A stretch of 64,000 bases of DNA, taken from Streptomyces sp. NBC_01478. GTDB lineage: Bacteria; Actinomycetota; Actinomycetes; Streptomycetales; Streptomycetaceae. A program made the translations under genes and the position numbers. The notes beneath the pieces are model-generated. The model ran no database searches, was not told the origin of the DNA, and saw only the letters and a list, made by a program, of their open reading frames with translations. Within the stretch, counting starts at the first letter, position 1. Each line of letters starts with the position of its first letter. Positions 1 through 64,000 of this stretch are shown piece by piece. The stretch is from assembly GCF_036227225.1 (NCBI RefSeq), contig NZ_CP109444.1:248001-312000 (forward strand), written 5' to 3'.

Positions 1-770
1 CGGCGTTGTTCGTGGACGGCTCCGAGCGAGCGGGCCAGGGAGGGGATCACGATGTCGAGGGTGCCGGTGCCGGGAACGACGACGGTCTGTTCGTCGAGTG
101 CGTCGAAGACGTCGTCGATCAGCCGCTGGGCCATCCTGGGGGCCTTGGGCCGGATCACCTCAACCAGCTTGCGGCGTCCGGCTTTTCGCAGAGCGGCAGG
201 GGATCCGTAGCGTTCCAGCAGCCAGGTCACAGCCTGATGGTCCAGACGCGGTCCCAGGACCCGCTCGAGGCTGGGGTGGAACTGGGTGAGCAGGCCGCGG
301 ATCCGGTTGGAGGTGCGGGTGGCCTCGGCCGCCAGATCCTGGTCGAAGCCGACGAGGACCGTGAGTTCGGCGGTGATCTCGTCGGTCGCCTCCAGCGAGC
401 GCAGTGTGTGCGGCAGGGTGCGGGCGGCGTCGGCGATCACGGCCGCGTCGCGGGCGTCGGTTTTGGCCTCGCCCGGGTAGAGATCGGCGATCCGCCGCAT
501 CGACAGGCCCGGCAGGTAGGCGACCTTGCAGCCGGCATCCCGGGCCACCGTCAGTGGCAGGGCGCCGATGGAGGCGGGCTGGTCGACGATCACCAGGACG
601 GTGCCGAACTTGGCCTTCAGCTTCTCGAAGACGTCCCGCAGTTTCGGCTCGGTGTTGGGCAGGGGTTTGTCGAAGACCTTCTTGCCGGCCGGGGTGAGTC
701 CGTGTCCGTGATGGGTGCTCTTGCCGACGTCCAGGCCGAGGATGACGCCTATGTCGTCGTTGTCGTTCAC
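1..770 (-). CDS. IS110-family transposase, 5' part (runs off left edge)
   Basis: The minus-strand frame opens at a GTG (768-770) and stays open to base 1, so about 256 residues of the N-terminal part are visible. It begins with a DEDD-type RuvC-like fold: residues near the start read GVILGLDVGKSTHHGHG, and a later stretch reads VIVDQPASIGALPLTVARD, followed by YLPGLSMRRIADLYPGEAKT and DARDAAVIADAARTLP. These are the catalytic-region motifs of IS110-type transposases (DEDD_Tnp_IS110). IS110 elements lack classical inverted repeats, so the element end cannot be fixed. The C-terminal transposase_20 domain lies outside the window. The visible part has no frameshift, so it may be active. Confidence 0.88.
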   Translation of the reverse strand, partial: MNDNDDIGVILGLDVGKSTHHGHGLTPAGKKVFDKPLPNTEPKLRDVFEKLKAKFGTVLVIVDQPASIGALPLTVARDAGCKVAYLPGLSMRRIADLYPGEAKTDARDAAVIADAARTLPHTLRSLEATDEITAELTVLVGFDQDLAAEATRTSNRIRGLLTQFHPSLERVLGPRLDHQAVTWLLERYGSPAALRKAGRRKLVEVIRPKAPRMAQRLIDDVFDALDEQTVVVPGTGTLDIVIPSLARSLGAVHEQR

Positions 771-1845
771 GCCGTCCTCCCGAACGGATGTCGTGCGTGC
801 TGGCCGGGGCGTTGGCGTCGTATGCGCGCATCCACGTTATGCAGACCTGCCGCCCGCGTACTGCCGGGCATTGCGCCAGGCCGGGCGGTAGTCGGACCTC
901 TCATCAGCGTCTCCAACGGCGCCTCCCGGGCCCGGTGGCACCACCCCCCAGGTCATCGGTTCGACAGGGGGGAACAGCCATGCCGGGCCCGGAGGCCAGC
1001 GGTCCCATTGCGGAACCGCGAAGAAGATAACGGGGGAGCCTGGGGGTGCGGGAACCGGGGCTCCTGCGGACAAGCGGGGCGTGGTGCGGGGGCGGTCGTC
1101 TCCGGGGCCGTACACGGGCGGGAAGCAGGCGGAGGCACAGGGCAGGAATCGGGGCGGAGACCTCGAGGAGAGGCTGGGGACGCCGCGGCGGGCGGGCGGG
1201 GCGTCGTGCGCGGGCGGCCGCTTCCGGGGCCGTACACGGGCGGGAAGCAGGCGGAGGCCAGAGGCGGGTACCGGCGCAGAGACCCCGAGGGCAGGGCCGG
1301 GGGCGCGGCTGCGGACGGGCGGACCCATACGGCGGTGGCCGTCTCCGGGGCCGTAGTGGGCCGCTGTTCCCCGGGAGGGAAGGTGTCTCTTGGGCGTTCG
1401 GTCGGGGAGCGGACCGGGTGGGTGTGTCTTCGGTGTCCGGTGCGGCGCCGTTCCGGGCGGGCGGCCCGCTCCGGCCGCGGGTGCCTTGTGTGTCGTACGA
1501 CTGCTGCCCGCCTTCCGGCACGCGCAGCGCCCCCGCCTCCTCCCACCCTCCTCCGACTCCCCTCCCACTGCCCTCTCCTTTCCTGCGCGGCGGGGCTGGG
1601 GAGGGGTGCCGTGTGTGCTGCTCTCCGCCGTGCCGTATCGCCGTGGTGGTACGGGAGTCGGCCCGCCGGGCAGGTGTCGGTCCGGTGGGAGGCCCTGCCC
1701 GGGGGCCGCGGGAGGAGAGAGAGGTTCGGGGGCAGGGGAGGTCGCGGTCGCGGGGCCGGGACTCCGTGGTGCCGGGGCCGGGCTTCCCCGGGCCTGCCGG
1801 AGGGGGCGGATCGGGGGGGCCGGTTCCGTGTCCGGGGGGCGGGTG
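771..1845. other. Gene-poor GC-rich region between IS110 and the signalling island
   Basis: Several frames stay open here only because stop codons are rare in this composition. None shows a domain, a convincing ribosome site or Streptomyces-like codon positions. The stretch holds degenerate 120-bp direct repeats (1081-1322) and a pyrimidine-rich patch near 1520-1590. I see no gene. Confidence 0.6.
1081..1322. repeat. Degenerate tandem repeat, about 120-bp unit
   Basis: Two adjacent units of about 120 bp share a nearly perfect core (TCCGGGGCCGTACACGGGCG, then GGAAGCAGGCGGAGG) at about 1101-1137 and 1222-1258. A shorter third copy of the core start (TCTCCGGGGCCGTA) lies at about 1342-1355. The repeats are not in a gene and precede the 3' end of the NmrA-like gene. 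Confidence 0.7.
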
Positions 1846-2781
1846 TTACGGCGTCTGTGGGTGGGGGCCGGGTTCGTCCGGGGGCGGGGTGAAGGCTTCG
1901 AGGTGGTCCCGGGCCCAGGTCCGGAAGGAGCGGGCCGGGTGGCCGGTCAGGGTGCGGACGGTGTCCTCGACGTGGGCCTTGGCGCCGGCCCGCTGGCGTT
2001 CCGCGCTCGCCAGGAGGGCTTCGACGACCGGGGGCGGGTAGCGTCCGCTCAGCGCGGCGCGGGCCTGATCAGGGGTCAGTTCCTGAAAGCGCAGCGGGAT
2101 GCCGAGCAGCCGGCCCAGCTCGCGGGTCTGGCCGGCGGCGGTCAGGGCCTGCGGTCCGGTCAGGGTGTAGGCGCGTCCGGCGTGGCCGTCCTCGGTCAGG
2201 GCCCGTACCGCGACCTCGGCGATGTCGCGGGGGTCCACGCAGGCGTTGGGCGAGGTCCCGTACAGCGCGCGGACGGTGCGCTCGCGGCGGACGGGGGCCG
2301 CCCAGGACAGGGAGTTGGACATGAACGCGCGCGGGCGCAGCAGGGTCCACTGCAGGCCGCAGCCGCGCAGCAGGTCCTCGTTCGCGCGCTGCCGGCGGGT
2401 GAGGAGGTCGTCGGCCCCGGGGTCCAGGACGGCCGCCGCGGAGAGTTTCACCACCCGCCGCACCCCGGCCTTCACCGCGGCCGCGACGAAGGCCGCGTCG
2501 TCGCCGCCGTCGACGCGGGCGGTGACCAGGAACGCCGTGCGCACACCGTGCAGGGCCCCGGCCAGCGACGGCGGGTCGGTGTAGTCCCCGGCGACCGTCT
2601 CCGCCCCCGGGAAGACCCCCGCGGCCTTCGCCGGGTCCCTGGTCATGACCCGCACCCGCAGGCCCGCGGGCAGGGCGCGGACCACTTCCCCTCCCACCGT
2701 CCCCGTCGCGCCCGTCACCAGGACCACCGGGTCCCGGCCGCGCCCGGCCCGCGGCAGCGCCCGCCGCCCGTCCTCACCCAT
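1846..2781 (-). CDS. NmrA-like NAD(P)-binding oxidoreductase (atypical SDR)
   Basis: This 311-residue protein carries a Rossmann fold with the nucleotide motif VLVTGATGTVGGEV near residues 20-33. It is followed by the NmrA/azoreductase-type pattern: RVRVMTRDPAKAAG after beta-2, then GDYTDPPSLAGALHGV and the strand FLVTARV. It lacks the YxxxK catalytic pair of classical SDRs at the usual place, as expected for NmrA/HSCARG-type proteins, so its role may be redox or NADP sensing. It lies divergent from the ArpA-like receptor at 3200, with an ARE-like site between them. A job in making or modifying the butyrolactone signal, like the reductases of other AfsA clusters, is inference. The upstream leader is strongly pyrimidine/purine-asymmetric. 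Confidence 0.8.
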   Translation of the reverse strand: MGEDGRRALPRAGRGRDPVVLVTGATGTVGGEVVRALPAGLRVRVMTRDPAKAAGVFPGAETVAGDYTDPPSLAGALHGVRTAFLVTARVDGGDDAAFVAAAVKAGVRRVVKLSAAAVLDPGADDLLTRRQRANEDLLRGCGLQWTLLRPRAFMSNSLSWAAPVRRERTVRALYGTSPNACVDPRDIAEVAVRALTEDGHAGRAYTLTGPQALTAAGQTRELGRLLGIPLRFQELTPDQARAALSGRYPPPVVEALLASAERQRAGAKAHVEDTVRTLTGHPARSFRTWARDHLEAFTPPPDEPGPHPQTP

Positions 2782-3130
2782 GCCCCACCACCCGTCCCTC
2801 CCCCGCCCCTTCCGCCCCCGCCCGTCTCTCCCTCTCCCTCATCCGCTCCCGCATCGCCTTGTCCCCTCTCCCTTTCCTCATTTCTTTTCCCCTTTCTCCT
2901 TTCTCCCGCGTTCCTCCGCGCCCGCGCCCCTTCCGCTGCCCGTCCCGTCCTCTTCCACGGGTTCTTTCCGCAGGTTCTTTCCGCGGGTTCTTTTTACGGC
3001 TGTTCGCCGCGCGTTATCCGGTTTCTTCCGGTTTCCCGGCCGGCGGGTCTGCCGGGCGGGGGCGGGCCGGGGTCCGGGGGCGGTGCGGTGTGTGCGGGGT
3101 GTTCGGTCTGCCGGGGCGGGGCCGGACACG
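2782..3130. other. Polypyrimidine-rich divergent intergenic region
   Basis: On the plus strand, 2782-2960 is almost entirely C and T, with runs such as TTTCTTTTCCCCTTTCTCC. It is followed by a short tandem repeat of (C)GGTTCTTTCCGC at about 2957-2990. No gene is seen. It is the purine-rich leader of the NmrA-like gene on the minus strand and leads into the ARE1 site on the plus side. Confidence 0.6.
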
Positions 3131-3158
3131 ATAAGATTCGGACTGGACGGTTTTTATT
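3131..3158. promoter_or_regulatory. ARE-like operator 1 (GBL receptor site)
   Basis: The imperfect palindrome has a right half GACTGGACGGTTTTTATT and a left half ATAAGATTCGGA. The core TGGACGGTT is shared exactly with the sites at 6088 and 7675 and is nearly identical at 12499. It lies 41 bp before the receptor start at 3200 and between divergent genes, so it could control both. Binding by an ArpA/ScbR-type receptor is inferred from resemblance to known autoregulatory elements. Confidence 0.72.
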
Positions 3159-3199
3159 GGGCCTTCGGGCCCGTCGGACACGGAGGACCGGGGGCGGCG

Positions 3200-3862
3200 A
3201 TGCAGGACCGGGCGATCCTCACCCGCCAGGCGATCCTCGCCGCGGCGGCCGGGGTCTTCGAGGAACGCGGCTACCGGGCCGCGACGATCAGCGAGATCCT
3301 CGCCCGGGCGGGGGTGACCCGCGGTGCGCTCTACTTCCATTTCCCCTCCAAGGAGGATCTGGCGGAGGGGGTGATCCGCGAGCAGGACGGCCGGCTGCCC
3401 GCGGTGGGCCCCGAGTGCGCCGTCCAGCAACTGGTGGACACCGTGGTCCTGCACGCCCACCGGCTGCGCACCGACCCGGTGGTCCGGGCCGGTGCGCGGC
3501 TCGCGCTCGACCAGCAGGCCGAGGGGCTCGACCGCGGCGGATCCTTCCGGCGCTGGGGCGAGGTCGGCACCGGCCTGCTGGAACAGGCGCGGGAGCGCGG
3601 CGAGCTGCTGCCGCACGTGGTGCCGGCCCAGACCGCGGGCGTCCTGGTGGGGGCCTTCGCCGGAATCCAGGCCCTCTCCCGGTCCCTGTCCGGCTACCAG
3701 GACCTGCCGCGCCGGGTCACCGGCCTGCTGCGGCACGTGCTGCCGTCCGTCGTGATCCCCCCGGTGCTGGCCGCGGTGGACCTCTCCGAGACCAGGGGCG
3801 CCCGGGTCCAGGAGCAGCTCCACGACACGGTCGGCGTGCCGGGGCAGGCCCCCCTCACCTGA
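3200..3862 (+). CDS. ArpA/ScbR-type TetR gamma-butyrolactone receptor (copy 1)
   Basis: This 220-residue TetR-family regulator has its N-terminal helix-turn-helix at residues 8-55, with the signature of GBL receptors: FEERGYRAATISEILARAG, then VTRGALYFHFPSKEDLAEGV. The ligand domain keeps a Trp in SFRRWGEVG, at about the position of the Trp needed for ligand binding in ArpA (family knowledge). The start ATG follows GGAGGACCGGGGGCG. The ARE-like site at 3131-3158 suggests autorepression. It is very similar along its whole length to the receptor at 12565 but uses ordinary Streptomyces codons (CTG, GAG, CAG). Its 3' end overlaps the convergent monooxygenase by 8 bp. Confidence 0.9.
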   Translation: MQDRAILTRQAILAAAAGVFEERGYRAATISEILARAGVTRGALYFHFPSKEDLAEGVIREQDGRLPAVGPECAVQQLVDTVVLHAHRLRTDPVVRAGARLALDQQAEGLDRGGSFRRWGEVGTGLLEQARERGELLPHVVPAQTAGVLVGAFAGIQALSRSLSGYQDLPRRVTGLLRHVLPSVVIPPVLAAVDLSETRGARVQEQLHDTVGVPGQAPLT

Positions 3863-5681
3863 CCGCGCCCGGCGCCGCATCCCCCGCCCCCGCCCCCACT
3901 CCGGCCACCACACCCGCACCCGCACCCGCATCCGTGTCCGTGTCCGCATCCGTGTCCGTGTCCGTGTCCGTGTCCGCACCTGTGTCCCGCCGCCGCGTCG
4001 CGGTGCCGGCGGCCGCCCCGCTCCCGGTGGCGGGGGCCGTCCCGGTGGCGGGGGTGTCCGGCTGCTCCTGTTCCCGGCCGGCGTCCCGGCGGAAGTAGGC
4101 GCCGAGGGCGGGGGCGAGGGGGCCGGCGCCGGCCGCCCAGGCGACGTATCCGTCCGGCCGCACCAGGACCGCCCCGCCCGGCAGGGCGGCCGGCCCCTGG
4201 ACCCGCACCACCCGCAGCAGCCCGGCCCACGGCCGTGCCTGCGCCTCCCAGCGGCCGCCGCCGTCCGCGTCGGACAGCAGGAGCAGCGGCCGGCCGGCGG
4301 CCAGCAGGCCGATCACGTCGGTGCGGCCCTGCCCGGTGGCCAGTTCGGTGTTGGGCAGGAACCGTCCCTCCCAGGGCGAGGGATCGGGGGCGCGCGCGGG
4401 CAGCACCGTGTCCTGGGCGCTGACCATCGAGGCCAGCACCCCGCCCTCGCCCTCCCCGCCCCGTGCCAGCAGCTCGCCGAACAGGGTGCGCAGCGGGTCC
4501 AGGCCGGCGTCCGGGCGCATCAGGGCGAGCTGGGCGCGGGTGTTGTCGATGACCCGCTGCGCGGCGGGGCGGCGTTCCAGGTCGTAGGTGTCCAGCAGGC
4601 CCGGCGCCGCGGCGCCGCGGACGGCCAGGGCCAGTTTCCAGCCGAGGTTGAGGGCGTCCAGCACACCCGCGCTCAAGCCCTGGCCGCCGATCGGGAAGTG
4701 GACATGGGCCGCGTCCCCCGCCAGCAGGATCCGCCCCGCACGGTAGGAGCGGGTGATACGGCTGAAGTCGCTGAACCGGCTCAGCCAGCGCGCCCGCCCC
4801 ATCGCGACCTCCCGCCCGGTGATCCAGGCGACCTCCCGGCGCAGTTCCTCCAGGGTGGGCGGCACCTGCCGCCCGCGGTGCGCACCCGAGCAGTTGAGGG
4901 TCCGCAGACGGACCGCACCGGACGGCACACCCCCGCCCCCCGCGACGCCGCCCCCGGCCTCCCCGACGGCCTCGGCCCCCGTGACGGCCCCGGTCTCCAT
5001 AGCGGCCCCGGTCTGCGTGACGGCCTGAGGCTCCGTGACGTTCTTGACGACGATCCAGCCGCGTTCGGTGCGGTGCCAGCCCGGGCGCAGGGCGCCGGGC
5101 TCCTCCAGGAGTACGTCGCCGGCCAGCGCGGAGACCGTGGCCGGGTAGCTGCGGCAGGCGAAGCCCGCCTGCTCGCGCACCGTGCTGCGCGCCCCGTCCG
5201 CGCCCACCGCGTAACGGGCCGTGCAGGTCACCGCCCCCCGGCGCCCCTGGGCCGTGACCCGTACCCCCTCCGGCCCCTGGCGCACTCCGGTCACCCGCAG
5301 GCCGCGCAGGATCACCACACCGGCCGCCCGCGCCCGCATCTCGAAATGCCGTTCCAACTGCTCCTGCTCGCACTTGAGGACCGGCGGCGGCTCCAGGGCC
5401 GGCGCGCACATGTCCAGCCCGGGCATCCCCGCGAAATGGAACCCGCAGCGCGTCGCCGCCGGCGCCGCCCGCCCCCCGGGCAGGCCGGCCAGATGCCCTC
5501 GCCGCACCAGGCTCTGCACCGCCCGGGCGTGCAGCGTGGTCGCCTTGGGCCGGGCCGACACCCCGCCCCGCTCCTCCACCACCACCGTGCGCACCCCGTA
5601 CCCCGCCAGCTCACACGCCACCAGCAGCCCCACCGGCCCCCCGCCCACGACCACCACCTGCGCCCGCACGTCACCCGACAT
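3855..5681 (-). CDS. FAD-dependent class A aromatic-type monooxygenase
   Basis: The 608-residue protein has the FAD_binding_3 layout: a GxGxxG dinucleotide fold at residues 8-25 (VVVVGGGPVGLLVACEL), a DG motif around 160-164 (VGADGARS) and the GD motif at 318-337 (ILLAGDAAHVHFPIGGQG). It has a C-terminal thioredoxin-like section with weak conservation. The family hydroxylates aromatic or polyketide substrates with NAD(P)H and O2. Two oddities are a Gly/Ala/Thr-rich insertion near residues 217-255, and a C-terminal tail of about 70 residues containing an Asp-Thr repeat made by hexanucleotide repeats in the DNA. The start ATG at 5681 places the ARE-like site at 6088 about 400 bp upstream. A role in signal modification or in resistance is possible; the substrate is unknown. 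Confidence 0.85.
   Translation of the reverse strand: MSGDVRAQVVVVGGGPVGLLVACELAGYGVRTVVVEERGGVSARPKATTLHARAVQSLVRRGHLAGLPGGRAAPAATRCGFHFAGMPGLDMCAPALEPPPVLKCEQEQLERHFEMRARAAGVVILRGLRVTGVRQGPEGVRVTAQGRRGAVTCTARYAVGADGARSTVREQAGFACRSYPATVSALAGDVLLEEPGALRPGWHRTERGWIVVKNVTEPQAVTQTGAAMETGAVTGAEAVGEAGGGVAGGGGVPSGAVRLRTLNCSGAHRGRQVPPTLEELRREVAWITGREVAMGRARWLSRFSDFSRITRSYRAGRILLAGDAAHVHFPIGGQGLSAGVLDALNLGWKLALAVRGAAAPGLLDTYDLERRPAAQRVIDNTRAQLALMRPDAGLDPLRTLFGELLARGGEGEGGVLASMVSAQDTVLPARAPDPSPWEGRFLPNTELATGQGRTDVIGLLAAGRPLLLLSDADGGGRWEAQARPWAGLLRVVRVQGPAALPGGAVLVRPDGYVAWAAGAGPLAPALGAYFRRDAGREQEQPDTPATGTAPATGSGAAAGTATRRRDTGADTDTDTDTDADTDTDAGAGAGVVAGVGAGAGDAAPGAVR
3911..3987. repeat. Hexanucleotide tandem repeat inside the monooxygenase 3' end
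   Basis: Units of CGCACC and CGTGTC alternate over about 75 bp. Read on the minus strand they encode a run of alternating Asp and Thr in the tail of the monooxygenase. Such repeats can change length by slippage in 6-bp steps without breaking the frame. Confidence 0.85.
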
Positions 5682-6692
5682 CCCCGGCCTCCCCCATCTC
5701 GTCCCGGACCACGCCCTCCCAGCACCGCACCCGCCGCCGACGGAACACCGAAACCCGGAACCGGAGGACACCGGCGAGCACCGGAGCACACCGGGAGACC
5801 GGAACACCGGAGCACCGTGCGAAGACGGAAGCAGGGCGCAGGGGCCGAGACGGCGACGGCGACGGAGGGGGAGGGCGGAGGCGGGAGGAGGCGGACGGCA
5901 TCCCGCGCCGCACCGTGCTCTGCGCGGCACGGCCTCTCCCCCTCCGCCCTCCCCTTCTCCCGCCTTCAGCCTGCCTGTCAGTTCTGCCTCTGCCAGCCCT
6001 CTTACGGCTTCTCGCGGCTTCTTCCGGCGCGGCCCGGCACAGGTTCTGCGGGGCCGGGCGGACCGTCCCAGGGGTGCGGACGCCGCCAAAATATACCGGG
6101 TGGACGGTTCTTTGCAATGGGGTCCGGAGAACCGTCCGGGAGAGGAGCGGGGAGGGCGTCGCGGGAGAGGCGGGCACGGGCCGGGGCCCGCGTCCGGGAC
6201 GGCGGCCGTCCGCGCGCCGGGGCGGGCAGCAGTGCGACGGGGGCGCCTGCCGGAGGGCGGGGACTCTTCCCTCCGGGGCATGCGGTGCGGGGGCATGTGC
6301 GGTCCGGGGGCATGCAGTCCGGTGGGCGGACGAGTCCGGTGGGCGGACGGCTCCCGGGGCGGGCGGACCGGGCCGGTACCCGGGAAGAGGAGGGCGGGCT
6401 GGTGCAGGGAGGACAGCCCCCCGGGGGGGCCGGCACCGGGAGGACACCCCCAGGGGGACGGGACGGCGCCCGGGACCAGGCTCCGGGGGCCGGAGCCGGG
6501 CGCCGCAGCCGGGGAGTCGAGGGCCAGGAGTCGGAAGCCGGGATTCGGAGCCGGAACCAGGACCCGGGGGCCAGGACCCGGGAAGCCGGGGGCCGGGAGC
6601 CGGGGGCGCAACCGAGGGCGCCCGCCGGGCCAGGCCGGGCGGGCGGGCCGGGGCACGCGGGTCGGGCCGGGCGGGCGGTGAGCCGGGTGAGG
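5682..6692. other. Long leader region upstream of the monooxygenase, downstream of the SARP
   Basis: No convincing gene is visible in this kilobase. It contains the ARE-like site at 6088-6117 and a G-rich plus strand from 6120 to 6720 with many CCGGGA/GCCGGG repeats. A 21-bp direct repeat at about 6667-6687 recurs at about 6695-6715, inside the SARP 3' end. If transcription of the monooxygenase begins at the ARE-like promoter, its leader would be about 400 nt. Confidence 0.55.
6088..6117. promoter_or_regulatory. ARE-like operator 2
   Basis: The left half is AAAATATACCGGG and the right half is TGGACGGTTCTTTGCAA. The TGGACGGTT core is identical to sites 1 and 3. It lies about 407 bp upstream of the minus-strand monooxygenase and about 575 bp beyond the SARP stop, so the monooxygenase is the likeliest target. 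Confidence 0.68.
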
Positions 6693-7577
6693 TCAGGCCG
6701 GGCGGGCGGTGAGCCGGGGGGCCGTGCCGGCGGCGGGGGCGGTCACGGGGGCGCTGTCGGGGCGGGCGGTCAGGATGGAGCGCTGCAGGCGGCCCAGCGG
6801 CGCGGAGGGCTCCAGGCCCAGTTCCGCGACGAGGGTGGAGCGCAGCCGCTGGTAGACGTCCAGGGCCTCGCCGCGCCGGCCCGCGCGGTGCAGCGCCACC
6901 ATGAACTGGCCGTGCAGGCTCTCGTGCATCCGGTGCTGGTTGACCAGCACCGTCAGCTCCGGCAGCAGCTCGCGGTGGCGGCCCAGGCGCAGGTCGGCGT
7001 CGATGCGCTGGTCCAGCGCGCACAGCCGGGCCTCCTCCAGCCGGCGGGCCTCCATGCCGATCTGGCTGCCGGCCTGCAGACCGGTCAGCGCCGGCCCGCT
7101 CCACAGCTCCAGCGCGCCGGCCAGCCGGCGGGCCGCTCCCGCGTAGTCCTCCGCGTCCATCGCCCGGTAACCGGTCCCCGCACGGCGCCCGAACTCCCGG
7201 TGGTCGACCGTGCCGCCCCGGGTGCGCAGCCGGTAGCCGCCCGGCACGGTGGCCAGAACATCCTTGGCCCCCAGCCGCCCACCACCCCCAGCGCCCTCGC
7301 CCCCGCCTTCCCGCTCCCCCGCCTGCGGCCGCCGCCCCGGCGCGGCCAGCGCCGCGCCGATCAGCTCGCGCAACTGCAGGACGTAGGTCTGCAGGGTGGT
7401 GCGCGCACTGCGCCGCGGCATCGCCCCCCACAGCTCCTCGACCAGCGCGGCCACCGGCACCACCTGATCGGCGCGCAGGGCCAGCAGGCCCAGCACCCGC
7501 CGCGGCTTCGGCGCCGTCGGCACGACCGACACACCGTTCTCACGCACCGCCAGCGCACCCAGCACTTCGATGTCCAC
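6693..7577 (-). CDS. SARP-family transcriptional activator (short form)
   Basis: At 294 residues this is a SARP reduced to its core, an OmpR-type winged helix (about 1-95) followed by a BTAD domain (about 125-270). DNA-binding landmarks include VDIEVLGALAVRENG at the N-terminus, RRVLGLLALRADQVV and ELWGAMPRRSARTTLQTYV. BTAD landmarks include FMVALHRAGRRGEALDVYQR and LVAELGLEPSAPLGRLQ near the C-terminus. The start is GTG 7577 because GGGGGAG lies six bases before it; a TTG at 7583 is less likely. A Gly/Glu-rich linker (about residues 85-105) sits between the domains. An ARE-like site 98 bp upstream suggests direct control by a GBL receptor, as for other pathway SARPs. No biosynthetic target cluster is in the window. 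Confidence 0.9.
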   Translation of the reverse strand: MDIEVLGALAVRENGVSVVPTAPKPRRVLGLLALRADQVVPVAALVEELWGAMPRRSARTTLQTYVLQLRELIGAALAAPGRRPQAGEREGGGEGAGGGGRLGAKDVLATVPGGYRLRTRGGTVDHREFGRRAGTGYRAMDAEDYAGAARRLAGALELWSGPALTGLQAGSQIGMEARRLEEARLCALDQRIDADLRLGRHRELLPELTVLVNQHRMHESLHGQFMVALHRAGRRGEALDVYQRLRSTLVAELGLEPSAPLGRLQRSILTARPDSAPVTAPAAGTAPRLTARPA

Positions 7578-7674
7578 ACTCAACTCCCCCACGAGGCCGC
7601 CACGACAGCAGGCACACGGCCCCGCACTCCGGGACCGCCCGACGCCCGGGCCGGCACGGCACCCGAACCCCTCG

Positions 7675-7704
7675 ATAAAAAAACAGCATGGACGGTTTGT
7701 CAAT
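7675..7704. promoter_or_regulatory. ARE-like operator 3 (SARP promoter)
   Basis: An A-rich left half (ATAAAAAAACAGCA) is followed by TGGACGGTTTGTCAATG. The core matches sites 1 and 2 exactly. It lies 98 bp upstream of the SARP GTG on the minus strand. The local A/T richness contrasts with the surrounding DNA of about 75-80 percent GC and may include the promoter. Confidence 0.75.
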
Positions 7705-8264
7705 GTGCGGGGGGCATACCGCCCCCGGGAACGCACAGATCCGGCCACCCCCGCACCCGCCGGAAGCACGGGCAGGACACGCACGGGACACGCCGGCAGG
7801 ACAGGGGCGCGGCACGGGCGGACCGCCCGGCCGGGAGCCGGCGCGGGACACGGAGCACCGGATGCCGGGCCAGGTGTGCGGGGGATGCCGGGCGGGGGGA
7901 TGTGCGGGGTGAGGGGATGTGCGGGGTGGGCGTGCGCCGCGCGTGGGGGGTGCGGGGTGTTCAGGGCGTACGGGGGTTGCGCGGGGCGGGGGCGTCCGTC
8001 CCGGCCTTCGGCCGCGCTCTCCGCCGTACGGCGGACCCCGGTCCGCAGCCGGCGCCCTCCCCGGGGGTGCCGACGGGGCATCCCCAGGGGGGCGGGGGGC
8101 GGGGTGTGCGGCCGGAAGTGTGCTGCCCGTTCCGGCCGTGCGGCGGATCACCGGAAGAAGGCGAGCCGGGCAAGCAGAGGCGGGACGGGGCGGGCCGGGG
8201 CGGGCCGGGGCCGGGTGGGTGAAGGGAGGGAGGGAAGGAGGGAGGGAGGGGGTGGCCGGGCGGT
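7705..8264. other. Intergenic region between TetR2 and SARP
   Basis: No gene is seen. The plus strand becomes G-rich towards 8260, and 8223-8254 is a run of GGGA/GGGAA units immediately beyond the stop of the TetR gene at 8265. It could form a G-quadruplex on one strand or a C-rich structure in the transcript. A GC stem near 8008-8035 (GGCCTTCGGCC and CCGCCGTACGGCGG) may be a terminator. Confidence 0.5.
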
Positions 8265-8888
8265 CTAGGGGCGGGGGGTGGTGCCGGCGGTGTCGAGGGC
8301 GGCGTGCAGTGCCACCGGGGCGAGCGTGGGCAGCAGCAGCCGCCAGAACTGGGCGATCACGGGCCGCGACAGCCACGCCGTGTCCCGCGCGCCGAGCACC
8401 TCGAACCCCACCGTCGCGGCCACCACCGCGCTCACCACCCCCGCGGGCGCGACCCCCCGGCGCAGTTCGCCGCCCCGCCCGGCCAGGTGCACCGCCTCCC
8501 CCACCCACCCCTGCCACAGCGCACGCAGATCCGCACACGGCACCCGGGTCATGTCACCGCCGAGCCGGAACCCCGCCCGCAGCACCACGTCCTCACGCAG
8601 CCGCCCGGCCAGCCGGTGCGTCACGTCGATGAGATGCTGCAGCGGCCCCGCCTCCTCACCCGCCACCCGCCCGGTCAGCACCCGCAGGGTGTCCGCCGCG
8701 GACTCCTCCACCGCGTCCGCCAGCTCCGCCTTGCCCGCGAAATGGAAGTGCAGCGCCCCGCTGCTCACCCCCGCCCCCGCACTGATCACCGCCAGCGACG
8801 CGGTGGCAAACCCCTGACCGGCGAAACTCTCCGCCGCCGACCGCACCAGGGCCTCCCGGGTACGCGCCGCACGCTCCTGCTTGACCAT
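8265..8888 (-). CDS. ScbR2/pseudo-receptor-like TetR regulator
   Basis: This 207-residue TetR-family protein starts MVKQERAARTREALVRSAAE and has the helix-turn-helix AVISAGAGVSSGALHFHFAG. That is the variant signature (ALHFHF rather than ALYFHF) seen in the second, pseudo-GBL-receptor type of ScbR relatives. A Trp pair (LWQGWVGEAV) lies in the ligand domain. Such proteins often answer to antibiotics or other butenolides rather than to the GBL itself (family knowledge), and here that role is inference. The start ATG is 8888. No close promoter is obvious, and the nearest ARE-like site is 830 bp upstream. It reads in the same direction as the SARP. Confidence 0.85.
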   Translation of the reverse strand: MVKQERAARTREALVRSAAESFAGQGFATASLAVISAGAGVSSGALHFHFAGKAELADAVEESAADTLRVLTGRVAGEEAGPLQHLIDVTHRLAGRLREDVVLRAGFRLGGDMTRVPCADLRALWQGWVGEAVHLAGRGGELRRGVAPAGVVSAVVAATVGFEVLGARDTAWLSRPVIAQFWRLLLPTLAPVALHAALDTAGTTPRP

Positions 8889-9547
8889 CCAACACTCCGT
8901 CACCGAACCGAGAACACCAAAGGGAAACCCCACACCCGCCACACCCGCCGGCCCGCGGGAAAGAGCAGGAACGGACGGACACACCGGCATACCGCCCCCT
9001 GCATCCGCCCGGCAGGGACACACCGCCGCCGGACACCGGACACCGGGCGGAAGACAGCCGGACCGCAGGCCGAAGACAGAAAAGACGGACGCCGTACGCA
9101 CAGCGGCGCAGCCGGCGACAGCACCGGACAGACCGCACCCGGCCCCCGGGCACCACGACGCCGGACACCCAACGCCCGGCCACCCGGGCGCCCGGCCACC
9201 GCGGCACGCGGACCCCCCGCGGGCAGACCCCGCGCGCCGCACCGCAGGCCGGCACCCCGCAGCACACCCGGCAGGCCCGCCACCACCGGACAACATCCAG
9301 CACCAGCGGGCCGCCCCGAGCCCGGACAGGACCCCCACCCCGCCGGGCGCCGGGCCCGGCCGTGGCGGGGCGCGCCGTGCCGGACACCGGGCCGGGCGCA
9401 CCACGCACCGCGCCACCACCCGGCACCGGACCACCAACAGCACCGCCCGCCCGCACCCGGGACAGTCCGCACCGCCGGAAGCCGCCAGAACACCCCGCAC
9501 CCCCGGGAACCGCAGCGCGCCGTGCCGTGGGGCGCCGGAAGACTCCA

Positions 9548-9600
9548 CGACCGACCGACCGACCGACCGACCGGTGCGGGCGGTGCGGGCGGTGCGGGCG
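9548..9600. repeat. CGAC tetranucleotide and GTGCGGGCG nonanucleotide tandem repeats
   Basis: Six perfect copies of CGAC (9548-9571) are followed directly by three copies of a 9-bp unit GTGCGGGCG. They are non-coding and lie about 120 bp to the left of the ARE-like site 4. Confidence 0.85.
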
Positions 9601-9718
9601 GGTGCCGGTGTCCTCCCGGGGCACGGCGGACGCCCGCACCGGCCGGCGGGACAGGACGCCGGCAACCCTTCACGGCGTACCCCTCCCCCACCGCGCGGCC
9701 GGACGATGCCACCCCACC

Positions 9719-9746
9719 GTAACAAACCGCATGCGTGGTTTACATG
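9719..9746. promoter_or_regulatory. ARE-like operator 4
   Basis: This is the most symmetric of the six sites. AAACCGCATGCGTGGTTT reads as AAACC-GC-ATGC-GT-GGTTT, flanked by GTAAC and ACATG. It lies between the divergent TetR2 and afsA genes, 830 bp from the first and more than 1 kb from the second, so its target is unclear. Confidence 0.7.
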
Positions 9747-10295
9747 AGGGGGCGGGAAACGCACCCACCGAACCGGCCACCCCGGCAGCCCGCCGGGCCG
9801 TCACCGCCAGGCACGGGGCGGCCGGTAGACCGCACCCGCCCGCCCCCGGTGCCACGCCTGACCCCGCACCCGGCCGCCGTCTCCGCCACCGTCGCCGCCG
9901 TCGCCGCCGTCGTCCGCGCGGGCGGCCAGCACCGCGCACAGCACGGCGCACAGCGCCGCCAGCTCCTCCCGGCTCGCCCGCCCGCGCTCCACCCGGAAAA
10001 CACTCTCCGCGCTGCTCACCCGGCCCGCACTCCCTTCTTCCCGACGTGCGGCCACCCTGCGCCGGCGCACTGGAGGACCACTCCCGCCCCGCTCGAGAAC
10101 CACCCCGCACCGCCCCCGCCGCAACCGGTCCGGGATGCCCCCGCACCCCGCCCCGGCCGGCCGCCGCCCGCCGCGCCGCACCGCGCACACCACCGGCCCC
10201 CCGAAGCCCGGCGCCACGCCCCCCGGCACGGTTCCGGCCATCCGGCACGGAGCGGCCCCCTCCGCATTTCGTGCCCCCGGAAGCCCCGATACCCC

Positions 10296-10325
10296 TAGAA
10301 AGAAAACCGAGTGGTATGTATCTTC
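10296..10325. promoter_or_regulatory. ARE-like operator 5 (afsA promoter region)
   Basis: The left half is TAGAAAGAAAACCGAG and the right half is TGGTATGTATCTTCT. It diverges most from the GGACGGTT core but keeps the AAAACC/GGTATGT symmetry and the A/T-rich flanks. It lies 470 bp upstream of the preferred afsA start and 200 bp upstream of the alternative start at 10525. Confidence 0.6.
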
Positions 10326-10641
10326 TGGTCCGGAGACCGCGTCACACCGCACCGCACGGCACCGCACGAGTGCACCGCACCGCCGCACCACGCTGCCGCA
10401 CCGCCCTGCACGACACGGCACCGCACGCCCCACCCCGCCCCACCCCGTCCCGTCGCGTACGGCGGGACACCGCGGGGCACCGCACCTCACCCGATCCGTC
10501 CCGATCCCGGCCCCAGGGGGAACCATGTCCGCACCCACATTCCACACCCACCGCCCGGCCCGCACCACGGCACCCGCCCCGCAGGACACCGCACCACCAG
10601 CCACACCCGCACACACCCCGGACACCGCACCACCCGCCCCG

Positions 10642-10722
10642 CACACCACGCACACCACGCACACCACGCACACCACGCACACCACGGGCACCACGGGCAC
10701 CACGGGCACCACGGGCACCACG
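10642..10722 (+). repeat. Nonanucleotide tandem repeats in the afsA leader
   Basis: Five copies of CACACCACG (10642-10686) are followed by four of GGCACCACG (10687-10722). They are in frame with afsA and would encode Thr/His and Thr/Gly repeats if the upstream start at 10525 were used. With the start at 10795 they are untranslated leader. Confidence 0.9.
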
Positions 10723-10794
10723 GGCACCGGACCGTCCACGAACACCACCCGCACCGCAATGCCCGCAGGCACCGCGGACACAAGGAGCACCGGG

Positions 10795-11775
10795 ATGCCC
10801 GCGGGCGCCGGGGACAGGATGTCCGCGGGTGCCGCGGGTGCCGCGGGTGCCGGGGTGTCAGCGGGCCAGGACGCCTTCGGTCACCTCTCCCTGACCCGGA
10901 CCGTCCCCAAGGAGTTCGTCCACCGCGCCTCCGTCGCCGAGGTCCTGCTCACCGACTGGCACCGCACCGGCCAGGACCGCTTCACCGTCAGCGCCCAATG
11001 GCCCCGCGCCCACTCCTTCTTCACCCCCATCAACGGCCGCCACGACCCCCTCATCGCCGCAGAAACCATCCGCCAGAGCGGACTCCTCCTCGCCCACACC
11101 GAATACGGCGTCCCCCTCGACCACAACTTCGTCATGCACGACCTCACCCTCACCCTCGACCCCGCGCACCTCCACGTCGGCCCCGCACCCGCCGCCCTCA
11201 CCATCGACGTCACCTGCTCCGACATCACCCGCCGCCGCGGCCGCACCGCCGCCCTGCGCTACACCAGCACCCTGCGCCGCGACGGCCACACCCTCGCCCG
11301 CGCCGACGCCTCCTGCACCTGCACACCCCCCGCCGTCTACAGGCGCCTCCGCGGCAACCGCACCCACACCACCCCCCTCCCCCTCACCGCCCCCACCGCA
11401 CCCCAGACCGTCGGCCGCACCTCCCCCACCGACGTCGTCCTCACCCCCACCCCCCACCCCCACACCTGGCAACTCCGCACCGACACCCGCCACCCCGTCC
11501 TCTTCGACCACCCCGTCGACCACATCCCCGGCATGGTCCTCCTCGAAGCCGCCCGCCAAGCCACCACCGCCCACCTCGGCCACCCCACCCTCCCCCTCAC
11601 CCTCACCACCACCTTCACCAACTACGCCGAACTCGACACCCCCTGCCACCTCCAAACCCACCCCACCCCCACACCCACCACCACCCGCCCCACCCCCCAC
11701 CAGACCATCCACATCACCTGCCACCAGAACAACCGCCCCGTCTTCCACTCCACCATCACCACCACCACCCCCTAA
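10795..11775 (+). CDS. AfsA-family gamma-butyrolactone synthase
   Basis: AfsA-type enzymes join a beta-ketoacyl-ACP to dihydroxyacetone phosphate, the first step to A-factor-like signals. Two AfsA hot-dog repeats are visible. The first runs from about residue 40 ([20 protein letters not shown], then [20 protein letters not shown]). The second, from about 230, contains [20 protein letters not shown] and [12 protein letters not shown] prefer ATG 10795 (326 residues) because AAGGAG lies seven bases upstream and the length matches the family. An in-frame ATG at 10525 (416 residues), also with a G-rich ribosome site, would add a repeat-rich tail. The downstream half avoids G at third positions (Leu CTC, Glu GAA). 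ARE-like sites upstream suggest receptor control. Confidence 0.9.
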
Positions 11776-12498
11776 CACCCCCGCCACCACCCCCACCACA
11801 CCCCCGGCCGACCCCGCACCCCACCCCCACCGGGACCAGCACGACCACACCCCCACAGGCCACCACCCCCGCCAACCACACCCCCACCGGCCACCACGCC
11901 ACGGACCGAACCGAAAACCCCGCCCCGGACCGACACCGGACACCCACGCCACCGGACAGTCCGCCCCGCCACCGGACACACCCACGGACACCACGACACG
12001 CCCCGGGGCCTTCCCGCCCGCACCACCGCGCCCGCCCCCGAACCGCACCCCCGCCGAACACCGCCGACCGCCCGGCCGGGAAAACCCGCCGGCCGCGAAC
12101 CGGACCCCGAACAGCACCCCCCTCAGACCCCACCACCCCACACACCCACCGCCCGGCCAGCACCACACCCCCGCCCGGCCGGCCACCACACCCCGGACCA
12201 CCAGCACAACGGCCCACCACAAACCACCCGGCACCACCCGGCACCCCCACCCGCCGGACAGAACACCCCCACCCACACCCACCGGCCGGACCACAGAAAC
12301 AAACCCGCCCGGCAACCGAACCCACCCCTACAACAAAAAACCCACCCCACACAAAACAATCAGACACAGATGCGGACAAATCGCCGCAAAAAATGTGGGT
12401 TCACCCGCAGAAACCCACCCCCACACCCCACACCCGCCCACCACACACCCGGCAACCGATCACCGCACAACCCCCCGGACCCCCCACCAAACCCCGTA
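11776..12498. other. C-rich, G-poor intergenic region after afsA
   Basis: Over 700 bp of mostly C and A on the plus strand, with no supported gene. A 7-bp stem (GTGGGTT at 12395-12401 with AACCCAC at 12412-12418) could be a weak terminator. The strand bias matches that of the flanking coding sequences, so it is not a product of codon choice alone. Confidence 0.5.
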
Positions 12499-12528
12499 GA
12501 CTATACGAACTGGACGGTATTTTTAACC
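12499..12528. promoter_or_regulatory. ARE-like operator 6 (receptor copy 2 promoter)
   Basis: The left half is GACTATACGAA and the right half is CTGGACGGTATTTTTAACC. It shares ACTGGACGGT exactly with site 1, in front of the related receptor. It ends 36 bp before the ATG at 12565, where a bound receptor would block initiation. Confidence 0.72.
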
Positions 12529-12564
12529 GCGGGCACCCCACCCGCACCGAAAGAAAGCCACCCC

Positions 12565-13263
12565 ATGCCACAACCCAAACAAGACCGCGCCATCCGCACC
12601 CGCCACACCATCCTCATGGCCGCAGCCACCGTCTTCGAAGAACGCGGCTACCAAGCCGCCACCATCAGCGAAATCCTCACCACCGCCAACGTCACCAAAG
12701 GCGCCCTCTACTTCCACTTCAAATCAAAAGAACAACTCGCCCAAGGCGTCCTCGCCGGACAAGACCAAAACCTCACCGTCCCCCCACACCCCTGCAAAAC
12801 CCAAGAACTCATCGACACCACCATGCTCCACGCCCACCGCCTCCAAACAGACCCCCTCGTCCGCGCCGGCGTCCGCCTCACCCTCGACCAACGCGCCGAC
12901 GGACTCGACCGCACCGCCCCCTTCCACCACTGGACCACCATCGTCACCAACCTCCTCACCCAAGCCCAACAACAAGGCGAACTCCTCCCCCACGTCAACC
13001 CCCAAGAAACCGCCCAAATACTCGTCGGCGCCTTCGCCGGCATCCAAGCCATGTCCCAAGCAACCACCAACTACCAAAACCTCCCCACCACCATCACCAC
13101 CCTCCTCCAACACACCCTCCCCACCATCACCCACCCCGCCACCCTCACCACCCTCAACCTCACCCCCCAACGAGCACACACCATCGCCACCCTCACCACA
13201 CACACCAACACAGCAGAAACCGCAACCGCCATCACAACCGACACAAACAACAACGCAGCCTAA
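12565..13263 (+). CDS. ArpA/ScbR-type TetR gamma-butyrolactone receptor (copy 2)
   Basis: The 232-residue protein has the GBL-receptor HTH (FEERGYQAATISEILTTAN, VTKGALYFHFKSKEQLAQGV) and a Trp in FHHWTTIVT at about the ligand-contact position. It matches copy 1 (3200-3862) nearly residue for residue through ELLPHV and ILVGAFAGIQAMSQ, then ends in a Thr-rich tail. A purine-rich GAAAGAAAG precedes the ATG. Codon use is abnormal for Streptomyces: Leu is almost only CTC, Lys mostly AAA, Gln CAA and Glu GAA, so G is avoided on the sense strand. The ARE-like site 36 bp upstream suggests autoregulation. The next feature downstream is an IS3-family element. Confidence 0.9.
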   Translation: MPQPKQDRAIRTRHTILMAAATVFEERGYQAATISEILTTANVTKGALYFHFKSKEQLAQGVLAGQDQNLTVPPHPCKTQELIDTTMLHAHRLQTDPLVRAGVRLTLDQRADGLDRTAPFHHWTTIVTNLLTQAQQQGELLPHVNPQETAQILVGAFAGIQAMSQATTNYQNLPTTITTLLQHTLPTITHPATLTTLNLTPQRAHTIATLTTHTNTAETATAITTDTNNNAA

Positions 13264-13436
13264 AAACACCCACACACCAACCAACCCGCCCCACAACCCA
13301 CGCCAGCACCAACAACCAACCCAGCCACCCCACAACAAACAACACACACCCGGCACCAGAACCAACACCCTGCGCCACAGACCGGAGCCAACCAGGAGAA
13401 GCACGGGAGGTTCCCCCGGTGTGCGGGAGGTGCTGA

Positions 13437-14354
13437 TCAGCTGGTCAGGGCGGGTTGACGGGGTTTCAGGTTCGTTCGTTTGGCCGGTGCCTGGTCGGCG
13501 TAGTGCTTCTCCTCGAACTCGACCGGACTGAGGTAGCCGAGCCGTTTCTGGATGCGCCGGGAGTTATAGAAGCCGTCGATGTACTCGAACAGCGCGAGGT
13601 TCACCTCGGCCCGGGTGGCGAAAACGCGCCCGCGGATGCACTCCGTCTTGATCAGCATCCACAGGTTCTCCGCGAGGGCGTTGTCGTAAGAGTCCCCGAC
13701 TGAGCCCATGGACGCGTGAACTCCCGCCCGCACCAGGCGAGTTGTCAGCTTCACGGACGTGTACTGACAGCCGTGGTCGGCGTGGTGGACGAGCGTGCCG
13801 GGCTCGACCTCGCGGGAGGCGAGGGCGTACTCGAGGGTGGTCAGGACCAGGTCGGCGTCCGCGCGGGCGGAGGTCTCCCAGGCGACGACCCGGCGAGAGA
13901 ACGCGTCCCGGATCGCCGAGAGCCACAAGGGCCCCTCACCGGTGGTGATCATGGTGAGGTCGGTGACCCACAGCCGGTTCGGCGCGGGTGCGGCGAAGTC
14001 CCGCTCGACCAGGTCCGGGGCGAGTGTGGCCTTGGGATCGCGGCGGGTGAAGGCGCTTCGGCGTGGGCTGACGCCCGCGATGTCGGCCTCGCGCATCAGG
14101 CGCTCGACCCGCTTGCGGCCCACATGGACGCCCTCGCGCTTGAGCACGGCGTGCACGCGCGGCGAGCCGTAGATCCCGCCCGAGTCGGCGTGGATCTCTT
14201 TGATCTGCTCGGTGAGTTCCACGTCCCGGCGCCGGCGTTCGCACGGCTCGCGCTCGGCACGACGCCAGCGGTAGTACGTCGAGGAGGCGATGGACAGTTC
14301 CCGCAGTACGCACTCGACTCCCAGGTGCGGGTGCTCGTCGACGAGCGCCGTCAC
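13437..14354 (-). CDS. IS3-family transposase OrfB (rve integrase domain)
   Basis: At 305 residues it has an HTH_21 region (EIHADSGGIYGSPRVHAVLK) followed by a DDE integrase core. The three acidic residues sit in WVTDLTMI, HHADHGCQYTS and the later SYDNALAENLWMLIKTE. The C-terminus has YNSRRIQKRLGYLSPVEFE, typical of IS3/IS150 transposases. It begins within the last codons of orfA and would be made as an OrfAB fusion by -1 frameshifting. It appears intact. Confidence 0.92.
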   Translation of the reverse strand: MTALVDEHPHLGVECVLRELSIASSTYYRWRRAEREPCERRRRDVELTEQIKEIHADSGGIYGSPRVHAVLKREGVHVGRKRVERLMREADIAGVSPRRSAFTRRDPKATLAPDLVERDFAAPAPNRLWVTDLTMITTGEGPLWLSAIRDAFSRRVVAWETSARADADLVLTTLEYALASREVEPGTLVHHADHGCQYTSVKLTTRLVRAGVHASMGSVGDSYDNALAENLWMLIKTECIRGRVFATRAEVNLALFEYIDGFYNSRRIQKRLGYLSPVEFEEKHYADQAPAKRTNLKPRQPALTS

Positions 14355-14659
14355 CTGGGCCGGGTCGGGTCGAGCTGCGCCGCGAAAAACGCCGAAGCCG
14401 TCCGCAGGACCTCGTTCGCCCGCTTGAGCTGGACGTTCTCCTTGCGCAGCGCGGCGAGTTCGGCGCGTTCATCGGTGGTCAGCCGGTCATCCCGCTCGCC
14501 GGCGTCCGCCTCGGCCTGACGGATCCAGCCGCGCAGGGCCTCCGGATGCACGCCGAGATCGACAGCAAGCTTCTTGATCTGCGGCTTCGGGTCGGAGGTG
14601 CGGTACATCCGCACCGCACGCTCACGCAACTCCAGCGAGTACTTTCTGGGAGCGGCCAT
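14351..14659 (-). CDS. IS3-family transposase OrfA (HTH)
   Basis: This 102-residue protein begins MAAPRKYSLELRERAVRMY and has an HTH_Tnp_1 fold (KKLAVDLGVHPEALRGWIRQ). A leucine-zipper-like segment follows (ELAALRKENVQLKRANEVLR). It binds the element ends and overlaps orfB by 4 bp. The start ATG 14659 was chosen because the conserved family N-terminus begins there; upstream codons are outside the family pattern. Confidence 0.9.
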   Translation of the reverse strand: MAAPRKYSLELRERAVRMYRTSDPKPQIKKLAVDLGVHPEALRGWIRQAEADAGERDDRLTTDERAELAALRKENVQLKRANEVLRTASAFFAAQLDPTRPR

Positions 14660-14727
14660 GGTCGATGTTCCTCTCATGAGAACCATCTGACCCTCTGTCA
14701 ACACACTCCGCATCTCGGGGGAACCTC

Positions 14728-15150
14728 GGTCCACGGGGCTCGGACCTGTGTGTTCGCCCCCTTTTTAGCGCGGACATGAGCTGAGTCGAGGACTGCACGG
14801 GACAGGTCGATCAGGCCCTGCTCGTCCAGGAGTTGGAGAACTCTCTGGTGCAGTCGGCCCCAGACACCGGCCCGGGACCAGATGGCGAAGCGGCGGTGCA
14901 CGGTCGACTTCGACGCCCCGAAGCACGGCGGCAACGCCCGCCATGCGCAGCCGCTGACCAGGACGTAGACGATCGCGGCGAAGACGCCTCGTCATCGATG
15001 TTCGCGACCCCGCCGCCCTGCGGACGAACCCGCGCCGGCGGCAGCAACGGCCTCGCCAACTCCCACAAGCCGTCCGGAACGATCCATCCCCACCGTCCAC
15101 TCCCCATGCCCAGCACAACCACCAACTGACCATGTAGGAAACGGTCTTAG
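14728..15150 (-). pseudogene. Decayed IS5-family transposase, cut by the IS3 element
   Basis: The minus strand reads MGSGRWGWIVPDGLWELA and PLLPPARVRPQGGGVANIDD in one frame. It loses a base after DDEA, and continues in another frame as LPPCFGASKSTVHRRFAIW and LSRAVLDSAHVRAKKG. A second single-base loss in a G run follows. Only the N-terminal half remains, because the IS3 element starts where the DDE core should continue. The sequence near 15129-15150 looks like the original outer end. Confidence 0.82.
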
Positions 15151-15153
15151 ACC

Positions 15154-15960
15154 GAGCTGCGGAAGGGCTCGTCGTCCAGGTCCGCGTGCTCCATCACGAT
15201 CACCTGGAAGTCGCCGTCAAGGGCGTCGATCGTCTTGTAGAGGTTGAGCAGGGCGGTTCTGTCGGGTCCGGCCAACGCGGTGCCGTCTGGAGCGTCTTCC
15301 GGGAAGTGGACCTGGGACGGTTGGTCAAGGACAAGGAGGCGGGTACGGGATTGTGCTGCTCAGAGAACCACTCGTGCATGCTGAGCAGGGTTGCAATGTG
15401 GTAGCCGAGCCAGTTCTCCCCGCCGCCCGTGTCGGCCAGCCGGACCGGTCCGCGGGTGGTGTCCGCGACGACGGTCAGCCCTCGTGGGGCAAGGCGGCTG
15501 GGTGACTCCTTGTGTTCGAGGTCCAGGGCGACGGCCTTGTCCTTGATCTTCGTTTGATCCGGGAGACGAAGCTGTTGAGCCGGTCATCTCGTGCTCCCGA
15601 AGCGCGGCTGCAATCGCCGGGCGACTGGGGCGAAGCCCGGTGTGAAACGCATGCTCGGCGAGGGGCGAGTCCCCGGCAACCGCTGAGGCGGCGGTCTCCC
15701 AGCAGGTCGCTCGGGCCGTCGAGCTGCTCCACGCGCACATCCAGCGGGCCCCGCCTGTCCTGCTTCCCCGTGTGGCACGGCAAGAAGACGAGGCGCCTAC
15801 GGGCCGCGTGCACAGGGATGTTGAGTTCGCCGGGCGCCGGGCGATCACCGGCGCGTCGTCCGGCGGCATGGGAATTTTCAGATGGGGATCCCCATGGAGA
15901 AATAGGGGGATCCCCGGTACAGCTGATGCCAGAAGGCTTTACTGCCGACCACCCAGGCAC
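15154..15960 (-). pseudogene. Remnant of a DUF3732 (SMC/ABC-like ATPase) gene
   Basis: The minus strand encodes, in shifting frames, pieces typical of the C-terminal part of DUF3732 proteins: DDRLNSFVSRIK, then LTVVADTTRGPVRLADTGGG with ENWLGYHIATLLSMHEWF. After a frameshift near 15345 come LDQPSQVHFPEDAPDG (Walker B-like) and FQVIVMEHADLDDEPFRSSV before a stop at about 15150. At least two frameshifts and no start make it non-functional. DUF3732 genes occur in ABC-ATPase modules suspected of defence or DNA maintenance. The part 15600-15960 is less clearly the same gene. Confidence 0.6.
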
Positions 15961-15979
15961 CGGGACGGAGATCTCGCGC

Positions 15980-18286
15980 TCAGCCGACGTCGACCGGTGT
16001 GATCAGTACTCGATCGTTGCCGGGCTCGCGGACCGGCCCGGTCAGGTGGACGGTCCCGGTGAGGCGGATGTCGGTGCTGGATGCTCCGATCATGACGGTG
16101 ATCTCTCCGGGTTCGACGATGCGCTTCAGGCAGGGACCGGTGTAGGCGAGGCGGTCGGTGTGCAGGCGGAAGGTGACCCTGCGTTGTTCACCGGGGGCCA
16201 GCCGGACGCGCGCGAAGCCGGTCAGCTGCGTCAGCGGGCGCGGGAGCTGGGCGATGCGGTCGGCCGTGTAGAGCTGGACCACCTCGGAGCCGGGGACCTC
16301 GCCCGAGTTGCGGACCAGGCAGCTGATCTCGACCTCGCCGTCCGTGCGGATCTCCTGGGCGCTCAGCTCGAACCCGTCGTAGGCGAACGTCGTGTACGAC
16401 AGTCCGTGTCCGAAGGGGTAGGCCGGGGTGGGGTCGAGGTTGCTGACGCCCTCGGTGTTGCCACCGAGCGGGGCGTGCAGGTAGGTGCCGGGCTGGCCGC
16501 CCGGGGTACGCGGGATCTGAACGGGCAGTTTGCCCGAAGGTGTGGTCCGCCCGGAGAACACCCCGGCCAGGGCGGGGCCGCCCTCCTCTCCGGGGAAGAA
16601 CGCCTGGATGACGGCGGCCGCTCGGTCGGCGTAGGCGCCGAGCGCGTACGGGCGGCCGGAGACGACGAGGAGCACGACCGGGGTGCCGGTGGCGAGCAGG
16701 GCCTCCACCAGTTCGCCCTGGACACCCGGCAGCGAAAGGTCCTCGGCGTCGCAGCCCTCGCCCGAGGTGCCGAGGCCGAAGAGGCCGGCGCGGTCGCCGA
16801 CGACGGCGACGCACACCTGCGCCTGCCGGGCTGCTTCCACCGCCGCGTCGAAGCCGTCACGGTCGATGTCCTTGACGGGGCAGCCCTGTTCGTAGGTGAT
16901 CAGGGCGCGGGGCAGTTCCGTGGCCAGGGCGTCGAGCAGTGAGAGCGTCTCGATGCCGTTGTCGTGGCCGGGATGGTGGGGCAGGACGTGGTTGGGGAAG
17001 GAGTAGCAGCCGAAGAACGCGTTGGCGTCGTTGGCGCAGGGTCCGACCAGGGCGATGGACGCCGTGTCCGCGGCGAGAGGCAGGAGGCTCTCCCGGTTGT
17101 CGAGCAGGACGATGCTCTGCTCGGCGAGGTCGCGGGCCAAGGCGCGGTGCGCGGGCGGGTCGAGGTCGATCGGTCCCTCGACGTCGCCCTCCGGGGTGAA
17201 GCCGGCGTCGAGCAGGCCGAGTTCGGCCTTCTGGTGCAGGACGCGGCGCACGGCCCGGTCGACGAGGTCTTCGGAGACCGTTCCCGCGCGGACGAGTTCG
17301 GTGAGGGGTTCGCCGTAGCAGAGGGTGTCGGGCAGTTCGACGTCGATGCCCGCCGTGAGGGCGCGGGCGCCGGCCTCGCCGTAGTCGGCGGCGATGCGGT
17401 GCATGGTGCGCAGGAACGCGATGGACCAGTAGTCGGAGACGACCGTGCCCTCGAATTGCCAGTCCTCGCGCAGGAGTCGGGTCAGGAGCCCGGCGTCCGC
17501 GCCGGCGGGCATGCCGTCGACATCGGCGTAGGAGTTCATCACCGAGCGGGCACCGCCCTCGCGTATCGCCGTCTCGAACGGCGGCAGGATGACGTCGGCG
17601 AACTCGCGGGGTCCCATGGAGACAGGGGCGTGATTACGGGCGGCCTTGGAGGCGGAGTACCCGGCGAAATGCTTGAGCGTGGCGATGATCCCGGCGTTCT
17701 CCAGGCCGCGTACGTAGGCGGCGCCGCTGGTGGCGACGAGGTACGGGTCCTCGCCGAGGGTTTCCTCGACCCGGCCCCAGCGGTAGTCGCGTACGACGTC
17801 CAGGACGGGTGAGAGGCCCTGGTGGACGCCGACCTGGCGCATGCTGGTGCCGATGGCGTGGGCCATGCGTTCGACGAGGTCGGGGTTGAAGGCGGCGGCC
17901 CAGGCGAGGGGGGTGGGGAAGACGCTCGCATGGTAGGCGGTGAAGCCGGTCAGGCATTCCTCGTGGGCGATGGCGGGGATGCCGAGCCGCGTGGTCTCCA
18001 TCAACTCGCGCTGGAGGGCGGCGAGTTCACGGGCCCCTTCGGCGGGATCGACCGGCTTGGTGCCGAACGGGCGGGTGATGTGGCCCAGGCCGTCCTTGCT
18101 GGCCTGTTCGAAGTCGGTGTGGCGGGCGAAGACGTCCTGCATCGGGGCCACGTTGCCGCTGACGCGCTCGACGCCGGGCCAGGCGCTGCCGAGCTGGGCC
18201 AGCTTCTCCTCCAAGGTCATCTCCGCGAGCAGGGCCTCGACCCTGTCGGTACGGGGGCAGGCCGGATCGGCCCAAGGTGTGGTCAT
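15980..18286 (-). CDS. Glycoside hydrolase family 3 beta-glycosidase (beta-xylosidase/glucosidase type)
   Basis: The 768-residue protein has the GH3 N-terminal barrel (about 1-320) with ATLKHFAGYSASKAARN at 202-218 and the nucleophile Asp285 in EGTVVSDYWSIAF. The GH3_C sandwich follows (about 370-600; LLDNRESLLPLAADTASIAL, VVLLVVSGRPYALG). A fibronectin-like C-terminus comes next (PFGHGLSYTTFAYDGFEL, then VQLYTADRIAQLPRP). There is no signal peptide, so it acts in the cytoplasm on imported oligosaccharide. It lies 42 bp downstream of the LacI gene on the same strand, with a divergent sugar importer beyond. This is the layout of bxlA (beta-xylosidase) with bxlR and bxlEFG; the exact sugar is not proven. 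Confidence 0.9.
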   Translation of the reverse strand: MTTPWADPACPRTDRVEALLAEMTLEEKLAQLGSAWPGVERVSGNVAPMQDVFARHTDFEQASKDGLGHITRPFGTKPVDPAEGARELAALQRELMETTRLGIPAIAHEECLTGFTAYHASVFPTPLAWAAAFNPDLVERMAHAIGTSMRQVGVHQGLSPVLDVVRDYRWGRVEETLGEDPYLVATSGAAYVRGLENAGIIATLKHFAGYSASKAARNHAPVSMGPREFADVILPPFETAIREGGARSVMNSYADVDGMPAGADAGLLTRLLREDWQFEGTVVSDYWSIAFLRTMHRIAADYGEAGARALTAGIDVELPDTLCYGEPLTELVRAGTVSEDLVDRAVRRVLHQKAELGLLDAGFTPEGDVEGPIDLDPPAHRALARDLAEQSIVLLDNRESLLPLAADTASIALVGPCANDANAFFGCYSFPNHVLPHHPGHDNGIETLSLLDALATELPRALITYEQGCPVKDIDRDGFDAAVEAARQAQVCVAVVGDRAGLFGLGTSGEGCDAEDLSLPGVQGELVEALLATGTPVVLLVVSGRPYALGAYADRAAAVIQAFFPGEEGGPALAGVFSGRTTPSGKLPVQIPRTPGGQPGTYLHAPLGGNTEGVSNLDPTPAYPFGHGLSYTTFAYDGFELSAQEIRTDGEVEISCLVRNSGEVPGSEVVQLYTADRIAQLPRPLTQLTGFARVRLAPGEQRRVTFRLHTDRLAYTGPCLKRIVEPGEITVMIGASSTDIRLTGTVHLTGPVREPGNDRVLITPVDVG

Positions 18287-18328
18287 GGTGCGTTCCTCGG
18301 GGTGGTGGCGCAGGGCGGCGCGTGTGAT

Positions 18329-19360
18329 TCAGGAAGAAGAAGGGGTGGGCGGTGGTGCGGTGGAGGACCGGACGACGAGCTGGGTGGCCAGTTCCACCCG
18401 GTGGCTGTCCAGGGGTTCGCCCGCGGTGAGCCGGAGCAGGGTGCGCAGTGCGGCGCGGCCGATCTCGGCGAAGGGCTGCCGGACGGTGGTCAGGGGCGGG
18501 GCCGAGGTGCTGGCGGCGGCGGTGTCGTCGAAGCCGACGACGCTGACGTCCTCCGGTACGCGCAGTCCCTGGATCCGGGCGGCCTCGATGACTCCGAACG
18601 CCTCCAGGTCATTTCCGGCGAAGACGGCCGTGGGCGGCTCGTCGAGGGCGAAGAGCTCCTGGGCGGCCTGGTAGGCGGGTTCGAACCGGAAGGCTCCCCG
18701 CTTGATGAGGAGGGGATCGGGGGTGAGGCCGGCACCGCTGAGCGCGGCCTGGTAGCCGTGCAGACGGGCGGTGTTGCACACGGCGTCATGCCGTCCCTCG
18801 ATCATCGCGATCCGGCGGTGGCCGAGTTTCAGCAGGTGTTCGGTCGCGGCCATGCCGCCGCTGAAGTTCGTCGCGCCGATGCTGGGCACGGTGTCGTCGG
18901 GCACGTTCATCGGGTCGATCAGCACCAGCGGGATGCCGTGCTGCGCGAACTGCGCGCGCTGGCGGGCGGTCAGCTCGGACGTCACCAGGATGACGCCCTC
19001 CCGCCCCGCGTTGGTGACCTTCCGGGCCCAGGCGGCGCCCAGGGGGTCGTCGGGCGCCGTGCCGATGACGACGTCGACGCCGGCCTCGGCCGCGGCCTGC
19101 GTCACACCCTGGGTGATCACCAGGTTGTTGGGGTTGACCAGCTGGTCGAAGGTCAGATCGATGGTCCGTACCGGCGACTGCGCGCCGCCCGGACCACGGG
19201 CCACGTAGTCGCGTTCGACCAGCAACTGCTCGACGCGGGCCCGGGTTTCGGGCGAGACGTCACTGCGGCCGTTGACCACCTTCGACACGGTGGCCACCGA
19301 GACCCCGGCTGCCTCGGCGATGCCGGTCAGGGTCGTCCGCTCGACGGCTCTCTTCGCCAT
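18329..19360 (-). CDS. LacI-family transcriptional repressor of the sugar locus
   Basis: This 343-residue LacI/GalR regulator has its HTH and hinge at residues 10-60 (TLTGIAEAAGVSVATVSKVV, then NGRSDVSPETRARVEQLL). The periplasmic-binding-protein-like effector domain follows, with VILVTSELTARQRAQF, NFSGGMAATEHLLKLGHRRI and FAGNDLEAFGVIEAAR. It is the first gene of a likely two-gene unit with the GH3 enzyme and is divergent from the importer genes, so it should repress both sides. The CGAAA-N2-TTTCG palindrome at 19507 is a plausible operator. BxlR-like function is inferred from context. Confidence 0.92.
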   Translation of the reverse strand: MAKRAVERTTLTGIAEAAGVSVATVSKVVNGRSDVSPETRARVEQLLVERDYVARGPGGAQSPVRTIDLTFDQLVNPNNLVITQGVTQAAAEAGVDVVIGTAPDDPLGAAWARKVTNAGREGVILVTSELTARQRAQFAQHGIPLVLIDPMNVPDDTVPSIGATNFSGGMAATEHLLKLGHRRIAMIEGRHDAVCNTARLHGYQAALSGAGLTPDPLLIKRGAFRFEPAYQAAQELFALDEPPTAVFAGNDLEAFGVIEAARIQGLRVPEDVSVVGFDDTAAASTSAPPLTTVRQPFAEIGRAALRTLLRLTAGEPLDSHRVELATQLVVRSSTAPPPTPSSS

Positions 19361-19506
19361 GCTGGTCCTTTCGAAGGTTTACGGGGAAGGTAGCGCAAGG
19401 TTTCGGAGTGGTCCAGAGCAGGCTTGGGGCAGAAATTTATTTCGTCCGGCATCTTGACCCGCGACAAACCGGCACCTAATTTGTCGGCCAGAAAACGCAA
19501 AGGTTT

Positions 19507-19518
19507 CGAAAAGTTTCG
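19507..19518. promoter_or_regulatory. Candidate LacI operator
   Basis: CGAAAAGTTTCG has perfect 5-bp arms (CGAAA/TTTCG) around AG. It lies 78 bp before the substrate-binding-protein start and 146 bp from the repressor start. Related half-sites (TTTCGAAGG at about 19369, GGTTTCGGAG at about 19398) are nearby. LacI-family sites commonly take this form. Confidence 0.6.
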
Positions 19519-19596
19519 AGTCGCGTATCGCGCCGCTGACGAGCCCTACGAGCCGTCCGGTGCGTTCGAACCTCTGAAGAGCCGAAGGAGCTCCCC

Positions 19597-20916
19597 ATGC
19601 CCGCGAGAATCCCCTCCCGTGTCCTGGTCACCGCCTCGGCGGCGGTCCTGGCCCTGACCCTCACCGCCTGCGGCAGCAGCGGGCGGACCGCCGGCGGCGG
19701 CTCCGGTGACGGCGCGCTGGCGTGGGCACTGACCCAGGGCTCCGAAGCGACCTTCCGGGCCTCCGCCACGGAGTGGAACAAGGAGCACCCCGACAGCAAG
19801 ATCAACTACCAGTACTTCCAGAACGACCCCTACAAGCAGAAGCTGCGCACCGCCGTGGGCGCCGGAAACGGGCCGGTCCTGTTCGAGAACTGGGGCGGCG
19901 GCGGCCTGAAGACCTATGTGGACGCGGGCAAGGTCGCCGACCTCACCGCCGATCTGAACGCCGACCCCGCGTGGAAGAACCGCATCTTCCCCTCGGTGCT
20001 GAAGTCCACCACCTTCGACGGCAAGACCTACGGCGTCCCGGTCAACGGCGTACAGCCGGTGGTCCTGTACTTCAACAAGCAGCTGTTCGAGAAGGTGGGC
20101 GCCGAGCCGCCGAAGACCTGGGACGACCTTCTCGCCCTGGTGAAGAAGTTCAAGGCGAAGGGCATCGCGCCGATCTCCATGGGCGGCGCCTCCAAGTGGC
20201 CCGACCTGATGTGGCTGGAGTACCTCGTCGACCGGGTCGGCGGACCCGAAACCTTCGCGAACATCGCCGCCGGCAAGAAGGGCGCCTGGTCGGACCCGGC
20301 CGTCCTCAGGGCCGCGGAGATGATCAAGCAGCTCGTGGACGCCGGCGGCTTCGCCAAGGGCTTCACCTCCGTCTCCGCCGACACCGGCCAGGCCGAAGCC
20401 CAGCTCTACACCGGCAAGGCCGCGATGATCCTCCAGGGCAGCTGGGCCTACGGCACGATGGCGACCGGCTCGCCGAAGTTCGTCTCCGCCGGCAACCTCG
20501 GCTGGTCCGGCTTCCCGGCCGTCTCCGGCGGCAAGGGCGACGCGAGCAACATCGTCGGCAACACGGCCAACTTCTTCTCTGTGTCGGCGCAGGCGAGCGC
20601 CAAGGAGAAGAAGACCGCGGTGGCCTACCTCAAGGACGGCGTCTACAACGACACCTACATCGACAGCCTCCTCAAGAACGGCGATGTCCCGCCGGTGAAG
20701 GACCTCGACGCCAAGCTCAAGACCACCGACAACGCGGACTGGACAACCTACGTCTACGGCCTCGCCCGCGACGCCAAGAGCTTCCAGCTCTCCTGGGACC
20801 AGGCGCTCACCCCCGAACTCGGCAACGACCTGCTCACCCACCTCGACCAGCTCTTCCTCGGCGAGATCAGCCCGCAGCAGTTCTGCGCCCAGATGGACAA
20901 GGCGGCGCAGGGGTGA
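19597..20916 (+). CDS. ABC sugar transporter, extracellular solute-binding lipoprotein
   Basis: At 439 residues it carries a lipoprotein signal: Arg residues at 4 and 8, a hydrophobic core VLVTASAAVLALTLT, and lipobox LTAC with Cys25 as the lipidation site. The mature part is a family 1 solute-binding protein (for example FENWGGGGLKTYVDAGKVAD, GVPVNGVQPVVLYFNKQLFE, MILQGSWAYGTM). It is anchored outside the membrane and delivers sugar or oligosaccharide to the permeases encoded next, the first of which overlaps its stop codon. Ribosome site GAAGGAG precedes the ATG. It resembles BxlE-type xylobiose binding proteins by context only. Confidence 0.92.
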   Translation: MPARIPSRVLVTASAAVLALTLTACGSSGRTAGGGSGDGALAWALTQGSEATFRASATEWNKEHPDSKINYQYFQNDPYKQKLRTAVGAGNGPVLFENWGGGGLKTYVDAGKVADLTADLNADPAWKNRIFPSVLKSTTFDGKTYGVPVNGVQPVVLYFNKQLFEKVGAEPPKTWDDLLALVKKFKAKGIAPISMGGASKWPDLMWLEYLVDRVGGPETFANIAAGKKGAWSDPAVLRAAEMIKQLVDAGGFAKGFTSVSADTGQAEAQLYTGKAAMILQGSWAYGTMATGSPKFVSAGNLGWSGFPAVSGGKGDASNIVGNTANFFSVSAQASAKEKKTAVAYLKDGVYNDTYIDSLLKNGDVPPVKDLDAKLKTTDNADWTTYVYGLARDAKSFQLSWDQALTPELGNDLLTHLDQLFLGEISPQQFCAQMDKAAQG

Positions 20917-21824
20917 GCGCCTCCACCGCCTCCAAGGCCCCGTCGGCGCGTGCCGGCGCCGGCGGCCCGCCGTTCCTCATGGCCCTGCCCGCCCTGCTGC
21001 TGTTCGCCCTGTTCGCGCTCGTGCCGATGGCGATCGTGATCTACCTGAGCTTCACCCGCTGGGACGGTCTGGGCAGCCCGGCGTGGGCAGGAGCAGACAA
21101 CTGGCGCGAGGCACTGACCAGTGACGTCACCCGGCACGCCCTGTGGCTCACCGTCAAGATGATGGTGTTCTCCTGGATCGTGCAGACCCCGATCAGCCTC
21201 CTGCTGGGCGTGTTCGTCGCCGGAAAGCAGCGCTACCGCGCCCTGTTCGCCCTCTTCTACTTCGTCCCGCTGCTGATCTCCACGGCCGCGATCGCCGTCA
21301 TCTTCAAGAACCTCCTCGACCCCAACTTCGGCCTCGGCGCGGCCCTGAACCTGCCCATCCTCGGCCAGGACTGGCTCGGCGACCCCCAACTGGCCTTCTA
21401 CGCCGTGGTGTTCGTCATCACCTGGCAGTTCGTGCCCTTCCACACCCTGCTCTACCAAGCCGGAGCCCGGCAGATCCCCGCCTCGCTCTACGAGGCCGCC
21501 TCCATCGACGGCGCGGGCCGCCTCGCCCAGTTCTGGCACATCACCCTGCCCCAGATGCGCTACACCATCGTCACGTCCTCGACGCTGATGGTCGTCGGCT
21601 CGCTCACCTACTTCGACCTGGTCTTCGTCCTCACCGGCGGCGGTCCCGGCTACGCCACCCGCATCCTGCCGCTCGACATGTACATCACGGGCTTCCAGAG
21701 CAACGAGATGGGCCTCGCCAGCGCCATCTCCGTGGTGCTCGTCGTGGCAGGACTCGTCGTCTCCCTCGCCCTCACCCGGTTCTCCGGTTTCAACCGGATG
21801 CGCAGCCAGCAGGCAGGTATGTGA
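20913..21824 (+). CDS. ABC sugar transporter permease (MalF-type)
   Basis: This 303-residue membrane protein starts at GTG 20913, overlapping the previous stop (GTGA), which implies translational coupling. About six transmembrane segments are visible, the first being FLMALPALLLFALFALVPMA. The permease EAA-loop signature appears as YEAASIDGAGRLAQFWHITL, the contact site for the cytoplasmic ATPase. No ATPase gene is in the locus, so a shared MsiK-type ATPase probably powers it, as is usual in Streptomyces carbohydrate importers. It pairs with the second permease at 21824. Confidence 0.92.
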   Translation: MSASTASKAPSARAGAGGPPFLMALPALLLFALFALVPMAIVIYLSFTRWDGLGSPAWAGADNWREALTSDVTRHALWLTVKMMVFSWIVQTPISLLLGVFVAGKQRYRALFALFYFVPLLISTAAIAVIFKNLLDPNFGLGAALNLPILGQDWLGDPQLAFYAVVFVITWQFVPFHTLLYQAGARQIPASLYEAASIDGAGRLAQFWHITLPQMRYTIVTSSTLMVVGSLTYFDLVFVLTGGGPGYATRILPLDMYITGFQSNEMGLASAISVVLVVAGLVVSLALTRFSGFNRMRSQQAGM

Positions 21825-22738
21825 TGTCCGTGCTCTCCCACGCCCCGTCCACCGGTTCCCCCGGCACATCGCCCCAGGACGAACCGCCGCCGGCACACCC
21901 GTGGCGCAACTCCCTCGGCAGCCTGCGCCGCGCCAACCCGCTCGGTGCAGTGGGCGGACTGCTCTGGCTGGTGATCGTCCTCGTGCCGGTCTACTGGGTC
22001 CTCGTCACCAGCCTGCGCACCCGCGAGGGCTTCTTCGACGCCAACCCGCTCTCCGTCCCCTCACACCCCACCCTGGACAACTACCGTCAGGTCCTCGACA
22101 ACGGCTTCACGCACTACCTCCTCAACAGCACGCTGGTCACGGTCGGCGCGACGCTGCTGACCGTCGTCGTCTCCTTCCTGGCGGCCTACGCGATCGTGCG
22201 CGGCACCAGCCGGGCCCTGCGCTGGGCGTTCAGCGTCTTCCTGCTGGGCCTCGCCATCCCGCTGCAGGCGACGATCATCCCGGTCTACTACCTGATCGCC
22301 AAGGCGCAGATGTACGACACCCTGGGCGCGATCGTGCTCCCCTCGGCGGCGTTCGCGATCCCGCTGACCGTGATCATCCTGGTCAACTTCCTGCGCGACA
22401 TCCCTGACGAACTGTACGAGTCGATGCGCGCGGACGGCGCCGGTCACTGGCGCATGCTGTGGAGCCTCGCACTTCCCCTGTCCCGCCCCGCTCTGATCAC
22501 GGTCGTCATCTACGACGCCCTGAATGTCTGGAACGGCTTCCTCTTCCCGCTGATCCTCACCCAGAGCCCGGACAAGAGGACACTGCCCCTGTTCGTGTGG
22601 AGCTTCCAGGGCGAGTTCACCATCAACGTCCCCGCGATCCTGGCCGCAGTGGTCCTCTCCACACTGCCCATCCTCGTGCTCTACGTCCTGGGCCGCCGCC
22701 AGCTCATCGGCGGACTCACCGCCGGCTTCGGAAAGTGA
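21824..22738 (+). CDS. ABC sugar transporter permease (MalG-type)
   Basis: The 304-residue protein starts at ATG 21824, sharing ATGA with the stop of the preceding permease. After a polar N-terminus of about 40 residues it has six membrane spans (first VGGLLWLVIVLVPVYWVLVT). The EAA loop reads LYESMRADGAGHWRMLWSLA. It is the partner of the MalF-type protein. The operon carries solute-binding protein and two permeases only, matching the bxlEFG pattern. It ends 123 bp before a damaged IS5-family element. Confidence 0.92.
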   Translation: MSVLSHAPSTGSPGTSPQDEPPPAHPWRNSLGSLRRANPLGAVGGLLWLVIVLVPVYWVLVTSLRTREGFFDANPLSVPSHPTLDNYRQVLDNGFTHYLLNSTLVTVGATLLTVVVSFLAAYAIVRGTSRALRWAFSVFLLGLAIPLQATIIPVYYLIAKAQMYDTLGAIVLPSAAFAIPLTVIILVNFLRDIPDELYESMRADGAGHWRMLWSLALPLSRPALITVVIYDALNVWNGFLFPLILTQSPDKRTLPLFVWSFQGEFTINVPAILAAVVLSTLPILVLYVLGRRQLIGGLTAGFGK

Positions 22739-22897
22739 GAGGCAACAGGACGGCACGGCTCCACCCGACTCGGGACGGGGACTGCAAGACGTTCGGTGCA
22801 ACTCCCGATCATGGAAGATGCGTCGATGACCGGTGAGAACGTGACCAAGTCCGGGGAATAATTGTCACGATGTGTGGATGAGCAGGCTGGGTACGGG

Positions 22898-23300
22898 CTC
22901 GTGCATGGTTGGCGGTGGCGCGTCGCGGAGTTCGGCTTCGCCTGGTGTTCACACGTGGCAATCGGTCGCCAGGGTGGCGGTCTGCTGGTGGGAGAGCAGT
23001 CCGGCGACGGCTTGGATGATGTCGGTCATGTGCTCGCGGCGGCCGTGGTGCCTGGCGAGGACCCGCCAGTTCTTGAGGTGGGCGATGCCGTGCTCGACGC
23101 GGATACGGCGGGAGGAGTGGGCCTTGCGCTGGCGTTCATGCATTTCCTCGTACCAGTCCGGGGCGTTCTTCTTGAACTTGCGGTGCGGTGGTGTGACCAC
23201 ACGTCCGCCCGTCTGGGCTCCCAGTCCCTGGGAGCCGGCGTCCGCCAGAATCTCCACGAAGGGCCCGCCTGTAAGCAGCTTGACCAGGCCTACTGAGCTC
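22898..23300 (-). mobile_element. Truncated IS5-family element (DDE_Tnp_4 type)
   Basis: One terminal repeat remains at 22898-22919 (begins CTCGTGCATGGTTGGCGGTG), closely matching the ends of the element at 28751-29788. The minus strand keeps only the C-terminal transposase part: LVKLLTGGPFVEILADAGSQ, then KFKKNAPDWYEEMHERQRKA and RIRVEHGIAHLKNWRVLARH, ending at about 22949. The N-terminal two-thirds and the other end are gone. To its right are a short GGTGAG repeat (about 23325-23345) and 110 bp of unrecognised sequence. Confidence 0.82.
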
Positions 23301-23454
23301 GTCGGGTTGTTGTCGGGTGCTGGGTGAGGGTGAGGGTGAGGGTGAGTCCGGTGCCGGCGAGACAACCGTCGATGAGGTCGGGCCGGAGCTGGATATGGCG
23401 CAGGCCCCGGCGGAGAGTGCGTTCGAGATGCTCGTCGTCGGTGAAGGCGGTGTT

Positions 23455-24391
23455 AGAGGGCGTCCGAAAAGCCTGCCCAGCGGGCAAATTGCCTGGTAGC
23501 GGGGTGGTGCGCACTTTCGGGGGCTGGGGTGTGCGGGCTACGTACCCGTTACTCGACGGATCTGTCCGATGCGGAGTGGGAGATCCTCCGTCCGTTGGTT
23601 CCGGCAGTCAAGTCCGGTGGTCGGCCGGCGAAACACACCTGGAGGGAGATCCTCAACGCGCTGGCGTACTGGCTGCGGGCCGGCTGTGCCTGGAAACTAC
23701 TGCCGCATGACCTGCCGCCGTGGCAGACGGTCTATCACTACTGGCGGCGATGGCAGCAAGAAGGCGTGTGGGAGCAGATGTTGACGGCGTTGCGCGAACG
23801 CGAGCGGGTACAGCTCGGCCGCGAACCCACCCCCAGCGCTGCCATCGTGGACAGTCAGAACGTCTGGGCCAGAACGCGGTGGCCAGCACGGTTACGACGG
23901 CTGCAAGAAGGTCAGCGGCATCAAGCAACACCTGCTCGTCGACACCCGCGGCACCGTCCTGGTCACCTGCGTGAGCCCGACCAACGTCGGCGACCGCGAC
24001 GGTGCCGCGCTGCTGTTCTCCCGGGCCGCCGACACCTTTCCACGCCTGCAACACGTGTGAGCGGACCAGGGCTACCGCGGCGCCGACTTCCACAGCTGGG
24101 CCCGAGAAGCCACCGGCATCACCGTGGAGGTCGTGCAGCGCCGCGACGGAGGATTCCGTTCGACCTGGTCGAAGGTAGGGACACCACCGGCAGTGCCCCT
24201 CCTCGCGGTGGTCCCGCGCCGTTGGGTGGTTGAGCGGACGTTCGCCTGGCTGGGTCGGTGCCGCCGCCTGTCGAAGGACTATGAGTACCTGCGCGTCTGC
24301 TCGGAGAATGCCATCTACCTGTCCATGGCCCTCCTCCTCGTGCGCCGCCTCGCAAGACCAGCCCACTGACAGGCTTTTCAGACGCCCTCTA
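23455..24391 (+). mobile_element. IS5-family insertion sequence with inactivated transposase
   Basis: Inverted repeats AGAGGGCGTCCGAAAAGCCT (left, from 23455) and its near-exact complement (right, to about 24391) bound the element. TTAG and CTAG at the outer edges fit the CTAG-like targets of this group. The transposase inside is broken. It sits beside a fragment of a different IS5-type element. Confidence 0.85.
23529..24369 (+). pseudogene. IS5-family transposase, frameshifted and stop-containing
   Basis: The frame starts normally (YSTDLSDAEWEILRPLVPAV, GGRPAKHTWREILNALAYWL, GCAWKLLPHDLPPWQTVYHY) and reaches the first catalytic Asp in AAIVDSQNV. Near 23865 a base change of frame occurs. The correct continuation (GQHGYDGCKKVSGIKQHLLV, then VDTRGTVLVTCVSPTNVGDR) then hits an in-frame TGA at about 24058. 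The C-terminus [20 protein letters not shown] survives in frame. Two lesions make it a pseudogene. Confidence 0.85.
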
Positions 24392-24558
24392 GCAGGCCAT
24401 GTCTGGTTACGGTGCGGAGGTTCATCTTGGCAAACGTGCTCGTCTACAAAACTGCTGATCGTTACCTCTGGCCGACTTCCGGCGCGGCAACGGGTACCAC
24501 CAGGGGTGAAATCCTGCTGGTCAACACCGAGGCCTGGGTCTGCGTGATGGGTCGAACG

Positions 24559-25419
24559 CTAGCCGACGTCCATGGAAGGCGCCGACGGGCTCGACCAGCT
24601 CGTCAGCATGCGGAGCGCATGCTCGGAAGACGTACCGGGCTTGGCGAGATAGACGAACAGCGCCTGGTCCGGTTCGCCGGGGAAGGTGACGACTTCGGAC
24701 TCCAATGTCAGGTCGCCGACGATCGGATGGTGCAGACGCTTCGGGCCATGGGCGAACTCGACCACCTTCTGTTCGGCCCACCACTTGCGAAAGTGCTCGC
24801 TCTTGATCGACAGCTCACCGACGAGCTCGGTGGTCTTGGGATCGTCCGGATAGCGGGCCGCGTCCATCCGGAGCGCCCCTACCAGCTCGGCGACGATCCG
24901 TTCCCAGTCGGCCCACAGGGATCGCGCCGCCTCGTCGAGCACCACCCAACGCGCGGCATTGCGGTGCTTGGCCGGCATGGCCGGAAAGTCTGCGAGAAGC
25001 GCCCGTGCCGCCCGGTTGGCCGCGAGGACGTCGGTACGGCGGCCGAGGACGTAGGCAGGCACATCCCCGAGCTGCTCGATGAGCGCGAAGACTCCCGGCC
25101 TCAGCACCTGGGCGGACCGACTGCCACGTGTGCGGGCAGGGCGCGGCCGAACGGCGACGGTCTGCAAGTAGTTCCGTTCAGCCCGGTCAAGCTGTAGCGC
25201 GCCGGCGATCGCGTCCAGTACGGCATCAGACGGCTCGATCGGGCGTCCCTGCTCCAGCCGCGTGTAGTAGTCCACGCTCACGCCCGCCAGCCGGGCGAGC
25301 TCCTCGCGCCGGAGACCGGGAACACGCCGCTTTTGCTCGTCGATGATTCCCAGTGCGACCGGATCGAGCGCCGCGCGCCGAGCGCGCAGGAAGTCTCCCA
25401 ACTCCTCGTTGCGGGTCAT
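24559..25419 (-). CDS. XRE-family regulator with MmyB-like ligand domain
   Basis: This 286-residue protein has an N-terminal HTH_31 region (residues 5-75) with the family hallmark VPGLRREELARLAGVSVDYY then TRLEQGR. The MmyB-like PAS-type domain follows (about 105-275; YVLGRRTDVLAANRAARALL, NAARWVVLDEAARSLWADWE). MmyB-type proteins bind fatty-acid-like ligands and usually control a neighbouring dehydrogenase gene. Here the divergent SDR at 25593 is the obvious candidate target, across a 173-bp promoter region. Confidence 0.92.
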   Translation of the reverse strand: MTRNEELGDFLRARRAALDPVALGIIDEQKRRVPGLRREELARLAGVSVDYYTRLEQGRPIEPSDAVLDAIAGALQLDRAERNYLQTVAVRPRPARTRGSRSAQVLRPGVFALIEQLGDVPAYVLGRRTDVLAANRAARALLADFPAMPAKHRNAARWVVLDEAARSLWADWERIVAELVGALRMDAARYPDDPKTTELVGELSIKSEHFRKWWAEQKVVEFAHGPKRLHHPIVGDLTLESEVVTFPGEPDQALFVYLAKPGTSSEHALRMLTSWSSPSAPSMDVG

Positions 25420-25592
25420 GGGGACATCCTCCTCCGGTGTACGGGGCGGATCCGGCGGCTGCCTGGCCCTGCCGGTCCTAGGCAGCGCGAACCCAGGACC
25501 GGAAGGGCTTGCTCCGAGGCCTCGGCGGTCTCTTCCGACGGCTTGACTGATGCCACGGGCAACAAAACAACCATCACAAGGGAGACCCTCAC

Positions 25593-26408
25593 ATGTCCAC
25601 CTGGCTCATCACCGGTGCCACCTCCGGATTCGGCCGGCTCGTCGCCGACCGCGTCATCGCCTCCGGCAACCAGGTCATCGCCATCGGCCGCCGTCGCGAC
25701 CGCCTCGACGACCTCGTCGCATCCGCACCGGAAGGCCGTGTCACTGCGATCGTCCTCAACTTGACCGACCCCGGCGCGGAGAAGACCGTCGGAGACGCCG
25801 TTCGGGCCGCCGGCGGGCTCGACGTCGTGGTGAACAACGCAGGCTACGGTCTGTTCGGATCAGTCGAGCAAACCAGCGCCGACGAGGCGAAGGCCAACTT
25901 CGACACCAACGTGTCCGCGAATCTGGCCGTACTGCGCGCCACGCTCCCCGCGATCCGCGCGTCGAAGGGTCGCATCGTGCAACTCTCCTCACTGGTGGGG
26001 TCCTTCGCCTGGCCGGCGTCCGGGCTCTACTCGGCGTCGAAGGCCGCTGTGGAGCTCTTCAGCGAAGCGCTCGCTCTCGAACTCGCACCGACTGGCGCAA
26101 AGGTCACCGTGATCCAGCCCGGCATGTTCGCAACCGAGTTCACCACCTCGGCTCACGTCGTACCGCCGAGCGAGCCCTACCTGCCCACCGTCGGCGCGTT
26201 CCTCGAGCACGTTTCGCAGATTCCCGCCGACGCGATGGGTGACCCGAACGCGGTGGCGGACGCGATTCTCACCGTCGCGACCATGGACGAGCCGCCGCTG
26301 CGACTGGCAGTCGGGCAGGACGCGATCGACGCAATCCGGAACGCGCTTCAGACCCGGCTGAGCGAGCTGGATCACTGGGCCGCTACCGATCTCATGCCCG
26401 CGGTCTGA
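25593..26408 (+). CDS. Short-chain dehydrogenase/reductase
   Basis: At 271 residues this is a classical SDR: TGATSGFG cofactor motif at residues 7-14, NNAG at about 86-89, catalytic Ser in VQLSSLVGS and the Tyr/Lys pair in LYSASKAAVELF. The GRRRDRLDD after beta-2 suggests preference for NADP(H). It resembles the SDR oxidoreductases commonly divergent from MmyB-type regulators in actinomycetes; its substrate is unknown. A strong hairpin follows at 26425-26450. Confidence 0.93.
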   Translation: MSTWLITGATSGFGRLVADRVIASGNQVIAIGRRRDRLDDLVASAPEGRVTAIVLNLTDPGAEKTVGDAVRAAGGLDVVVNNAGYGLFGSVEQTSADEAKANFDTNVSANLAVLRATLPAIRASKGRIVQLSSLVGSFAWPASGLYSASKAAVELFSEALALELAPTGAKVTVIQPGMFATEFTTSAHVVPPSEPYLPTVGAFLEHVSQIPADAMGDPNAVADAILTVATMDEPPLRLAVGQDAIDAIRNALQTRLSELDHWAATDLMPAV

Positions 26409-26424
26409 GCATCCGACGCCGCCA

Positions 26425-26450
26425 GGCTGGAGGGACCGAACCTTCCAGCC
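26425..26450 (+). terminator. Hairpin terminator after the SDR gene
   Basis: GGCTGGAGGG pairs with CCTTCCAGCC around a 6-nt loop (9 of 10 pairs). It starts 17 bp after the SDR stop. There is no U tract, which is usual in Streptomyces. Confidence 0.6.
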
Positions 26451-26505
26451 GGCTCCGCCGGCTCCCATCAGGAACTCACGTGACTCTCCCGAAGGCGATG
26501 AACGG

Positions 26506-27168
26506 GTGAAGCCCCGGACTGGCGATCTGCCGAGGAGAAGACGACCGGTCTACTCGAGCTACCGTGCTCGTACGGCCACTGGGGAGACCGACACTCGTCA
26601 GCGGATCCTGGACGCGGCGCAGGGGCTTATCGCGCACAGCGGCTACGCGGCCTCAGGCCTCACCGTGATCCTCAAGGAAGCCGCGGTCCCCAAGGGATCG
26701 TTCTACCACCACTTCCCGTCGAAGGACGCCTTCGGGGAAGCGCTGATGAAGAACTACTTCCACAGCTACCTGACCACGATGGATCGCATCATCGCCGACA
26801 CGTCAAAGACCGGCGCCGAGCGGACCATGGCGTACTGGCAGTGGTTCTACGACGTCCAGACCGCGGACGACTGCCAAGGGCAGTGCCTGGTCGTCAAGCT
26901 CGCAGCGGAAGTCTCCGACCTCTCGGAAGCGATGCGGCTGCAGCTCGCCGAAGGAACCTCACAGATCATGGATCGGCTGGAGAGGCTCCTGACGATCGCT
27001 CTCGACGACGGCTCCCTTCCCGCCGGCGCCGTGGAAACAACACCCCGAGAACTTGCGCTGAGCCAGTACGACGCGTGGCTCGGCGCGAGCGTGATGACGA
27101 AGGTGCAGCGCACGCCAGACTCCCTGCAGCGAGCCATGGCCAGCACGCGTCGACTGATGAAGCAGTAA
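26506..27168 (+). CDS. TetR/AcrR-family transcriptional regulator
   Basis: The 220-residue protein has its HTH at about 30-75 (DTRQRILDAAQGLIAHSGYA, then VPKGSFYHHFPSKDAFGEAL). Its C-terminal domain (PF16925-like; DDCQGQCLVVKLAAEVSDLS) is like NemR/AcuR-type regulators of electrophile or organic-acid detoxification. The start GTG 26506 has GAAGG nine bases upstream. An identical 17-bp palindromic site lies inside the first codons of this gene (26539-26555) and before the amidase (27211-27227), so it likely represses itself and the amidase. If the real promoter lies inside the current 5' end, the start would be later, but no good in-frame start is seen. Confidence 0.9.
   Translation: MKPRTGDLPRRRRPVYSSYRARTATGETDTRQRILDAAQGLIAHSGYAASGLTVILKEAAVPKGSFYHHFPSKDAFGEALMKNYFHSYLTTMDRIIADTSKTGAERTMAYWQWFYDVQTADDCQGQCLVVKLAAEVSDLSEAMRLQLAEGTSQIMDRLERLLTIALDDGSLPAGAVETTPRELALSQYDAWLGASVMTKVQRTPDSLQRAMASTRRLMKQ
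26539..26555. promoter_or_regulatory. TetR operator, copy 1
   Basis: AGACGACCGGTCTACTC has the palindromic core GACCGGTC, resembling NemR-type boxes (TAGACCGGTCTA). It overlaps codons 12-17 of the regulator as annotated. An identical copy lies at 27211. Confidence 0.7.
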
Positions 27169-27210
27169 TCCCTCCTTTGCGTTGCCAACCGGTGACGCAT
27201 GTCCAATTAG

Positions 27211-27227
27211 AGACGACCGGTCTACTC
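27211..27227. promoter_or_regulatory. TetR operator, copy 2 (amidase promoter)
   Basis: This is an exact copy of the 17-mer AGACGACCGGTCTACTC, 19 bp before the amidase ATG and just after CCAATTAG, which could be a -10-like region. It is shared only with the start of the adjacent TetR gene. Confidence 0.75.
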
Positions 27228-27245
27228 CGGCGTCGAAGGAGAATC

Positions 27246-28652
27246 ATGAACACCGAGCCGATCTACTCGGACGCCTCGGCCCTCGCCGAGCTCATCCGGA
27301 CCGGGAAGGTGACCTCGGTCGAGGTCGTCCAGGCGTATCTCGACCGGATCCACGCCGTCGATCCGCAGCTGAAGGCGATCGTGTCGCTCAACGAGAGCGC
27401 CCTCGATGAGGCGCGGGCCGCCGACGACGCGCTGGCCTCGGGGGAAGCGGTCGGGCCGTTCCACGGCGTGCCGTTCACCGTTAAGGACTCGATCGACACC
27501 GCCGGTGTACTGACCCAGCGCGGGTCGCCGATCTTCGCGGGACGCGTTCCCGACGCCGACGCCACGAGCGTCGCCCGGATGAAGGCGGCCGGAGGCATCC
27601 TGCTGGCCAAGACGAACCTGCCCGAGTTCTCGTACGCCTGTGAGAGCGACAACCTGCTGACCGGTACGACGAACAACCCGTGGAACCTCGAGCGCACCTC
27701 GGGCGGTTCCAGTGGCGGCGAGTCCGCCGCGATCGCGGCCGGGCTGAGCCCGATCGGACTCGGCACCGACCTGACGATCTCGGTCCGCGGTCCGGCGGCG
27801 CTGACCGGCATCGTGGCACTGAAGCCCACCCACGGCCGGGTCCCGATGACCGGGATCTGGCCGCGTGAGCCCCGCCGGGTCTGGCACGTCGGCCCGATGG
27901 CGCGGTCGGTCCGCGACGTCGAGCTGGCGTACTCGGTCCTCAACGGGCCGGACGGCGCCGACGGTGCCTCGGTCGCCCCGAACGGGTACGACGCCGGCGT
28001 CGGCGCGACGCCTTCGCGTCAGCTGCGCGTCGGCTGGTTCGTCGACTCCGGTCTCGGGCCGGTCGACCCGGAGGTCGCCCAGACCGTCCGCAACGCCGCC
28101 GAAGCGCTCCGCGCCGCAGGGGCACAGGTTGAGGAGGTGTCGGTCCCCGCGCTGCGCGTCGACAATCCGCTCGCGCTGTTCTACAAGCAGCACGTCAACG
28201 AGCTCAAGCCGGCCGTCGCCGCCGCGACGGCCGGCCACGAGGGCCAGATGTACAAGTACACCAAGGCCCTGATGGAGACACCGCTCACCCCAGTCGAGGA
28301 GTACGTCGACGTCGAGCAGGCCTTCGACCGGATCCGCGACGGCTACGCCGAGTACTTCTCCCGCTTCGACGCCGTCATCCTGCCCGTGCTCCCAATCCCT
28401 GCGTACCCGCACGGGGCCGCCACGTTCGTGATCGACGGCGAGACCGTCGACGCGGGCCACATCCAGTCCTACACGGTCCAGTTCAACGTCACGGGCCTGC
28501 CCGCTTTGTCGCTGCGCTTCGGGACCAGCTCCGAGGGCCTGCCGATCGGCGTCCAGGTCGCCGCCGCCTGGCACGCCGAGTCGACCGTCCTGCACATCGG
28601 CAAGCTGCTCGAGCAGGCCAGCACCGTTCGAGACCTGCACCCCGAGATCTAG
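27246..28652 (+). CDS. Amidase signature enzyme
   Basis: At 468 residues it belongs to the amidase signature family with the Ser-cisSer-Lys triad: Lys80 in VPFTVKDSID, the Ser pair at 155-156 in TSGGSSGGES, and the expected nucleophile Ser179 in GTDLTISVRGPAALTG. In most relatives the last motif is GGSxR; here it is TISVR, keeping the Ser but replacing both glycines. The family hydrolyses amides and some nitrile-derived or aryl substrates in the cytoplasm. GAAGGAG lies before the ATG. Control by the upstream TetR is implied by the shared operator. A strong terminator follows. Confidence 0.92.
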   Translation: MNTEPIYSDASALAELIRTGKVTSVEVVQAYLDRIHAVDPQLKAIVSLNESALDEARAADDALASGEAVGPFHGVPFTVKDSIDTAGVLTQRGSPIFAGRVPDADATSVARMKAAGGILLAKTNLPEFSYACESDNLLTGTTNNPWNLERTSGGSSGGESAAIAAGLSPIGLGTDLTISVRGPAALTGIVALKPTHGRVPMTGIWPREPRRVWHVGPMARSVRDVELAYSVLNGPDGADGASVAPNGYDAGVGATPSRQLRVGWFVDSGLGPVDPEVAQTVRNAAEALRAAGAQVEEVSVPALRVDNPLALFYKQHVNELKPAVAAATAGHEGQMYKYTKALMETPLTPVEEYVDVEQAFDRIRDGYAEYFSRFDAVILPVLPIPAYPHGAATFVIDGETVDAGHIQSYTVQFNVTGLPALSLRFGTSSEGLPIGVQVAAAWHAESTVLHIGKLLEQASTVRDLHPEI

Positions 28653-28694
28653 AGCCGGGAGGACCGGACGGCGAGGCAACCAGCGAACCCGAAA

Positions 28695-28730
28695 GCGGGT
28701 GCCGGCTACACGTCAGAGCCCGGCACCCGC
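28695..28730 (+). terminator. Hairpin terminator after the amidase
   Basis: GCGGGTGCCGG (28695-28705) pairs perfectly with CCGGCACCCGC (28720-28730), an 11-bp stem with a 14-nt loop, 43 bp after the amidase stop. Confidence 0.78.
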
Positions 28731-28800
28731 CGCCCCGCCTAACGAACTACCTCGTGCACGGTTGGCCGTGGCACGTCGAGGTGTGTGGCGTTGTCGGTGT

Positions 28801-29232
28801 TCAGGCTCGAAGGCCGTGGTCGAGGGTGGTGGTCTGCTGATGTGAGAGCAGACCGGCGACGGCCTGGACGATGTCACTCATGCGTTCACGGCGGCCAAGG
28901 TGGCGGGCGAGAGCCCGCCAGTTCTTGAGGTGTGCGATGCCGTGCTCGACACGGATGCGCTGTGAAGAGTGCGCCTTGCGCTGCTGTTCGAGCCGCTCCT
29001 CGTACCAGGCGGGAGCGTTCTTCTTGAACTTGCGATGTAGCGGTGTCACCACGAGTCCGCCGGTCTGCGCGCCCATGCCCTGGAAGCCGACATCCGCGAG
29101 GATCTCCATGAACGGGCCGCCGGCCAGGGACTCAACCAGTCCCAGATGCCGGGCCTGGGTGATGTCGGCGCAACTGCCTGGCCGTACAGAGCTACAGAAC
29201 AACACGCGCCCCTCGGCGTCCGTGCGGACCAT
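28801..29232 (-). CDS. IS5-family transposase, C-terminal frame
   Basis: The 143-residue frame continues the DDE_Tnp_4 core: MVRTDAEGRVLFCSSVRPGS, CADITQARHLGLVESLAGGP, then FMEILADVGFQGMGAQTGGL with a catalytic Asp, and the C-terminal Glu in RIRVEHGIAHLKNWRALARH. It overlaps the N-terminal frame by 41 bp in a different reading frame. Confidence 0.8.
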   Translation of the reverse strand: MVRTDAEGRVLFCSSVRPGSCADITQARHLGLVESLAGGPFMEILADVGFQGMGAQTGGLVVTPLHRKFKKNAPAWYEERLEQQRKAHSSQRIRVEHGIAHLKNWRALARHLGRRERMSDIVQAVAGLLSHQQTTTLDHGLRA

Positions 29233-29737
29233 CGACTTTCACGGCGTTCTGCTTGGTCTTCCCGGAGACGAACCTGTCCCGGTCTTTGCAGCCGGCGGCC
29301 GGGCGCCGCACACGGATCTCCGTGCCATCGATGATCCCGGTCCCACCGTCGGCACCCAGGTACTCAACGACCTCGGCGAGAGTCCGCAGCCGCATGTCCG
29401 GCGCGACGGTACAGCCCCGTTGCGCGAGCAGTGGCCGCACTTCACCGATGGCCCGGGTGATGGTGGAGCGGTCCACGCCGAACCAGCAGGCCAGCACGTC
29501 ATGAGTGGTGCCATGGCGCAGACTCACCAGAGTCGCCAGCAGCCGGTCAATGAAGACGAACTGGTGCTTCGCCCCGGCCCCTACCGCCCGTCGTCGCGGC
29601 CCAGTCATGAGGCGTGCCTGATGCTGCGCGTGCCACAACGGCCCTATATCAGCGACGAGTTCAGCAATCAGCGTCGGCGACAATCCAGTGATCCGGTACT
29701 CCGCCACGATCAATTCGCGCGCCCCAGCCCGCATCAT
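29192..29737 (-). CDS. IS5-family transposase, N-terminal frame
   Basis: This 181-residue frame carries the helix-turn-helix (LRHGTTHDVLACWFGVDRST, ITRAIGEVRPLL) and the first catalytic Asp in GTGIIDGTEIRVRRP. It then runs KTKQNAVKV and leaves the family pattern, because one extra base shifts the frame relative to the downstream part at 28801-29232. Either the IS uses programmed frameshifting or this copy is inactive. The site lies at about 29225-29235. Confidence 0.8.
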   Translation of the reverse strand: MMRAGARELIVAEYRITGLSPTLIAELVADIGPLWHAQHQARLMTGPRRRAVGAGAKHQFVFIDRLLATLVSLRHGTTHDVLACWFGVDRSTITRAIGEVRPLLAQRGCTVAPDMRLRTLAEVVEYLGADGGTGIIDGTEIRVRRPAAGCKDRDRFVSGKTKQNAVKVDGPHGRRGARVVL

Positions 29738-29876
29738 GCCCGGTTCAACGAGCTACCCGGGGCCAAGCCACGGCCAACCGTGCACGAGGTCGTTAGCGCA
29801 CGCATCCCCGTCGCACTGGCAAGAGCGACACCATCACCAGCCTGTCCGTGCTGTCCGCATCGAATGTGCTCCTCAC

Positions 29877-30330
29877 GCGCCCTGTTCCTTCCGCCGACCG
29901 CCTGCCGACGTGGCCGGGCCACGCGCCAGATCGTTCAGCACTTCCCGGGCGGCCCGCGTTCCCGACGCCAGTACGCACTGCCCGGTCCGAAACGAGTCGT
30001 GGGGCTGCGCCGCCAGGGCGACAGCAACGCCCCCTCACCCACGGCATCACCGGCACTGGGCACGTCCACGCCGAGTACGGAGCTGGGAGACCAGCACGGT
30101 GCCCGGTGGCGGGTAGGTGGGCGCGACCTCGGTGAGCACACAGGTGTTCAGCACCACCCCTGCACCGTCGACAACCAGTGTCGATTCCGCCAGCGGCGTG
30201 CTGTGGGCCGCTTGGTAGTAGGTGGAGACGGTACGGCCCTCCGCCCTTCGCAGGCCGGCGCGGCACCCAGATCCGACTGGGCCGTGCCGAACCGAGCGCG
30301 GCCGAACGCGATCAGCCGTCGCTCGCTGGT
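29877..30330 (-). pseudogene. Remnant of an FAD-dependent oxidoreductase (amine-oxidase/desaturase type)
   Basis: In shifting minus-strand frames the sequence reads RTVSTYYQAAHSTPLAESTL, VVDGAGVVLNTCVLTEVAPT and YPPPGTVLVS. After a frame change come SSVLGVDVPSAGDAVGEG and then FRTGQCVLASGTRAAREVLN followed by a stop at about 29877. This order fits the C-terminal part of NAD(P)/FAD-dependent oxidoreductases, ending in the segment that carries the SGxRAA helix. The N-terminal FAD fold is missing, and at least two frameshifts are present. Confidence 0.5.
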
Positions 30331-30361
30331 ACTCCCGGCCTCAGCGGTCCTGCACCCGACG

Positions 30362-33136
30362 TCACTCCGGCCGCCGGACGCGGTCGAGGACGTCGCGCAG
30401 TTGGACGCGGCCGGTGATACCGAGCTTGGGGAAGATCTTGTGCAGGTGGAAGCCGACGGTGCGGTGGGAGAGATAGAGCCGAGTGCCGATGTCCCGGTTC
30501 GTCAGGCCCTCCGCTGCCAGTTCGGCGATCTGCAACTCCTGGGGCGTCAGGTCGGCCAGGACGTCGTGAACGGCGGGAGGTGCCACGGCCACGCCCGCCG
30601 CGCGGAGTTCCGCGGCGGTGCGCTCGGCCCAGGGGCGTGCGTCCAGTCGTTCGAAAATGTCGAGGGCCGTGCCGAGGAGGGGACGTGCTTCGGCGGTGCG
30701 TCGGCGGCGCCGTAGCCACTCGGCGAAGTCGAGGTGGGCGAGGGCGTGTTCGAAGGGCCAGCGGGCGCCGGCCGGGTCGCCGATCGCCGCACGGAAACGG
30801 GACTCCGCGTCGTCGGGATCGCTCAGCAGTGCCGCGGCGCGGTGCACGATCGCGGCCAGACGGGCGGAGCGCCGCTGTTCCAGGGTCCGCTCGGCGGCGT
30901 GGAGCACGGCACGGGCGTCGTCCGCCTGTCCGGCCCGGACGGCTGCGGCCGCGAGATCGGCAAGGCAGTAGAGGGAGGCGTGGTAGTGGACGGGGACCGG
31001 GCGGGCGTCCTGGGTGAAGGCGCGGCGGAGTTGGCCGTACGCCGTCTCGTGGTCGCCCTCCGCCAGGGCGGCCAGGGCGAGCGCGTGCCGGTGACGCACG
31101 TACAGGCTGCGGGACTTCCGCAGATCCCGGCCGCGGACGGCGTCGTCCACCTGCGCCCGCGCGCCCGCGCTGTCCCCCCGAGCGGCGCGCAGGGTGGCCT
31201 GAAGGAGGGGCGACCCCACCATGACGTTGTCCGCGCCCGCCTCCGTCGCCGTCCAGAGGGCCTCCTCGGCGGCGGCCTGCGCCGCGCTCCAGGCTCCGCT
31301 CTCGAAGTGCGCCAGGGCCAGGGCCTGCGCGACGGTGCAGTTGGCGCCGGCCGTGGCGGCCCGGCGCAGCTGGTCCATGGCCTGGTCGAGCAGGCGTACG
31401 GCCTCGTCGGTCTCGTCCAGGATCCAGGCCGCGCCGCCGAGAGAGACAAGGCCGGTCAGGGAGCCGTCCGGCAGGGTTTCGACGGCGTGGTGCAGGCTCT
31501 TCAGCGTTTGTTGCCGGTCCGTGAACGGCCGGCCGGCCGCCCGCGGCCAGACGCGGTCGGTCTCGTCCGGCTGCCGGGCGATGAGGCCGTCGATCCGCTG
31601 GATGTCGTGCCGGTAGCGAGGGTCACCCGAGTTGTACGCCGGGGTCGCCGCAGTGCCCAGGGCGCTCAGGGCCAGGGCCGGCGCAGGGGCGGCCATGGAT
31701 TCGGCCACGGGGAGCAGGAAGGCCAGGGAGTCGTCGTGCCGCAGGGTGACAGCCAGGGACCAGCCGGCCCGCAGGGAGGCTTCGGCGAGAAGCTGGGGGT
31801 CGTCCGTGAGGCCGTCGACGCGGCCCGCGATCTCCCCCACCCACTGCGGGTGCCCCGCGTACATGGCGGAGGTGGCCGCTGCGAGCAGGCGGCGGGCGCG
31901 TTCCCGCGGATCGGGGGTGAGTTCGGCGGCGCGTTCGAGGGCGGTCGCCGCGGCCGCGTGGCCGCCGCGGTGCTGGAGGCGTTCCGCGCTCTCGGCCAGG
32001 GCACGGGCGACGCCTTCGTCCGGGCCGAGCGCGGCGGCGGCGAGGTGCCAGGCACGGCGGTCGGGTTCGTGCGCGAACGCGGCGGCGAGGGTGAGGTGGG
32101 CGTCGCGGCGTTCGGCGAAGGAGGCGGCCTGGTACACGGCGGAGCGGACCAGGGGGTGGCGGAGCCTTGCCCGGCCGCCGTCGACGCGTACGAGCCCCGC
32201 CTGCTCGGCGGGTTCCCAGACTTCCGGTCCGGCCGCATCCGGTACGTCCGAGAGCTGTGCGGTGCCCGCGGCGGCCACCAGGAGCAGGGCTCGTCGGGTC
32301 GCGGGTGGCACCGTGGGCAGGTCGACGGCGAACAGGTGTTCAAGGCGAGCGGTGAGTGGCAGCGAATCGAACGGGCCGAGGTTGCCGCCGTCCGGATCCC
32401 TGGCGAAGGCCCGCGCGAGTTCGATGAGGGCGAGCGGGTTCCCGGCTGCTTCGTTGAGGATCCGTGAACGGACCCGGCCCCGGGGCGGCTGCGGCTGTCG
32501 CTCCAGCAGGAGCCCGGCCGATGCCCGGTCCAGCGGATCGACGGTCAGATGCGGGAAGTCACGGTCGAAGCGCGCCGGCACCGCCCCGTCTCGTGCCGCG
32601 AGCAGGAGGACAGCGGGTTCCCTGTCGAGCCGCCGGGCGACGAAGGCGAGCACGTCCAGCGAGCCGACGTCCAACCACTGGGCGTCGTCGACGGCTATCA
32701 GCAGCGGACGCTCAGCCGCCGTGTCCGAGAGCAGCGTCAGCACCGCGGTTCTGATCAACAGTGGTTCGGGGGCCGGTGATCCGTCGGCCTGATCCATGCC
32801 GAACGCGTGGCGCAGGGCGTCGCGCTGACGCGCCGGAAGCCTGTCGACGCCGTCGAGCACGGGACGCAGCATCTGGTGCACCCCGGCGAAGCCGAGGTCC
32901 TGCTCGCCCTCGCAGCCCCGTACCCTCACCACGCGTCGGCCGCGGTCCGCGGCCTGCGTGGCGGCCCGGTCGACCAGGGTGCTCTTTCCCGCCCCCGGCT
33001 CACCGGTCAGCACCAGCACCTTGGGGCCGTCGCCGTCCACCGCGTCGACCAGCCGCGTGATCCGTGACATCTCACGATCCCTACCGAGGATCGCCGGCCC
33101 GTGTCCCTGCTCGGCACCGAAGTCACCGACGTCCAT
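30362..33136 (-). CDS. LAL-type LuxR-family transcriptional regulator
   Basis: At 924 residues this is a large ATP-binding regulator of the LuxR family. The Walker A motif GEPGAGKST is at about 45-53, and the Walker B-like LLIAVDDAQWLDVGSLDVLA at about 150-170. A long helical TPR-like middle follows, and the GerE/LuxR HTH is at the C-terminus (LTPQELQIAELAAEGLTNRD, then YLSHRTVGFHLHKIFPKLGI). Such proteins activate secondary-metabolite or sugar genes. I chose ATG 33136; upstream GTG/ATG codons have weaker signals. It is divergent from a second LAL regulator at 33259, with only 122 bp between. Confidence 0.92.
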   Translation of the reverse strand: MDVGDFGAEQGHGPAILGRDREMSRITRLVDAVDGDGPKVLVLTGEPGAGKSTLVDRAATQAADRGRRVVRVRGCEGEQDLGFAGVHQMLRPVLDGVDRLPARQRDALRHAFGMDQADGSPAPEPLLIRTAVLTLLSDTAAERPLLIAVDDAQWLDVGSLDVLAFVARRLDREPAVLLLAARDGAVPARFDRDFPHLTVDPLDRASAGLLLERQPQPPRGRVRSRILNEAAGNPLALIELARAFARDPDGGNLGPFDSLPLTARLEHLFAVDLPTVPPATRRALLLVAAAGTAQLSDVPDAAGPEVWEPAEQAGLVRVDGGRARLRHPLVRSAVYQAASFAERRDAHLTLAAAFAHEPDRRAWHLAAAALGPDEGVARALAESAERLQHRGGHAAAATALERAAELTPDPRERARRLLAAATSAMYAGHPQWVGEIAGRVDGLTDDPQLLAEASLRAGWSLAVTLRHDDSLAFLLPVAESMAAPAPALALSALGTAATPAYNSGDPRYRHDIQRIDGLIARQPDETDRVWPRAAGRPFTDRQQTLKSLHHAVETLPDGSLTGLVSLGGAAWILDETDEAVRLLDQAMDQLRRAATAGANCTVAQALALAHFESGAWSAAQAAAEEALWTATEAGADNVMVGSPLLQATLRAARGDSAGARAQVDDAVRGRDLRKSRSLYVRHRHALALAALAEGDHETAYGQLRRAFTQDARPVPVHYHASLYCLADLAAAAVRAGQADDARAVLHAAERTLEQRRSARLAAIVHRAAALLSDPDDAESRFRAAIGDPAGARWPFEHALAHLDFAEWLRRRRRTAEARPLLGTALDIFERLDARPWAERTAAELRAAGVAVAPPAVHDVLADLTPQELQIAELAAEGLTNRDIGTRLYLSHRTVGFHLHKIFPKLGITGRVQLRDVLDRVRRPE

Positions 33137-33258
33137 GAAGTTCCGTTCTCCCCACCGCTCATGTCCCATCCTGCCAGGGCCGCCGCGCACGACTGGTCAC
33201 ATGACAGAAGCGGTGCTCGTCGCACCCCTGGCAGCATCCGGTCTCCGGGCGGAGCAGA

Positions 33259-35865
33259 GTGATCGGGAGTACAGCGGTGGTCGGGGAAGCGGACGTCGAC
33301 CGGATCCTGCGGGGCGTGGACGGCCCGCGGTCCCTGCTGGTGCTGGGGGACACCGGCACCGGCAAGACCCGGCTGCTCCGGATCGCCGGCAAGGAGGCCC
33401 AGGAGCGCGGGGCCCGCGTCCTGTCGGCGCGTGCCTGCTCGTGGGAGGCGCAGCAGTCATACGCCTGTCTGCACCAGCTTCTCCTGCCGCTGCGGGACGA
33501 GCTCGACGTCCTGCCCGCTCCCCAACAGCGGGCGCTGCGCGCCCTCTTCGCGCCGACGGCGGACAACGTGCCGCCGGAGGAAACGGTCCTGTCCATCGCG
33601 GTCCTGGCCCTGTTGGCCCAGCTCGCGCGGACCGGTCCGGTCCTGCTGACCGTCGACGACCTCCAGGACTGCGACCGCGCCTCCCTGACCGTGCTGTCCT
33701 TCGTGACACGACGACTCACCGATCCGTCCGTCTCCGTGCTGTTCTCGGCACAGGGCGAGGTTCCCCCGCCAGGCGTCCCCTCGGACCTCGCCGTACTGCC
33801 CCTGGGCCCCCTGTCCCCGCAGGCGGCGGCCCGGCTGCTGGACGCGCAGCCCGGGGCGCCCACCGGACTGGCCAGGCTGGAGCTGCTCCGTCAGGCGGAG
33901 GGCAATCCGCTGGCGATCATCGAGCTCGGCCGTGCCGGGGAGCGGACCCGGGGCATCCAGCAGATGTTCGCGGCGCGGTTGGACGCGCTGCCGGAAGAAA
34001 CACGGCATGCCCTGCTGTACGCGGCGGCTGCCCTGCCGCAGGAGCAACTCGGCACCGTCATGGCCGCGTTGGGCTCCGACGACCTGCGGGTGTGGACCCC
34101 GGCGGAGGCGGCCGGACTGGTCACCGTCGCCCAGGGAAGACTGGCCTTCTGCAACCCGCTGACGCGTACGGCGGCCTACCACCGCCAGCCCGCCCAACTG
34201 CGCCGGCGGGCCCACCGGGATCTGGCGGCCGTATCCGCCCACGGCCCCTCGCACCGAGCCATGGCCGCCGTCGGTCCGGACGAGTCCGTGGCCGCGGCCC
34301 TGGAAGCCGCTTCCGAACGGGGGGACCGCTTCACCGCGGCCCGCGCGCTGGAGCAGGCCGCGCTCCTCAGCCCCCGCGACGACGACCGCGCCCGCCGTCT
34401 CGCCGCGGCGTGCACCGCCGCGAGCGACGTCGGAGACCCGGCATGGGTGCGCGAGCTGTACACGGCACAGGGCCAGGTGAACCGGGACCCGGAGCTGATG
34501 AGTGCCGCGGCCTGCGCCATGGGCGGGGCACTGTCGTTGCTGTCGTTCCAGCGAGAGGCGTTCAACCTCCTGCTGGAGGCGGCGCGGCGGACGCCGGAGA
34601 GCGACGGCACGACGGCCTTCGCCCTGGCGGCCGTGGCGACGGGCATCGCCCGCCAGTCCGGACTCCCGGAACACCGGCGGCAGTTGGGGTTCTTCCTCGG
34701 CCGGGTGTCCGAGGACGGCGGGCACCACACCGACGTCCTCGCCGCCCTGAAGGCCCTCGCCTCGACCACGACCGGTCCGAGCCGGTCGGCCCGACTGCTC
34801 ACGACCGCCTCGCTCGCCCACCTCACCGACGAGTCGGACCTGTGCGCGGAGCAGTTCCGGCAGGCGGGCGAGCGCTTGCGCGCACAAGGTGCCCTGGGCC
34901 CGCTCGCCTGGACCGTCGCGGCCCAGGTGGAGACGCTCCTGGGTCTCGGACGCTGGGCCGAGGCCGCGTCCCTGATCGAGGAGGGGCTCTCGTACGCAGC
35001 CGTCCACCGGTGGACCCGCGTCGAGATGGACCTCGAAGCCCTGGGTACGACCCTGCGCGCGCTGCGCGGCGAGTGTGTGCCGGGCACCCGGTTCACCGGC
35101 CCGAACTGGCGCTCCGTCAGCCTCCACGAGAACCGCGCCACGCATGCCCGGATGCTGCGGGCCTGCGGTCTGACGGCCATGGTCCTCGGAGACGGGGACA
35201 GCGCCTTCCGGCACCTGCGGACGCTGTTCACCGACGACGGCGATCCCCTCGACCCCTTCCTCTCGCCCCGCTGCGTCGCCGAACTGGCCGTCGCCGCCCG
35301 TCGCACAGGCCGGCGACGGGAAGCGGCGCACGTCCTGGCGCGGGTCCGGCGCAGCCAGGGCGCCCGGCCGACGACCCGGATGACGCTGCTCATGCACCAC
35401 GCGGCGGCGCTGGTCGACGAGGACGCGGACCCCGAGCAGCACTTCCAACTGGCTGTGGTAAATCCGGAGGCGGCCCGCTGGCCCCTGGAACGGGCCCGGG
35501 CCCGCCTGGACTACGCGATCTGGCTGCGCCGACGCAGGAGACCGCTGGAAGCCCGCGCCCAGCTGACCGTCGTACTGGAGGCGGCCACCCGGCTCGGCGC
35601 CCGGCACCTCGCCGAGGCGGCCCGCGGCGAGCTGCGCGCGAGCGGGGTGGCCGAGGCTCCCGCCTCGACGCATCCGCTGGTCGAACTGACCGCCCAGCAA
35701 CGGCAGATCGTACGGCTGGCCGCGGACGGCCTGTCCAACCGGGAGATCGGAGAACATCTGTTCCTCTCGCCGCGTACCGTGGGTTCGCACCTCTACAACG
35801 CCTATCCCAAACTCGGCATCAGCAGCCGCCACCAACTGCGCGATCTCCTCGTGTGCGAGAAGTGA
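33259..35865 (+). CDS. LAL-type LuxR-family transcriptional regulator
   Basis: This 868-residue protein has Walker A at about 30-37 (VLGDTGTGKTRLL), a B-strand LLTVDDLQDCDRASLTVLSF, a TPR-like middle, and a C-terminal LuxR HTH (LTAQQRQIVRLAADGLSNRE, HLFLSPRTVGSHLYNAYPKL). Its start GTG 33259 has GGAG four bases upstream. It is followed 21 bp later by a hydrolase gene and then two AraC-type regulators in the same direction, so these may form one transcript. The divergent LAL gene shares its domain order but is not a close copy. Confidence 0.9.
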   Translation: MIGSTAVVGEADVDRILRGVDGPRSLLVLGDTGTGKTRLLRIAGKEAQERGARVLSARACSWEAQQSYACLHQLLLPLRDELDVLPAPQQRALRALFAPTADNVPPEETVLSIAVLALLAQLARTGPVLLTVDDLQDCDRASLTVLSFVTRRLTDPSVSVLFSAQGEVPPPGVPSDLAVLPLGPLSPQAAARLLDAQPGAPTGLARLELLRQAEGNPLAIIELGRAGERTRGIQQMFAARLDALPEETRHALLYAAAALPQEQLGTVMAALGSDDLRVWTPAEAAGLVTVAQGRLAFCNPLTRTAAYHRQPAQLRRRAHRDLAAVSAHGPSHRAMAAVGPDESVAAALEAASERGDRFTAARALEQAALLSPRDDDRARRLAAACTAASDVGDPAWVRELYTAQGQVNRDPELMSAAACAMGGALSLLSFQREAFNLLLEAARRTPESDGTTAFALAAVATGIARQSGLPEHRRQLGFFLGRVSEDGGHHTDVLAALKALASTTTGPSRSARLLTTASLAHLTDESDLCAEQFRQAGERLRAQGALGPLAWTVAAQVETLLGLGRWAEAASLIEEGLSYAAVHRWTRVEMDLEALGTTLRALRGECVPGTRFTGPNWRSVSLHENRATHARMLRACGLTAMVLGDGDSAFRHLRTLFTDDGDPLDPFLSPRCVAELAVAARRTGRRREAAHVLARVRRSQGARPTTRMTLLMHHAAALVDEDADPEQHFQLAVVNPEAARWPLERARARLDYAIWLRRRRRPLEARAQLTVVLEAATRLGARHLAEAARGELRASGVAEAPASTHPLVELTAQQRQIVRLAADGLSNREIGEHLFLSPRTVGSHLYNAYPKLGISSRHQLRDLLVCEK

Positions 35866-35886
35866 CGGGCGAGAGGCGGCCATCGC

Positions 35887-36876
35887 ATGGAACCGGACGG
35901 ACGGCACCTCTCCTCCCTGACACTCGATCCGCTGGTGCAGCGGCTGGTCGAGGCGTCCTCGGCGCCGCCCTTTCTGCACGAGTTGTCGCCGGCCGCCGGC
36001 CGACAGGCCCTGACGGAGTCCCAGGTCCACCGGGTGGAGGACTTCGCGGTGGACGCCTCCTTCCAGGTGTCACCCGTGGGACCGTCCGGGCTGGTGGGCT
36101 TCTGGATCTTCCGACCGCGCGGAGTACGGGGGCCGCTTCCCGTCCTCTTCTACGTCCACGGCGGCCGGTGGATGCTGGGAGACGCGCAGACCCACGCCCG
36201 GCTCATCAGCGAGTTCGTACTCGGCGCGGGAGTGGCCGCCGTGGTACCCGAGTACAGCCGCGCCCCCGAGGCCCGCTACCCCATGGCCGTCGAGGAGTGC
36301 TACGCCCTCATGGACTGGGCCGTCCGCCATGCGGCCGAACTGGAGCTGGACGCCGGCCGACTGGCAGTGGCCGGGGACTGCGCGGGCGCCACCCTGGCCA
36401 TCGCGCTCACCATGCTGGTGAAGTCGCGCGGCGGCCCGCGGATCAGTGCCCAGCTGCTGTACTACCCGATCACCGACGCACACTGCGCCACCGCCTCCCA
36501 ACGGCAGTTCGCCGAGGGTTATCTGCTCACTCGGGAGGCCTTGCGCGGGTACTGGCGGCAGTACAGCGACGATCCCCGGGACCTGGCCCGGCCGACCGCT
36601 TCCCCGTCGCGCGCCGGCCCGGCCGAGCTGGCGGGGTTGCCGCCGGCCCTGCTGATCACGGCGGAGGCCGATGTGACGCGGGACGAGGGTGAGCAGTACG
36701 CGGCTCGGCTGCGCCTGGCCGGGGTCGAGGTGACCTCGACCCGGTTCCTGGGCACGGTCCACGACTTCGTCTCGCTGGCCGCACTGCGTGACAGTCCGCC
36801 GACGCGGGCAGCCGTGCGGCAGGGCGTCACCTTTCTGCGCGAACTGCTGCGTGGCGAGGACCAGTCGACCGACTGA
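35887..36876 (+). CDS. Alpha/beta hydrolase of the hormone-sensitive-lipase family with Cys at the nucleophile position
   Basis: At 329 residues it has the HSL-family layout: oxyanion motif HGG at 91-93 (VLFYVHGGRWMLGDAQTHAR), the nucleophile elbow, an Asp in LLITAEADVTRDEGE and the His in GTVHDFVSL. The elbow is GDCAG with Cys165 where the family has GDSAG. The related gene at 39083 keeps Ser (GDSVG). The codon is TGC at about 36379-36381. A Cys nucleophile may give reduced or altered esterase activity, or the protein may no longer be a lipase. The stop overlaps the next gene (TGATG), suggesting coupling. Confidence 0.9.
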   Translation: MEPDGRHLSSLTLDPLVQRLVEASSAPPFLHELSPAAGRQALTESQVHRVEDFAVDASFQVSPVGPSGLVGFWIFRPRGVRGPLPVLFYVHGGRWMLGDAQTHARLISEFVLGAGVAAVVPEYSRAPEARYPMAVEECYALMDWAVRHAAELELDAGRLAVAGDCAGATLAIALTMLVKSRGGPRISAQLLYYPITDAHCATASQRQFAEGYLLTREALRGYWRQYSDDPRDLARPTASPSRAGPAELAGLPPALLITAEADVTRDEGEQYAARLRLAGVEVTSTRFLGTVHDFVSLAALRDSPPTRAAVRQGVTFLRELLRGEDQSTD

Positions 36877-37937
36877 TGCGTCCGCCCCCGACCGAAGGCA
36901 GGCTGACAGGTATGTCAGCCTTCTACGATTCCTTCACAGGGAACGACCCCACGATGAGGCGACGCGGCCAAGTGCTCTCCACGAGTTCCGTACCGGCTGG
37001 CGAAAGTCTGGAGTTCTGGCATGACGCCGTGCTCGCCACGTTGGTGGGGATGGACATCGCCACCGAGAGCGGGACGTACGACGCCACGATGCGTACGGAC
37101 CGACTGGGCGAACTCCAGATCACCACGGTCGACTGCGATCCGGGAGAGGTTCACCGAGCCCCGCACTTCGTCGCCCGCGGCGACGGCGGTCAGGTGCTCG
37201 TCGCCGTACAGAGCAGCGGCACCGCTGAGGTCGAACAGGACGGCCGTTACACGGAACTCCGTCCCGGTGACCTCGCGTTCTTCGAGACCGTCCGTCCGTT
37301 CCGCACGCGTTTTCCGCAGCGGTTCGAGCTGAAGATCTTCGCCGTGCCGCGGTGTCTCCTCGGCCAGTCGGAGGCGGCCCTGGGACGGATCACGGCACGG
37401 GCCCTGCGTCCGGTGGGCGGGCTCGCCGCCCTGGTCTCACCGTTCATGTCGCGTCTCGCGGACACGTCCGAGTCCTACTCCGGGCCGGTCGCCGAGCGGC
37501 TGGCCGAGAGTGCCGTGGGGCTGCTGGCCGCGACCGCGGCGCAGCAACTGGGCGAGGAACCGGCCGAACTGCCCGGCGCCGACCGGGTGCTCCTGCTGCG
37601 CGTCCAGAGGTTCATCCGCTGGCACCTGGCGGAGCCTGGCCTCACACCCGCGGTCATCGCCCGGGCCCACGGCATCTCGGCGCGGTATCTGCACCGGCTG
37701 TTCGAGCAGGAGGGCACGACCGTCGGCCGCTGGATTCGTCGGCTCCGGCTCCAGGAGTGCCGCAGGGAACTGACCGGCGCCGCGAGCATGGGCAGCGTCG
37801 CCCGGCGCTGGGGGTTCAGCGGCACCGCTCACTTCGCACGGGCTTTCCGCCGGGAGTACGGCGTCTCCCCCACCGACTGGCTCCGGGACGAGCGGGCCCG
37901 GCACTTCGCGGAGGAGGACACGTGCCGGGCCAGTTGA
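36876..37937 (+). CDS. AraC-family regulator (AraC-binding-like N domain)
   Basis: As annotated it has 353 residues. The N-terminal cupin-like domain (PF14525 type) covers about 40-210 (VPAGESLEFWHDAVLATLVG, ELRPGDLAFFETVRPFRTRF). The C-terminal double HTH covers about 245-345 (IARAHGISARYLHRLFEQEG, WGFSGTAHFARAFRREYGVS). ATG 36876 overlaps the stop of the hydrolase by one base; ATG 36912 or 36954 are also possible, and family N-termini usually begin near the latter. The gene runs 16 bp into the next AraC gene. Its ligand is unknown. Confidence 0.9.
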   Translation: MRPPPTEGRLTGMSAFYDSFTGNDPTMRRRGQVLSTSSVPAGESLEFWHDAVLATLVGMDIATESGTYDATMRTDRLGELQITTVDCDPGEVHRAPHFVARGDGGQVLVAVQSSGTAEVEQDGRYTELRPGDLAFFETVRPFRTRFPQRFELKIFAVPRCLLGQSEAALGRITARALRPVGGLAALVSPFMSRLADTSESYSGPVAERLAESAVGLLAATAAQQLGEEPAELPGADRVLLLRVQRFIRWHLAEPGLTPAVIARAHGISARYLHRLFEQEGTTVGRWIRRLRLQECRRELTGAASMGSVARRWGFSGTAHFARAFRREYGVSPTDWLRDERARHFAEEDTCRAS

Positions 37938-38866
37938 CCACCGTGGACGGGCTGTGGTCGTGCAAACAGGCCATGTCGACGGCCTACGGCGATCTCGACC
38001 TGGTCCCTCGTTCGGACCCGCAGTCCTGGCGGGGCTCCCTCCAGGTGCTGCGACTGGGCACGCTCCAGGTCGCGACCGAGGAGTCCGACGCCGTGCGGGT
38101 CGTCCGGACCCCGCCGGACCCGGCGGCCGACGGCCACGACCACGTGTTCGCCCGTCTGCAACTCGACGGCCGGGCCCGGCTGTTACAGAACGGCCGCTCG
38201 GCAGACCTGTACCCCGGAGTCCTGGCCTTCTACGACGCGAGCCGGCCGTTCAGTCTCGTCCTGCCGGAGCATCAGCGAGCGCGGGTCCTGATGGTTCCGC
38301 GCCCGTTGCTGAGGCTGGGCGAGGCAGAAATACGCCAGATCACCGCGAAAGTCATCGGCGACGCGCCCGAGGAACCGGCCTCGTTCCTGCTCCCGCTCCT
38401 GTCCGGCCTGGCACAGGAGATCGGCGCGTCCGCACCTACCGCCCGCGAAGAGCTCGCCCGCGTCGTCGCCGACCTCCTCGCCACCTTGGCCGCGGACCGG
38501 CTGGCCACCACAGAACCCGTCGAAGCGCAGGTGACCACACTGTTGGACCGCGTCAAGGCCACCATCGAGACCCGCCTCGGCGAGCCCGAGCTCTCCCCCC
38601 AAGCCCTCGCCGACGCACACGGCGTCTCCTTGCGCTATCTGCACAAGCTCTTCCACGAGCACGACACCACGGTCGCCGGCTGGATACGCCGGCGCCGGCT
38701 CGAGTCGTGCAGAGCCGAACTCGCCCGTCCCACGGCGGCCGACCGGACCATAGCCGCCGCGGCCGCCCGGTGGGGGTTCGTCAGCCCCGCCCACTTCAGC
38801 CACGCCTTCCGCAAGGCGTACGGCATGTCCCCGGCGCAGTACCGCGGGCAGCGGCCGGGCGGCTGA
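37922..38866 (+). CDS. AraC-family regulator (second of an overlapping pair)
   Basis: This 314-residue protein has the same two-domain build: N-terminal sensor (QLDGRARLLQNGRSADLYPG, VLAFYDASRPFSLVLPEHQR) and a C-terminal AraC HTH (LADAHGVSLRYLHKLFHEHD, WGFVSPAHFSHAFRKAYGMS). GTG 37922 is preceded by GAGGAGG four bases upstream and overlaps the previous gene by 16 bp, so the pair is translationally coupled. The two proteins look like diverged tandem duplicates and might form heterodimers (inference). Confidence 0.9.
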   Translation: MPGQLTTVDGLWSCKQAMSTAYGDLDLVPRSDPQSWRGSLQVLRLGTLQVATEESDAVRVVRTPPDPAADGHDHVFARLQLDGRARLLQNGRSADLYPGVLAFYDASRPFSLVLPEHQRARVLMVPRPLLRLGEAEIRQITAKVIGDAPEEPASFLLPLLSGLAQEIGASAPTAREELARVVADLLATLAADRLATTEPVEAQVTTLLDRVKATIETRLGEPELSPQALADAHGVSLRYLHKLFHEHDTTVAGWIRRRRLESCRAELARPTAADRTIAAAAARWGFVSPAHFSHAFRKAYGMSPAQYRGQRPGG

Positions 38867-39082
38867 CGCGCTTTCAGCAGCCCCTTGCGGATGGAACAGC
38901 CTTGAATTCCGCGGCAGTTCGCGTCCGACAACGCACGGCGTCCCTCAGGCGCACTGCCGGGTCGGTCCCTGTGCGCTGCCGGACCAGTTCCCGTGCACTG
39001 ACGCGCAATGTCCACCGATCCCTCGGTTCTAACGTCCTGACCGAGGTCCCCGCAGATCTCATCCGAAAACGAGGAGAACCAC

Positions 39083-40054
39083 ATGTCTGACGCCGTCGAA
39101 CCGGTCCAGCCGGTGCTGGAACCGGCGGCAGCCGCCTTCGCGGAGGCGACCGCCAACCCGCCCTACCTCTTCGACCTGACGCCCACCGAGGGCCGCAAAG
39201 CGGTCGACGAGGTCCAGTCCGGCGACATCGCCAAGCCCGCCGTCGACGAGGAGTGGGTCACCGTCTCCGGCGGCCCGACAGGCAGCGTCCGGGCCCGGAT
39301 CGTGACGCCCGAGGGTGCCTCCGGGCCCCTGCCGGTGATCGTCTACATCCACGGCGCCGGCTGGGTCTTCGGCAACGCCCACACCCACGACCGCCTGGTG
39401 CGCGAACTCGCCGTGGGCGCGCACGCCGCCGTGGTCTTCCCGGAGTACGACCTCTCGCCCGAGGTCCGCTACCCGGTCGCCATCGAGCAGAACTACACGG
39501 TCGCCCAGTGGGTCGTGACGGAGGGCGCGGCCAAGAGCCTCGACGCCACCCGCATCGCCGTGGCCGGCGACTCGGTCGGCGGCAACATGAGCGCCGCGCT
39601 CACCCTCATGGCCAAGGAACGCGGTGACGTGCCGCTGCTCCAGCAGGTGCTGTTCTACCCCGTCACCGACGCGAGCTTCGACACGGCGTCGTACCACCAG
39701 TTCGCGGAGGGCTACTTCCTGCGCCGTGACGGCATGCAGTGGTTCTGGGACCAGTACACGACCGACGAGGCCGAGCGCGCCCAGATCACCGCATCCCCGC
39801 TGCGCGCCACGACCGACCAGCTCACCGGCCTGCCCCCGGCCCTCGTCATCACCGGCGAGGCCGACGTCCTCCGCGACGAGGGCGAGGCCTACGCCAACAA
39901 GCTCCGCGAGGCCGGCGTCGCCGTCACCGCCGTCCGCTTCCAGGGCATCATCCACGACTTCGTCATGCTCAACGCCCTGCGCGAGACCCACGCCGCCCAG
40001 GCCGCCATCACACTGGCGATCAACACCCTGCGCACCGCGCTCCACGGGCACTGA
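39083..40054 (+). CDS. Alpha/beta hydrolase, hormone-sensitive-lipase family
   Basis: At 323 residues it has the oxyanion motif HGAG at 90-93 (VIVYIHGAGWVFGNAHTHDR), nucleophile Ser164 in VAGDSVGGNMSAAL, Asp in VITGEADVLRDEGE and His in GIIHDFVML. It should be an active esterase or lipase. It is closely related to the gene at 35887, which has Cys instead of Ser. AACGAGGAGA precedes the ATG. A second, different hydrolase follows 24 bp later. Confidence 0.92.
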   Translation: MSDAVEPVQPVLEPAAAAFAEATANPPYLFDLTPTEGRKAVDEVQSGDIAKPAVDEEWVTVSGGPTGSVRARIVTPEGASGPLPVIVYIHGAGWVFGNAHTHDRLVRELAVGAHAAVVFPEYDLSPEVRYPVAIEQNYTVAQWVVTEGAAKSLDATRIAVAGDSVGGNMSAALTLMAKERGDVPLLQQVLFYPVTDASFDTASYHQFAEGYFLRRDGMQWFWDQYTTDEAERAQITASPLRATTDQLTGLPPALVITGEADVLRDEGEAYANKLREAGVAVTAVRFQGIIHDFVMLNALRETHAAQAAITLAINTLRTALHGH

Positions 40055-40078
40055 GACACCGGAAAGAGAGCCCCCCCC

Positions 40079-40795
40079 ATGTCCACCACTCCCACCGTCC
40101 TCCTCGTACACGGCGCCTTCGCGGACGCCGGTAGCTGGTCCGGTGTCATCGCGGAGCTGCAAAGCCACGGCATCACCGTGCTCGCGCCGTCGAACCCGCT
40201 GCGCGGCCTGGCGTCGGACGCCGCGTACATCGCATCCGTGGCGTCCCAGATCGACGGCCCGGTCGTCCTCGTCGGCCACTCCTACGGCGGTGCGCTCATC
40301 ACCGTGGCCGGCACCACGGACAACGTGGTCGGTCTGGTCTACGTGGCGGCCTACGCCCTCGATGAAGGCGAGAGCCTCGGCGAGTTGCAGGGGCGCTTCC
40401 CGCTCTCGCCACTCGTCAGCAACCTCAAGCAGTGGACGTATCCAGTCCCGGGCGGCGCCCCGGCCGTCGAGGTCACCATCACCGAGGACGCCTTCCCGTC
40501 GGTGTTCGCCGCCGACGTGCCCGTGGATGTCACCAAGGTCCTCGCGGCGGCGCAACGCCCCCTGGCCGCCGCGGCGTTCGAGGAGACCGCCGCCGCAGCC
40601 GCGTGGAAGACGAAGCCGGCCTGGGCGCTCGTCGCCGGGGCGGACGAGGCGATCAACCCCGAGGTCGAACGCTTCGGCGCGAAGCGGGCCGGGGCCACCG
40701 TCGTCGAACTCGAAGGTGCCTCGCACGCCGTGGCGGTCTCCCGGCCCAAGGAGGTCGCCGACCTGATACGTGACGCGGTGCGCGCGACAAGCTGA
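40079..40795 (+). CDS. Alpha/beta hydrolase (EstC/salicylate-esterase-like)
   Basis: The 238-residue protein has LLVHGAFADAGSW at the N-terminus, the NPLRGL motif and the nucleophile elbow GHSYGG (Ser91 or so), with the final His in LEGASHAVAVSRPKEV. This matches the small plant-esterase-like hydrolases common in actinomycetes. It is probably co-transcribed with the HSL-type hydrolase upstream. A close relative lies at 57317-58039. A perfect 11-bp hairpin follows. Confidence 0.92.
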   Translation: MSTTPTVLLVHGAFADAGSWSGVIAELQSHGITVLAPSNPLRGLASDAAYIASVASQIDGPVVLVGHSYGGALITVAGTTDNVVGLVYVAAYALDEGESLGELQGRFPLSPLVSNLKQWTYPVPGGAPAVEVTITEDAFPSVFAADVPVDVTKVLAAAQRPLAAAAFEETAAAAAWKTKPAWALVAGADEAINPEVERFGAKRAGATVVELEGASHAVAVSRPKEVADLIRDAVRATS

Positions 40796-40809
40796 CCCGG
40801 CGCGGGGCC

Positions 40810-40844
40810 GCGCGGCCGGAAATCCCTGTGGTGTCCGGCCGCGC
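40810..40844 (+). terminator. Hairpin terminator after the hydrolase pair
   Basis: GCGCGGCCGGA (40810-40820) pairs perfectly with TCCGGCCGCGC (40834-40844). It starts 15 bp after the stop codon at 40795. Confidence 0.8.
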
Positions 40845-40949
40845 CGTTCCTCATGCCCGGGTGACCGGAGCAGGCGACGCGGCAAGCAGCACTCCGGCGA
40901 GGGCGGGTGCCAGGCACCATGCGGCCGCGAGGATGCCGACCGCAGCCAC

Positions 40950-41077
40950 GGGATACGGCAACCTCCTCTGCGCGGCAATCGTCGACCGCCTCACCTTCAA
41001 CGGCACCATCATCGAGACCGGCCGACTCCCACAGCATCGCAAGCACACGAGCCCGCGCCGAAGCCGCGGCCAACTAA
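40950..41077 (+). pseudogene. IstB C-terminal remnant (IS21 family)
   Basis: The plus strand reads LLCAAIVDRLTFNGTIIETG, the conserved C-terminal part of IS21 IstB ATPases. After a one-base shift it reads DSHSIASTRARAEAAAN followed by TAA at about 41075-41077. The rest of IstB and IstA are absent. IS21 N-terminal remnants appear at 52643-52985, but a direct relation is not shown. Confidence 0.65.
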
Positions 41078-41143
41078 AGCGCGTTGCAGAAGGCCCTGAG
41101 ATTGCAGGTCAGGGCCCGCCTACGGCCTTCTACAACGCGCTTT
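41076..41143. repeat. Long imperfect hairpin (MITE-like)
   Basis: AAAGCGCGTTGCAGAAGGCC (41076-41095) pairs with GGCCTTCTACAACGCGCTTT (41124-41143), 19 of 20 positions. Inside are a second pair of arms, GGCCCTGA and TCAGGGCC. It sits between the IstB remnant and an IS5 element, whose end begins one base later. It could be a small non-autonomous element or leftover IS ends. Confidence 0.7.
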
Positions 41144-41144
41144 C

Positions 41145-42015
41145 AAGGGTGTTGCACAAGGCCGCGATCTGGTCATCTCCGTTGTATGGCTAAGGTCTCG
41201 AGCGCCGAGCGCGTGTGGGTGGAGACGTTCACCGGGCTGGAAGTGACGCAGTTTGCGCGCCTGTTGAAGGTGGTGCGGGAGCGGGGCGGTGACGGCACCT
41301 TGAGGGGCCGGCCGTGGTGTCTGGCGCTGGCCGAGCGAGTGCTGGTGGTTGCGGTGTATTACCGCAACCAATCTGACGATGCGGCAGATGGGCCCGCTGC
41401 TCGGCGTCTCCTCCTCCACGGTGTGCCGGGTGATCCAATGGCTGGGCCGCTGCTCGCGATCGAGCCCGTCTCTCGCCCGGCCGATGCCCCGGAACGCACG
41501 TGGATTGTGGACGGCACCCTGATCCCGGTCCGCGACCGGAGGGTGGCAGCACCCAGCCGTGCCTACCGGTTCTCCGTGAACGTGCAGGTCATCGTGGACG
41601 CGGACACACGGCTGGTGATCGCGGCAGCGCGACCGGTGACGGGCACCACCGCGGACGCCCACGCCCGGCGGGCGTCCGGGCTGAGCCGGCACTGTGAGGG
41701 CGTGACGGTGCTCGGCGACGGCGCCTACCTCAACTGCGGCATGGCGGTACCGCACCGAAAACGCCCCGGGAGGGCCCTGCTCCCGGGCGAGGAGGACGAC
41801 AACGCCGCCCGCCGCGAGGTCCGCGCCCGCGTGGAACATGTCATCGGCCGCCTGAAAAACTACAAGATCCTCCGCGACTGCCGACAGCACGGCGACGGCC
41901 TCCATCACGCCGTCCAGGCCGTCGCCCACATGCACAACCTCGCCCTCGCAACATGAAGGGACAGCCCCGCTTCCAGGCCCTGGCCTGCCCGAACACGGCC
42001 TTGTGCAACACCCTT
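41145..42015 (+). mobile_element. IS5-family insertion sequence, 871 bp
   Basis: Perfect 20-bp inverted repeats AAGGGTGTTGCACAAGGCCG lie at 41145-41164 and, complementary, at 41996-42015. One transposase gene fills it. The flanks are the hairpin at 41076 on the left and unrelated sequence before the TPR-like gene on the right. Confidence 0.9.
41186..41956 (+). CDS. IS5-family transposase with two compensating frameshifts
   Basis: The 256-residue open frame has family sequence at both ends: MAKVSSAERVWVETFTGLEV, LAERVLVVAVYYR, then ERTWIVDGTLIPVRDR with the first catalytic Asp, VTVLGDGAYLNCGM with the second, and RARVEHVIGRLKNYKILRDC with the Glu. Between about 41373 and 41445 the correct sequence (LTMRQMGPLLGVSSSTVCRV) is in another frame. 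One inserted base and one lost base leave the frame open but replace about 24 residues of the HTH. This copy is probably inactive. The start ATG 41186 gives the family N-terminus. Confidence 0.82.
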   Translation: MAKVSSAERVWVETFTGLEVTQFARLLKVVRERGGDGTLRGRPWCLALAERVLVVAVYYRNQSDDAADGPAARRLLLHGVPGDPMAGPLLAIEPVSRPADAPERTWIVDGTLIPVRDRRVAAPSRAYRFSVNVQVIVDADTRLVIAAARPVTGTTADAHARRASGLSRHCEGVTVLGDGAYLNCGMAVPHRKRPGRALLPGEEDDNAARREVRARVEHVIGRLKNYKILRDCRQHGDGLHHAVQAVAHMHNLALAT

Positions 42016-42108
42016 CATTGGATGTCGCGGAATGGTGGCTGGTCTTCCTCGGCCTGGCGCGAGCTGTTCGTGTGTATGAGTCCTGATGCGGACGTCGGAT
42101 GGCCCGCG

Positions 42109-43389
42109 TTAGTTGGCCTCCCCCAGGTAGCTCAGGGCTCGGCGGAAGTCATCGAGGGCGGGCCCGTACTCGCGGGCGGCGGTGTGGAACGTCGATCGGT
42201 CTATCAGGATCTTGGCCAGTGTCGGGGTTCCGACTGCCGGGTTGTGCTGGGTCAGCTGGCGGGCCAGGCCCACTCCGTCGTCGAACAGGGAGCGCACTCG
42301 CTCCGCGAAACGGTCGGCGTGCTCCCAGTAGACGGCGGAGCGGACCGTGAGGACCCGGTGCAGCCGGACCAGTTCGGCCAGGTACTGGTCGGGATCTTCA
42401 GCGGCTCGCAGAGCAAGGGTGTCCACTTCCTCACGCAGAGCGATACGGCTGTCGAAGTAGCGCTGCCTGGCATCGGCGGACCACCGCAAAGGCGTCGCCC
42501 CCGAAGGCGGACGCGGTCCACCGGACGTCGGCCGCTCGCTGTCGGCGCCGGAGAAGGAAAGCAGCACCGCCCAATAGGACGCCTGGTAGCCGCCCCCGGA
42601 CCTGCGCTCACCGGTGGCGGCCAACTCCGTCAGCACGGCGAGTGCCTCTTGCCGTACGGCGGCCGCCTGCTCGCCTCGGCCGCAGGCGTCGAGCATCTGC
42701 GCGTACCCGATCAGAGAGTAGAGATGGCAGGCCATCGGGCCGCGGTCGTTCGCGGCCTCGACCGCTTGCATGCTGACGAGTGTCTCGAACGCGGCGAGTG
42801 CTTCGCCGAACCGGCCGGCGTCATGGAGCGCGGCGATCCACTCCAGGAGTGACCATGCGAGCGCCCCCTCACCGGGCCCGTTGGGCAGGATCGCCGCGAC
42901 CCACTCGGTCAGGGCATCGGCAGCCTCGGCATAGCGGCCTTCCTCGGAGAGACCGGCAGCCCAGTCACTCAGCCCCTTGACCGCAGGGTTTCCGGATAGT
43001 TCGGACTGCGCTCGACCGATGGCGAGCATCTCGGCGCGCATGGCGAGCCCTTCGGCGCGCCGGCCCAGGGTGTACAGCTCTCTCTGGCAGGTGTTGAGTG
43101 CCTCGTACAGAAGATCCGCACGGGCAGGTTCGGCCGGATCGATGGCCCGCGCCGCGGCCACCCCCTCCTCACACAGCGCGAGACAGGCTGGATGCCGCTT
43201 GCCGGAGCTGGTGTCGTAGCTCAGGCGTTGCAGGGCTTTGGCCAGGCGGGGCAGGTAGCCGGCAGGGCTGACCTGGGCGAGTACCCGGTAGGCGTCGACT
43301 TCCTCGCGTGGAGTGCGGCGTCCCGACGCGAGCAGTACGTTCCGTGCCCACAAGATGTCGTCCTGATCGACTTTCCCCGAGTGATTCAT
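42109..43389 (-). CDS. TPR-like repeat protein of unknown function
   Basis: This 426-residue soluble protein is made mainly of helix pairs with a TPR-like rhythm, for example LGRRAEGLAMRAEMLAIGRA, SEEGRYAEAADALTEWVA and LHDAGRFGEALAAFETLVSM. No catalytic or DNA-binding motif is seen. It resembles the uncharacterised tetratricopeptide proteins scattered in Streptomyces. ATG 43389 was chosen as the first start before a clean repeat domain; the ribosome site is weak. It lies between an IS5 element and a truncated ISAzo13 transposase. Confidence 0.7.
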   Translation of the reverse strand: MNHSGKVDQDDILWARNVLLASGRRTPREEVDAYRVLAQVSPAGYLPRLAKALQRLSYDTSSGKRHPACLALCEEGVAAARAIDPAEPARADLLYEALNTCQRELYTLGRRAEGLAMRAEMLAIGRAQSELSGNPAVKGLSDWAAGLSEEGRYAEAADALTEWVAAILPNGPGEGALAWSLLEWIAALHDAGRFGEALAAFETLVSMQAVEAANDRGPMACHLYSLIGYAQMLDACGRGEQAAAVRQEALAVLTELAATGERRSGGGYQASYWAVLLSFSGADSERPTSGGPRPPSGATPLRWSADARQRYFDSRIALREEVDTLALRAAEDPDQYLAELVRLHRVLTVRSAVYWEHADRFAERVRSLFDDGVGLARQLTQHNPAVGTPTLAKILIDRSTFHTAAREYGPALDDFRRALSYLGEAN

Positions 43390-43450
43390 AGCGGAGATTC
43401 TGGGTGTCTCGGCGAGGGCCGAACAAGCCTGACGACCTGTGCCGTTCGTC

Positions 43451-44680
43451 CTACGCAAACACCCTCTGACCTGTCATGATGGGGGTGTCATCACTCCCCC
43501 GGGATTGTCGGTAAGCCCTGCTATCGCAGCCTGCCGAATGCCCTCCGGGGATGAGCGTGTCAGAACGGCCTTGCACTGGCGTCCAAGACGACCGATCCTG
43601 CGCTGCGGTCAGCGCCCGGGGACGGTGCTGATCGTCAGGTCGCGGAGGTACCAGTCGAGTCGGTTGCCTTCCGCTTCTCGAGCTCGCTTGACGTAGGTGA
43701 ACCCCGCCCGTCGTGCGACGACCGCCGGCCGGGGGTTTTCCGGGTCCACTTGGATCACCCCTTCGGCTGCCGCGTACCGGCCAGACCAGACAGACCGCAC
43801 GTGTCGCCAGCCCTTGCCCTCGCCAACTGGGGTGGAGCCCGTAGGCGATGTTGACCTGCCCGGCGGCCAAGCCCGGCGCATGGAAGCGGAGGTCGATGGT
43901 GCCGACAAGGCTGAGCGAGGTGTCGTGATCGGTACCGACGTTCACCCAGCCGCTGTCGCGGGCCAAATCATCGATGCCAAAGGGTATCGCCGCCTCGACG
44001 TCGGGGCCGATGAAGCAGAAGCTGTGGTCCTCCACCTGCACCGGATCGCCGACGGGGCGCCATTGCCGTCCGGGGTTCGGCATCTGACCCAGATGCTCCT
44101 TCTCCTTGGCATCGATACTGATCACCGGCTGCCCGCCGGCCTGACGCTCCTTGACCTGTTCGTTGATGTAGCGGAACTGCGCGTCCCGATCAGGGTGTTG
44201 CCTGCCCTCCAGCGTCTTGGCACTGGCCTGCAGACTGAAACCCTGCCCCTTCAGCAGCCGGCCGATGGTCGGAGCGGAGACCGGGTGCCCTTGCCCGGTC
44301 AGCTCCTCGGCGAGGTTGCGCAGGGACTTGGGCGTCCAGCGCCGCGGCGACATCGGATCACCCCGTTCGTCCGGCTCCACCAGCCTCAGCAACGCCGGAA
44401 CCAGGGAAAGATCTTGTTCCTCGACGGGCTTGCGGCCACCCCCGGGACGCCGGACGCACCCGTCCTGCAACGGATCCGCACCGGCCTCCAGCTCGAACAC
44501 ACCGTTGCGAACCGTGGTCTCGCTCACCCCTGCCACCCGCGCCACAGCCCGTACCCCACCATGTCCGAGCAATCGCGCCTCCTGCCCCAGCATCAGACGC
44601 CGCTGGCGCTCGTTCAGATGCGGCAACACGACCTGGAACCGCGGCGCGAGCTGGTCTGGAACGTCGTCGGCGAAACTCAT
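43451..44680 (-). pseudogene. Chimera: truncated ISAzo13-family transposase joined to a GNAT acetyltransferase remnant
   Basis: The N-terminal 254 residues from ATG 44680 are ISAzo13-type transposase (LNERQRRLMLGQEARLLGHG, RRWTPKSLRNLAEELTGQGH, VISIDAKEKEHLGQMPNPGR with the first Asp, GWVNVGTDHDT). At about 43918 the sequence switches without a stop to a GNAT fold: LVGTIDLRFHAPGLAAGQVN and GLHPSWRGQGLATRAVCLVW, containing the acetyl-CoA loop. Near 43780 the GNAT continues in a different frame (AAEGVIQVDPENPRPAVVAR, RAGFTYVKRAREAEGN, to about 43609), while the fused frame runs on as nonsense. Both parents are incomplete. Confidence 0.75.
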
Positions 44681-44820
44681 ACCAGAGCAACGGGATTGTC
44701 CTATGAAGCCGTATCTCAACCGAACGTGATCGCTTGATTTTTGCTGGTCAGGCATGGTCTAGCTCGGAATTAGGGAGGCATCCGGCGTCTTGTTTCCGCT
44801 CCGTGAGCGAGGGGTGCGCG

Positions 44821-45345
44821 ATGGCGTCGGAGCTGGGAATGTTGGAGGAGCGGGAGACAGCGGCCCGGGTGCGGGTGGAAGGGCTGCGGGAGGAAGTCGC
44901 CCGGTTGGCTGAGGTGTTGGAGGCCGCTGAGATCGAGCTGGACCGGCGGGTGATCGCGCGGGAAGAGCTGGTCGAGGCCCTAGCAGCCTCGGCTGTCGAG
45001 ACCACCGCCGTGATCGAGGCCGAGGCGGAGCGGGAAACCGTGCCCTCGCCCTCGCCGCCGGGCTCGATCGTGCCGCCTTGGCGCGAAGGATTGCCGGTGA
45101 CGGTGCTGGCGCCGGACTACCAACGGATCCTGGGCGTGCTCGACGAGCGGCAGCCGGCGGGCCAAGAACCGATGAAGGCCAAGGAGATCACGGCGGAGCT
45201 GGGCCTTCAGACGACGTCGGCGAAGGTCGAGGGGGTGCGCTCGAGGGCCAGGCGCCTGGCGGAGCGCGGGTGGATCGTGCAGGAGACGTCGGGGATGTTC
45301 AGCGCCGGCCGGCGGCCCGTGCCAGACGCCGCCCCATCCGCGTGA
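44821..45345 (+). CDS. Hypothetical coiled-coil/HTH protein next to IS5 transposase
   Basis: This 174-residue protein begins with a charged coiled coil (about 5-55; LEERETAARVRVEGLREEVA, RLAEVLEAAEIELDRRV). A Pro-rich linker follows, then a winged-helix-like end (about 95-160; YQRILGVLDERQPAGQEPMK, ITAELGLQTTSAKVEGVRSR, then ARRLAERGWIVQETSGMFSA). Similar proteins commonly accompany IS elements in Streptomyces, but no function is known. Its 3' end overlaps the convergent transposase by 47 bp. The start ATG 44821 follows GAGCGAGGGG. Confidence 0.7.
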   Translation: MASELGMLEERETAARVRVEGLREEVARLAEVLEAAEIELDRRVIAREELVEALAASAVETTAVIEAEAERETVPSPSPPGSIVPPWREGLPVTVLAPDYQRILGVLDERQPAGQEPMKAKEITAELGLQTTSAKVEGVRSRARRLAERGWIVQETSGMFSAGRRPVPDAAPSA

Positions 45346-46213
45346 CCATCGACCACCGGATCATCGCATCGCTGCTGGCCGGCAACGTCTCGTAGTCCCG
45401 GGCCAGTCGGCGCGAATGCATCAACCACGCGAACGTGCGCTCCACCACCCAGCGCCTCGGCAGCACCACGAAGCCCTCCATATCGTCGGTGCGCTTGACG
45501 ACCTGAAGGGTGAGCGCGAGTTTGTTCCGGCACCAGTCGGCCAGGTCGCCGGTGTAACCGCCGTCGGCCCAGACCAGGCAGATGTCACGGTGCAGGCGGC
45601 GCAGCCGCTGCAGCAGGCCCACTGCGGCATCCCGGTCCCCGACGTTCGCGGCGGTCACCGCGACGACCAGCAGCAGACCGAAGCAGTCGGTCACGATGTG
45701 CCGCTTGCGGCCGCCCACCTTCTTCCCGCCGTCCCAGCCGCGCGAGACGGACGGCACCTAGGCCGCGGTCTTCACCGACTGCGCGTCGATGATCCCGGCC
45801 GTCGGCTCCGCCTCACGCCCCTCCCGCTCACGCACCCGCCCGCGCAGCCGGTCGTGGAACTCTGCGATCAGCCCGTGCTCGCGCCAGCGGCGGAAGAAGG
45901 CGTAAACCCGGCCCCAATCAGGGAAGTCCACGGGCATCGCCCGCCAGGAGATCCCGCCCGCGACCAGGTAACGGATCGCGTCCAGCAGCTGGCGGTGGCA
46001 GTAGCCCTCGGGCTGCCCGCCTCTGCCCTGGAGCCAGGCCGGCACCGGCAGCAAAGGCCGGACGGCCGCCCATTCCGCGTCCGACATGTCGGAGGGATAC
46101 CGGCGCTCCCGGTCCGGATGGTCGGCCGCGTTGCCGTACACATGCGCGAGGCAGTCACACGATGGAGCAGCCGAGTTGAACTGAACGGGTTCGGACGCGT
46201 ACAGCAACGACAC
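45299..46213 (-). pseudogene. IS5-family transposase with a single in-frame TAG
   Basis: The frame reads RYPSDMSDAEWAAVRPLLPV, GISWRAMPVDFPDWGRVYAF, then AGIIDAQSVKTAA. It hits TAG at 45758-45760 and continues in the same frame [60 protein letters not shown] to a normal stop at 45299. All DDE motifs are present, so one base change would restore it. Element ends were not resolved. Confidence 0.85.
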
Positions 46214-46398
46214 CAGGGCCTCCCGGCACTGCCCGGTCGGATTCGCATCCCCGAGCTACCGAGAGGCCCGGTCTTCATGCGCGTACCGCCGGAAGATCAC
46301 CCGGCCAGGAACCCTGTTCGATCTGCACGTCCGTGATCCGTTGAGCGGCTTCTCACTGAAGGCGACGTGGGAGCTACCAGATCCCCTCCAGCGGTGCA

Positions 46399-47601
46399 TC
46401 AGTCCTGGATGAGGGCCAGTTGCTTCTGGATTTCGCGGGGGTTGGTGTCGCCAGCGACCTTCTGCAGAAGCGGGGTGTGGTCGAGGATGAAGTCGCGGAC
46501 CGGCCGCAGTGGTGCCGGCGCGTGGTGGAAGACCTGGCCGAGAATCCATGCCTGCTGGACCTGCCGGGCGGTGTGGGGCTTGCGCGGGTCCTCGTAGCTT
46601 TGCAGCGCACGCTGTACGGCGGTGAGGTCGGTGAGGTCGACGCCGCGCAGGGCCCGGCCGAGGAAGTAGCCGTCCTCGATGGACATGCCCGCGCCGTAGG
46701 CGGCGTAGGGAGAGGTCGGGTGTGCTGCGTCGCCTACGAGGGTGGACCGTCCCTTGGACCACTGCTGCAGGCGGGGCCGGTCGCGCAGCACCCAGCGTTG
46801 GACGTTGTCCGGCTCTGTCTGGGCGATCAGTCCGGGCAGGGGCGCGGGGAACTCCGCGGCCAACGCGGTGGCCGCGGCCTTGAGGTCGGACGGTGCCGGG
46901 GCGTCGGGGTCGGTGGCGGTGAGTACCCACCACTGGGAGCCGTCGCGGCCCTTGTGCCGGATCGATGTCCAGCTTCCCTGCACGGTCCTGCTGTGCGTCA
47001 GGACGGACTTGTTCGGTTCGGTGCCGTCGACGTCGGTGAAGGTGAATCCGCCGAAGATGTGCAGTCGGTGCTCGCGCTTGGGCGTATCCCCCCATAGCGT
47101 GCGCCGTACCAGCGAGTCGATGCCGTCGGCGCCGACCAGTACGTCGTGCTCGGCTGTGGTGCCGTCGGCGAAGTGCAGAGTGACCGCGTGGTCGTTCTGC
47201 TCGATCCGGGTCACCTGCTGGTTGAACCGGAGGGTGCCCGGCGGGATGGCGGCGAGCATCCGCTCGTACAGTTCGGGCCTCAGCAGTCCGATGAAGCCGC
47301 CGCCGTATGCGCGCTTGGTCTCCGGGTCTTGCCTGACGTGCGCGCGCACGTGGCCCCGGAGGTTGCGGAACTCGGAATCCGTGGGGGAGCCGAGGTCTTC
47401 GGTGTCCACTCCGAGGATGCGGAGCGCCTTCAGGGGCGGCGGCCACAGGTTGAGGATGTTGCCGGCCGGCCGCGCCTCGCGGTAGCGCTCGTAGACGGCG
47501 ACCTCGTGACCGGCCTGGGCTATGGACAGGGCCGCGGCCATACCGGCCGGACCGGCGCCGAGGACGGCGACTCGGCCGCCGGGGTTGTTCGGCATGAGCA
47601 T
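46399..47601 (-). CDS. FAD-dependent monooxygenase (class A flavoprotein hydroxylase)
   Basis: At 400 residues it has a single-component flavoprotein layout. FAD fold GAGPAG is at residues 15-20 (VAVLGAGPAGMAAALSIAQA). The DG motif is VLVGADGIDSLVRRTLWGD near 160, and the GD motif is STLVGDAAHPTSPYAAYGAG near 290. The family hydroxylates aromatic or polyketide compounds and often inactivates antibiotics. The start ATG 47601 has GAGG eight bases upstream; ATG 47595 and ATG 47619 are alternatives. It is divergent from a TetR gene with two palindromic operators between, the usual arrangement for an inducible detoxification gene. Substrate unknown. Confidence 0.9.
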   Translation of the reverse strand: MLMPNNPGGRVAVLGAGPAGMAAALSIAQAGHEVAVYERYREARPAGNILNLWPPPLKALRILGVDTEDLGSPTDSEFRNLRGHVRAHVRQDPETKRAYGGGFIGLLRPELYERMLAAIPPGTLRFNQQVTRIEQNDHAVTLHFADGTTAEHDVLVGADGIDSLVRRTLWGDTPKREHRLHIFGGFTFTDVDGTEPNKSVLTHSRTVQGSWTSIRHKGRDGSQWWVLTATDPDAPAPSDLKAAATALAAEFPAPLPGLIAQTEPDNVQRWVLRDRPRLQQWSKGRSTLVGDAAHPTSPYAAYGAGMSIEDGYFLGRALRGVDLTDLTAVQRALQSYEDPRKPHTARQVQQAWILGQVFHHAPAPLRPVRDFILDHTPLLQKVAGDTNPREIQKQLALIQD

Positions 47602-47628
47602 GGGGACACCTCGCGTCATCGAGAGGAA

Positions 47629-47648
47629 ACAGTAGCAAGCGCTACTGT
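47629..47648. promoter_or_regulatory. TetR operator 1 between monooxygenase and regulator
   Basis: ACAGTAGCAAGCGCTACTGT has perfect 8-bp arms around AAGC. It lies 28 bp before the monooxygenase start and 76 bp before the TetR start. Confidence 0.75.
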
Positions 47649-47658
47649 TAGCCGCAGA

Positions 47659-47676
47659 CTGTAGTGTGGACTACGG
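47659..47676. promoter_or_regulatory. TetR operator 2 between monooxygenase and regulator
   Basis: CTGTAGTGTGGACTACGG contains GTAGT-N4-ACTAC, the same spacing as the neighbouring perfect palindrome 10 bp away. It probably serves the regulator promoter. Confidence 0.65.
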
Positions 47677-47723
47677 TTCGGTCAACTCCTGTGCACGCAC
47701 CCGGGGAACGAGAGGCTGAGGTC

Positions 47724-48380
47724 ATGGGCGAGGCCCAAGCAGCGCAAGCGGCCGATTTGGAGATCCGGCCGCCCAGGCAGCGTCGCAGTCGCGAGGCGTG
47801 GAACCGGGTGCTCGATGCCGGAGTGTCGATCCTGGAGGACGGTGGGTACGAGGCGTTCACCATCGCCGCCGTATGTGAGCGGGCCGGGGTCGCGCCGCCG
47901 GCGATCTATGCCCGCACAACCAGCAAGGACGCTCTTTTCCTTGCCGTCTACGAGCACGGCATCCAGCACCTGCGCGCGGAGCAGCAGGTCTTCTCTGACA
48001 ACAGCCGATGGGCAGACCTGTCCGCGGCCGAACTCGTCCGCGCAGCAGTGGCCGAAACGATCGGCATGTTCCTGCGCCACGAACTATTCCTACGGGCCGT
48101 CGTCCTGACCTCCGCGTCACATCCTGAGATCCGGCGCCGAGGTTCCCGCTACAGCCAGGAGCTCGGGAACGGATTCGCCAAGGTGGTCCTTCGGGTGGCG
48201 GACGCCATCACGCTCCCCGATGTCGAGACTGCGGTGCACTCCTGCTTCAGCACCGTCTTCGCCGCGTCGGTCATCCGTGTCGCCTACGGCCCGGGATTCG
48301 CTAGGCCTGCAACTGTCGAAGACGACGCCTTCATCGCTGATCTGGCAGAGACGGCGGTGCGCTACCTGCTGTCTGCCTGA
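47724..48380 (+). CDS. TetR-family transcriptional regulator
   Basis: The 218-residue protein has its HTH at about 22-68 (SREAWNRVLDAGVSILEDGG, FTIAAVCERAGVAPPAIYAR, then TTSKDALFLAVYEHG) and a helical ligand domain. ATG 47724 follows GAGG seven bases upstream; earlier in-frame starts would overlap operator 2. It most likely represses the divergent FAD monooxygenase and itself and responds to that enzyme's substrate or a related compound. Confidence 0.9.
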   Translation: MGEAQAAQAADLEIRPPRQRRSREAWNRVLDAGVSILEDGGYEAFTIAAVCERAGVAPPAIYARTTSKDALFLAVYEHGIQHLRAEQQVFSDNSRWADLSAAELVRAAVAETIGMFLRHELFLRAVVLTSASHPEIRRRGSRYSQELGNGFAKVVLRVADAITLPDVETAVHSCFSTVFAASVIRVAYGPGFARPATVEDDAFIADLAETAVRYLLSA

Positions 48381-48532
48381 GGGCTTTCGTCCCGAACCTC
48401 TGTCATCTACGGCACCACTGTCCCTCAGCATGACCACACAGTGACGGGATCAAGCGCTGACACGCACGACCGAAGCACCCGGTTCAGAAACAGGCTCTAT
48501 GAAAGCAACGGGTTGTTCCTTGACGGCTCCAC

Positions 48533-49012
48533 TTCGTCCGAGACGTCTTCGGTGTGATCGAAAAGGGCTCAGGAGAGATGGTCGCCGCGACCATCCGCAC
48601 CGTCTTCGCGCAAACCACCGGCGAGGCCGTCCGCACCCAGCCGAACGTGGTGGCCGACATGCTCGGACGGCAGTTCCCCCAGGTCAAGAGGATGCTGCTG
48701 GACGCCGCGGTCAACATCACCGCATTCGCCGACTTCCCGCCCGCGCACTGGAAGAAGATCTGGTCCACCAACCCGCTGGAACGCCTGAACCGGGAGACCA
48801 AACGGCGGGCTGACGTCGTCCAGGTCTTCCCCAACCCAGCAGCCCTGGACCGGCTCACCGCCGCGGTCCTGGCCGAACTGCACGATATACGGCAGGTCTT
48901 CGACCGCCGCTACCTCTCCGAAGCCTCCATGGCCGAACTCCTCACGACGCAGCCGACCACGGACGATCACCAGTTTCCGCCACAGCAGAAACCGAATCAG
49001 CTCGACCAGTGA
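48533..49012 (+). pseudogene. IS256/mutator-type transposase, C-terminal remnant
   Basis: The frame reads FVRDVFGVIEKGSGEMVAAT, IRTVFAQTTGEAVRTQPNVV, then FADFPPAHWKKIWSTNPLER and LNRETKRRADVVQVFPNPAA with the catalytic Glu region, ending TGA at 49012. The N-terminal two-thirds are missing and several conserved positions have changed. It is inactive. Confidence 0.85.
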
Positions 49013-49427
49013 CTACACCACTCGGCGGGACACCATCGGGACGGCCGCCGACCGGCCCATCTGCGGCACCTTGGCCGTCGTGGCCGAAGAGTGCGGCGAG
49101 ATCCACAGCTCCGGGGGCTGCGCGGTGAGGGATCCAAGCACCCGTTCCGTATCTTCGACAAGATCGAGAAACAGTACAGATTCCATGACGCCGTGTGTGG
49201 AAGTTCTGCAAAAATCCGGAGACCGCCCGGAGAGGGGCTAGGAGCTGTCCGACGGGTCGTGTGAGCTGATCAGGGCCGTGGCTTAGGCGCAGATGAGCTT
49301 CTCCAAAGGCGTCGTCGTCGGGCTCGCGGGCACTGAGAGCTCGTCGTCAATCCGCTCACCCTTGCCTGCGTCGGTCGGTTGAGGAATTTGGTTGCGGTGG
49401 ATCAGGCGGATGCGGTGATACTCCGGC
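49013..49427. other. Unassigned region with an IS-like inverted repeat end
   Basis: I see no gene here. At 49240-49264 a sequence starting AGGAGCTGTCCGACGGGTCG matches, inverted and with 21 of 25 identities, the sequence at 50899-50923 beyond the IS5 transposase. It therefore looks like a transposon end. Confidence 0.5.
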
Positions 49428-49877
49428 ATGAGTAGAGACGCCGAGGTCATCGTGCTTGCCCGCTGGTCGGACGAGGTGATGGAACCGCTGACCCAGGACC
49501 ACCCGGAACGCACGTGGCGAGGCCGCTTCGTCCCGATAGCGGGGCACTGGGGCTACGAGTTCGGGTGGGCCCTGCAGTTCGAGAAAATGCGTGCCCGCAA
49601 GGGCCTGCTCAGGCACCTGGAGTCGCTGCCGTGGCCGCATCCGCAGACGGTGCAAGTTCTGCTTCGCGACCAGGACGACGACTGCTTCGGGCTATGGATG
49701 TTCCAGGAGGGCCGGCTGGTGGAAGTCACCATTCCGCGCACCGAGCGTTTCCACCAGCCGGCGCCGCCCAATGAGGACTTCGAACCCGACCCGGGCATGC
49801 TGCTGCGCACCGACCAAAACACGGCTCTGCCCGAGCAGACCCCGGAAGCACGCCGCGACACCCGCTCACCCTGGTAG
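49428..49877 (+). CDS. Hypothetical protein between IS-like ends
   Basis: This 149-residue soluble protein has no motif I recognise. It is rich in aromatic and charged residues (for example WRGRFVPIAGHWGYEFGWAL, then LLRDQDDDCFGLWMFQEGRL) and ends in a Pro/Arg-rich tail. Codon use is normal for Streptomyces, so it is probably real. It lies inside the pair of inverted ends at 49240 and 50899, together with an IS5 transposase, and may be passenger DNA. Confidence 0.6.
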   Translation: MSRDAEVIVLARWSDEVMEPLTQDHPERTWRGRFVPIAGHWGYEFGWALQFEKMRARKGLLRHLESLPWPHPQTVQVLLRDQDDDCFGLWMFQEGRLVEVTIPRTERFHQPAPPNEDFEPDPGMLLRTDQNTALPEQTPEARRDTRSPW

Positions 49878-49983
49878 ACCGAGTTCGACAGCTCATCTCG
49901 GGACGTCAGGGCTGTCGACGCGCGCCTACTCAGCGAACTGCGCCACCACTACCCAGGTGCCGATAACCTCTGAATGAGGCGTT

Positions 49984-50868
49984 TCACTGCGGACGGAGCC
50001 ATAGGCGGATCGCGGCCACGGCGACCGTCCCGTGGAAGACGTAGGCCCGTTTGTCGAAGCGCGTGGCGACGGCTCGGAAGTTCTTGAGCCGGTTGATGGT
50101 CCGCTCGACCTCGTTGCGGCGGCGGTAGATCGTCTTGTCGAAGCCTGTGGGCCGGCCTCCTTGGCTGCCGCGGCGCCGGCGGTTGGCCCGCTGGTCTCTC
50201 GGCTCGGGGATCGTGTGCTTGATCTGGCGTCTGCGCAGGTGGCGCCGATTACGGCGTGATGAGTACGCCTTATCTCCCCCGACATGGTCGGGCCGAGTGC
50301 GCGGTCGTCCACCAGCCTGCCGGGGCACATGGATCTCTTCCAGGACGGGAATCATCTGCGGTGCGTCCCCCCACTGGCCGGGCGTGATGACAAACGCGAG
50401 CGGGCGACACCCACCTTCCCCCGCAAGGTGGATCTTGCTCGAGAGCCCGCCTCGCGAGCGTCCCAGGGCCTCATCGGGACGGTGACGGGCCGGGCTCCTG
50501 CGCCGAACGGGGATTTTCGGGGCACGGGTGGAGGCACCAGCCGCGTGCTGATGAGCGCGGCAGGTCGTGGAATCGGCGCTGCCCATGCTCCAGTCGATCC
50601 GGCCCTCGGCATCGGCGTCGGCCTGGACGGCCCGCAGGATCCTCTCCCACGTGCCGTCCGCCGACCACCTGCGATGACGATCGTGAACCGTCTTCCAGCT
50701 GCCGAAGCAGGGAGGCAGGCCCCGCCAGGGGAGGCCGGTCCGCTGCCGGAACAGAATCCCGTTGATCACACGGCGGTGGGATTGCCAGCGTCCACCCCGC
50801 CCGCGATTCGTCGGCAAGTGCGGCTCCAGTCGAGCCCACTCTTCATCCGAAAGATCTCCCCGCCCCAT
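49984..50868 (-). CDS. IS5-family transposase, intact
   Basis: The 294-residue protein has an N-terminal DUF4096 segment (DLSDEEWARLEPHLPTNRGR, LPWRGLPPCFGSWKTVHDRH). A DDE core follows, with first Asp in GRIDWSMGSADSTTCRAHQH, second in HVGGDKAYSSRRNRRHL and Glu in YRRRNEVERTINRLKNFRAV. There is no frameshift or stop, unlike most other IS copies in the window, so it may be functional. Confidence 0.9.
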   Translation of the reverse strand: MGRGDLSDEEWARLEPHLPTNRGRGGRWQSHRRVINGILFRQRTGLPWRGLPPCFGSWKTVHDRHRRWSADGTWERILRAVQADADAEGRIDWSMGSADSTTCRAHQHAAGASTRAPKIPVRRRSPARHRPDEALGRSRGGLSSKIHLAGEGGCRPLAFVITPGQWGDAPQMIPVLEEIHVPRQAGGRPRTRPDHVGGDKAYSSRRNRRHLRRRQIKHTIPEPRDQRANRRRRGSQGGRPTGFDKTIYRRRNEVERTINRLKNFRAVATRFDKRAYVFHGTVAVAAIRLWLRPQ

Positions 50869-50927
50869 GGCCCACGGAACGAGTGCCCAGCGGGAGCGTC
50901 ACGCGACCCATCGGACACGTCCTAAGC

Positions 50928-51914
50928 GTGAGTGAACCCAACGGCCATATCTGCCCTCAGTGCGCAACACTGCGAGCGGCCGACGGCAGTCCGTCATGCG
51001 GCTGCGGCCGGCGTGCGTCCGCCGCCCACCTCGGCCACCGGTTGGCAGAGGCTGCAGCGGCAGAGGATTTCGACCCGCTGCGGATACGGCCGTACATAGA
51101 ATTACAAGGGGACCCCTCAGACTTCGACATGGCTGAGGGCCTGGCGGACTTACGGGACTCCGCACCGGCCGAGACGACAGAGGCCAAAGAGGCGCGGGAG
51201 CCGGCACTCAGGTACGAGCCCCACGCAGCACCCTCCGTGGCAGAGGCCGGGACCGAGCCTCCCGGCCCCTTACCGAGCCAACTTCCGCAGTCCTCGACAG
51301 CGGTGGCCGCCCCTGTGTCCCACGACACCCAGGCGCCTGCCGCACTGCGGAGGCGTGCCGTGCTTCTCGCAACGGCAGGAGCCGCCGTGGCAGTCCTGAC
51401 GGCCGTGGGATTCATCGGCTGGTTCTCCTATCAGGACCCATCACGGACTACGGCTCATCCCGGTGACCTGAGGGGGACCCTGCCGGGCAGTGCCTCCAGG
51501 AGCCCCACCCCAGCGGTCAAGCCGCCCGAGAGCCTCTCCCCCGCCCCGGCTCTGCTGGGCCCGCCTTCGTCCTTACCCAGCACGGCTCCCGCCAGCCCGC
51601 TCGCCCCGTCGCACCGTGCCACCCAGACCAAGGTCCCACCCGCCAACGGCACCACCCCCGAGCCCACCGGCTCGAACACGCCACCCCAGGTCCTGCGCCT
51701 TGGCGACACAGGCCCTCAAGTCCGCGAACTTCAGCTCCGCCTGAGCCAGATCGGCTTCTACAACAGCGAAGCCAACGGCACGTATGACCGTCAAGTCGAG
51801 AGCGCGGTCCGCAGCTACCAGCTCACCCGCCTGATACTTCAGGACGAGTCAGGGGTCTACGGCACGGCCACTCGGAAAGCTCTCGAATCAGAGACCGAAA
51901 AGCCTGCGCCTTGA
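50928..51914 (+). CDS. Membrane-anchored peptidoglycan-binding protein
   Basis: At 328 residues it begins with a cysteine cluster (CPQCATL and SCGCGRR near residues 8-30) that may bind zinc. It then has an acidic/Pro-rich segment and one transmembrane helix near 145-168 (AVLLATAGAAVAVLTAVGFI). A long Pro/Ser/Thr-rich stalk follows, and a C-terminal peptidoglycan-binding domain 1 (LRLGDTGPQVRELQLRLSQI, NGTYDRQVESAVRSYQ). Topology is N-terminus in, cell-wall-binding domain out. This layout is common in Streptomyces, often near antibiotic clusters. The start GTG 50928 is preferred since it begins before the Cys cluster; its ribosome site is weak. Confidence 0.85.
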   Translation: MSEPNGHICPQCATLRAADGSPSCGCGRRASAAHLGHRLAEAAAAEDFDPLRIRPYIELQGDPSDFDMAEGLADLRDSAPAETTEAKEAREPALRYEPHAAPSVAEAGTEPPGPLPSQLPQSSTAVAAPVSHDTQAPAALRRRAVLLATAGAAVAVLTAVGFIGWFSYQDPSRTTAHPGDLRGTLPGSASRSPTPAVKPPESLSPAPALLGPPSSLPSTAPASPLAPSHRATQTKVPPANGTTPEPTGSNTPPQVLRLGDTGPQVRELQLRLSQIGFYNSEANGTYDRQVESAVRSYQLTRLILQDESGVYGTATRKALESETEKPAP

Positions 51915-52310
51915 GCCGAGCACCGTGGCGGCCTCCTCCGTCTTTCCTGGCGCGGGTGCAACCCGCGCTCCCGAGCTGCCCAATACCTTCAAGTCCTGCG
52001 TCACAGCGCAGCACGCCACGTGTACCCAGCCAGAGGCCGGTACGCCAGAAGGAACGCAGAGCAGGCAACTGGGACACGAGCCGGGCCGACACTCCCCGGC
52101 GGTCAGCAGACGGGCACCCCCGCGCAGGGCCGCCTCGTGGACCTGGGGCATCAGCCAGGAAACCGAAGGATCGGCGAGCAGACGGCGGGGTCGGGCCAGG
52201 CACAGGCCGACGGCCTGGGGCACCCGGCCCATCACGTCCGCATCGGGGTGTTTGTCCGTGACGAAGAACGTCAGCCGCCGGCTGGCGTACACATCCCGCT
52301 CGCGGCACAC
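51888..52310 (-). CDS. Hypothetical protein (Cys-rich centre)
   Basis: This 140-residue frame starts at GTG 52310, 3 bp after the stop of a tiny upstream frame, and overlaps the convergent peptidoglycan-binding gene by 27 bp. It has a cluster CRPGSCPSCLLC near residue 79 and a later CC pair, possibly metal-binding. I do not recognise the family. Composition is plausible for a real gene, but there is no independent support. Confidence 0.4.
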   Translation of the reverse strand: MCRERDVYASRRLTFFVTDKHPDADVMGRVPQAVGLCLARPRRLLADPSVSWLMPQVHEAALRGGARLLTAGECRPGSCPSCLLCVPSGVPASGWVHVACCAVTQDLKVLGSSGARVAPAPGKTEEAATVLGSRRRLFGL

Positions 52311-52313
52311 AGT

Positions 52314-52424
52314 TCACAGCCCCTGTCGCAGCAGTTGTACCGCCTCCCGCACGGCCCGGCGTGCCTCGTCGCTGGTGAGACACGAGCGCGGGATTCCCGG
52401 CATGCGTGACATCAGGCGGTTCAC
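52314..52424 (-). CDS. Possible small protein, 36 residues
   Basis: GTG 52424 is preceded by AGGAAA at a suitable distance. The peptide ends CLTSDEARRAVREAVQLLRQ-GL, a likely amphipathic helix. It is followed after 3 bp by the start of the 140-residue frame, suggesting a leader or coupled small gene. It is unrecognised. Confidence 0.35.
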   Translation of the reverse strand: MNRLMSRMPGIPRSCLTSDEARRAVREAVQLLRQGL

Positions 52425-52642
52425 GGTCGTTTCCTGCCGGCCCTGCCGCGGACGGTCGGCGAGCACGTGGTTGCGGCGAGTCCGCCTCTCAAGCGGCGGC
52501 GGTGATAGCGACCTTGCCGTCCGCGCCAACGAGGCCCACACCGTCCAGAACGGAGCCGTCGGCTGGCAGGCCCCGGAGGAGTGACCGACTCTCGGCCCAC
52601 ACCGCTTCCTGACTGCACATCACCCACGAGAACGGTGCCTCC

Positions 52643-52985
52643 ATGAGCTTTCCCAACCGTCCCGACATCCCCGAGGAACTCGACAAGCTCATGCGCCGCA
52701 TGCGCCTGTGGCTTTGTAGGTGAGAGTTGAAGGCCAGGTATCGGTTGGTGGTGACTCCAGTGCCGGCGGCGGAGAGTTGATGTCGGTGAGTTTTGACTCC
52801 GCTGAGGGCCTTGCGGTGGGAGCATCGGAGTGCATCAGCTAGCCTTGAGTGGCTCAAGTGCCCCTTTCGAAGGTCGAGTTGTACGCGGCGATCCGCCATG
52901 ACGCTCGGGGCGAAGGGCTGTCCAGCAGGGCTTTGTCGGCCAAGTACGGGGTGGGCCGATGGACGGTGATCAAGCGTCAGATGTT
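52643..52985 (+). pseudogene. IS21-family remnants (IstB and IstA N-terminal pieces)
   Basis: ATG 52643 opens MSFPNRPDIPEELDKLMRRM, resembling the IstB N-terminus, and stops after about 25 residues. A stretch TGTCGGTGAGTTTTGACTCC typical of an IS21 end follows. Then a frame at 52849 begins MAQVPLSKVELYAAIRHDAR and SSRALSAKYGVGRWTVIKRQ, the HTH start of IS21-type IstA-like transposases. It loses homology by about 52985. All pieces are truncated. Confidence 0.6.
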
Positions 52986-53229
52986 CGGCAGGGCGAGCCC
53001 GGTCTCCTACGCAAGCGCGTCCTGCGCGTCCACTGAAGATCGGCACCTCGGATCTCACGGAACTCGCGACAGGGCTGCATCTCAATGACCGTTGACACGC
53101 AGTCGCATGCCTACGACCTTTTACTCCGGTGACTGCAGGCAAGGAGCGCCTGGCTCACGGCCCGGAGGCTGTGTCGGAACCCTGAACGGTGGGGTACACC
53201 GCCCGGTCCGGTGTACCCCATGAGAAGGC

Positions 53230-54870
53230 TCACGTGGAGATTGCCGCCGTGGAGTTGGTGGAGTCGTCGCCGGTATCCGGCGCTCCGGGGCGAACGAGCA
53301 GGCCACAGAGGACGGCGCCGATGGCGAAGATGGCGCCGGCCCAGGCGAAAGCGGTGGTGTAGCTGTGGATCGCGGCATTGGCGAGGGTATCGGGGGTGGG
53401 GGTCCTGCCCTTGGTGTAACTGCTGGCGGCATCGGCGGCGACGGTGCTGAGCAGGGCGATGCCGAGGGATCCCCCGATCTGCTGGGCGACGTTGACGGTG
53501 GCTGAGGCGACGCCCGCGTCGTGGGAGGCGACACCCCTGGTTGCGGTGTTCACGGACGGCGCCATGGCCGTGCCGAGCCCGATGCCGGTGACGATGAGAG
53601 CGGCCAGGATGTCGGCCGCATAGGTGCTGTGGAGGGTGATTCCCGTCAGCCAGAGCATGCCGCCGGCGGCCGTGAGCATACCGGCGCCGATGAGGACGCG
53701 GGGGCCGGTGCGGGACAGCAGGACGCTGGTGGCGAAAGTGGCGGCGACGGCCGTCGCGCCGACCAGGGGCAGGAAGGCCAGGCCGGTTCGGACGGGGGAG
53801 AAACCGAGGTTCTGCTGCAGGTAGTAGGTGAGGAACAGGAAGATCCCGAACATCCCGACGCCCATGACGAACATGGCCAGATAGGCGCCACCGCGGTTGC
53901 GGTCGAGGAGGATCCGCAGGGGCAGCAAGGGGTGGGCGGCGCTGGTCTGCCGGATCACGAACACGGTCAGGAGTGCGACGCCCACCAGCAGGAAGACCCA
54001 GGTGCTCGTGGCGCTCCAGGAGTGGGTCTGCGCGTTGGCGAAGCCGTAGACGAGGGCGAAAAGACCAGCACTGGCGGTGACGGTGCTCGGCAGGTCGAGG
54101 TGGGGTCGCCCTTCGACGGGGGCATGGGGTAGCAGGACCGTGGTGCCGACGAGGGCGACGACGGCGAAGACGAGGTTGACGTACAGACACCAGCGCCAGT
54201 CGAGGTACTCGGTGAGCACTCCGCCGAGCAGCAGGCCGAATGCGCCGCCGGCGCCGGCGATGGCGCCGTAGATGCCGAACGCCCGGTCGCGCTCCGCGGC
54301 CACGGTGAAGGTGGTGGTGAGCAGGGAGAGGACGGCGGGGGCGAGCAGCGCGGCGCACAACCCCTGGGAGGCACGGGCCGTGACCAGCATCCCGAAGCTG
54401 GTGGCGGCGCCACCGAGCGCGGAGGCGACGGCGAAACCGGCCAGCCCGACGACCAGCGTCAGCTTGCGGCCGAACAGGTCGGCGATCCGGCCGCCGAGCA
54501 GCAGCAGACTGCCGAATGCGAGGGCGTAGGCGGTGACGACCCACTGTCGCTGGTTGTCGGAGAAGCCGAGGTCGTGCTGGGCTGAGGGCAGTGCGATGTT
54601 CACGATCGTGGAGTCGAGGATCACCATCAACTGGGCGACGCCGAGCACCACGAGGACCCACCATCGCCGAGCGTGGTTCGGGTCGCCTTCGCCTACCACT
54701 ACGGACGCGCCCGGGGTGTGGTCCGCCGATGTGCTGCCGGTCCCGCCCGCCGGGCCGTCGGAGTGGGTCTCCCCGGTCGTGGTTTCTCCGGGTGCGGTAG
54801 TAGGGCTCCTGTTGCCATGCCACGGGAAGTGGAATCCCTTGCGGTGAGACGGGTGCCTTTGGATCGCCAC
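53230..54870 (-). CDS. MFS drug exporter (EmrB/QacA, DHA2 type)
   Basis: The 546-residue membrane protein has about 14 transmembrane helices. The first has the DHA2 signature WVLVVLGVAQLMVILDSTIV with the conserved Asp. The loop 2-3 motif reads LLGGRIADLFGRKLTLVVGL, and motif C lies near GAIAGAGGAFGLLLGGVLTE. It exports drugs or metabolites by proton antiport. The N-terminus of about 65 polar residues before helix 1 is long; GTG 54870 has AAGGGA upstream, but later starts are possible. No regulator is adjacent; IS remnants lie on both sides. Confidence 0.92.
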   Translation of the reverse strand: MAIQRHPSHRKGFHFPWHGNRSPTTAPGETTTGETHSDGPAGGTGSTSADHTPGASVVVGEGDPNHARRWWVLVVLGVAQLMVILDSTIVNIALPSAQHDLGFSDNQRQWVVTAYALAFGSLLLLGGRIADLFGRKLTLVVGLAGFAVASALGGAATSFGMLVTARASQGLCAALLAPAVLSLLTTTFTVAAERDRAFGIYGAIAGAGGAFGLLLGGVLTEYLDWRWCLYVNLVFAVVALVGTTVLLPHAPVEGRPHLDLPSTVTASAGLFALVYGFANAQTHSWSATSTWVFLLVGVALLTVFVIRQTSAAHPLLPLRILLDRNRGGAYLAMFVMGVGMFGIFLFLTYYLQQNLGFSPVRTGLAFLPLVGATAVAATFATSVLLSRTGPRVLIGAGMLTAAGGMLWLTGITLHSTYAADILAALIVTGIGLGTAMAPSVNTATRGVASHDAGVASATVNVAQQIGGSLGIALLSTVAADAASSYTKGRTPTPDTLANAAIHSYTTAFAWAGAIFAIGAVLCGLLVRPGAPDTGDDSTNSTAAIST

Positions 54871-55259
54871 GATGATTGTCCCTTCAGGGGGCGACGCGCG
54901 AGATCTGCCGAGCTGGTCGTTGAGTTACGCAATCAATGTCCCCTTGCGTCGCGGGCCCGCGCTGGGGCCGGACGGTCCATGTATCGGGCCGAACGGCACA
55001 GCGCGCACAGGGGCCTGTCGGGACATCGGACGAGGCGTCAGGACACGCGACCTGCGGGCCCGCATCAGAGTTGTCGCCGATGACACGGAAAGCGGGCTGC
55101 CCAGAGCCGATGCCAACCCGGCCGTATGCGAGGCAGCCGCCATGTCCGTGGGGGAACTGCGAGGCGCCCGCCCCCGGCGTCGCCTGCCCGGACGACGGCC
55201 CGGACCCAGGGCGAACGCTGCCCACCCTGGACGTGAGTGGGTGCCGCTCTGGTCGCGGC
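54871..55259. other. Intergenic region upstream of the MFS gene
   Basis: No gene supported in either strand. It separates the MFS start from an IS5 element and probably holds the MFS promoter. Confidence 0.45.
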
Positions 55260-56135
55260 TCTGGGGGCTCTCGTTTGGATCATCGGGCGGACCAGAGGAA
55301 GGTGCCGGCGATGTGGAGTCCGGCCAGGTAGATGGTCACGGTCTTCTCGTAGCCGGTGGCGATGACTCGCCACTGCTTGAGACGGTTGAGGCACCGCTCG
55401 ACGGTGTTGCGCTGTTGGTAGGTCTCACGGTTGAAGGCGGGTGGTCTGCCGCCCTGGCTGCCGCGTCGCAGCCGGTGGCCACGCTGGTCCGCGGGGACCG
55501 GGGTCACCGTGCGGATGCCGCGTTTGCGCAGGTGGTCGCGGATCGCGCGGGAGGAGTAGGCCTTGTCCGCCAGGACCACGTCCGGCCTGGTGCGCGGCCG
55601 GCCACGTCGTCGGGGAACGCGCAGGCGGGCCATGACGGCCGTGAAGGCGGGTGCGTCACCGGCCTGTCCGACGGTGAGGACAAAGGCGAGGGGCCGGCAG
55701 CGGGCATCGGCTGCGCGATGGATCTTGGTGGTCAGTCCGCCGCAGGACCGGCCGATGGCGTGGTTGGCCGGTTCCCCGGCCGGGGCCCCCTTTTGCGGGC
55801 CCCGGCCGCGTGCTGGTGAGCCCGCACGACCGTGGAGTCCACCGACACCGCCCAGTCGAGGTCCTCGTCGGCGTCGGCCTGGGCCATGAGCGCCGTGAAG
55901 ACCCGCTCCCAGGTGCCGTCGACAGCCCACATCCGCAGCCGGTTGTAGACACCTCGCCAGTTGCCGTACTTCCCCGGCAGATGGACCCACTGTGTTCCGG
56001 TCTGGAACTTGAAGGCGATCGCGTCGATCACCTCCCGGTGATCCCGCGGGAGCAACGGCTCGATTCGCTCCCACTACGCGTCAGTCAACGGCACGCCCGA
56101 ACCAACGACCGATCGATCCAAACGAAACCACCTAG
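55260..56135 (-). mobile_element. IS5-family element with damaged transposase
   Basis: Short inverted ends CTCGTTTGGATC (about 55269-55280) and GATCCAAACGAAA (56115-56127) bound the transposase. The transposase is broken by a TAG near its start and changes frame at an A/G run. Confidence 0.7.
55280..56094 (-). pseudogene. IS5-family transposase with early stop and frame change
   Basis: The minus strand reads VPLTDA-stop-WERIEPLLPRD, then VIDAIAFKFQTGTQWVHLPG, WAVSVDSTVVRAHQHAAGAR in one frame. At GCAAAAGGGGGCC (about 55790-55802) the family sequence moves to another frame (GEPANHAIGRSCGGLTTKIH, VVLADKAYSSRAIRDHLRKR, QQRNTVERCLNRLKQWRVIA) to the stop at 55280. The A4G5 run could support programmed frameshifting, but the early TAG suggests decay. 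Confidence 0.78.
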
Positions 56136-56530
56136 CCCTCGAAAACGACGCCCTGCGCGGCGGCGCCGCCGTCGTTCCCCTGCCCACCCGCACCATGCCC
56201 GCATCGTCCTGACCCGCGCCGTCCCAGAGGCGTCTGGCGTGCGGGCCCGAGCAGGACTGCGTAGATGTAGCAAAGTGACGCTGGGCCCACGATCGAGCGG
56301 GGCTCCGCTTCAGTTCCTGAACTCCACCATGTTGTTGGCGTGGTGGAGTTGAACGTCAAAAATAGGCATCGGCGTCGGGATGGCTCATCCCGGCGCCGAC
56401 CATTTTTCACTCGCAGCCCCTCGGCAGGCTTGGCCGACGTCCGGTACCCGGCTGCCCTGCGGCGACGCGACCAGTGCTGTTCATGGGAGCCAGGACGGTT
56501 CGGCATAGGCGATCCTCGTGGAACGGACGC
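56136..56530. other. Intergenic region between IS5 and the DUF4188 operon
   Basis: No gene supported. There is an inverted pair GAACTCCACCA / TGGTGGAGTTG around 56319-56352, which forms a hairpin and could terminate the operon read from 57.2 kb or be an IS leftover. Confidence 0.45.
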
Positions 56531-57022
56531 CTACCCCTTTGCCACTCTCAGCCTCTCGGCCGCCGTGTCCCCGCGCCGACTGACCGGCACGACACCTGTT
56601 GCGGCACCGAGGCCGTATGCGGGCATGTCGTCGTACACCGTTTCGTAGGCGCCTGCCGGGACGATGAACGTCTCGTGCCAGATACCCACGTGCCCCTTCC
56701 CGGCGCGTGCACGTCGGTTGAACGCCGTCCATGCGGGCCGGTGCACCTTGTCCTGCTGGTGGGCGTAAGCGAGGAGCCGTTCCTTGTCGGTCCAGTACTG
56801 GACGACGTAGAAGTCCCGGAGGCCGCCGTAAAGCACCTTGTAGCCGAGCAGCCCGCTGCTCTTTTCCTCTGACAGCTCGCGCAGCATTCGTGGCATCGAC
56901 ATGAATGCAGGCAACCAGCTGGAGAGTGCTCGGAGTCTGTTTATTCGCAGCCCGATGTGGAAGACGACGACATCGCCTTCGGCGGCGGCGGTGTTGCGAC
57001 CCGGTACTACTTTCTCGGGCAT
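56531..57022 (-). CDS. DUF4188 domain protein
   Basis: The 163-residue protein matches the DUF4188 pattern: VVVFHIGLRINRLRALSSWL, FMSMPRMLRELSEEKSSGLL, FYVVQYWTDKERLLAYAHQQ and HVGIWHETFIVPAGAYETVY. The family has a dimeric ferredoxin-like fold related to small haem-free monooxygenases, but its biochemical role is unsettled. It lies 34 bp downstream of a two-TM protein gene on the same strand and is probably co-transcribed with it. Confidence 0.82.
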   Translation of the reverse strand: MPEKVVPGRNTAAAEGDVVVFHIGLRINRLRALSSWLPAFMSMPRMLRELSEEKSSGLLGYKVLYGGLRDFYVVQYWTDKERLLAYAHQQDKVHRPAWTAFNRRARAGKGHVGIWHETFIVPAGAYETVYDDMPAYGLGAATGVVPVSRRGDTAAERLRVAKG

Positions 57023-57056
57023 GATCCTCCTGTGGTACCCGTTGTGATGGTCTGGA

Positions 57057-57266
57057 TCATGTCCGAGCGAGTGATCGGAATTTCGAACGAATCACCCAGG
57101 CGTGGATCGCCAGCCCGATGCCCCAGCCCAGAATCGACCACAAGGGCCAGAAGAAGTGGTCCGGGGTGAGAATCCCCCACAGCAGCACCTGGGCCAGATT
57201 GGCGAAGATGTACCAGAACAGGTGGATCCGCAGGCCCCACCTCATGGCCTTCTCACTTTTGTGCAT
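57057..57266 (-). CDS. Small two-transmembrane (2TM) domain protein
   Basis: At 69 residues it starts MHKSEKAMRWGLRIHLFWYI, has two hydrophobic helices (about 10-32 and 40-60) and ends in a basic tail. It fits the 2TM family of small membrane proteins. ATG 57266 was chosen because GGGAGG lies just upstream. It lies between an alpha/beta hydrolase and the DUF4188 gene in one direction. Confidence 0.78.
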   Translation of the reverse strand: MHKSEKAMRWGLRIHLFWYIFANLAQVLLWGILTPDHFFWPLWSILGWGIGLAIHAWVIRSKFRSLART

Positions 57267-57316
57267 TTTCCCTCCCACGGATCGACGGATCGATGCGCTT
57301 GCGATGTGCAGCGGTG

Positions 57317-58039
57317 CTATCGCGGGAGCGTCTGTTCCTGCGCGGCTGTTTCGATGAGGGCCACCGTCGCGCCCGGTCGGGAGACGAACACCATGTGCGA
57401 GGCACCCTCGACCGCCTGGGTCTTCGCGCCGGAGCGCTGGGCCATGAACTCCTGCGTCACCGGCGGGATGATCTTGTCAGCGCCGCTGATCAGGTTGTAG
57501 CTCGGGATCGCGTGCCACGCCTGCGGACCTGTGGCGGGCTCACCGAGGGCGGCGCCGGTGGCCGGACGTTGCGTGATCGAGTAGAGGGCGGCTTCCTCCG
57601 CGGAAACGTCGGCCGCGAAATGAGGATGGAAGACCTTGGGGTCGATGTAGAGGTCCACCTGTCCGTCGGGCAGCGGCACGGGCTTCAGGGACTCGCCCAC
57701 CGTGCTGCCCGGGAACTTCTCGACCAGTGCTTGCGCGCTCTCGCCCGTCTCCGGCACGAACGCCGCCAGGTAAACCAGCGCCTTCACGTTCGCGTTTCCC
57801 TCGGCGGCAGTGGAGATGACCGCACCGCCGTACGAGTGCCCGACCAGCACGATCGGTCCCTCGATGCTGTCAAGCAGTGCCTTGACGTTGGCCGCGTCAA
57901 AGGTGAGCCCTCGAAGTGGATTCGGCGCGGCGACCACCGGATAGCCGTCGGCGACAAGCCGTTTGACGACAGCGTTGAAGCCGCTGCTGTCGGCAAAGGC
58001 TCCGTGCACGAGCACGATCGTCGGATTCTCGCTCACCAT
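57317..58039 (-). CDS. Alpha/beta hydrolase (EstC/salicylate-esterase-like)
   Basis: This 240-residue enzyme has VLVHGAFADSSGF at the N-terminus, NPLRGL near 50, nucleophile Ser in VLVGHSYGGAVIS and the catalytic His in VEGASHMVFVSRPG. It is a close relative of the gene at 40079-40795 (same motifs and length), with a different C-terminal linker. ATG 58039 has GGAGAGG seven bases upstream. It is the first gene of a likely three-gene unit with the 2TM and DUF4188 genes. Confidence 0.92.
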   Translation of the reverse strand: MVSENPTIVLVHGAFADSSGFNAVVKRLVADGYPVVAAPNPLRGLTFDAANVKALLDSIEGPIVLVGHSYGGAVISTAAEGNANVKALVYLAAFVPETGESAQALVEKFPGSTVGESLKPVPLPDGQVDLYIDPKVFHPHFAADVSAEEAALYSITQRPATGAALGEPATGPQAWHAIPSYNLISGADKIIPPVTQEFMAQRSGAKTQAVEGASHMVFVSRPGATVALIETAAQEQTLPR

Positions 58040-58384
58040 GGACCAACCTCTCCTTCGGATGACGGCCGACAAGGACCGGAGCGGGGTGTCGAGTGCTCCC
58101 GCACCGTCCGGCTGGCGACCACTTCTTCAAGCCGCGCTTGCGGGACACGTCGGTCGACGAACCGGAGGCGCGACCGCGGCGACCGTGGAGGGTTTGCTGA
58201 CGAATTCAGCGAGTACGACACGGCTCCACCCCCTCACGCTCGGCGCCAAGCTATGGCGTCGCACTGGACGGGAATTGAATGAGACCGGGATCTGGTTCCG
58301 GATGGGCTTCCCTGATCATTCAGTCGACGTCAAGCCGGTTCGGCCAATCTGAGCCCGCGGAGCACGGATGACTGGGGGTTGCAG
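58040..58384. other. Divergent promoter region
   Basis: It lies between the hydrolase operon (minus) and the fused redox gene (plus). No gene supported; no clear palindrome found. It should hold both promoters. Confidence 0.45.
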
Positions 58385-60952
58385 ATGGTGTCGGACGAGA
58401 AAGCCGACGTGGTGGTGATCGGGTCGGGTATGGGGGGTCTCGCGGCGGCGCGCGCGGTCGCGCAGTTCGGCGGGAAGAAGGTTCTCGTCCTCGAACAGCA
58501 CTACACGCTCGGCGGGATGACGCACGAGTTCTCCCGCGCCGGGCGCTACCGGTTCGGCACCGGCCTGCACTACATGAGCGCGAGCGCCGGCCCGTTCCTC
58601 GGGTTCATGACGGACGGGCGGGCGCAGCTCTCGCCTCTGCCCGACGAGTACGACACACTGCACTTCCCGGAGTTCGACTTCGCCGTTCCCGCCACGAAGG
58701 AACGGTTCCGTGCCCGGCTGAAGGAACGGTTCCCGGCCGAGGCCGACGCGATCGACGGCTTCTTCCGGACCACCCGCTGGGCCATGGCCGGGCTGACCGC
58801 GCGCAACGTGCTCGCATCGTTCCCCGCCGGGCTGCGCAAAGCTGGTGCGCCCGCCGTCGAGCGACTCTTCCCGTCGGCGTACCGGTCTTTGCGGGACCAG
58901 GTGGCCCGCAGCTTCCGCGATCCGCAGCTACGGGCCGTTCTGGCCGCGCGATGGGGGCTCTACGGCACTGAGCCGGCGTCGAGCGCGTTCGGCTATCACG
59001 CGGCGGTTCCGCTGACCTTCTTCATGGAAGGCACCGCACATCCTGTGGGCGGCCCGCAGGAGCTCAACCGGGTCGTGCTGGAGATCCTTCAGCGGTACGG
59101 CGTGGTGCTGCGCTCCCGGCAGACTGTCCATAAGGTCGTCGTCGAGAATGGCCAGGTGGTCGGCGTCGATGTCGAGGACACCGCCACCGGCCGCCGCTAT
59201 CGCGTGCGGACGAACACCGTTGTCTCGGCGGCCGGAGTGCGCAACACATACTCCCTGATCGGGCAGAGTCATGAACTGGCCGAGCTGCCCGAGGAGCGGT
59301 CGGCGGTCATGCTGTTTCTCGGCCTGGGCCGGTCGCCGGCCGAGTTCGGGTTGTGCGGCGAGAACCACTGGTTCATGCCGGATCTCGACGAACACGACAG
59401 CATCCGGCGTGCTCCCGGGGAAGGCACGCTGTACGTCTCGTTCGCCTCGCTCAACAACCCGGCGGCCCGCTTCCACACGGTGGAGTTGCTGGAACTGGTC
59501 GACCCGAAGGTGGTCGACCAGTGGCGCGGGACGCCGGAGAACGAACGGCCGGACAGCTACCGCACGTTCAAGGACGAGCTGACCGAACGGCTGCTCGCCC
59601 GTCTGGAGGAGCGCTGGCCCGGCTTGCGGGAGACGGTCGCCTTCGCGGAACTGGCGACTCCGCTTTCGTTCGAGACTTATCAGCACAGCGTGCTGGGCTC
59701 CTTCTACGGGCTCGCGGCGACTCCCCAGCGGCTGCGGTCGGCGCGAGCGGGATGCCGGACACCGGTCAAAGGGCTGTTCGTGGCCGGGCAGGACGCCTGG
59801 GGGTCCGGAGTGGTGGGGGCGCTGGCGGGCGGGCTGATGGCGGCGAACGCGGTGCTGAAACCGCGGCAGTTGGGGACGATGTGGCAGGCCATCCGGTCCG
59901 GCGGGGTGGCCCGCGAGCCGGCCACGCCCTGGGAGGGTTATCTGCGCGTAGCCGGCATCGAGGTGCTCACCCCGACGGTCCGCAGGATCCGCTTCGAACC
60001 CCTGGTCGGCGACGCGATGCCGTTCTCGTTCGCCGCCGGACAGTACGTGAAGGTGGAGCTGCCGGTCGCCGTCGAGCCGATCGAACGCTCGTACTCGATA
60101 TGCAGCAGTCCTGAGGAGAACGGGTCCGTCGAGATCGCTGTGAAGCACGAGCCGGACGGGTTGGGGTCGGGTTTTCTCCATGAGGAACTGGAGGCCGGGC
60201 TGGCGCTGCGGGTGAGCGGCCCGCACGGCGAGTTCACCTGGGAGCCGGGCGCCGAGGAGGGGACGCTACTGCTCATCGCCGGAGGCGTCGGGATTACCCC
60301 GCTGATGAGCATCCTGCTCGCGGCCGCCGATGCAGGTCACACGGGGCGGATCGTCCTGCTGGCGAGCTACCGGGCCGAGGAGGAAGTGCTGTTCGGGCCG
60401 GAGATCGCCGCGCTGCGGTCACGGCTGCCCGGGCTGGAGGTGTCGGTCCTCACCACCGACCGGACAGCGCGGATCGGTCTCGACGAACTGCTGCCCCATG
60501 CCGACCCCACGCCCCGCGTGCACCTGTGCGGACCGGCGCCCATGATGCAGGAGCTGATCGGCTCCCTGACGGAACTGGGGGTGCCGCGAGCCGCGATCCG
60601 CACCGAGGCGTTCGTGTCGGGCCGGAGCAAGGAGACCCGCAGGGAGAAGGCGCACGCCGTCGCCGTCGCCGCCGCGGCGGCCGGTGTCACCGAGTTCATG
60701 ATCGGCGCGGTGGGAGGTGCCCCGGCGTTCGCCTGCCGTCCCGGGCAGTCGGTCCTCGACGCCGCCAACGCCGTCGGCGTCGCCCTGCCCCAGTCGTGCG
60801 GCGAAGGGGCTTGCGGCACCTGTCGGGTGCGGGTGGTCTCCGGTCCTTACGAGACCGACGACCGGGGGATGTTCTCCGCCGACGAGTTGGCGGCGGGCTG
60901 GCGGCTGGCCTGCCAGACACTGCCCACCGGGGACCTGGTGATCGGCCAGTAG
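58385..60952 (+). CDS. Three-module redox protein: CrtI-like flavoprotein, ferredoxin reductase, [2Fe-2S] ferredoxin
   Basis: At 855 residues it fuses three modules. Residues about 1-500 are a CrtI/retinol-saturase-like FAD protein: VVVIGSGMGGLAAARAVAQF at 9-28, YTLGGMTHEFSRAGRYRFGT, and the C-terminal VKGLFVAGQDAWGSGVVGAL. Residues about 515-740 are an FNR-type reductase, with RSYSICSS for flavin and LLIAGGVGITPLMSILLAAA for NAD(P)H. Residues about 760-855 are plant-type ferredoxin, with cysteines 805, 810, 813 and 843 (CGEGACGTC ... ACQT). The protein could pass electrons from NAD(P)H through FNR flavin and the cluster to the first flavin, making a self-sufficient saturase or desaturase; the direction and substrate are inference. 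ATG 58385 has GGGGG six bases before it. Confidence 0.88.
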   Translation: MVSDEKADVVVIGSGMGGLAAARAVAQFGGKKVLVLEQHYTLGGMTHEFSRAGRYRFGTGLHYMSASAGPFLGFMTDGRAQLSPLPDEYDTLHFPEFDFAVPATKERFRARLKERFPAEADAIDGFFRTTRWAMAGLTARNVLASFPAGLRKAGAPAVERLFPSAYRSLRDQVARSFRDPQLRAVLAARWGLYGTEPASSAFGYHAAVPLTFFMEGTAHPVGGPQELNRVVLEILQRYGVVLRSRQTVHKVVVENGQVVGVDVEDTATGRRYRVRTNTVVSAAGVRNTYSLIGQSHELAELPEERSAVMLFLGLGRSPAEFGLCGENHWFMPDLDEHDSIRRAPGEGTLYVSFASLNNPAARFHTVELLELVDPKVVDQWRGTPENERPDSYRTFKDELTERLLARLEERWPGLRETVAFAELATPLSFETYQHSVLGSFYGLAATPQRLRSARAGCRTPVKGLFVAGQDAWGSGVVGALAGGLMAANAVLKPRQLGTMWQAIRSGGVAREPATPWEGYLRVAGIEVLTPTVRRIRFEPLVGDAMPFSFAAGQYVKVELPVAVEPIERSYSICSSPEENGSVEIAVKHEPDGLGSGFLHEELEAGLALRVSGPHGEFTWEPGAEEGTLLLIAGGVGITPLMSILLAAADAGHTGRIVLLASYRAEEEVLFGPEIAALRSRLPGLEVSVLTTDRTARIGLDELLPHADPTPRVHLCGPAPMMQELIGSLTELGVPRAAIRTEAFVSGRSKETRREKAHAVAVAAAAAGVTEFMIGAVGGAPAFACRPGQSVLDAANAVGVALPQSCGEGACGTCRVRVVSGPYETDDRGMFSADELAAGWRLACQTLPTGDLVIGQ

Positions 60953-61121
60953 GCGTATTGGCCGCCCGCAGAAACAGGCCGTTACTACCGCTCTCATTCC
61001 TGGTCGCTTTTGCTCGTTTGCCTTGCCTTTCCAGTCGGAAATTGTTGGTAATCTCTTTACCCGTCATGGGGCTTGGGCCACCATGGACAGCGGATGGCGT
61101 CGAGGGCGGACCCGGACTGGT

Positions 61122-64000
61122 ATGGGAAAAGGAATGACTTGCTCCGACGCGTCTCTGCGTCTTCAGGTTCTCGGTCCGCTCCGGGTCTGGCGCGACGGTG
61201 TCGAACTGGACGCCGGGCCTCCGCAGCAGGCGTATCTGCTCGCCGTGCTCCTCGCCCGCGCGGGCGAGCCGGTCAGCATGAGCGAGTTGGTCGACCTCAT
61301 CTGGGCCGAGGACGTCCCCGCCTCGGCGGTCAACATCCTCCAGAAGTACGTCGGCGCCCTGCGGCGGCTGCTGGAGCCGGCGTTGCCCGCCCGGGAACCC
61401 GGATCGTACCTCCGGCGTCGCGGTGGCGCGTACCTGTTCGTGGCCGACTCCGGGACACTGGACGTCGTCAGGTTCCGTGAACTCGTCGACGCGGCCGAGA
61501 GCGGCGTCGACGAGCAGCCGCTCGACGCGGCCCTCGACGGGTACCTGGAGGCCGTGGAGCTCTGGCACGGCTCGGCCGGCGACGGAGTCGCCCACGGCCC
61601 GGCCGGGATGGCGATCTTCGCAGGGCTGGACGATGAGTTCCGCCACGCCTGCATGGCGGCGGCCGACCTGGCGATAACGCTCGGCCAGCCTGAACGTGTG
61701 CTCCCGTCCCTGCACATGGCCGCCCGGATGGCGCCGTTGCACGAGACGGTGCAGGCGAGTCTCATCGCTGCCCTGGCGGCCGCCGGCCGTCCGGCCGAAG
61801 CGCTGTCGGTGTTCCGGACCGTCCGCGCCCGGCTGGCCGAGGAACTCGGCATCGATCCCGGCCCGGCGCTGGTGGCCGCCCACCTGCGCGTGCTGGAACG
61901 GGCACCGGCCGAGGACCTGCCGCGTGAACGGCCGACGGCACCCACCACCCGGGTGTGGCCCGCCGACGGCCTGGTCGGCCGGGTAGAGGAACTGGCGACG
62001 GTGCGGCATGCGGTGGAGTCGGCACTCGCCGGCTCGACGGGGCTGGTGGTCGTCGAGGGAGAACCCGGAGTCGGCAAGACGCGCCTGCTGGAGGAAGCCG
62101 CAGCCGAGGCTGACCGGCGGGGCGCGCTCGTCGTCCGGGGCCATTGCCTGCCGGGGGACGGCACGCCGTCGATGTGGCCGTGGGTGCAGGTCGTCGGCGC
62201 GCTCCTGGACGACATGCCGGCCGCGGCGCGGGAGGACTGGCACGCCGGCGAACTCGGTCGTCTCGTGACACCGAACGGCAGCGGCCGCCTGACATCGGTG
62301 CTGCCGGACAGCGGCGTCCAGTTCCGCTTCTTCGAGCAGGCCGTCGCGCTCGTCCGGCAGGTGGCGGCCCAGCGCCCCGTGGTTCTCGTGGTGGATGACC
62401 TGCAGTGGGCCGACGCCGCCTCGCTGGACCTGCTCAGTCATCTGATGGCCCGGCTGCCGGACGGCACCGCCGTGATCGGGGCGCTCCGCGACCGCGCGCC
62501 CGCGCCGAGCTCGGATGTGGGGCGGATGCTCGCCGCGGCGAGCCGGCTGCCCAGTCACCGAAGAATCCCGCTCGGCCCGCTCGTCCCGGCCGAGGTGGCC
62601 GAACTCGTCCGCCGTGAGACCGGCCAGGACCCGGGCCCGGGAGCCACCCGCCTCATCCACACCCGCACCGCCGGCAACCCCTTCTTCGTCCGCGAGCTGT
62701 CCCGGTTCCTCGCCGCCGGCGATGTCCTGACGGAGGCCGCCGGGGTCCGGACCGCGGTCCCCGTCACCGTCCGGGACGTCGTCCGCGACCGGATGACCGG
62801 ACTGGGCGAGGACGCCAGAAGCCTGTTGCAGACCGCCGCGCTGATCGGCCGTACCGTCGACCTCGCTCTCCTGGCCCGCACCGCGGACCTGGACCACGAG
62901 ACGTGTCTGGACCGCCTCGCATCGTGCGAAGGGCTCGGCCTGCTCGAACCCTCACCCGGGGACCCCTACTCCTTCGGCTTCCCCCACGACCTGGTCCGCG
63001 AATCGGTGGCCGAGAGCATATCGCCGCCGCGCGCGGCCCGGCTGCATCTGCTGGTCGCAGACTCCCTGGAGCACCGGGCCGCGGACACCGAGCTGGTGGC
63101 CGAGCGCCTCGCCCATCACCTGTGGTCCGCCGGCCCGCTCGCGGATCCGGCCCGGACCGCGACCGCACTCGTCCAGGCCGGCCGCTGCGCGGCGGCCAAA
63201 CTGGCTCTCGAGGCAGCCGCGCGCCAGCTCCACTCGGCCGCGCAACTGGCACGGACAGCGGGCCTGGCGGAGCTGGAGCTGGCCGCCCTGTCGCTGTTCA
63301 CCGCGGTTGACGGCATGCGGGCGGGATACGTGGGGTCGGCGGTCGACCTGCTGGAGCGCGCCGAGCACCTTGCCCGTGGACTCGAGCGGGAACGGGAGGC
63401 AGCCGCCTTCCTGTACTCCCGCTGGGCCGCGTACGCCCAAGGCATACAACTGGACCGCGCCGGCCGACTGGCTCGGCGGCTGCTGGAGCAGGGCGAGGAA
63501 TCCGACGACCCGGTCGTGCGCACCTATGGCTGGTACGCCTGGGGCATCCACCAGTGGAGTGTCGGCAACATCGGCGAGGCGTTCCGGTACCTGAGCCGGA
63601 CCGACCGGACCGTGCTGGAGAACCTGGCACATCAGGAGGAGGACCCGCTCCGGCGCGATCTGCGGCTCATAGCGGTCGGAATGGTCGCGATGATGACCGC
63701 CCTGCACGGAGACACCGACGCAGCGCTGGCCCTCCTCGACACGATGGAGGCCGCCGCGGGCGACGATCCCTACGCGATCACGGTCTCGGCGACCTACTCC
63801 GCAAGGGTCGCCGCGTTGATCGGCGACCCGGCACGGGCGCTGCGGGCGGCCGAACGCGGGATAGCAGTGGACCCCGCGTTCTCGTTCGGCTTCCTGGGCG
63901 GCTACCAACGACTGGCCCGCTGCTGGGCGCGTGCCGTGACCGGCGAGGACCCGGCCGACGCCGCCGCGGAGGCGCAGGACCTGATCGCCCGGTCGCTCTG
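61122..64000 (+). CDS. Large SARP-type regulator with BTAD and ATPase domains (runs off right edge)
   Basis: The visible 959 residues start with a winged-helix plus BTAD (about 10-260; LQVLGPLRVWRDGVELDAGP, NILQKYVGALRRLLEP, AEALSVFRTVRARLAEELGI). An AAA/NB-ARC-like ATPase follows, with Walker A EGEPGVGKT at 312-320, Walker B VVLVVDDLQWADAASLDLLS near 420 and ARTAGNPFFVRELSRF-like sensor sequence. Helical repeats then continue to the window edge. This is the large SARP/LAL-hybrid class. ATG 61122 was chosen; in-frame ATG 61083 and ATG 61134 are alternatives. It reads in the same direction as the fused redox gene 170 bp upstream and may regulate it. Confidence 0.88.
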   Translation, partial: MGKGMTCSDASLRLQVLGPLRVWRDGVELDAGPPQQAYLLAVLLARAGEPVSMSELVDLIWAEDVPASAVNILQKYVGALRRLLEPALPAREPGSYLRRRGGAYLFVADSGTLDVVRFRELVDAAESGVDEQPLDAALDGYLEAVELWHGSAGDGVAHGPAGMAIFAGLDDEFRHACMAAADLAITLGQPERVLPSLHMAARMAPLHETVQASLIAALAAAGRPAEALSVFRTVRARLAEELGIDPGPALVAAHLRVLERAPAEDLPRERPTAPTTRVWPADGLVGRVEELATVRHAVESALAGSTGLVVVEGEPGVGKTRLLEEAAAEADRRGALVVRGHCLPGDGTPSMWPWVQVVGALLDDMPAAAREDWHAGELGRLVTPNGSGRLTSVLPDSGVQFRFFEQAVALVRQVAAQRPVVLVVDDLQWADAASLDLLSHLMARLPDGTAVIGALRDRAPAPSSDVGRMLAAASRLPSHRRIPLGPLVPAEVAELVRRETGQDPGPGATRLIHTRTAGNPFFVRELSRFLAAGDVLTEAAGVRTAVPVTVRDVVRDRMTGLGEDARSLLQTAALIGRTVDLALLARTADLDHETCLDRLASCEGLGLLEPSPGDPYSFGFPHDLVRESVAESISPPRAARLHLLVADSLEHRAADTELVAERLAHHLWSAGPLADPARTATALVQAGRCAAAKLALEAAARQLHSAAQLARTAGLAELELAALSLFTAVDGMRAGYVGSAVDLLERAEHLARGLEREREAAAFLYSRWAAYAQGIQLDRAGRLARRLLEQGEESDDPVVRTYGWYAWGIHQWSVGNIGEAFRYLSRTDRTVLENLAHQEEDPLRRDLRLIAVGMVAMMTALHGDTDAALALLDTMEAAAGDDPYAITVSATYSARVAALIGDPARALRAAERGIAVDPAFSFGFLGGYQRLARCWARAVTGEDPADAAAEAQDLIARSL

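Follow-up and report, generated by a model that had tools for sequence, protein, structure and literature searches.

Does a group of signalling genes near the end of a Streptomyces chromosome form a complete, self-contained quorum circuit, as an earlier note on the bare sequence had claimed, or is it one end of something larger? The stretch in question, referred to here as the window, is a 64,000-nucleotide segment from Streptomyces sp. NBC_01478; the DNA to its left was covered as well.

Genes of the island and the ScbR-family regulators

All seven genes named in the earlier note are present, encoding an NmrA-like protein, ScbR1, a FAD monooxygenase, a SARP, a pseudo-receptor, AfsA and ScbR2 (Table 1). 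An eighth, for an acyl-CoA carboxylase (ACC) epsilon subunit, had been overlooked; residues 1–34 of its product are 97% identical to the counterpart in Streptomyces sp. NBC_00493 (L053). The NF041195 match of AfsA covers residues 126–412, and the conserved part begins near 10900. An AfsA/ScbA-type synthase gene stands with ScbR-family receptor genes and with ARE-type operators predicted from sequence in the target promoters. This supports the proposal that the circuit is of the gamma-butyrolactone (AfsA/ArpA) type and that almost all island genes have an operator-like site in front of them.

Table 1. Features of the island and of the adjoining DNA. Positions prefixed C1 lie left of the window; AREs and operators are predicted from sequence, and their bit scores are matrix scores.
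Feature	Position	Strand	Evidence
IS110-type insertion, right part (element starts left of window)	1-1036	-	PF01548, 166 bits on 3-770
NmrA-like / SimC7-like NAD(P)H oxidoreductase	1846-2781	-	PF13460, PF05368; SimC7 5l3z, 187 bits
ARE before scbR1, possibly also NmrA gene	3132-3157		24.0 bits; 2 consensus mismatches; 31/34 bases conserved
ScbR1, receptor-type ScbR-family regulator	3200-3862	+	NF041196, 221 bits (cut-off 150); AvaR1, 181 bits
Class A FAD monooxygenase	3855-5681	-	PF01494, PF21274; 4k5r, 274 bits
ARE ~410 bp upstream of FAD monooxygenase	6089-6114		25.4 bits; 2 mismatches; 33/34 conserved
SARP activator	6693-7577	-	PF03704, 139 bits; PF00486
ARE 100 bp upstream of SARP gene	7677-7702		36.8 bits; exact consensus (0 mismatches); 33/34 conserved
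Pseudo-receptor-type ScbR-family regulator	8265-8891	-	NF041196, 170 bits (cut-off 150); pI 9.3
ARE between ACC epsilon and pseudo-receptor	9720-9745		29.8 bits; 1 mismatch; 26-27/34 conserved
ACC epsilon subunit	9801-10019	-	PF13822, 30.1 bits (cut-off 25)
ARE between ACC epsilon and afsA	10300-10325		29.3 bits; 2 mismatches; 34/34 conserved (three replicons)
AfsA/ScbA-type signal synthase	10525-11775, alternative start 10819	+	NF041195, 372 bits (cut-off 200)
ARE before scbR2	12499-12524		26.8 bits; 3 mismatches; 33-34/34 conserved
ScbR2, receptor-type regulator	12565-13263	+	NF041196, 227 bits (cut-off 150); AvaR1, 178 bits
Strong operators left of window	C1:241331, 244944, 244971		34.6, 31.7, 28.2 bits
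Weaker operators left of window	C1:247037, C1:245260		15.0, about 10 bits

In our tree, ScbR1 and ScbR2 fall on the receptor side and the pseudo-receptor and ScbR4 (encoded left of the window) on the other, across a weakly supported fork (90/63); the pseudo-receptor belongs to a 25-row group (98/92) with genes of loci L055, L059, L060 and L017. Scores against AvaR1, the nearest PDB entry to both ScbR1 and ScbR2, agree with this division, being far lower for the pseudo-receptor (52 bits) and ScbR4 (67 bits). A trend in pI is also used to divide receptors from pseudo-receptors, and a tryptophan has been taken as specific to receptors; the tryptophan fails as a marker here, as all four ScbR-family proteins have one at that position. 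Because NBC_00493, AD2-2 and strain P3 hold no intact match to this pseudo-receptor between the SARP and ACC epsilon genes, with weak and partial matches only, the gene seems to be dispensable.

Operator-like sites, their conservation and their density

Palindromic sites were located at the six places given by the earlier note, and, as it had said, four of the six contain TGGACGGTT or TGGACGGTA. We compared them with the footprinted 18-nt ARE consensus AAACVGNNBVNNCSGTTT from the S. filipinensis sfb cluster, as given in the available text of PMC7480387, and with a symmetric matrix, 26 bp wide, built from 26 sites of relatives that do not belong to this clade. The training sites were taken from 42 matches with at most two mismatches in loci L014, L015, L016, L017, L055, L059 and L060, of which 16, among them all four L016 matches, were judged by eye to be probable chance matches or duplicates and set aside. 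In a matrix scan of the 64 kb window the six sites score 24.0–36.8 bits and no other site reaches 9 bits, a level with a null rate of about 0.016 per 10 kb. The motif is enriched in the island, where five sites carry at most two mismatches; 0.87 such sites were expected, and none of 200 Markov simulations gave more than 4. Three-mismatch sites are not enriched in a consensus scan of the island (3 seen, 7.5 expected), and by that scan alone the scbR2 site (12499/12503, three mismatches) is indistinguishable from chance; conservation and the matrix from relatives separate it. Across the 12.12 Mb genome, eight of the nine places with exact consensus matches belong to one or other copy of this cluster, and a reversed control pattern gives one match per strand.

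All six sites are present in NBC_00493, AD2-2 and P3, where they keep 26–34 of 34 bases and exceed their non-coding flanks (0.60–0.82 identity). Site 9720/9724 is the least conserved outside the 18-bp core, which is identical in NBC_00493 and AD2-2; its equivalent in L059, at 23390, precedes the ACC beta–pseudo-receptor genes. Beyond the nine strong and two weaker operators of Table 1, the matrix scan found none elsewhere in 124 kb. Six of the seven ScbR and SARP genes have a site upstream, as do afsA and the FAD monooxygenase gene; the leftmost of the three SARP genes (C1:239109-239927) has no operator site in the matrix scan. The same scan gave no site of at least 9 bits in C1:188001-241330, where the biosynthetic genes lie. 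A two-mismatch site before the aromatic prenyltransferase gene (C1:194596) was discarded, since it keeps at most 20 of 34 bases in NBC_00493 and AD2-2 and scores below 9 bits. Sites 6089 and 9720 stand far upstream of the genes that they would serve (about 410 bp from the start of the monooxygenase gene and about 830 bp from that of the pseudo-receptor gene, respectively); this runs against the circuit proposed below, as do the one SARP gene in three without a site and the broken ACC beta–pseudo-receptor pair described below.

The suspected unusual density of sites was borne out: the counts of this cluster, AD2-2 and NBC_00493 come top at every cut-off tried, with nine strong sites (at least 20 bits) here; NBC_00493 and AD2-2 apart, none of the 43 other records exceeds six. 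Support for the accompanying statement that one to three sites are usual varies with the cut-off: at 20 bits or more, 31 of 45 records have three or fewer, while four or more occur in 28 at 10 bits or more (24 at 15 bits or more and 14 at 20 or more). Seven of these 45 records are training-site loci or a duplicate of one, and without them four or more sites occur in 21, 17 and 9 of 38 at the three cut-offs. For S. filipinensis, the available text of PMC7480387 gives five sites, with binding shown for all.

The larger cluster, the IS110 element and the terminal repeat

The island proved to be neither complete nor self-contained: the circuit is cut by an IS110 copy and resumes left of the window, with ACC beta and the remaining cluster on the far side of the element. 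Besides its terminal-repeat copy, the sequence of window positions 1-1036 has four further copies at 99–100% in the genome. The cluster, a predicted antibiotic gene cluster, continues to the left for about 58 kb in the gene order of the linear plasmid of NBC_00493, and this left part contains the fourth ScbR-family gene (ScbR4), two more SARP genes, ACC beta, the three strong operators listed in Table 1 and furaquinocin (fur)-type biosynthesis genes. The shared order runs from fur-type genes, ARO/CYC, SARP, ScbR4, Fe-S, SARP and ACC beta to NmrA, ScbR1, FAD monooxygenase, SARP, ACC epsilon, AfsA and ScbR2, and most cluster genes of NBC_00493 are present here at 68–98% identity. ACC beta (C1:245334-246890), whose orthology rests on comparison with NBC_00493, lies about 9.4 kb from the pseudo-receptor gene. 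In L059 and L060 the two genes are neighbours, which means that the original pair has been broken here.

Pfam and NCBIfam models identify a type III PKS, a DegT aminotransferase, an acyl-CoA ligase, an aromatic prenyltransferase, a polyprenyl synthase (here of the undecaprenyl-diphosphate-synthase family, PF01255) and a nitrosuccinate lyase (NF052556, 794 bits, cut-off 650) with a FAD protein, and tblastn identifies mevalonate genes; the comparison used the fur genes in Table 3 of PMC9686526, with the cupin gene fur2 outside it. As far as the available text of that source describes them, the fur clusters of KO-3988 and Je 1-369 are alike in having a type III PKS, aminotransferase, acyl-CoA ligase, methyltransferase, aromatic prenyltransferase, mevalonate kinase and a FAD protein with a cycloisomerase-like lyase, and that of Je 1-369 also in its terminal-repeat location. 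Control of the Je 1-369 cluster is not described in the paper text, from which 'SARP' and 'regulat' are absent (PMC9686526).

The locus sits in a terminal inverted repeat of ~261 kb near both chromosome ends and is therefore present twice, the edge of the repeat falling at 13212, inside the 3' end of scbR2. The afsA–scbR2 end has a strand-bound composition: A+C is 0.72 over window 9001-13400, the 215 synonymous positions in scbR2 include no G and no T, a bias that tracks the DNA strand and not gene direction. This end could be a fossil linear-plasmid end, left when a plasmid joined the chromosome arm, bringing the circuit and the fur-type cluster, and was duplicated in the terminal repeat, with the inner edge coming to lie inside scbR2; the strain would then carry two receptor alleles with differing C-terminal tails, and the A/C-only strand would record a plasmid-end past. 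Among 24 ends of 12 linear plasmids (outer 10 kb, strand with its 3' end there), several of which look like repeat copies of one another, mean A+C exceeds 0.50 (to two decimals) in 11 of the first 14, two of which hold this very locus, and exceeds 0.5 in 8 of 10 later ends (mean 0.53); 10-kb stretches from the interior of this strain's genome range from 0.46 to 0.53 (sd 0.018, n = 30). Against the idea, SGAir0924 has its biased stretch facing inward (bin value 0.33), the chromosome's own ends average 0.50, and plasmid ends without this locus have no 2-kb bin above 0.65. The A/C-rich strand is a weak trend and not an explanation, and we hold a fossil plasmid end to be doubtful, if conceivable.

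Proposed circuit, alternatives and known relatives

We consider it probable (roughly 0.78) that the nine-ARE ScbR/AfsA/SARP circuit forms the regulatory end, on the right, of a larger cluster that carries furaquinocin-type biosynthesis genes. The two receptor-type and two pseudo-receptor-type repressors would sit on the nine strong AREs until a butyrolactone- or butenolide-type signal made by AfsA pulled the receptors off, a single signal releasing most of the regulatory genes together, and the freed SARP activators would then likely switch the cluster on. The biosynthetic genes would be controlled indirectly through the SARPs, since their region has no site of at least 9 bits. Late shut-off may fall to the pseudo-receptors, as described for AlpW.

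That the palindromes are chance A+T-rich promoter sequence in very G+C-rich DNA is most improbable: three-mismatch sites are indeed no commoner in the island than chance predicts, but scores of 24–37 bits, conservation in relatives and genome-wide specificity refute this as a general explanation. We also regard as unlikely the original reading of a self-contained seven-gene quorum circuit in which the NmrA-like protein and the monooxygenase tailor an unusual signal. It fits the operators before the monooxygenase gene and between the NmrA gene and scbR1, and at 50% identity or more NmrA-like genes recur in 10 and FAD monooxygenase genes in 7 of 45 loci, although in the stretches examined L055 has the former without the latter and L018 the reverse. 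Regulators and operators, however, resume beyond the IS110, and the nearest solved relatives of both proteins are polyketide tailoring enzymes. The NmrA-like protein is closest to the polyketide ketoreductase SimC7 and the monooxygenase to the oxygenases 4k5r and 3fmw and a Baeyer-Villiger monooxygenase, and tailoring of a polyketide by the pair would thus be no less likely than tailoring of the signal, which leaves the unusual signal unsupported.

A decaying, inactive remnant, its regulators uncoupled from the cluster by insertions and rearrangements and its sites mere leftovers, appears quite unlikely. IS110 and IS3 copies do flank both sides, ACC beta is displaced, non-coding stretches are long, this pseudo-receptor has decayed in NBC_00493, and the match between a condensation-domain gene and its counterpart in NBC_00493 falls into two pieces (54–68%); yet each of the eight genes in the island has an open reading frame, the operators are conserved above their flanks, and most of the plasmid's cluster genes persist at the identities given above.

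The predicted regulatory end belongs with the AlpZ/AlpW/AlpV-like circuits, a known kind of which it is a duplicated and unusually site-rich version. In alp, an ACC gene and the pseudo-receptor share one operon (alpXW, with alpX presumably the carboxylase-type gene), unlike here, where ACC beta is displaced. As in the alp (kinamycin) cluster of Streptomyces ambofaciens, where AlpZ represses alpXW, alpV and itself, predicted operators precede receptor (3132, 12499), SARP (7677) and pseudo-receptor (9720) genes and the cluster lies in two copies in terminal inverted repeats; unlike alp, there are two receptors, two pseudo-receptors and three SARPs, afsA is inside the circuit (the S. ambofaciens signalling molecule is called unknown), and the genes are furaquinocin-type and not angucycline, a likeness drawn from the available description of alp (PMC7343708). 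The sfb cluster likewise has several AREs (the same five bound by SfbR and SfbR2) and indirectly controlled biosynthetic genes, with one receptor and one pseudo-receptor and no terminal duplication described in the accessible part of the paper (PMC7480387). The srr system on the linear replicon pSLA2-L of Streptomyces rochei also combines a signal synthase, a receptor, TetR-type repressors (six in srr) and three SARPs, and the text available mentions no furaquinocin-type genes (PMC7296167). The srr signal is of the butenolide type. The regulatory end on NZ_CP107868, the NBC_00493 linear plasmid, is alike in gene order and operators; it differs in its decayed pseudo-receptor and in the interval between ACC beta and NmrA, which contains the IS110 here but no annotated gene there.

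The strand-bound composition island in afsA–scbR2 is a separate observation on mutation or replication in these replicons. With its predicted operators and four ScbR-family repressors, the locus would be a good system for studying how receptors and pseudo-receptors share operators, and its terminal-repeat location would make it a test case for the effect of gene dosage on a quorum switch, here one placed beside a furaquinocin-type cluster.

Genes and predicted operators of the signalling island

All seven genes named in the earlier note (an NmrA-like gene, two receptors, a pseudo-receptor, a FAD monooxygenase, a SARP and AfsA) are found in the sequence, together with an acyl-CoA carboxylase (ACC) epsilon gene, on the minus strand, that it had overlooked. 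Against NF041195 (cut-off 200 bits), AfsA reaches 372 bits; against NF041196 (cut-off 150 bits), ScbR1 reaches 221, the pseudo-receptor 170 and ScbR2 227. The start codon of AfsA is ambiguous, with a possible N-terminal extension of HTT/GTT tandem repeats.

The note had also proposed six ARE-like operators and a matrix search for them. A symmetric matrix was built from 26 sites in relatives outside the window's clade, chosen from 42 listed hits of which 16 had been removed by eye. It gives the six scores of 24.0–36.8 bits and returns no further site of at least 9 bits in the 64-kb window. Additional operators are predicted left of the window, and all 11 sites of at least 9 bits in the 124 kb scanned fall within 19.2 kb, against a null of 0.016 per 10 kb. 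Measured against the 18-nt consensus footprinted in S. filipinensis (available text of PMC7480387), enrichment over simulated sequence is seen for island sites with at most two mismatches (5 vs 0.87 expected; simulation maximum 4, n = 200) but not for those with exactly three (3 vs 7.5 expected, no excess over chance). Exact consensus matches occur at nine distinct places in the whole genome, four in each of two cluster copies and one at C1:11135377 (C1 being the strain's contig); a reversed control pattern gives one match per strand. The 34-bp sites are largely kept in the related replicons NBC_00493 (linear plasmid NZ_CP107868), AD2-2 and P3, where non-coding flanks keep 0.60–0.82 of their bases. 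The flanks running into scbR1 keep 0.92–0.93, because they include coding sequence, and that on the scbR2 side 0.74–0.93.

Predicted operators and other features, with mismatches to the S. filipinensis consensus, matrix scores and bases of 34 kept in NBC_00493, AD2-2 and P3
Feature	Position	Context	Mismatches	Bits	Bases kept
Predicted operator	window 3132	island	2	24.0	31
Predicted operator	window 6089	island	2	25.4	33
Predicted operator	window 7677	island	0	36.8	33
Predicted operator	window 9720	island	1	29.8	26–27
Predicted operator	window 10300	island	2	29.3	34
Predicted operator	window 12499	island	3	26.8	33–34
Predicted operator	C1:241331	left of window		34.6
Predicted operator	C1:244944	left of window		31.7
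Predicted operator	C1:244971	left of window		28.2
Predicted operator	C1:245260	left of window		about 10
Predicted operator	C1:247037	left of window		15.0
ACC epsilon gene	window 9801-10019
Possible AfsA extension	window 10525-10818
IS3-type transposase pair (rve + HTH_Tnp_1 domains)	window 13437-14734	right of scbR2
Pseudo-receptor remnant	L053 30674-33000	NBC_00493 plasmid
scbR2 homologue	L015 15190-15771	opposite strand
scbR2 homologue	L016 14593-15174	opposite strand
Other AfsA-/ScbR-type genes	C1:11324025-11325621, 9007819-9008388, 1437215-1437403	elsewhere in genome
ScbR-family gene beside parA/parB	L126 5682-8739	S. xanthophaeus, near linear plasmid end
AfsA-type gene beside parA/parB	L132 19480-23207	NBC_00503, near linear plasmid end

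A larger cluster within a terminal inverted repeat

The island is not the self-contained circuit first suggested, since the cluster extends left past an IS110-type element (PF01548) with further regulators and biosynthesis genes. The right part of this element occupies window 1-1036, and the genome holds four more 99–100% copies of it beyond that in the terminal repeat. To its left lie ACC beta, a SARP, an Fe-S protein, ScbR4 (a fourth ScbR-family gene, 180 bits), another SARP, a thioesterase, an aromatase/cyclase, metK and mevalonate genes, followed by a nitrosuccinate lyase with a FAD protein, a type III PKS, an aminotransferase, an acyl-CoA ligase, a methyltransferase, a polyprenyl synthase and an aromatic prenyltransferase. 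The fur-type genes are those tabulated for furaquinocin clusters in Table 3 of PMC9686526, whose available text likewise places the fur cluster of Je 1-369 in terminal repeats. Gene order is the same on NZ_CP107868, with most proteins 68–98% identical; the exceptions are a condensation-domain gene (54–68%, matching in two pieces) and short sigma-factor pieces (58–69%) at the edge of the compared stretch, and the plasmid genes at 8981-14957 have no counterpart within the strain's own stretch compared. The matrix scan found no site of at least 9 bits among the biosynthetic genes or upstream of the leftmost SARP, from which we infer control through the other SARPs.

The genome is a single contig of 12.12 Mb, the window being its bases 248001-312000, and window 1-13212 is repeated inversely at C1:11863596-11876806 with 100% identity (rounded). 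Closer comparison reveals one or more single-base differences in length between the copies, one of them near window 12121, and an identity of 99.9% in the last 2.6 kb. Mirror-image matches at about 71, 81, 101 and 240 kb support a terminal repeat of about 261 kb, as judged from these separate points along it. The inner edge (window 13212, C1:11863596) lies within the 3' end of scbR2, so that two ScbR2 proteins with differing C-terminal tails are predicted. An IS3-type transposase pair lies immediately beyond this edge.

Receptors, site density and composition among relatives

In a tree of 81 ScbR-family proteins, one side holds a 14-row group (100/99) that includes both ScbR1 and ScbR2. The pseudo-receptor and ScbR4 belong to a 25-row group (98/92) on the opposite side, and the fork dividing the two sides is weakly supported (90/63). 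Against AvaR1, ScbR1 and ScbR2 score 181 and 178 bits, the pseudo-receptor and ScbR4 52 and 67. Two loci outside the clade, L059 and L060, hold a single compact module (SARP, pseudo-receptor, ACC beta, ACC epsilon, AfsA, NmrA, ScbR, FAD monooxygenase), whereas in the window's clade ACC beta is relocated and there is a second receptor. Between SARP and ACC epsilon in NBC_00493 the pseudo-receptor is only a decayed stretch (tblastn E 1e-8), absent from the PLSDB gene table of that plasmid; matches in AD2-2 and P3 are partial and weaker still.

The same matrix was applied to 45 records (40 genome loci and five plasmid records), many of them shortened by contig ends and the distant families perhaps underscored. 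At least four sites occur in 28, 24 and 14 records at thresholds of 10, 15 and 20 bits, or in 21, 17 and 9 of 38 without seven training-source or duplicate loci. Counting sites of 20 bits or more, there are nine in each of the strain's own cluster, NBC_00493 and AD2-2, against six in the runner-up; at 10 bits or more the respective counts are 10, 9 and 10, against seven in the runner-up. These counts top those of the other records and therefore place the clade at the dense end, as had been proposed, while neither proving nor refuting that one to three sites per locus are usual.

None of the 215 synonymous positions of scbR2 is G or T. The anomaly spans window 9001-13400 and is strongest in scbR2 (12565-13263); across 524 kb of the genome, all seven of 2033 overlapping one-kb windows with A+C of at least 0.70 or at most 0.30 fall at this locus. 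Third positions of the orthologs in loci L013, L053 (NBC_00493) and L054 are G at 0.03 and T at 0.00–0.01, and in L055, outside the clade, at 0.06 and 0.00. The bias is mirrored in L015 and L016, where a homologue lies on the opposite strand and the A/C-rich strand is still the same one, which ties the bias to the DNA strand. A link to linear replicon ends gave a mixed test outcome. Four linear Streptomyces plasmids (NBC_01343, NBC_01361, NBC_00019 and NBC_01224) carry 'Helicase associated domain protein' genes towards each end, within the outermost 4 kb (L136–L143).

Proposed regulation of the cluster

Among the papers listed by the literature searches, no title or opening of an abstract gives an account of this locus. 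The genes and sites are present; how they act is most likely as follows, by analogy with AlpZ/AlpW (PMC7343708), SfbR/SfbR2 (PMC7480387) and SrrA/SrrB (PMC7296167), as described in the available text of each. Receptors would occupy the window operators before scbR1/NmrA, the FAD monooxygenase, SARP, pseudo-receptor/ACC, afsA and scbR2, and the left-hand operators before ScbR4 and a second SARP. As the AfsA product builds up, the receptors would be released, SARPs would increase and the cluster would be switched on, with the pseudo-receptors shutting it down later. Further AfsA- and ScbR-type genes lie elsewhere in the genome, and cross-talk with its other circuits is therefore possible.
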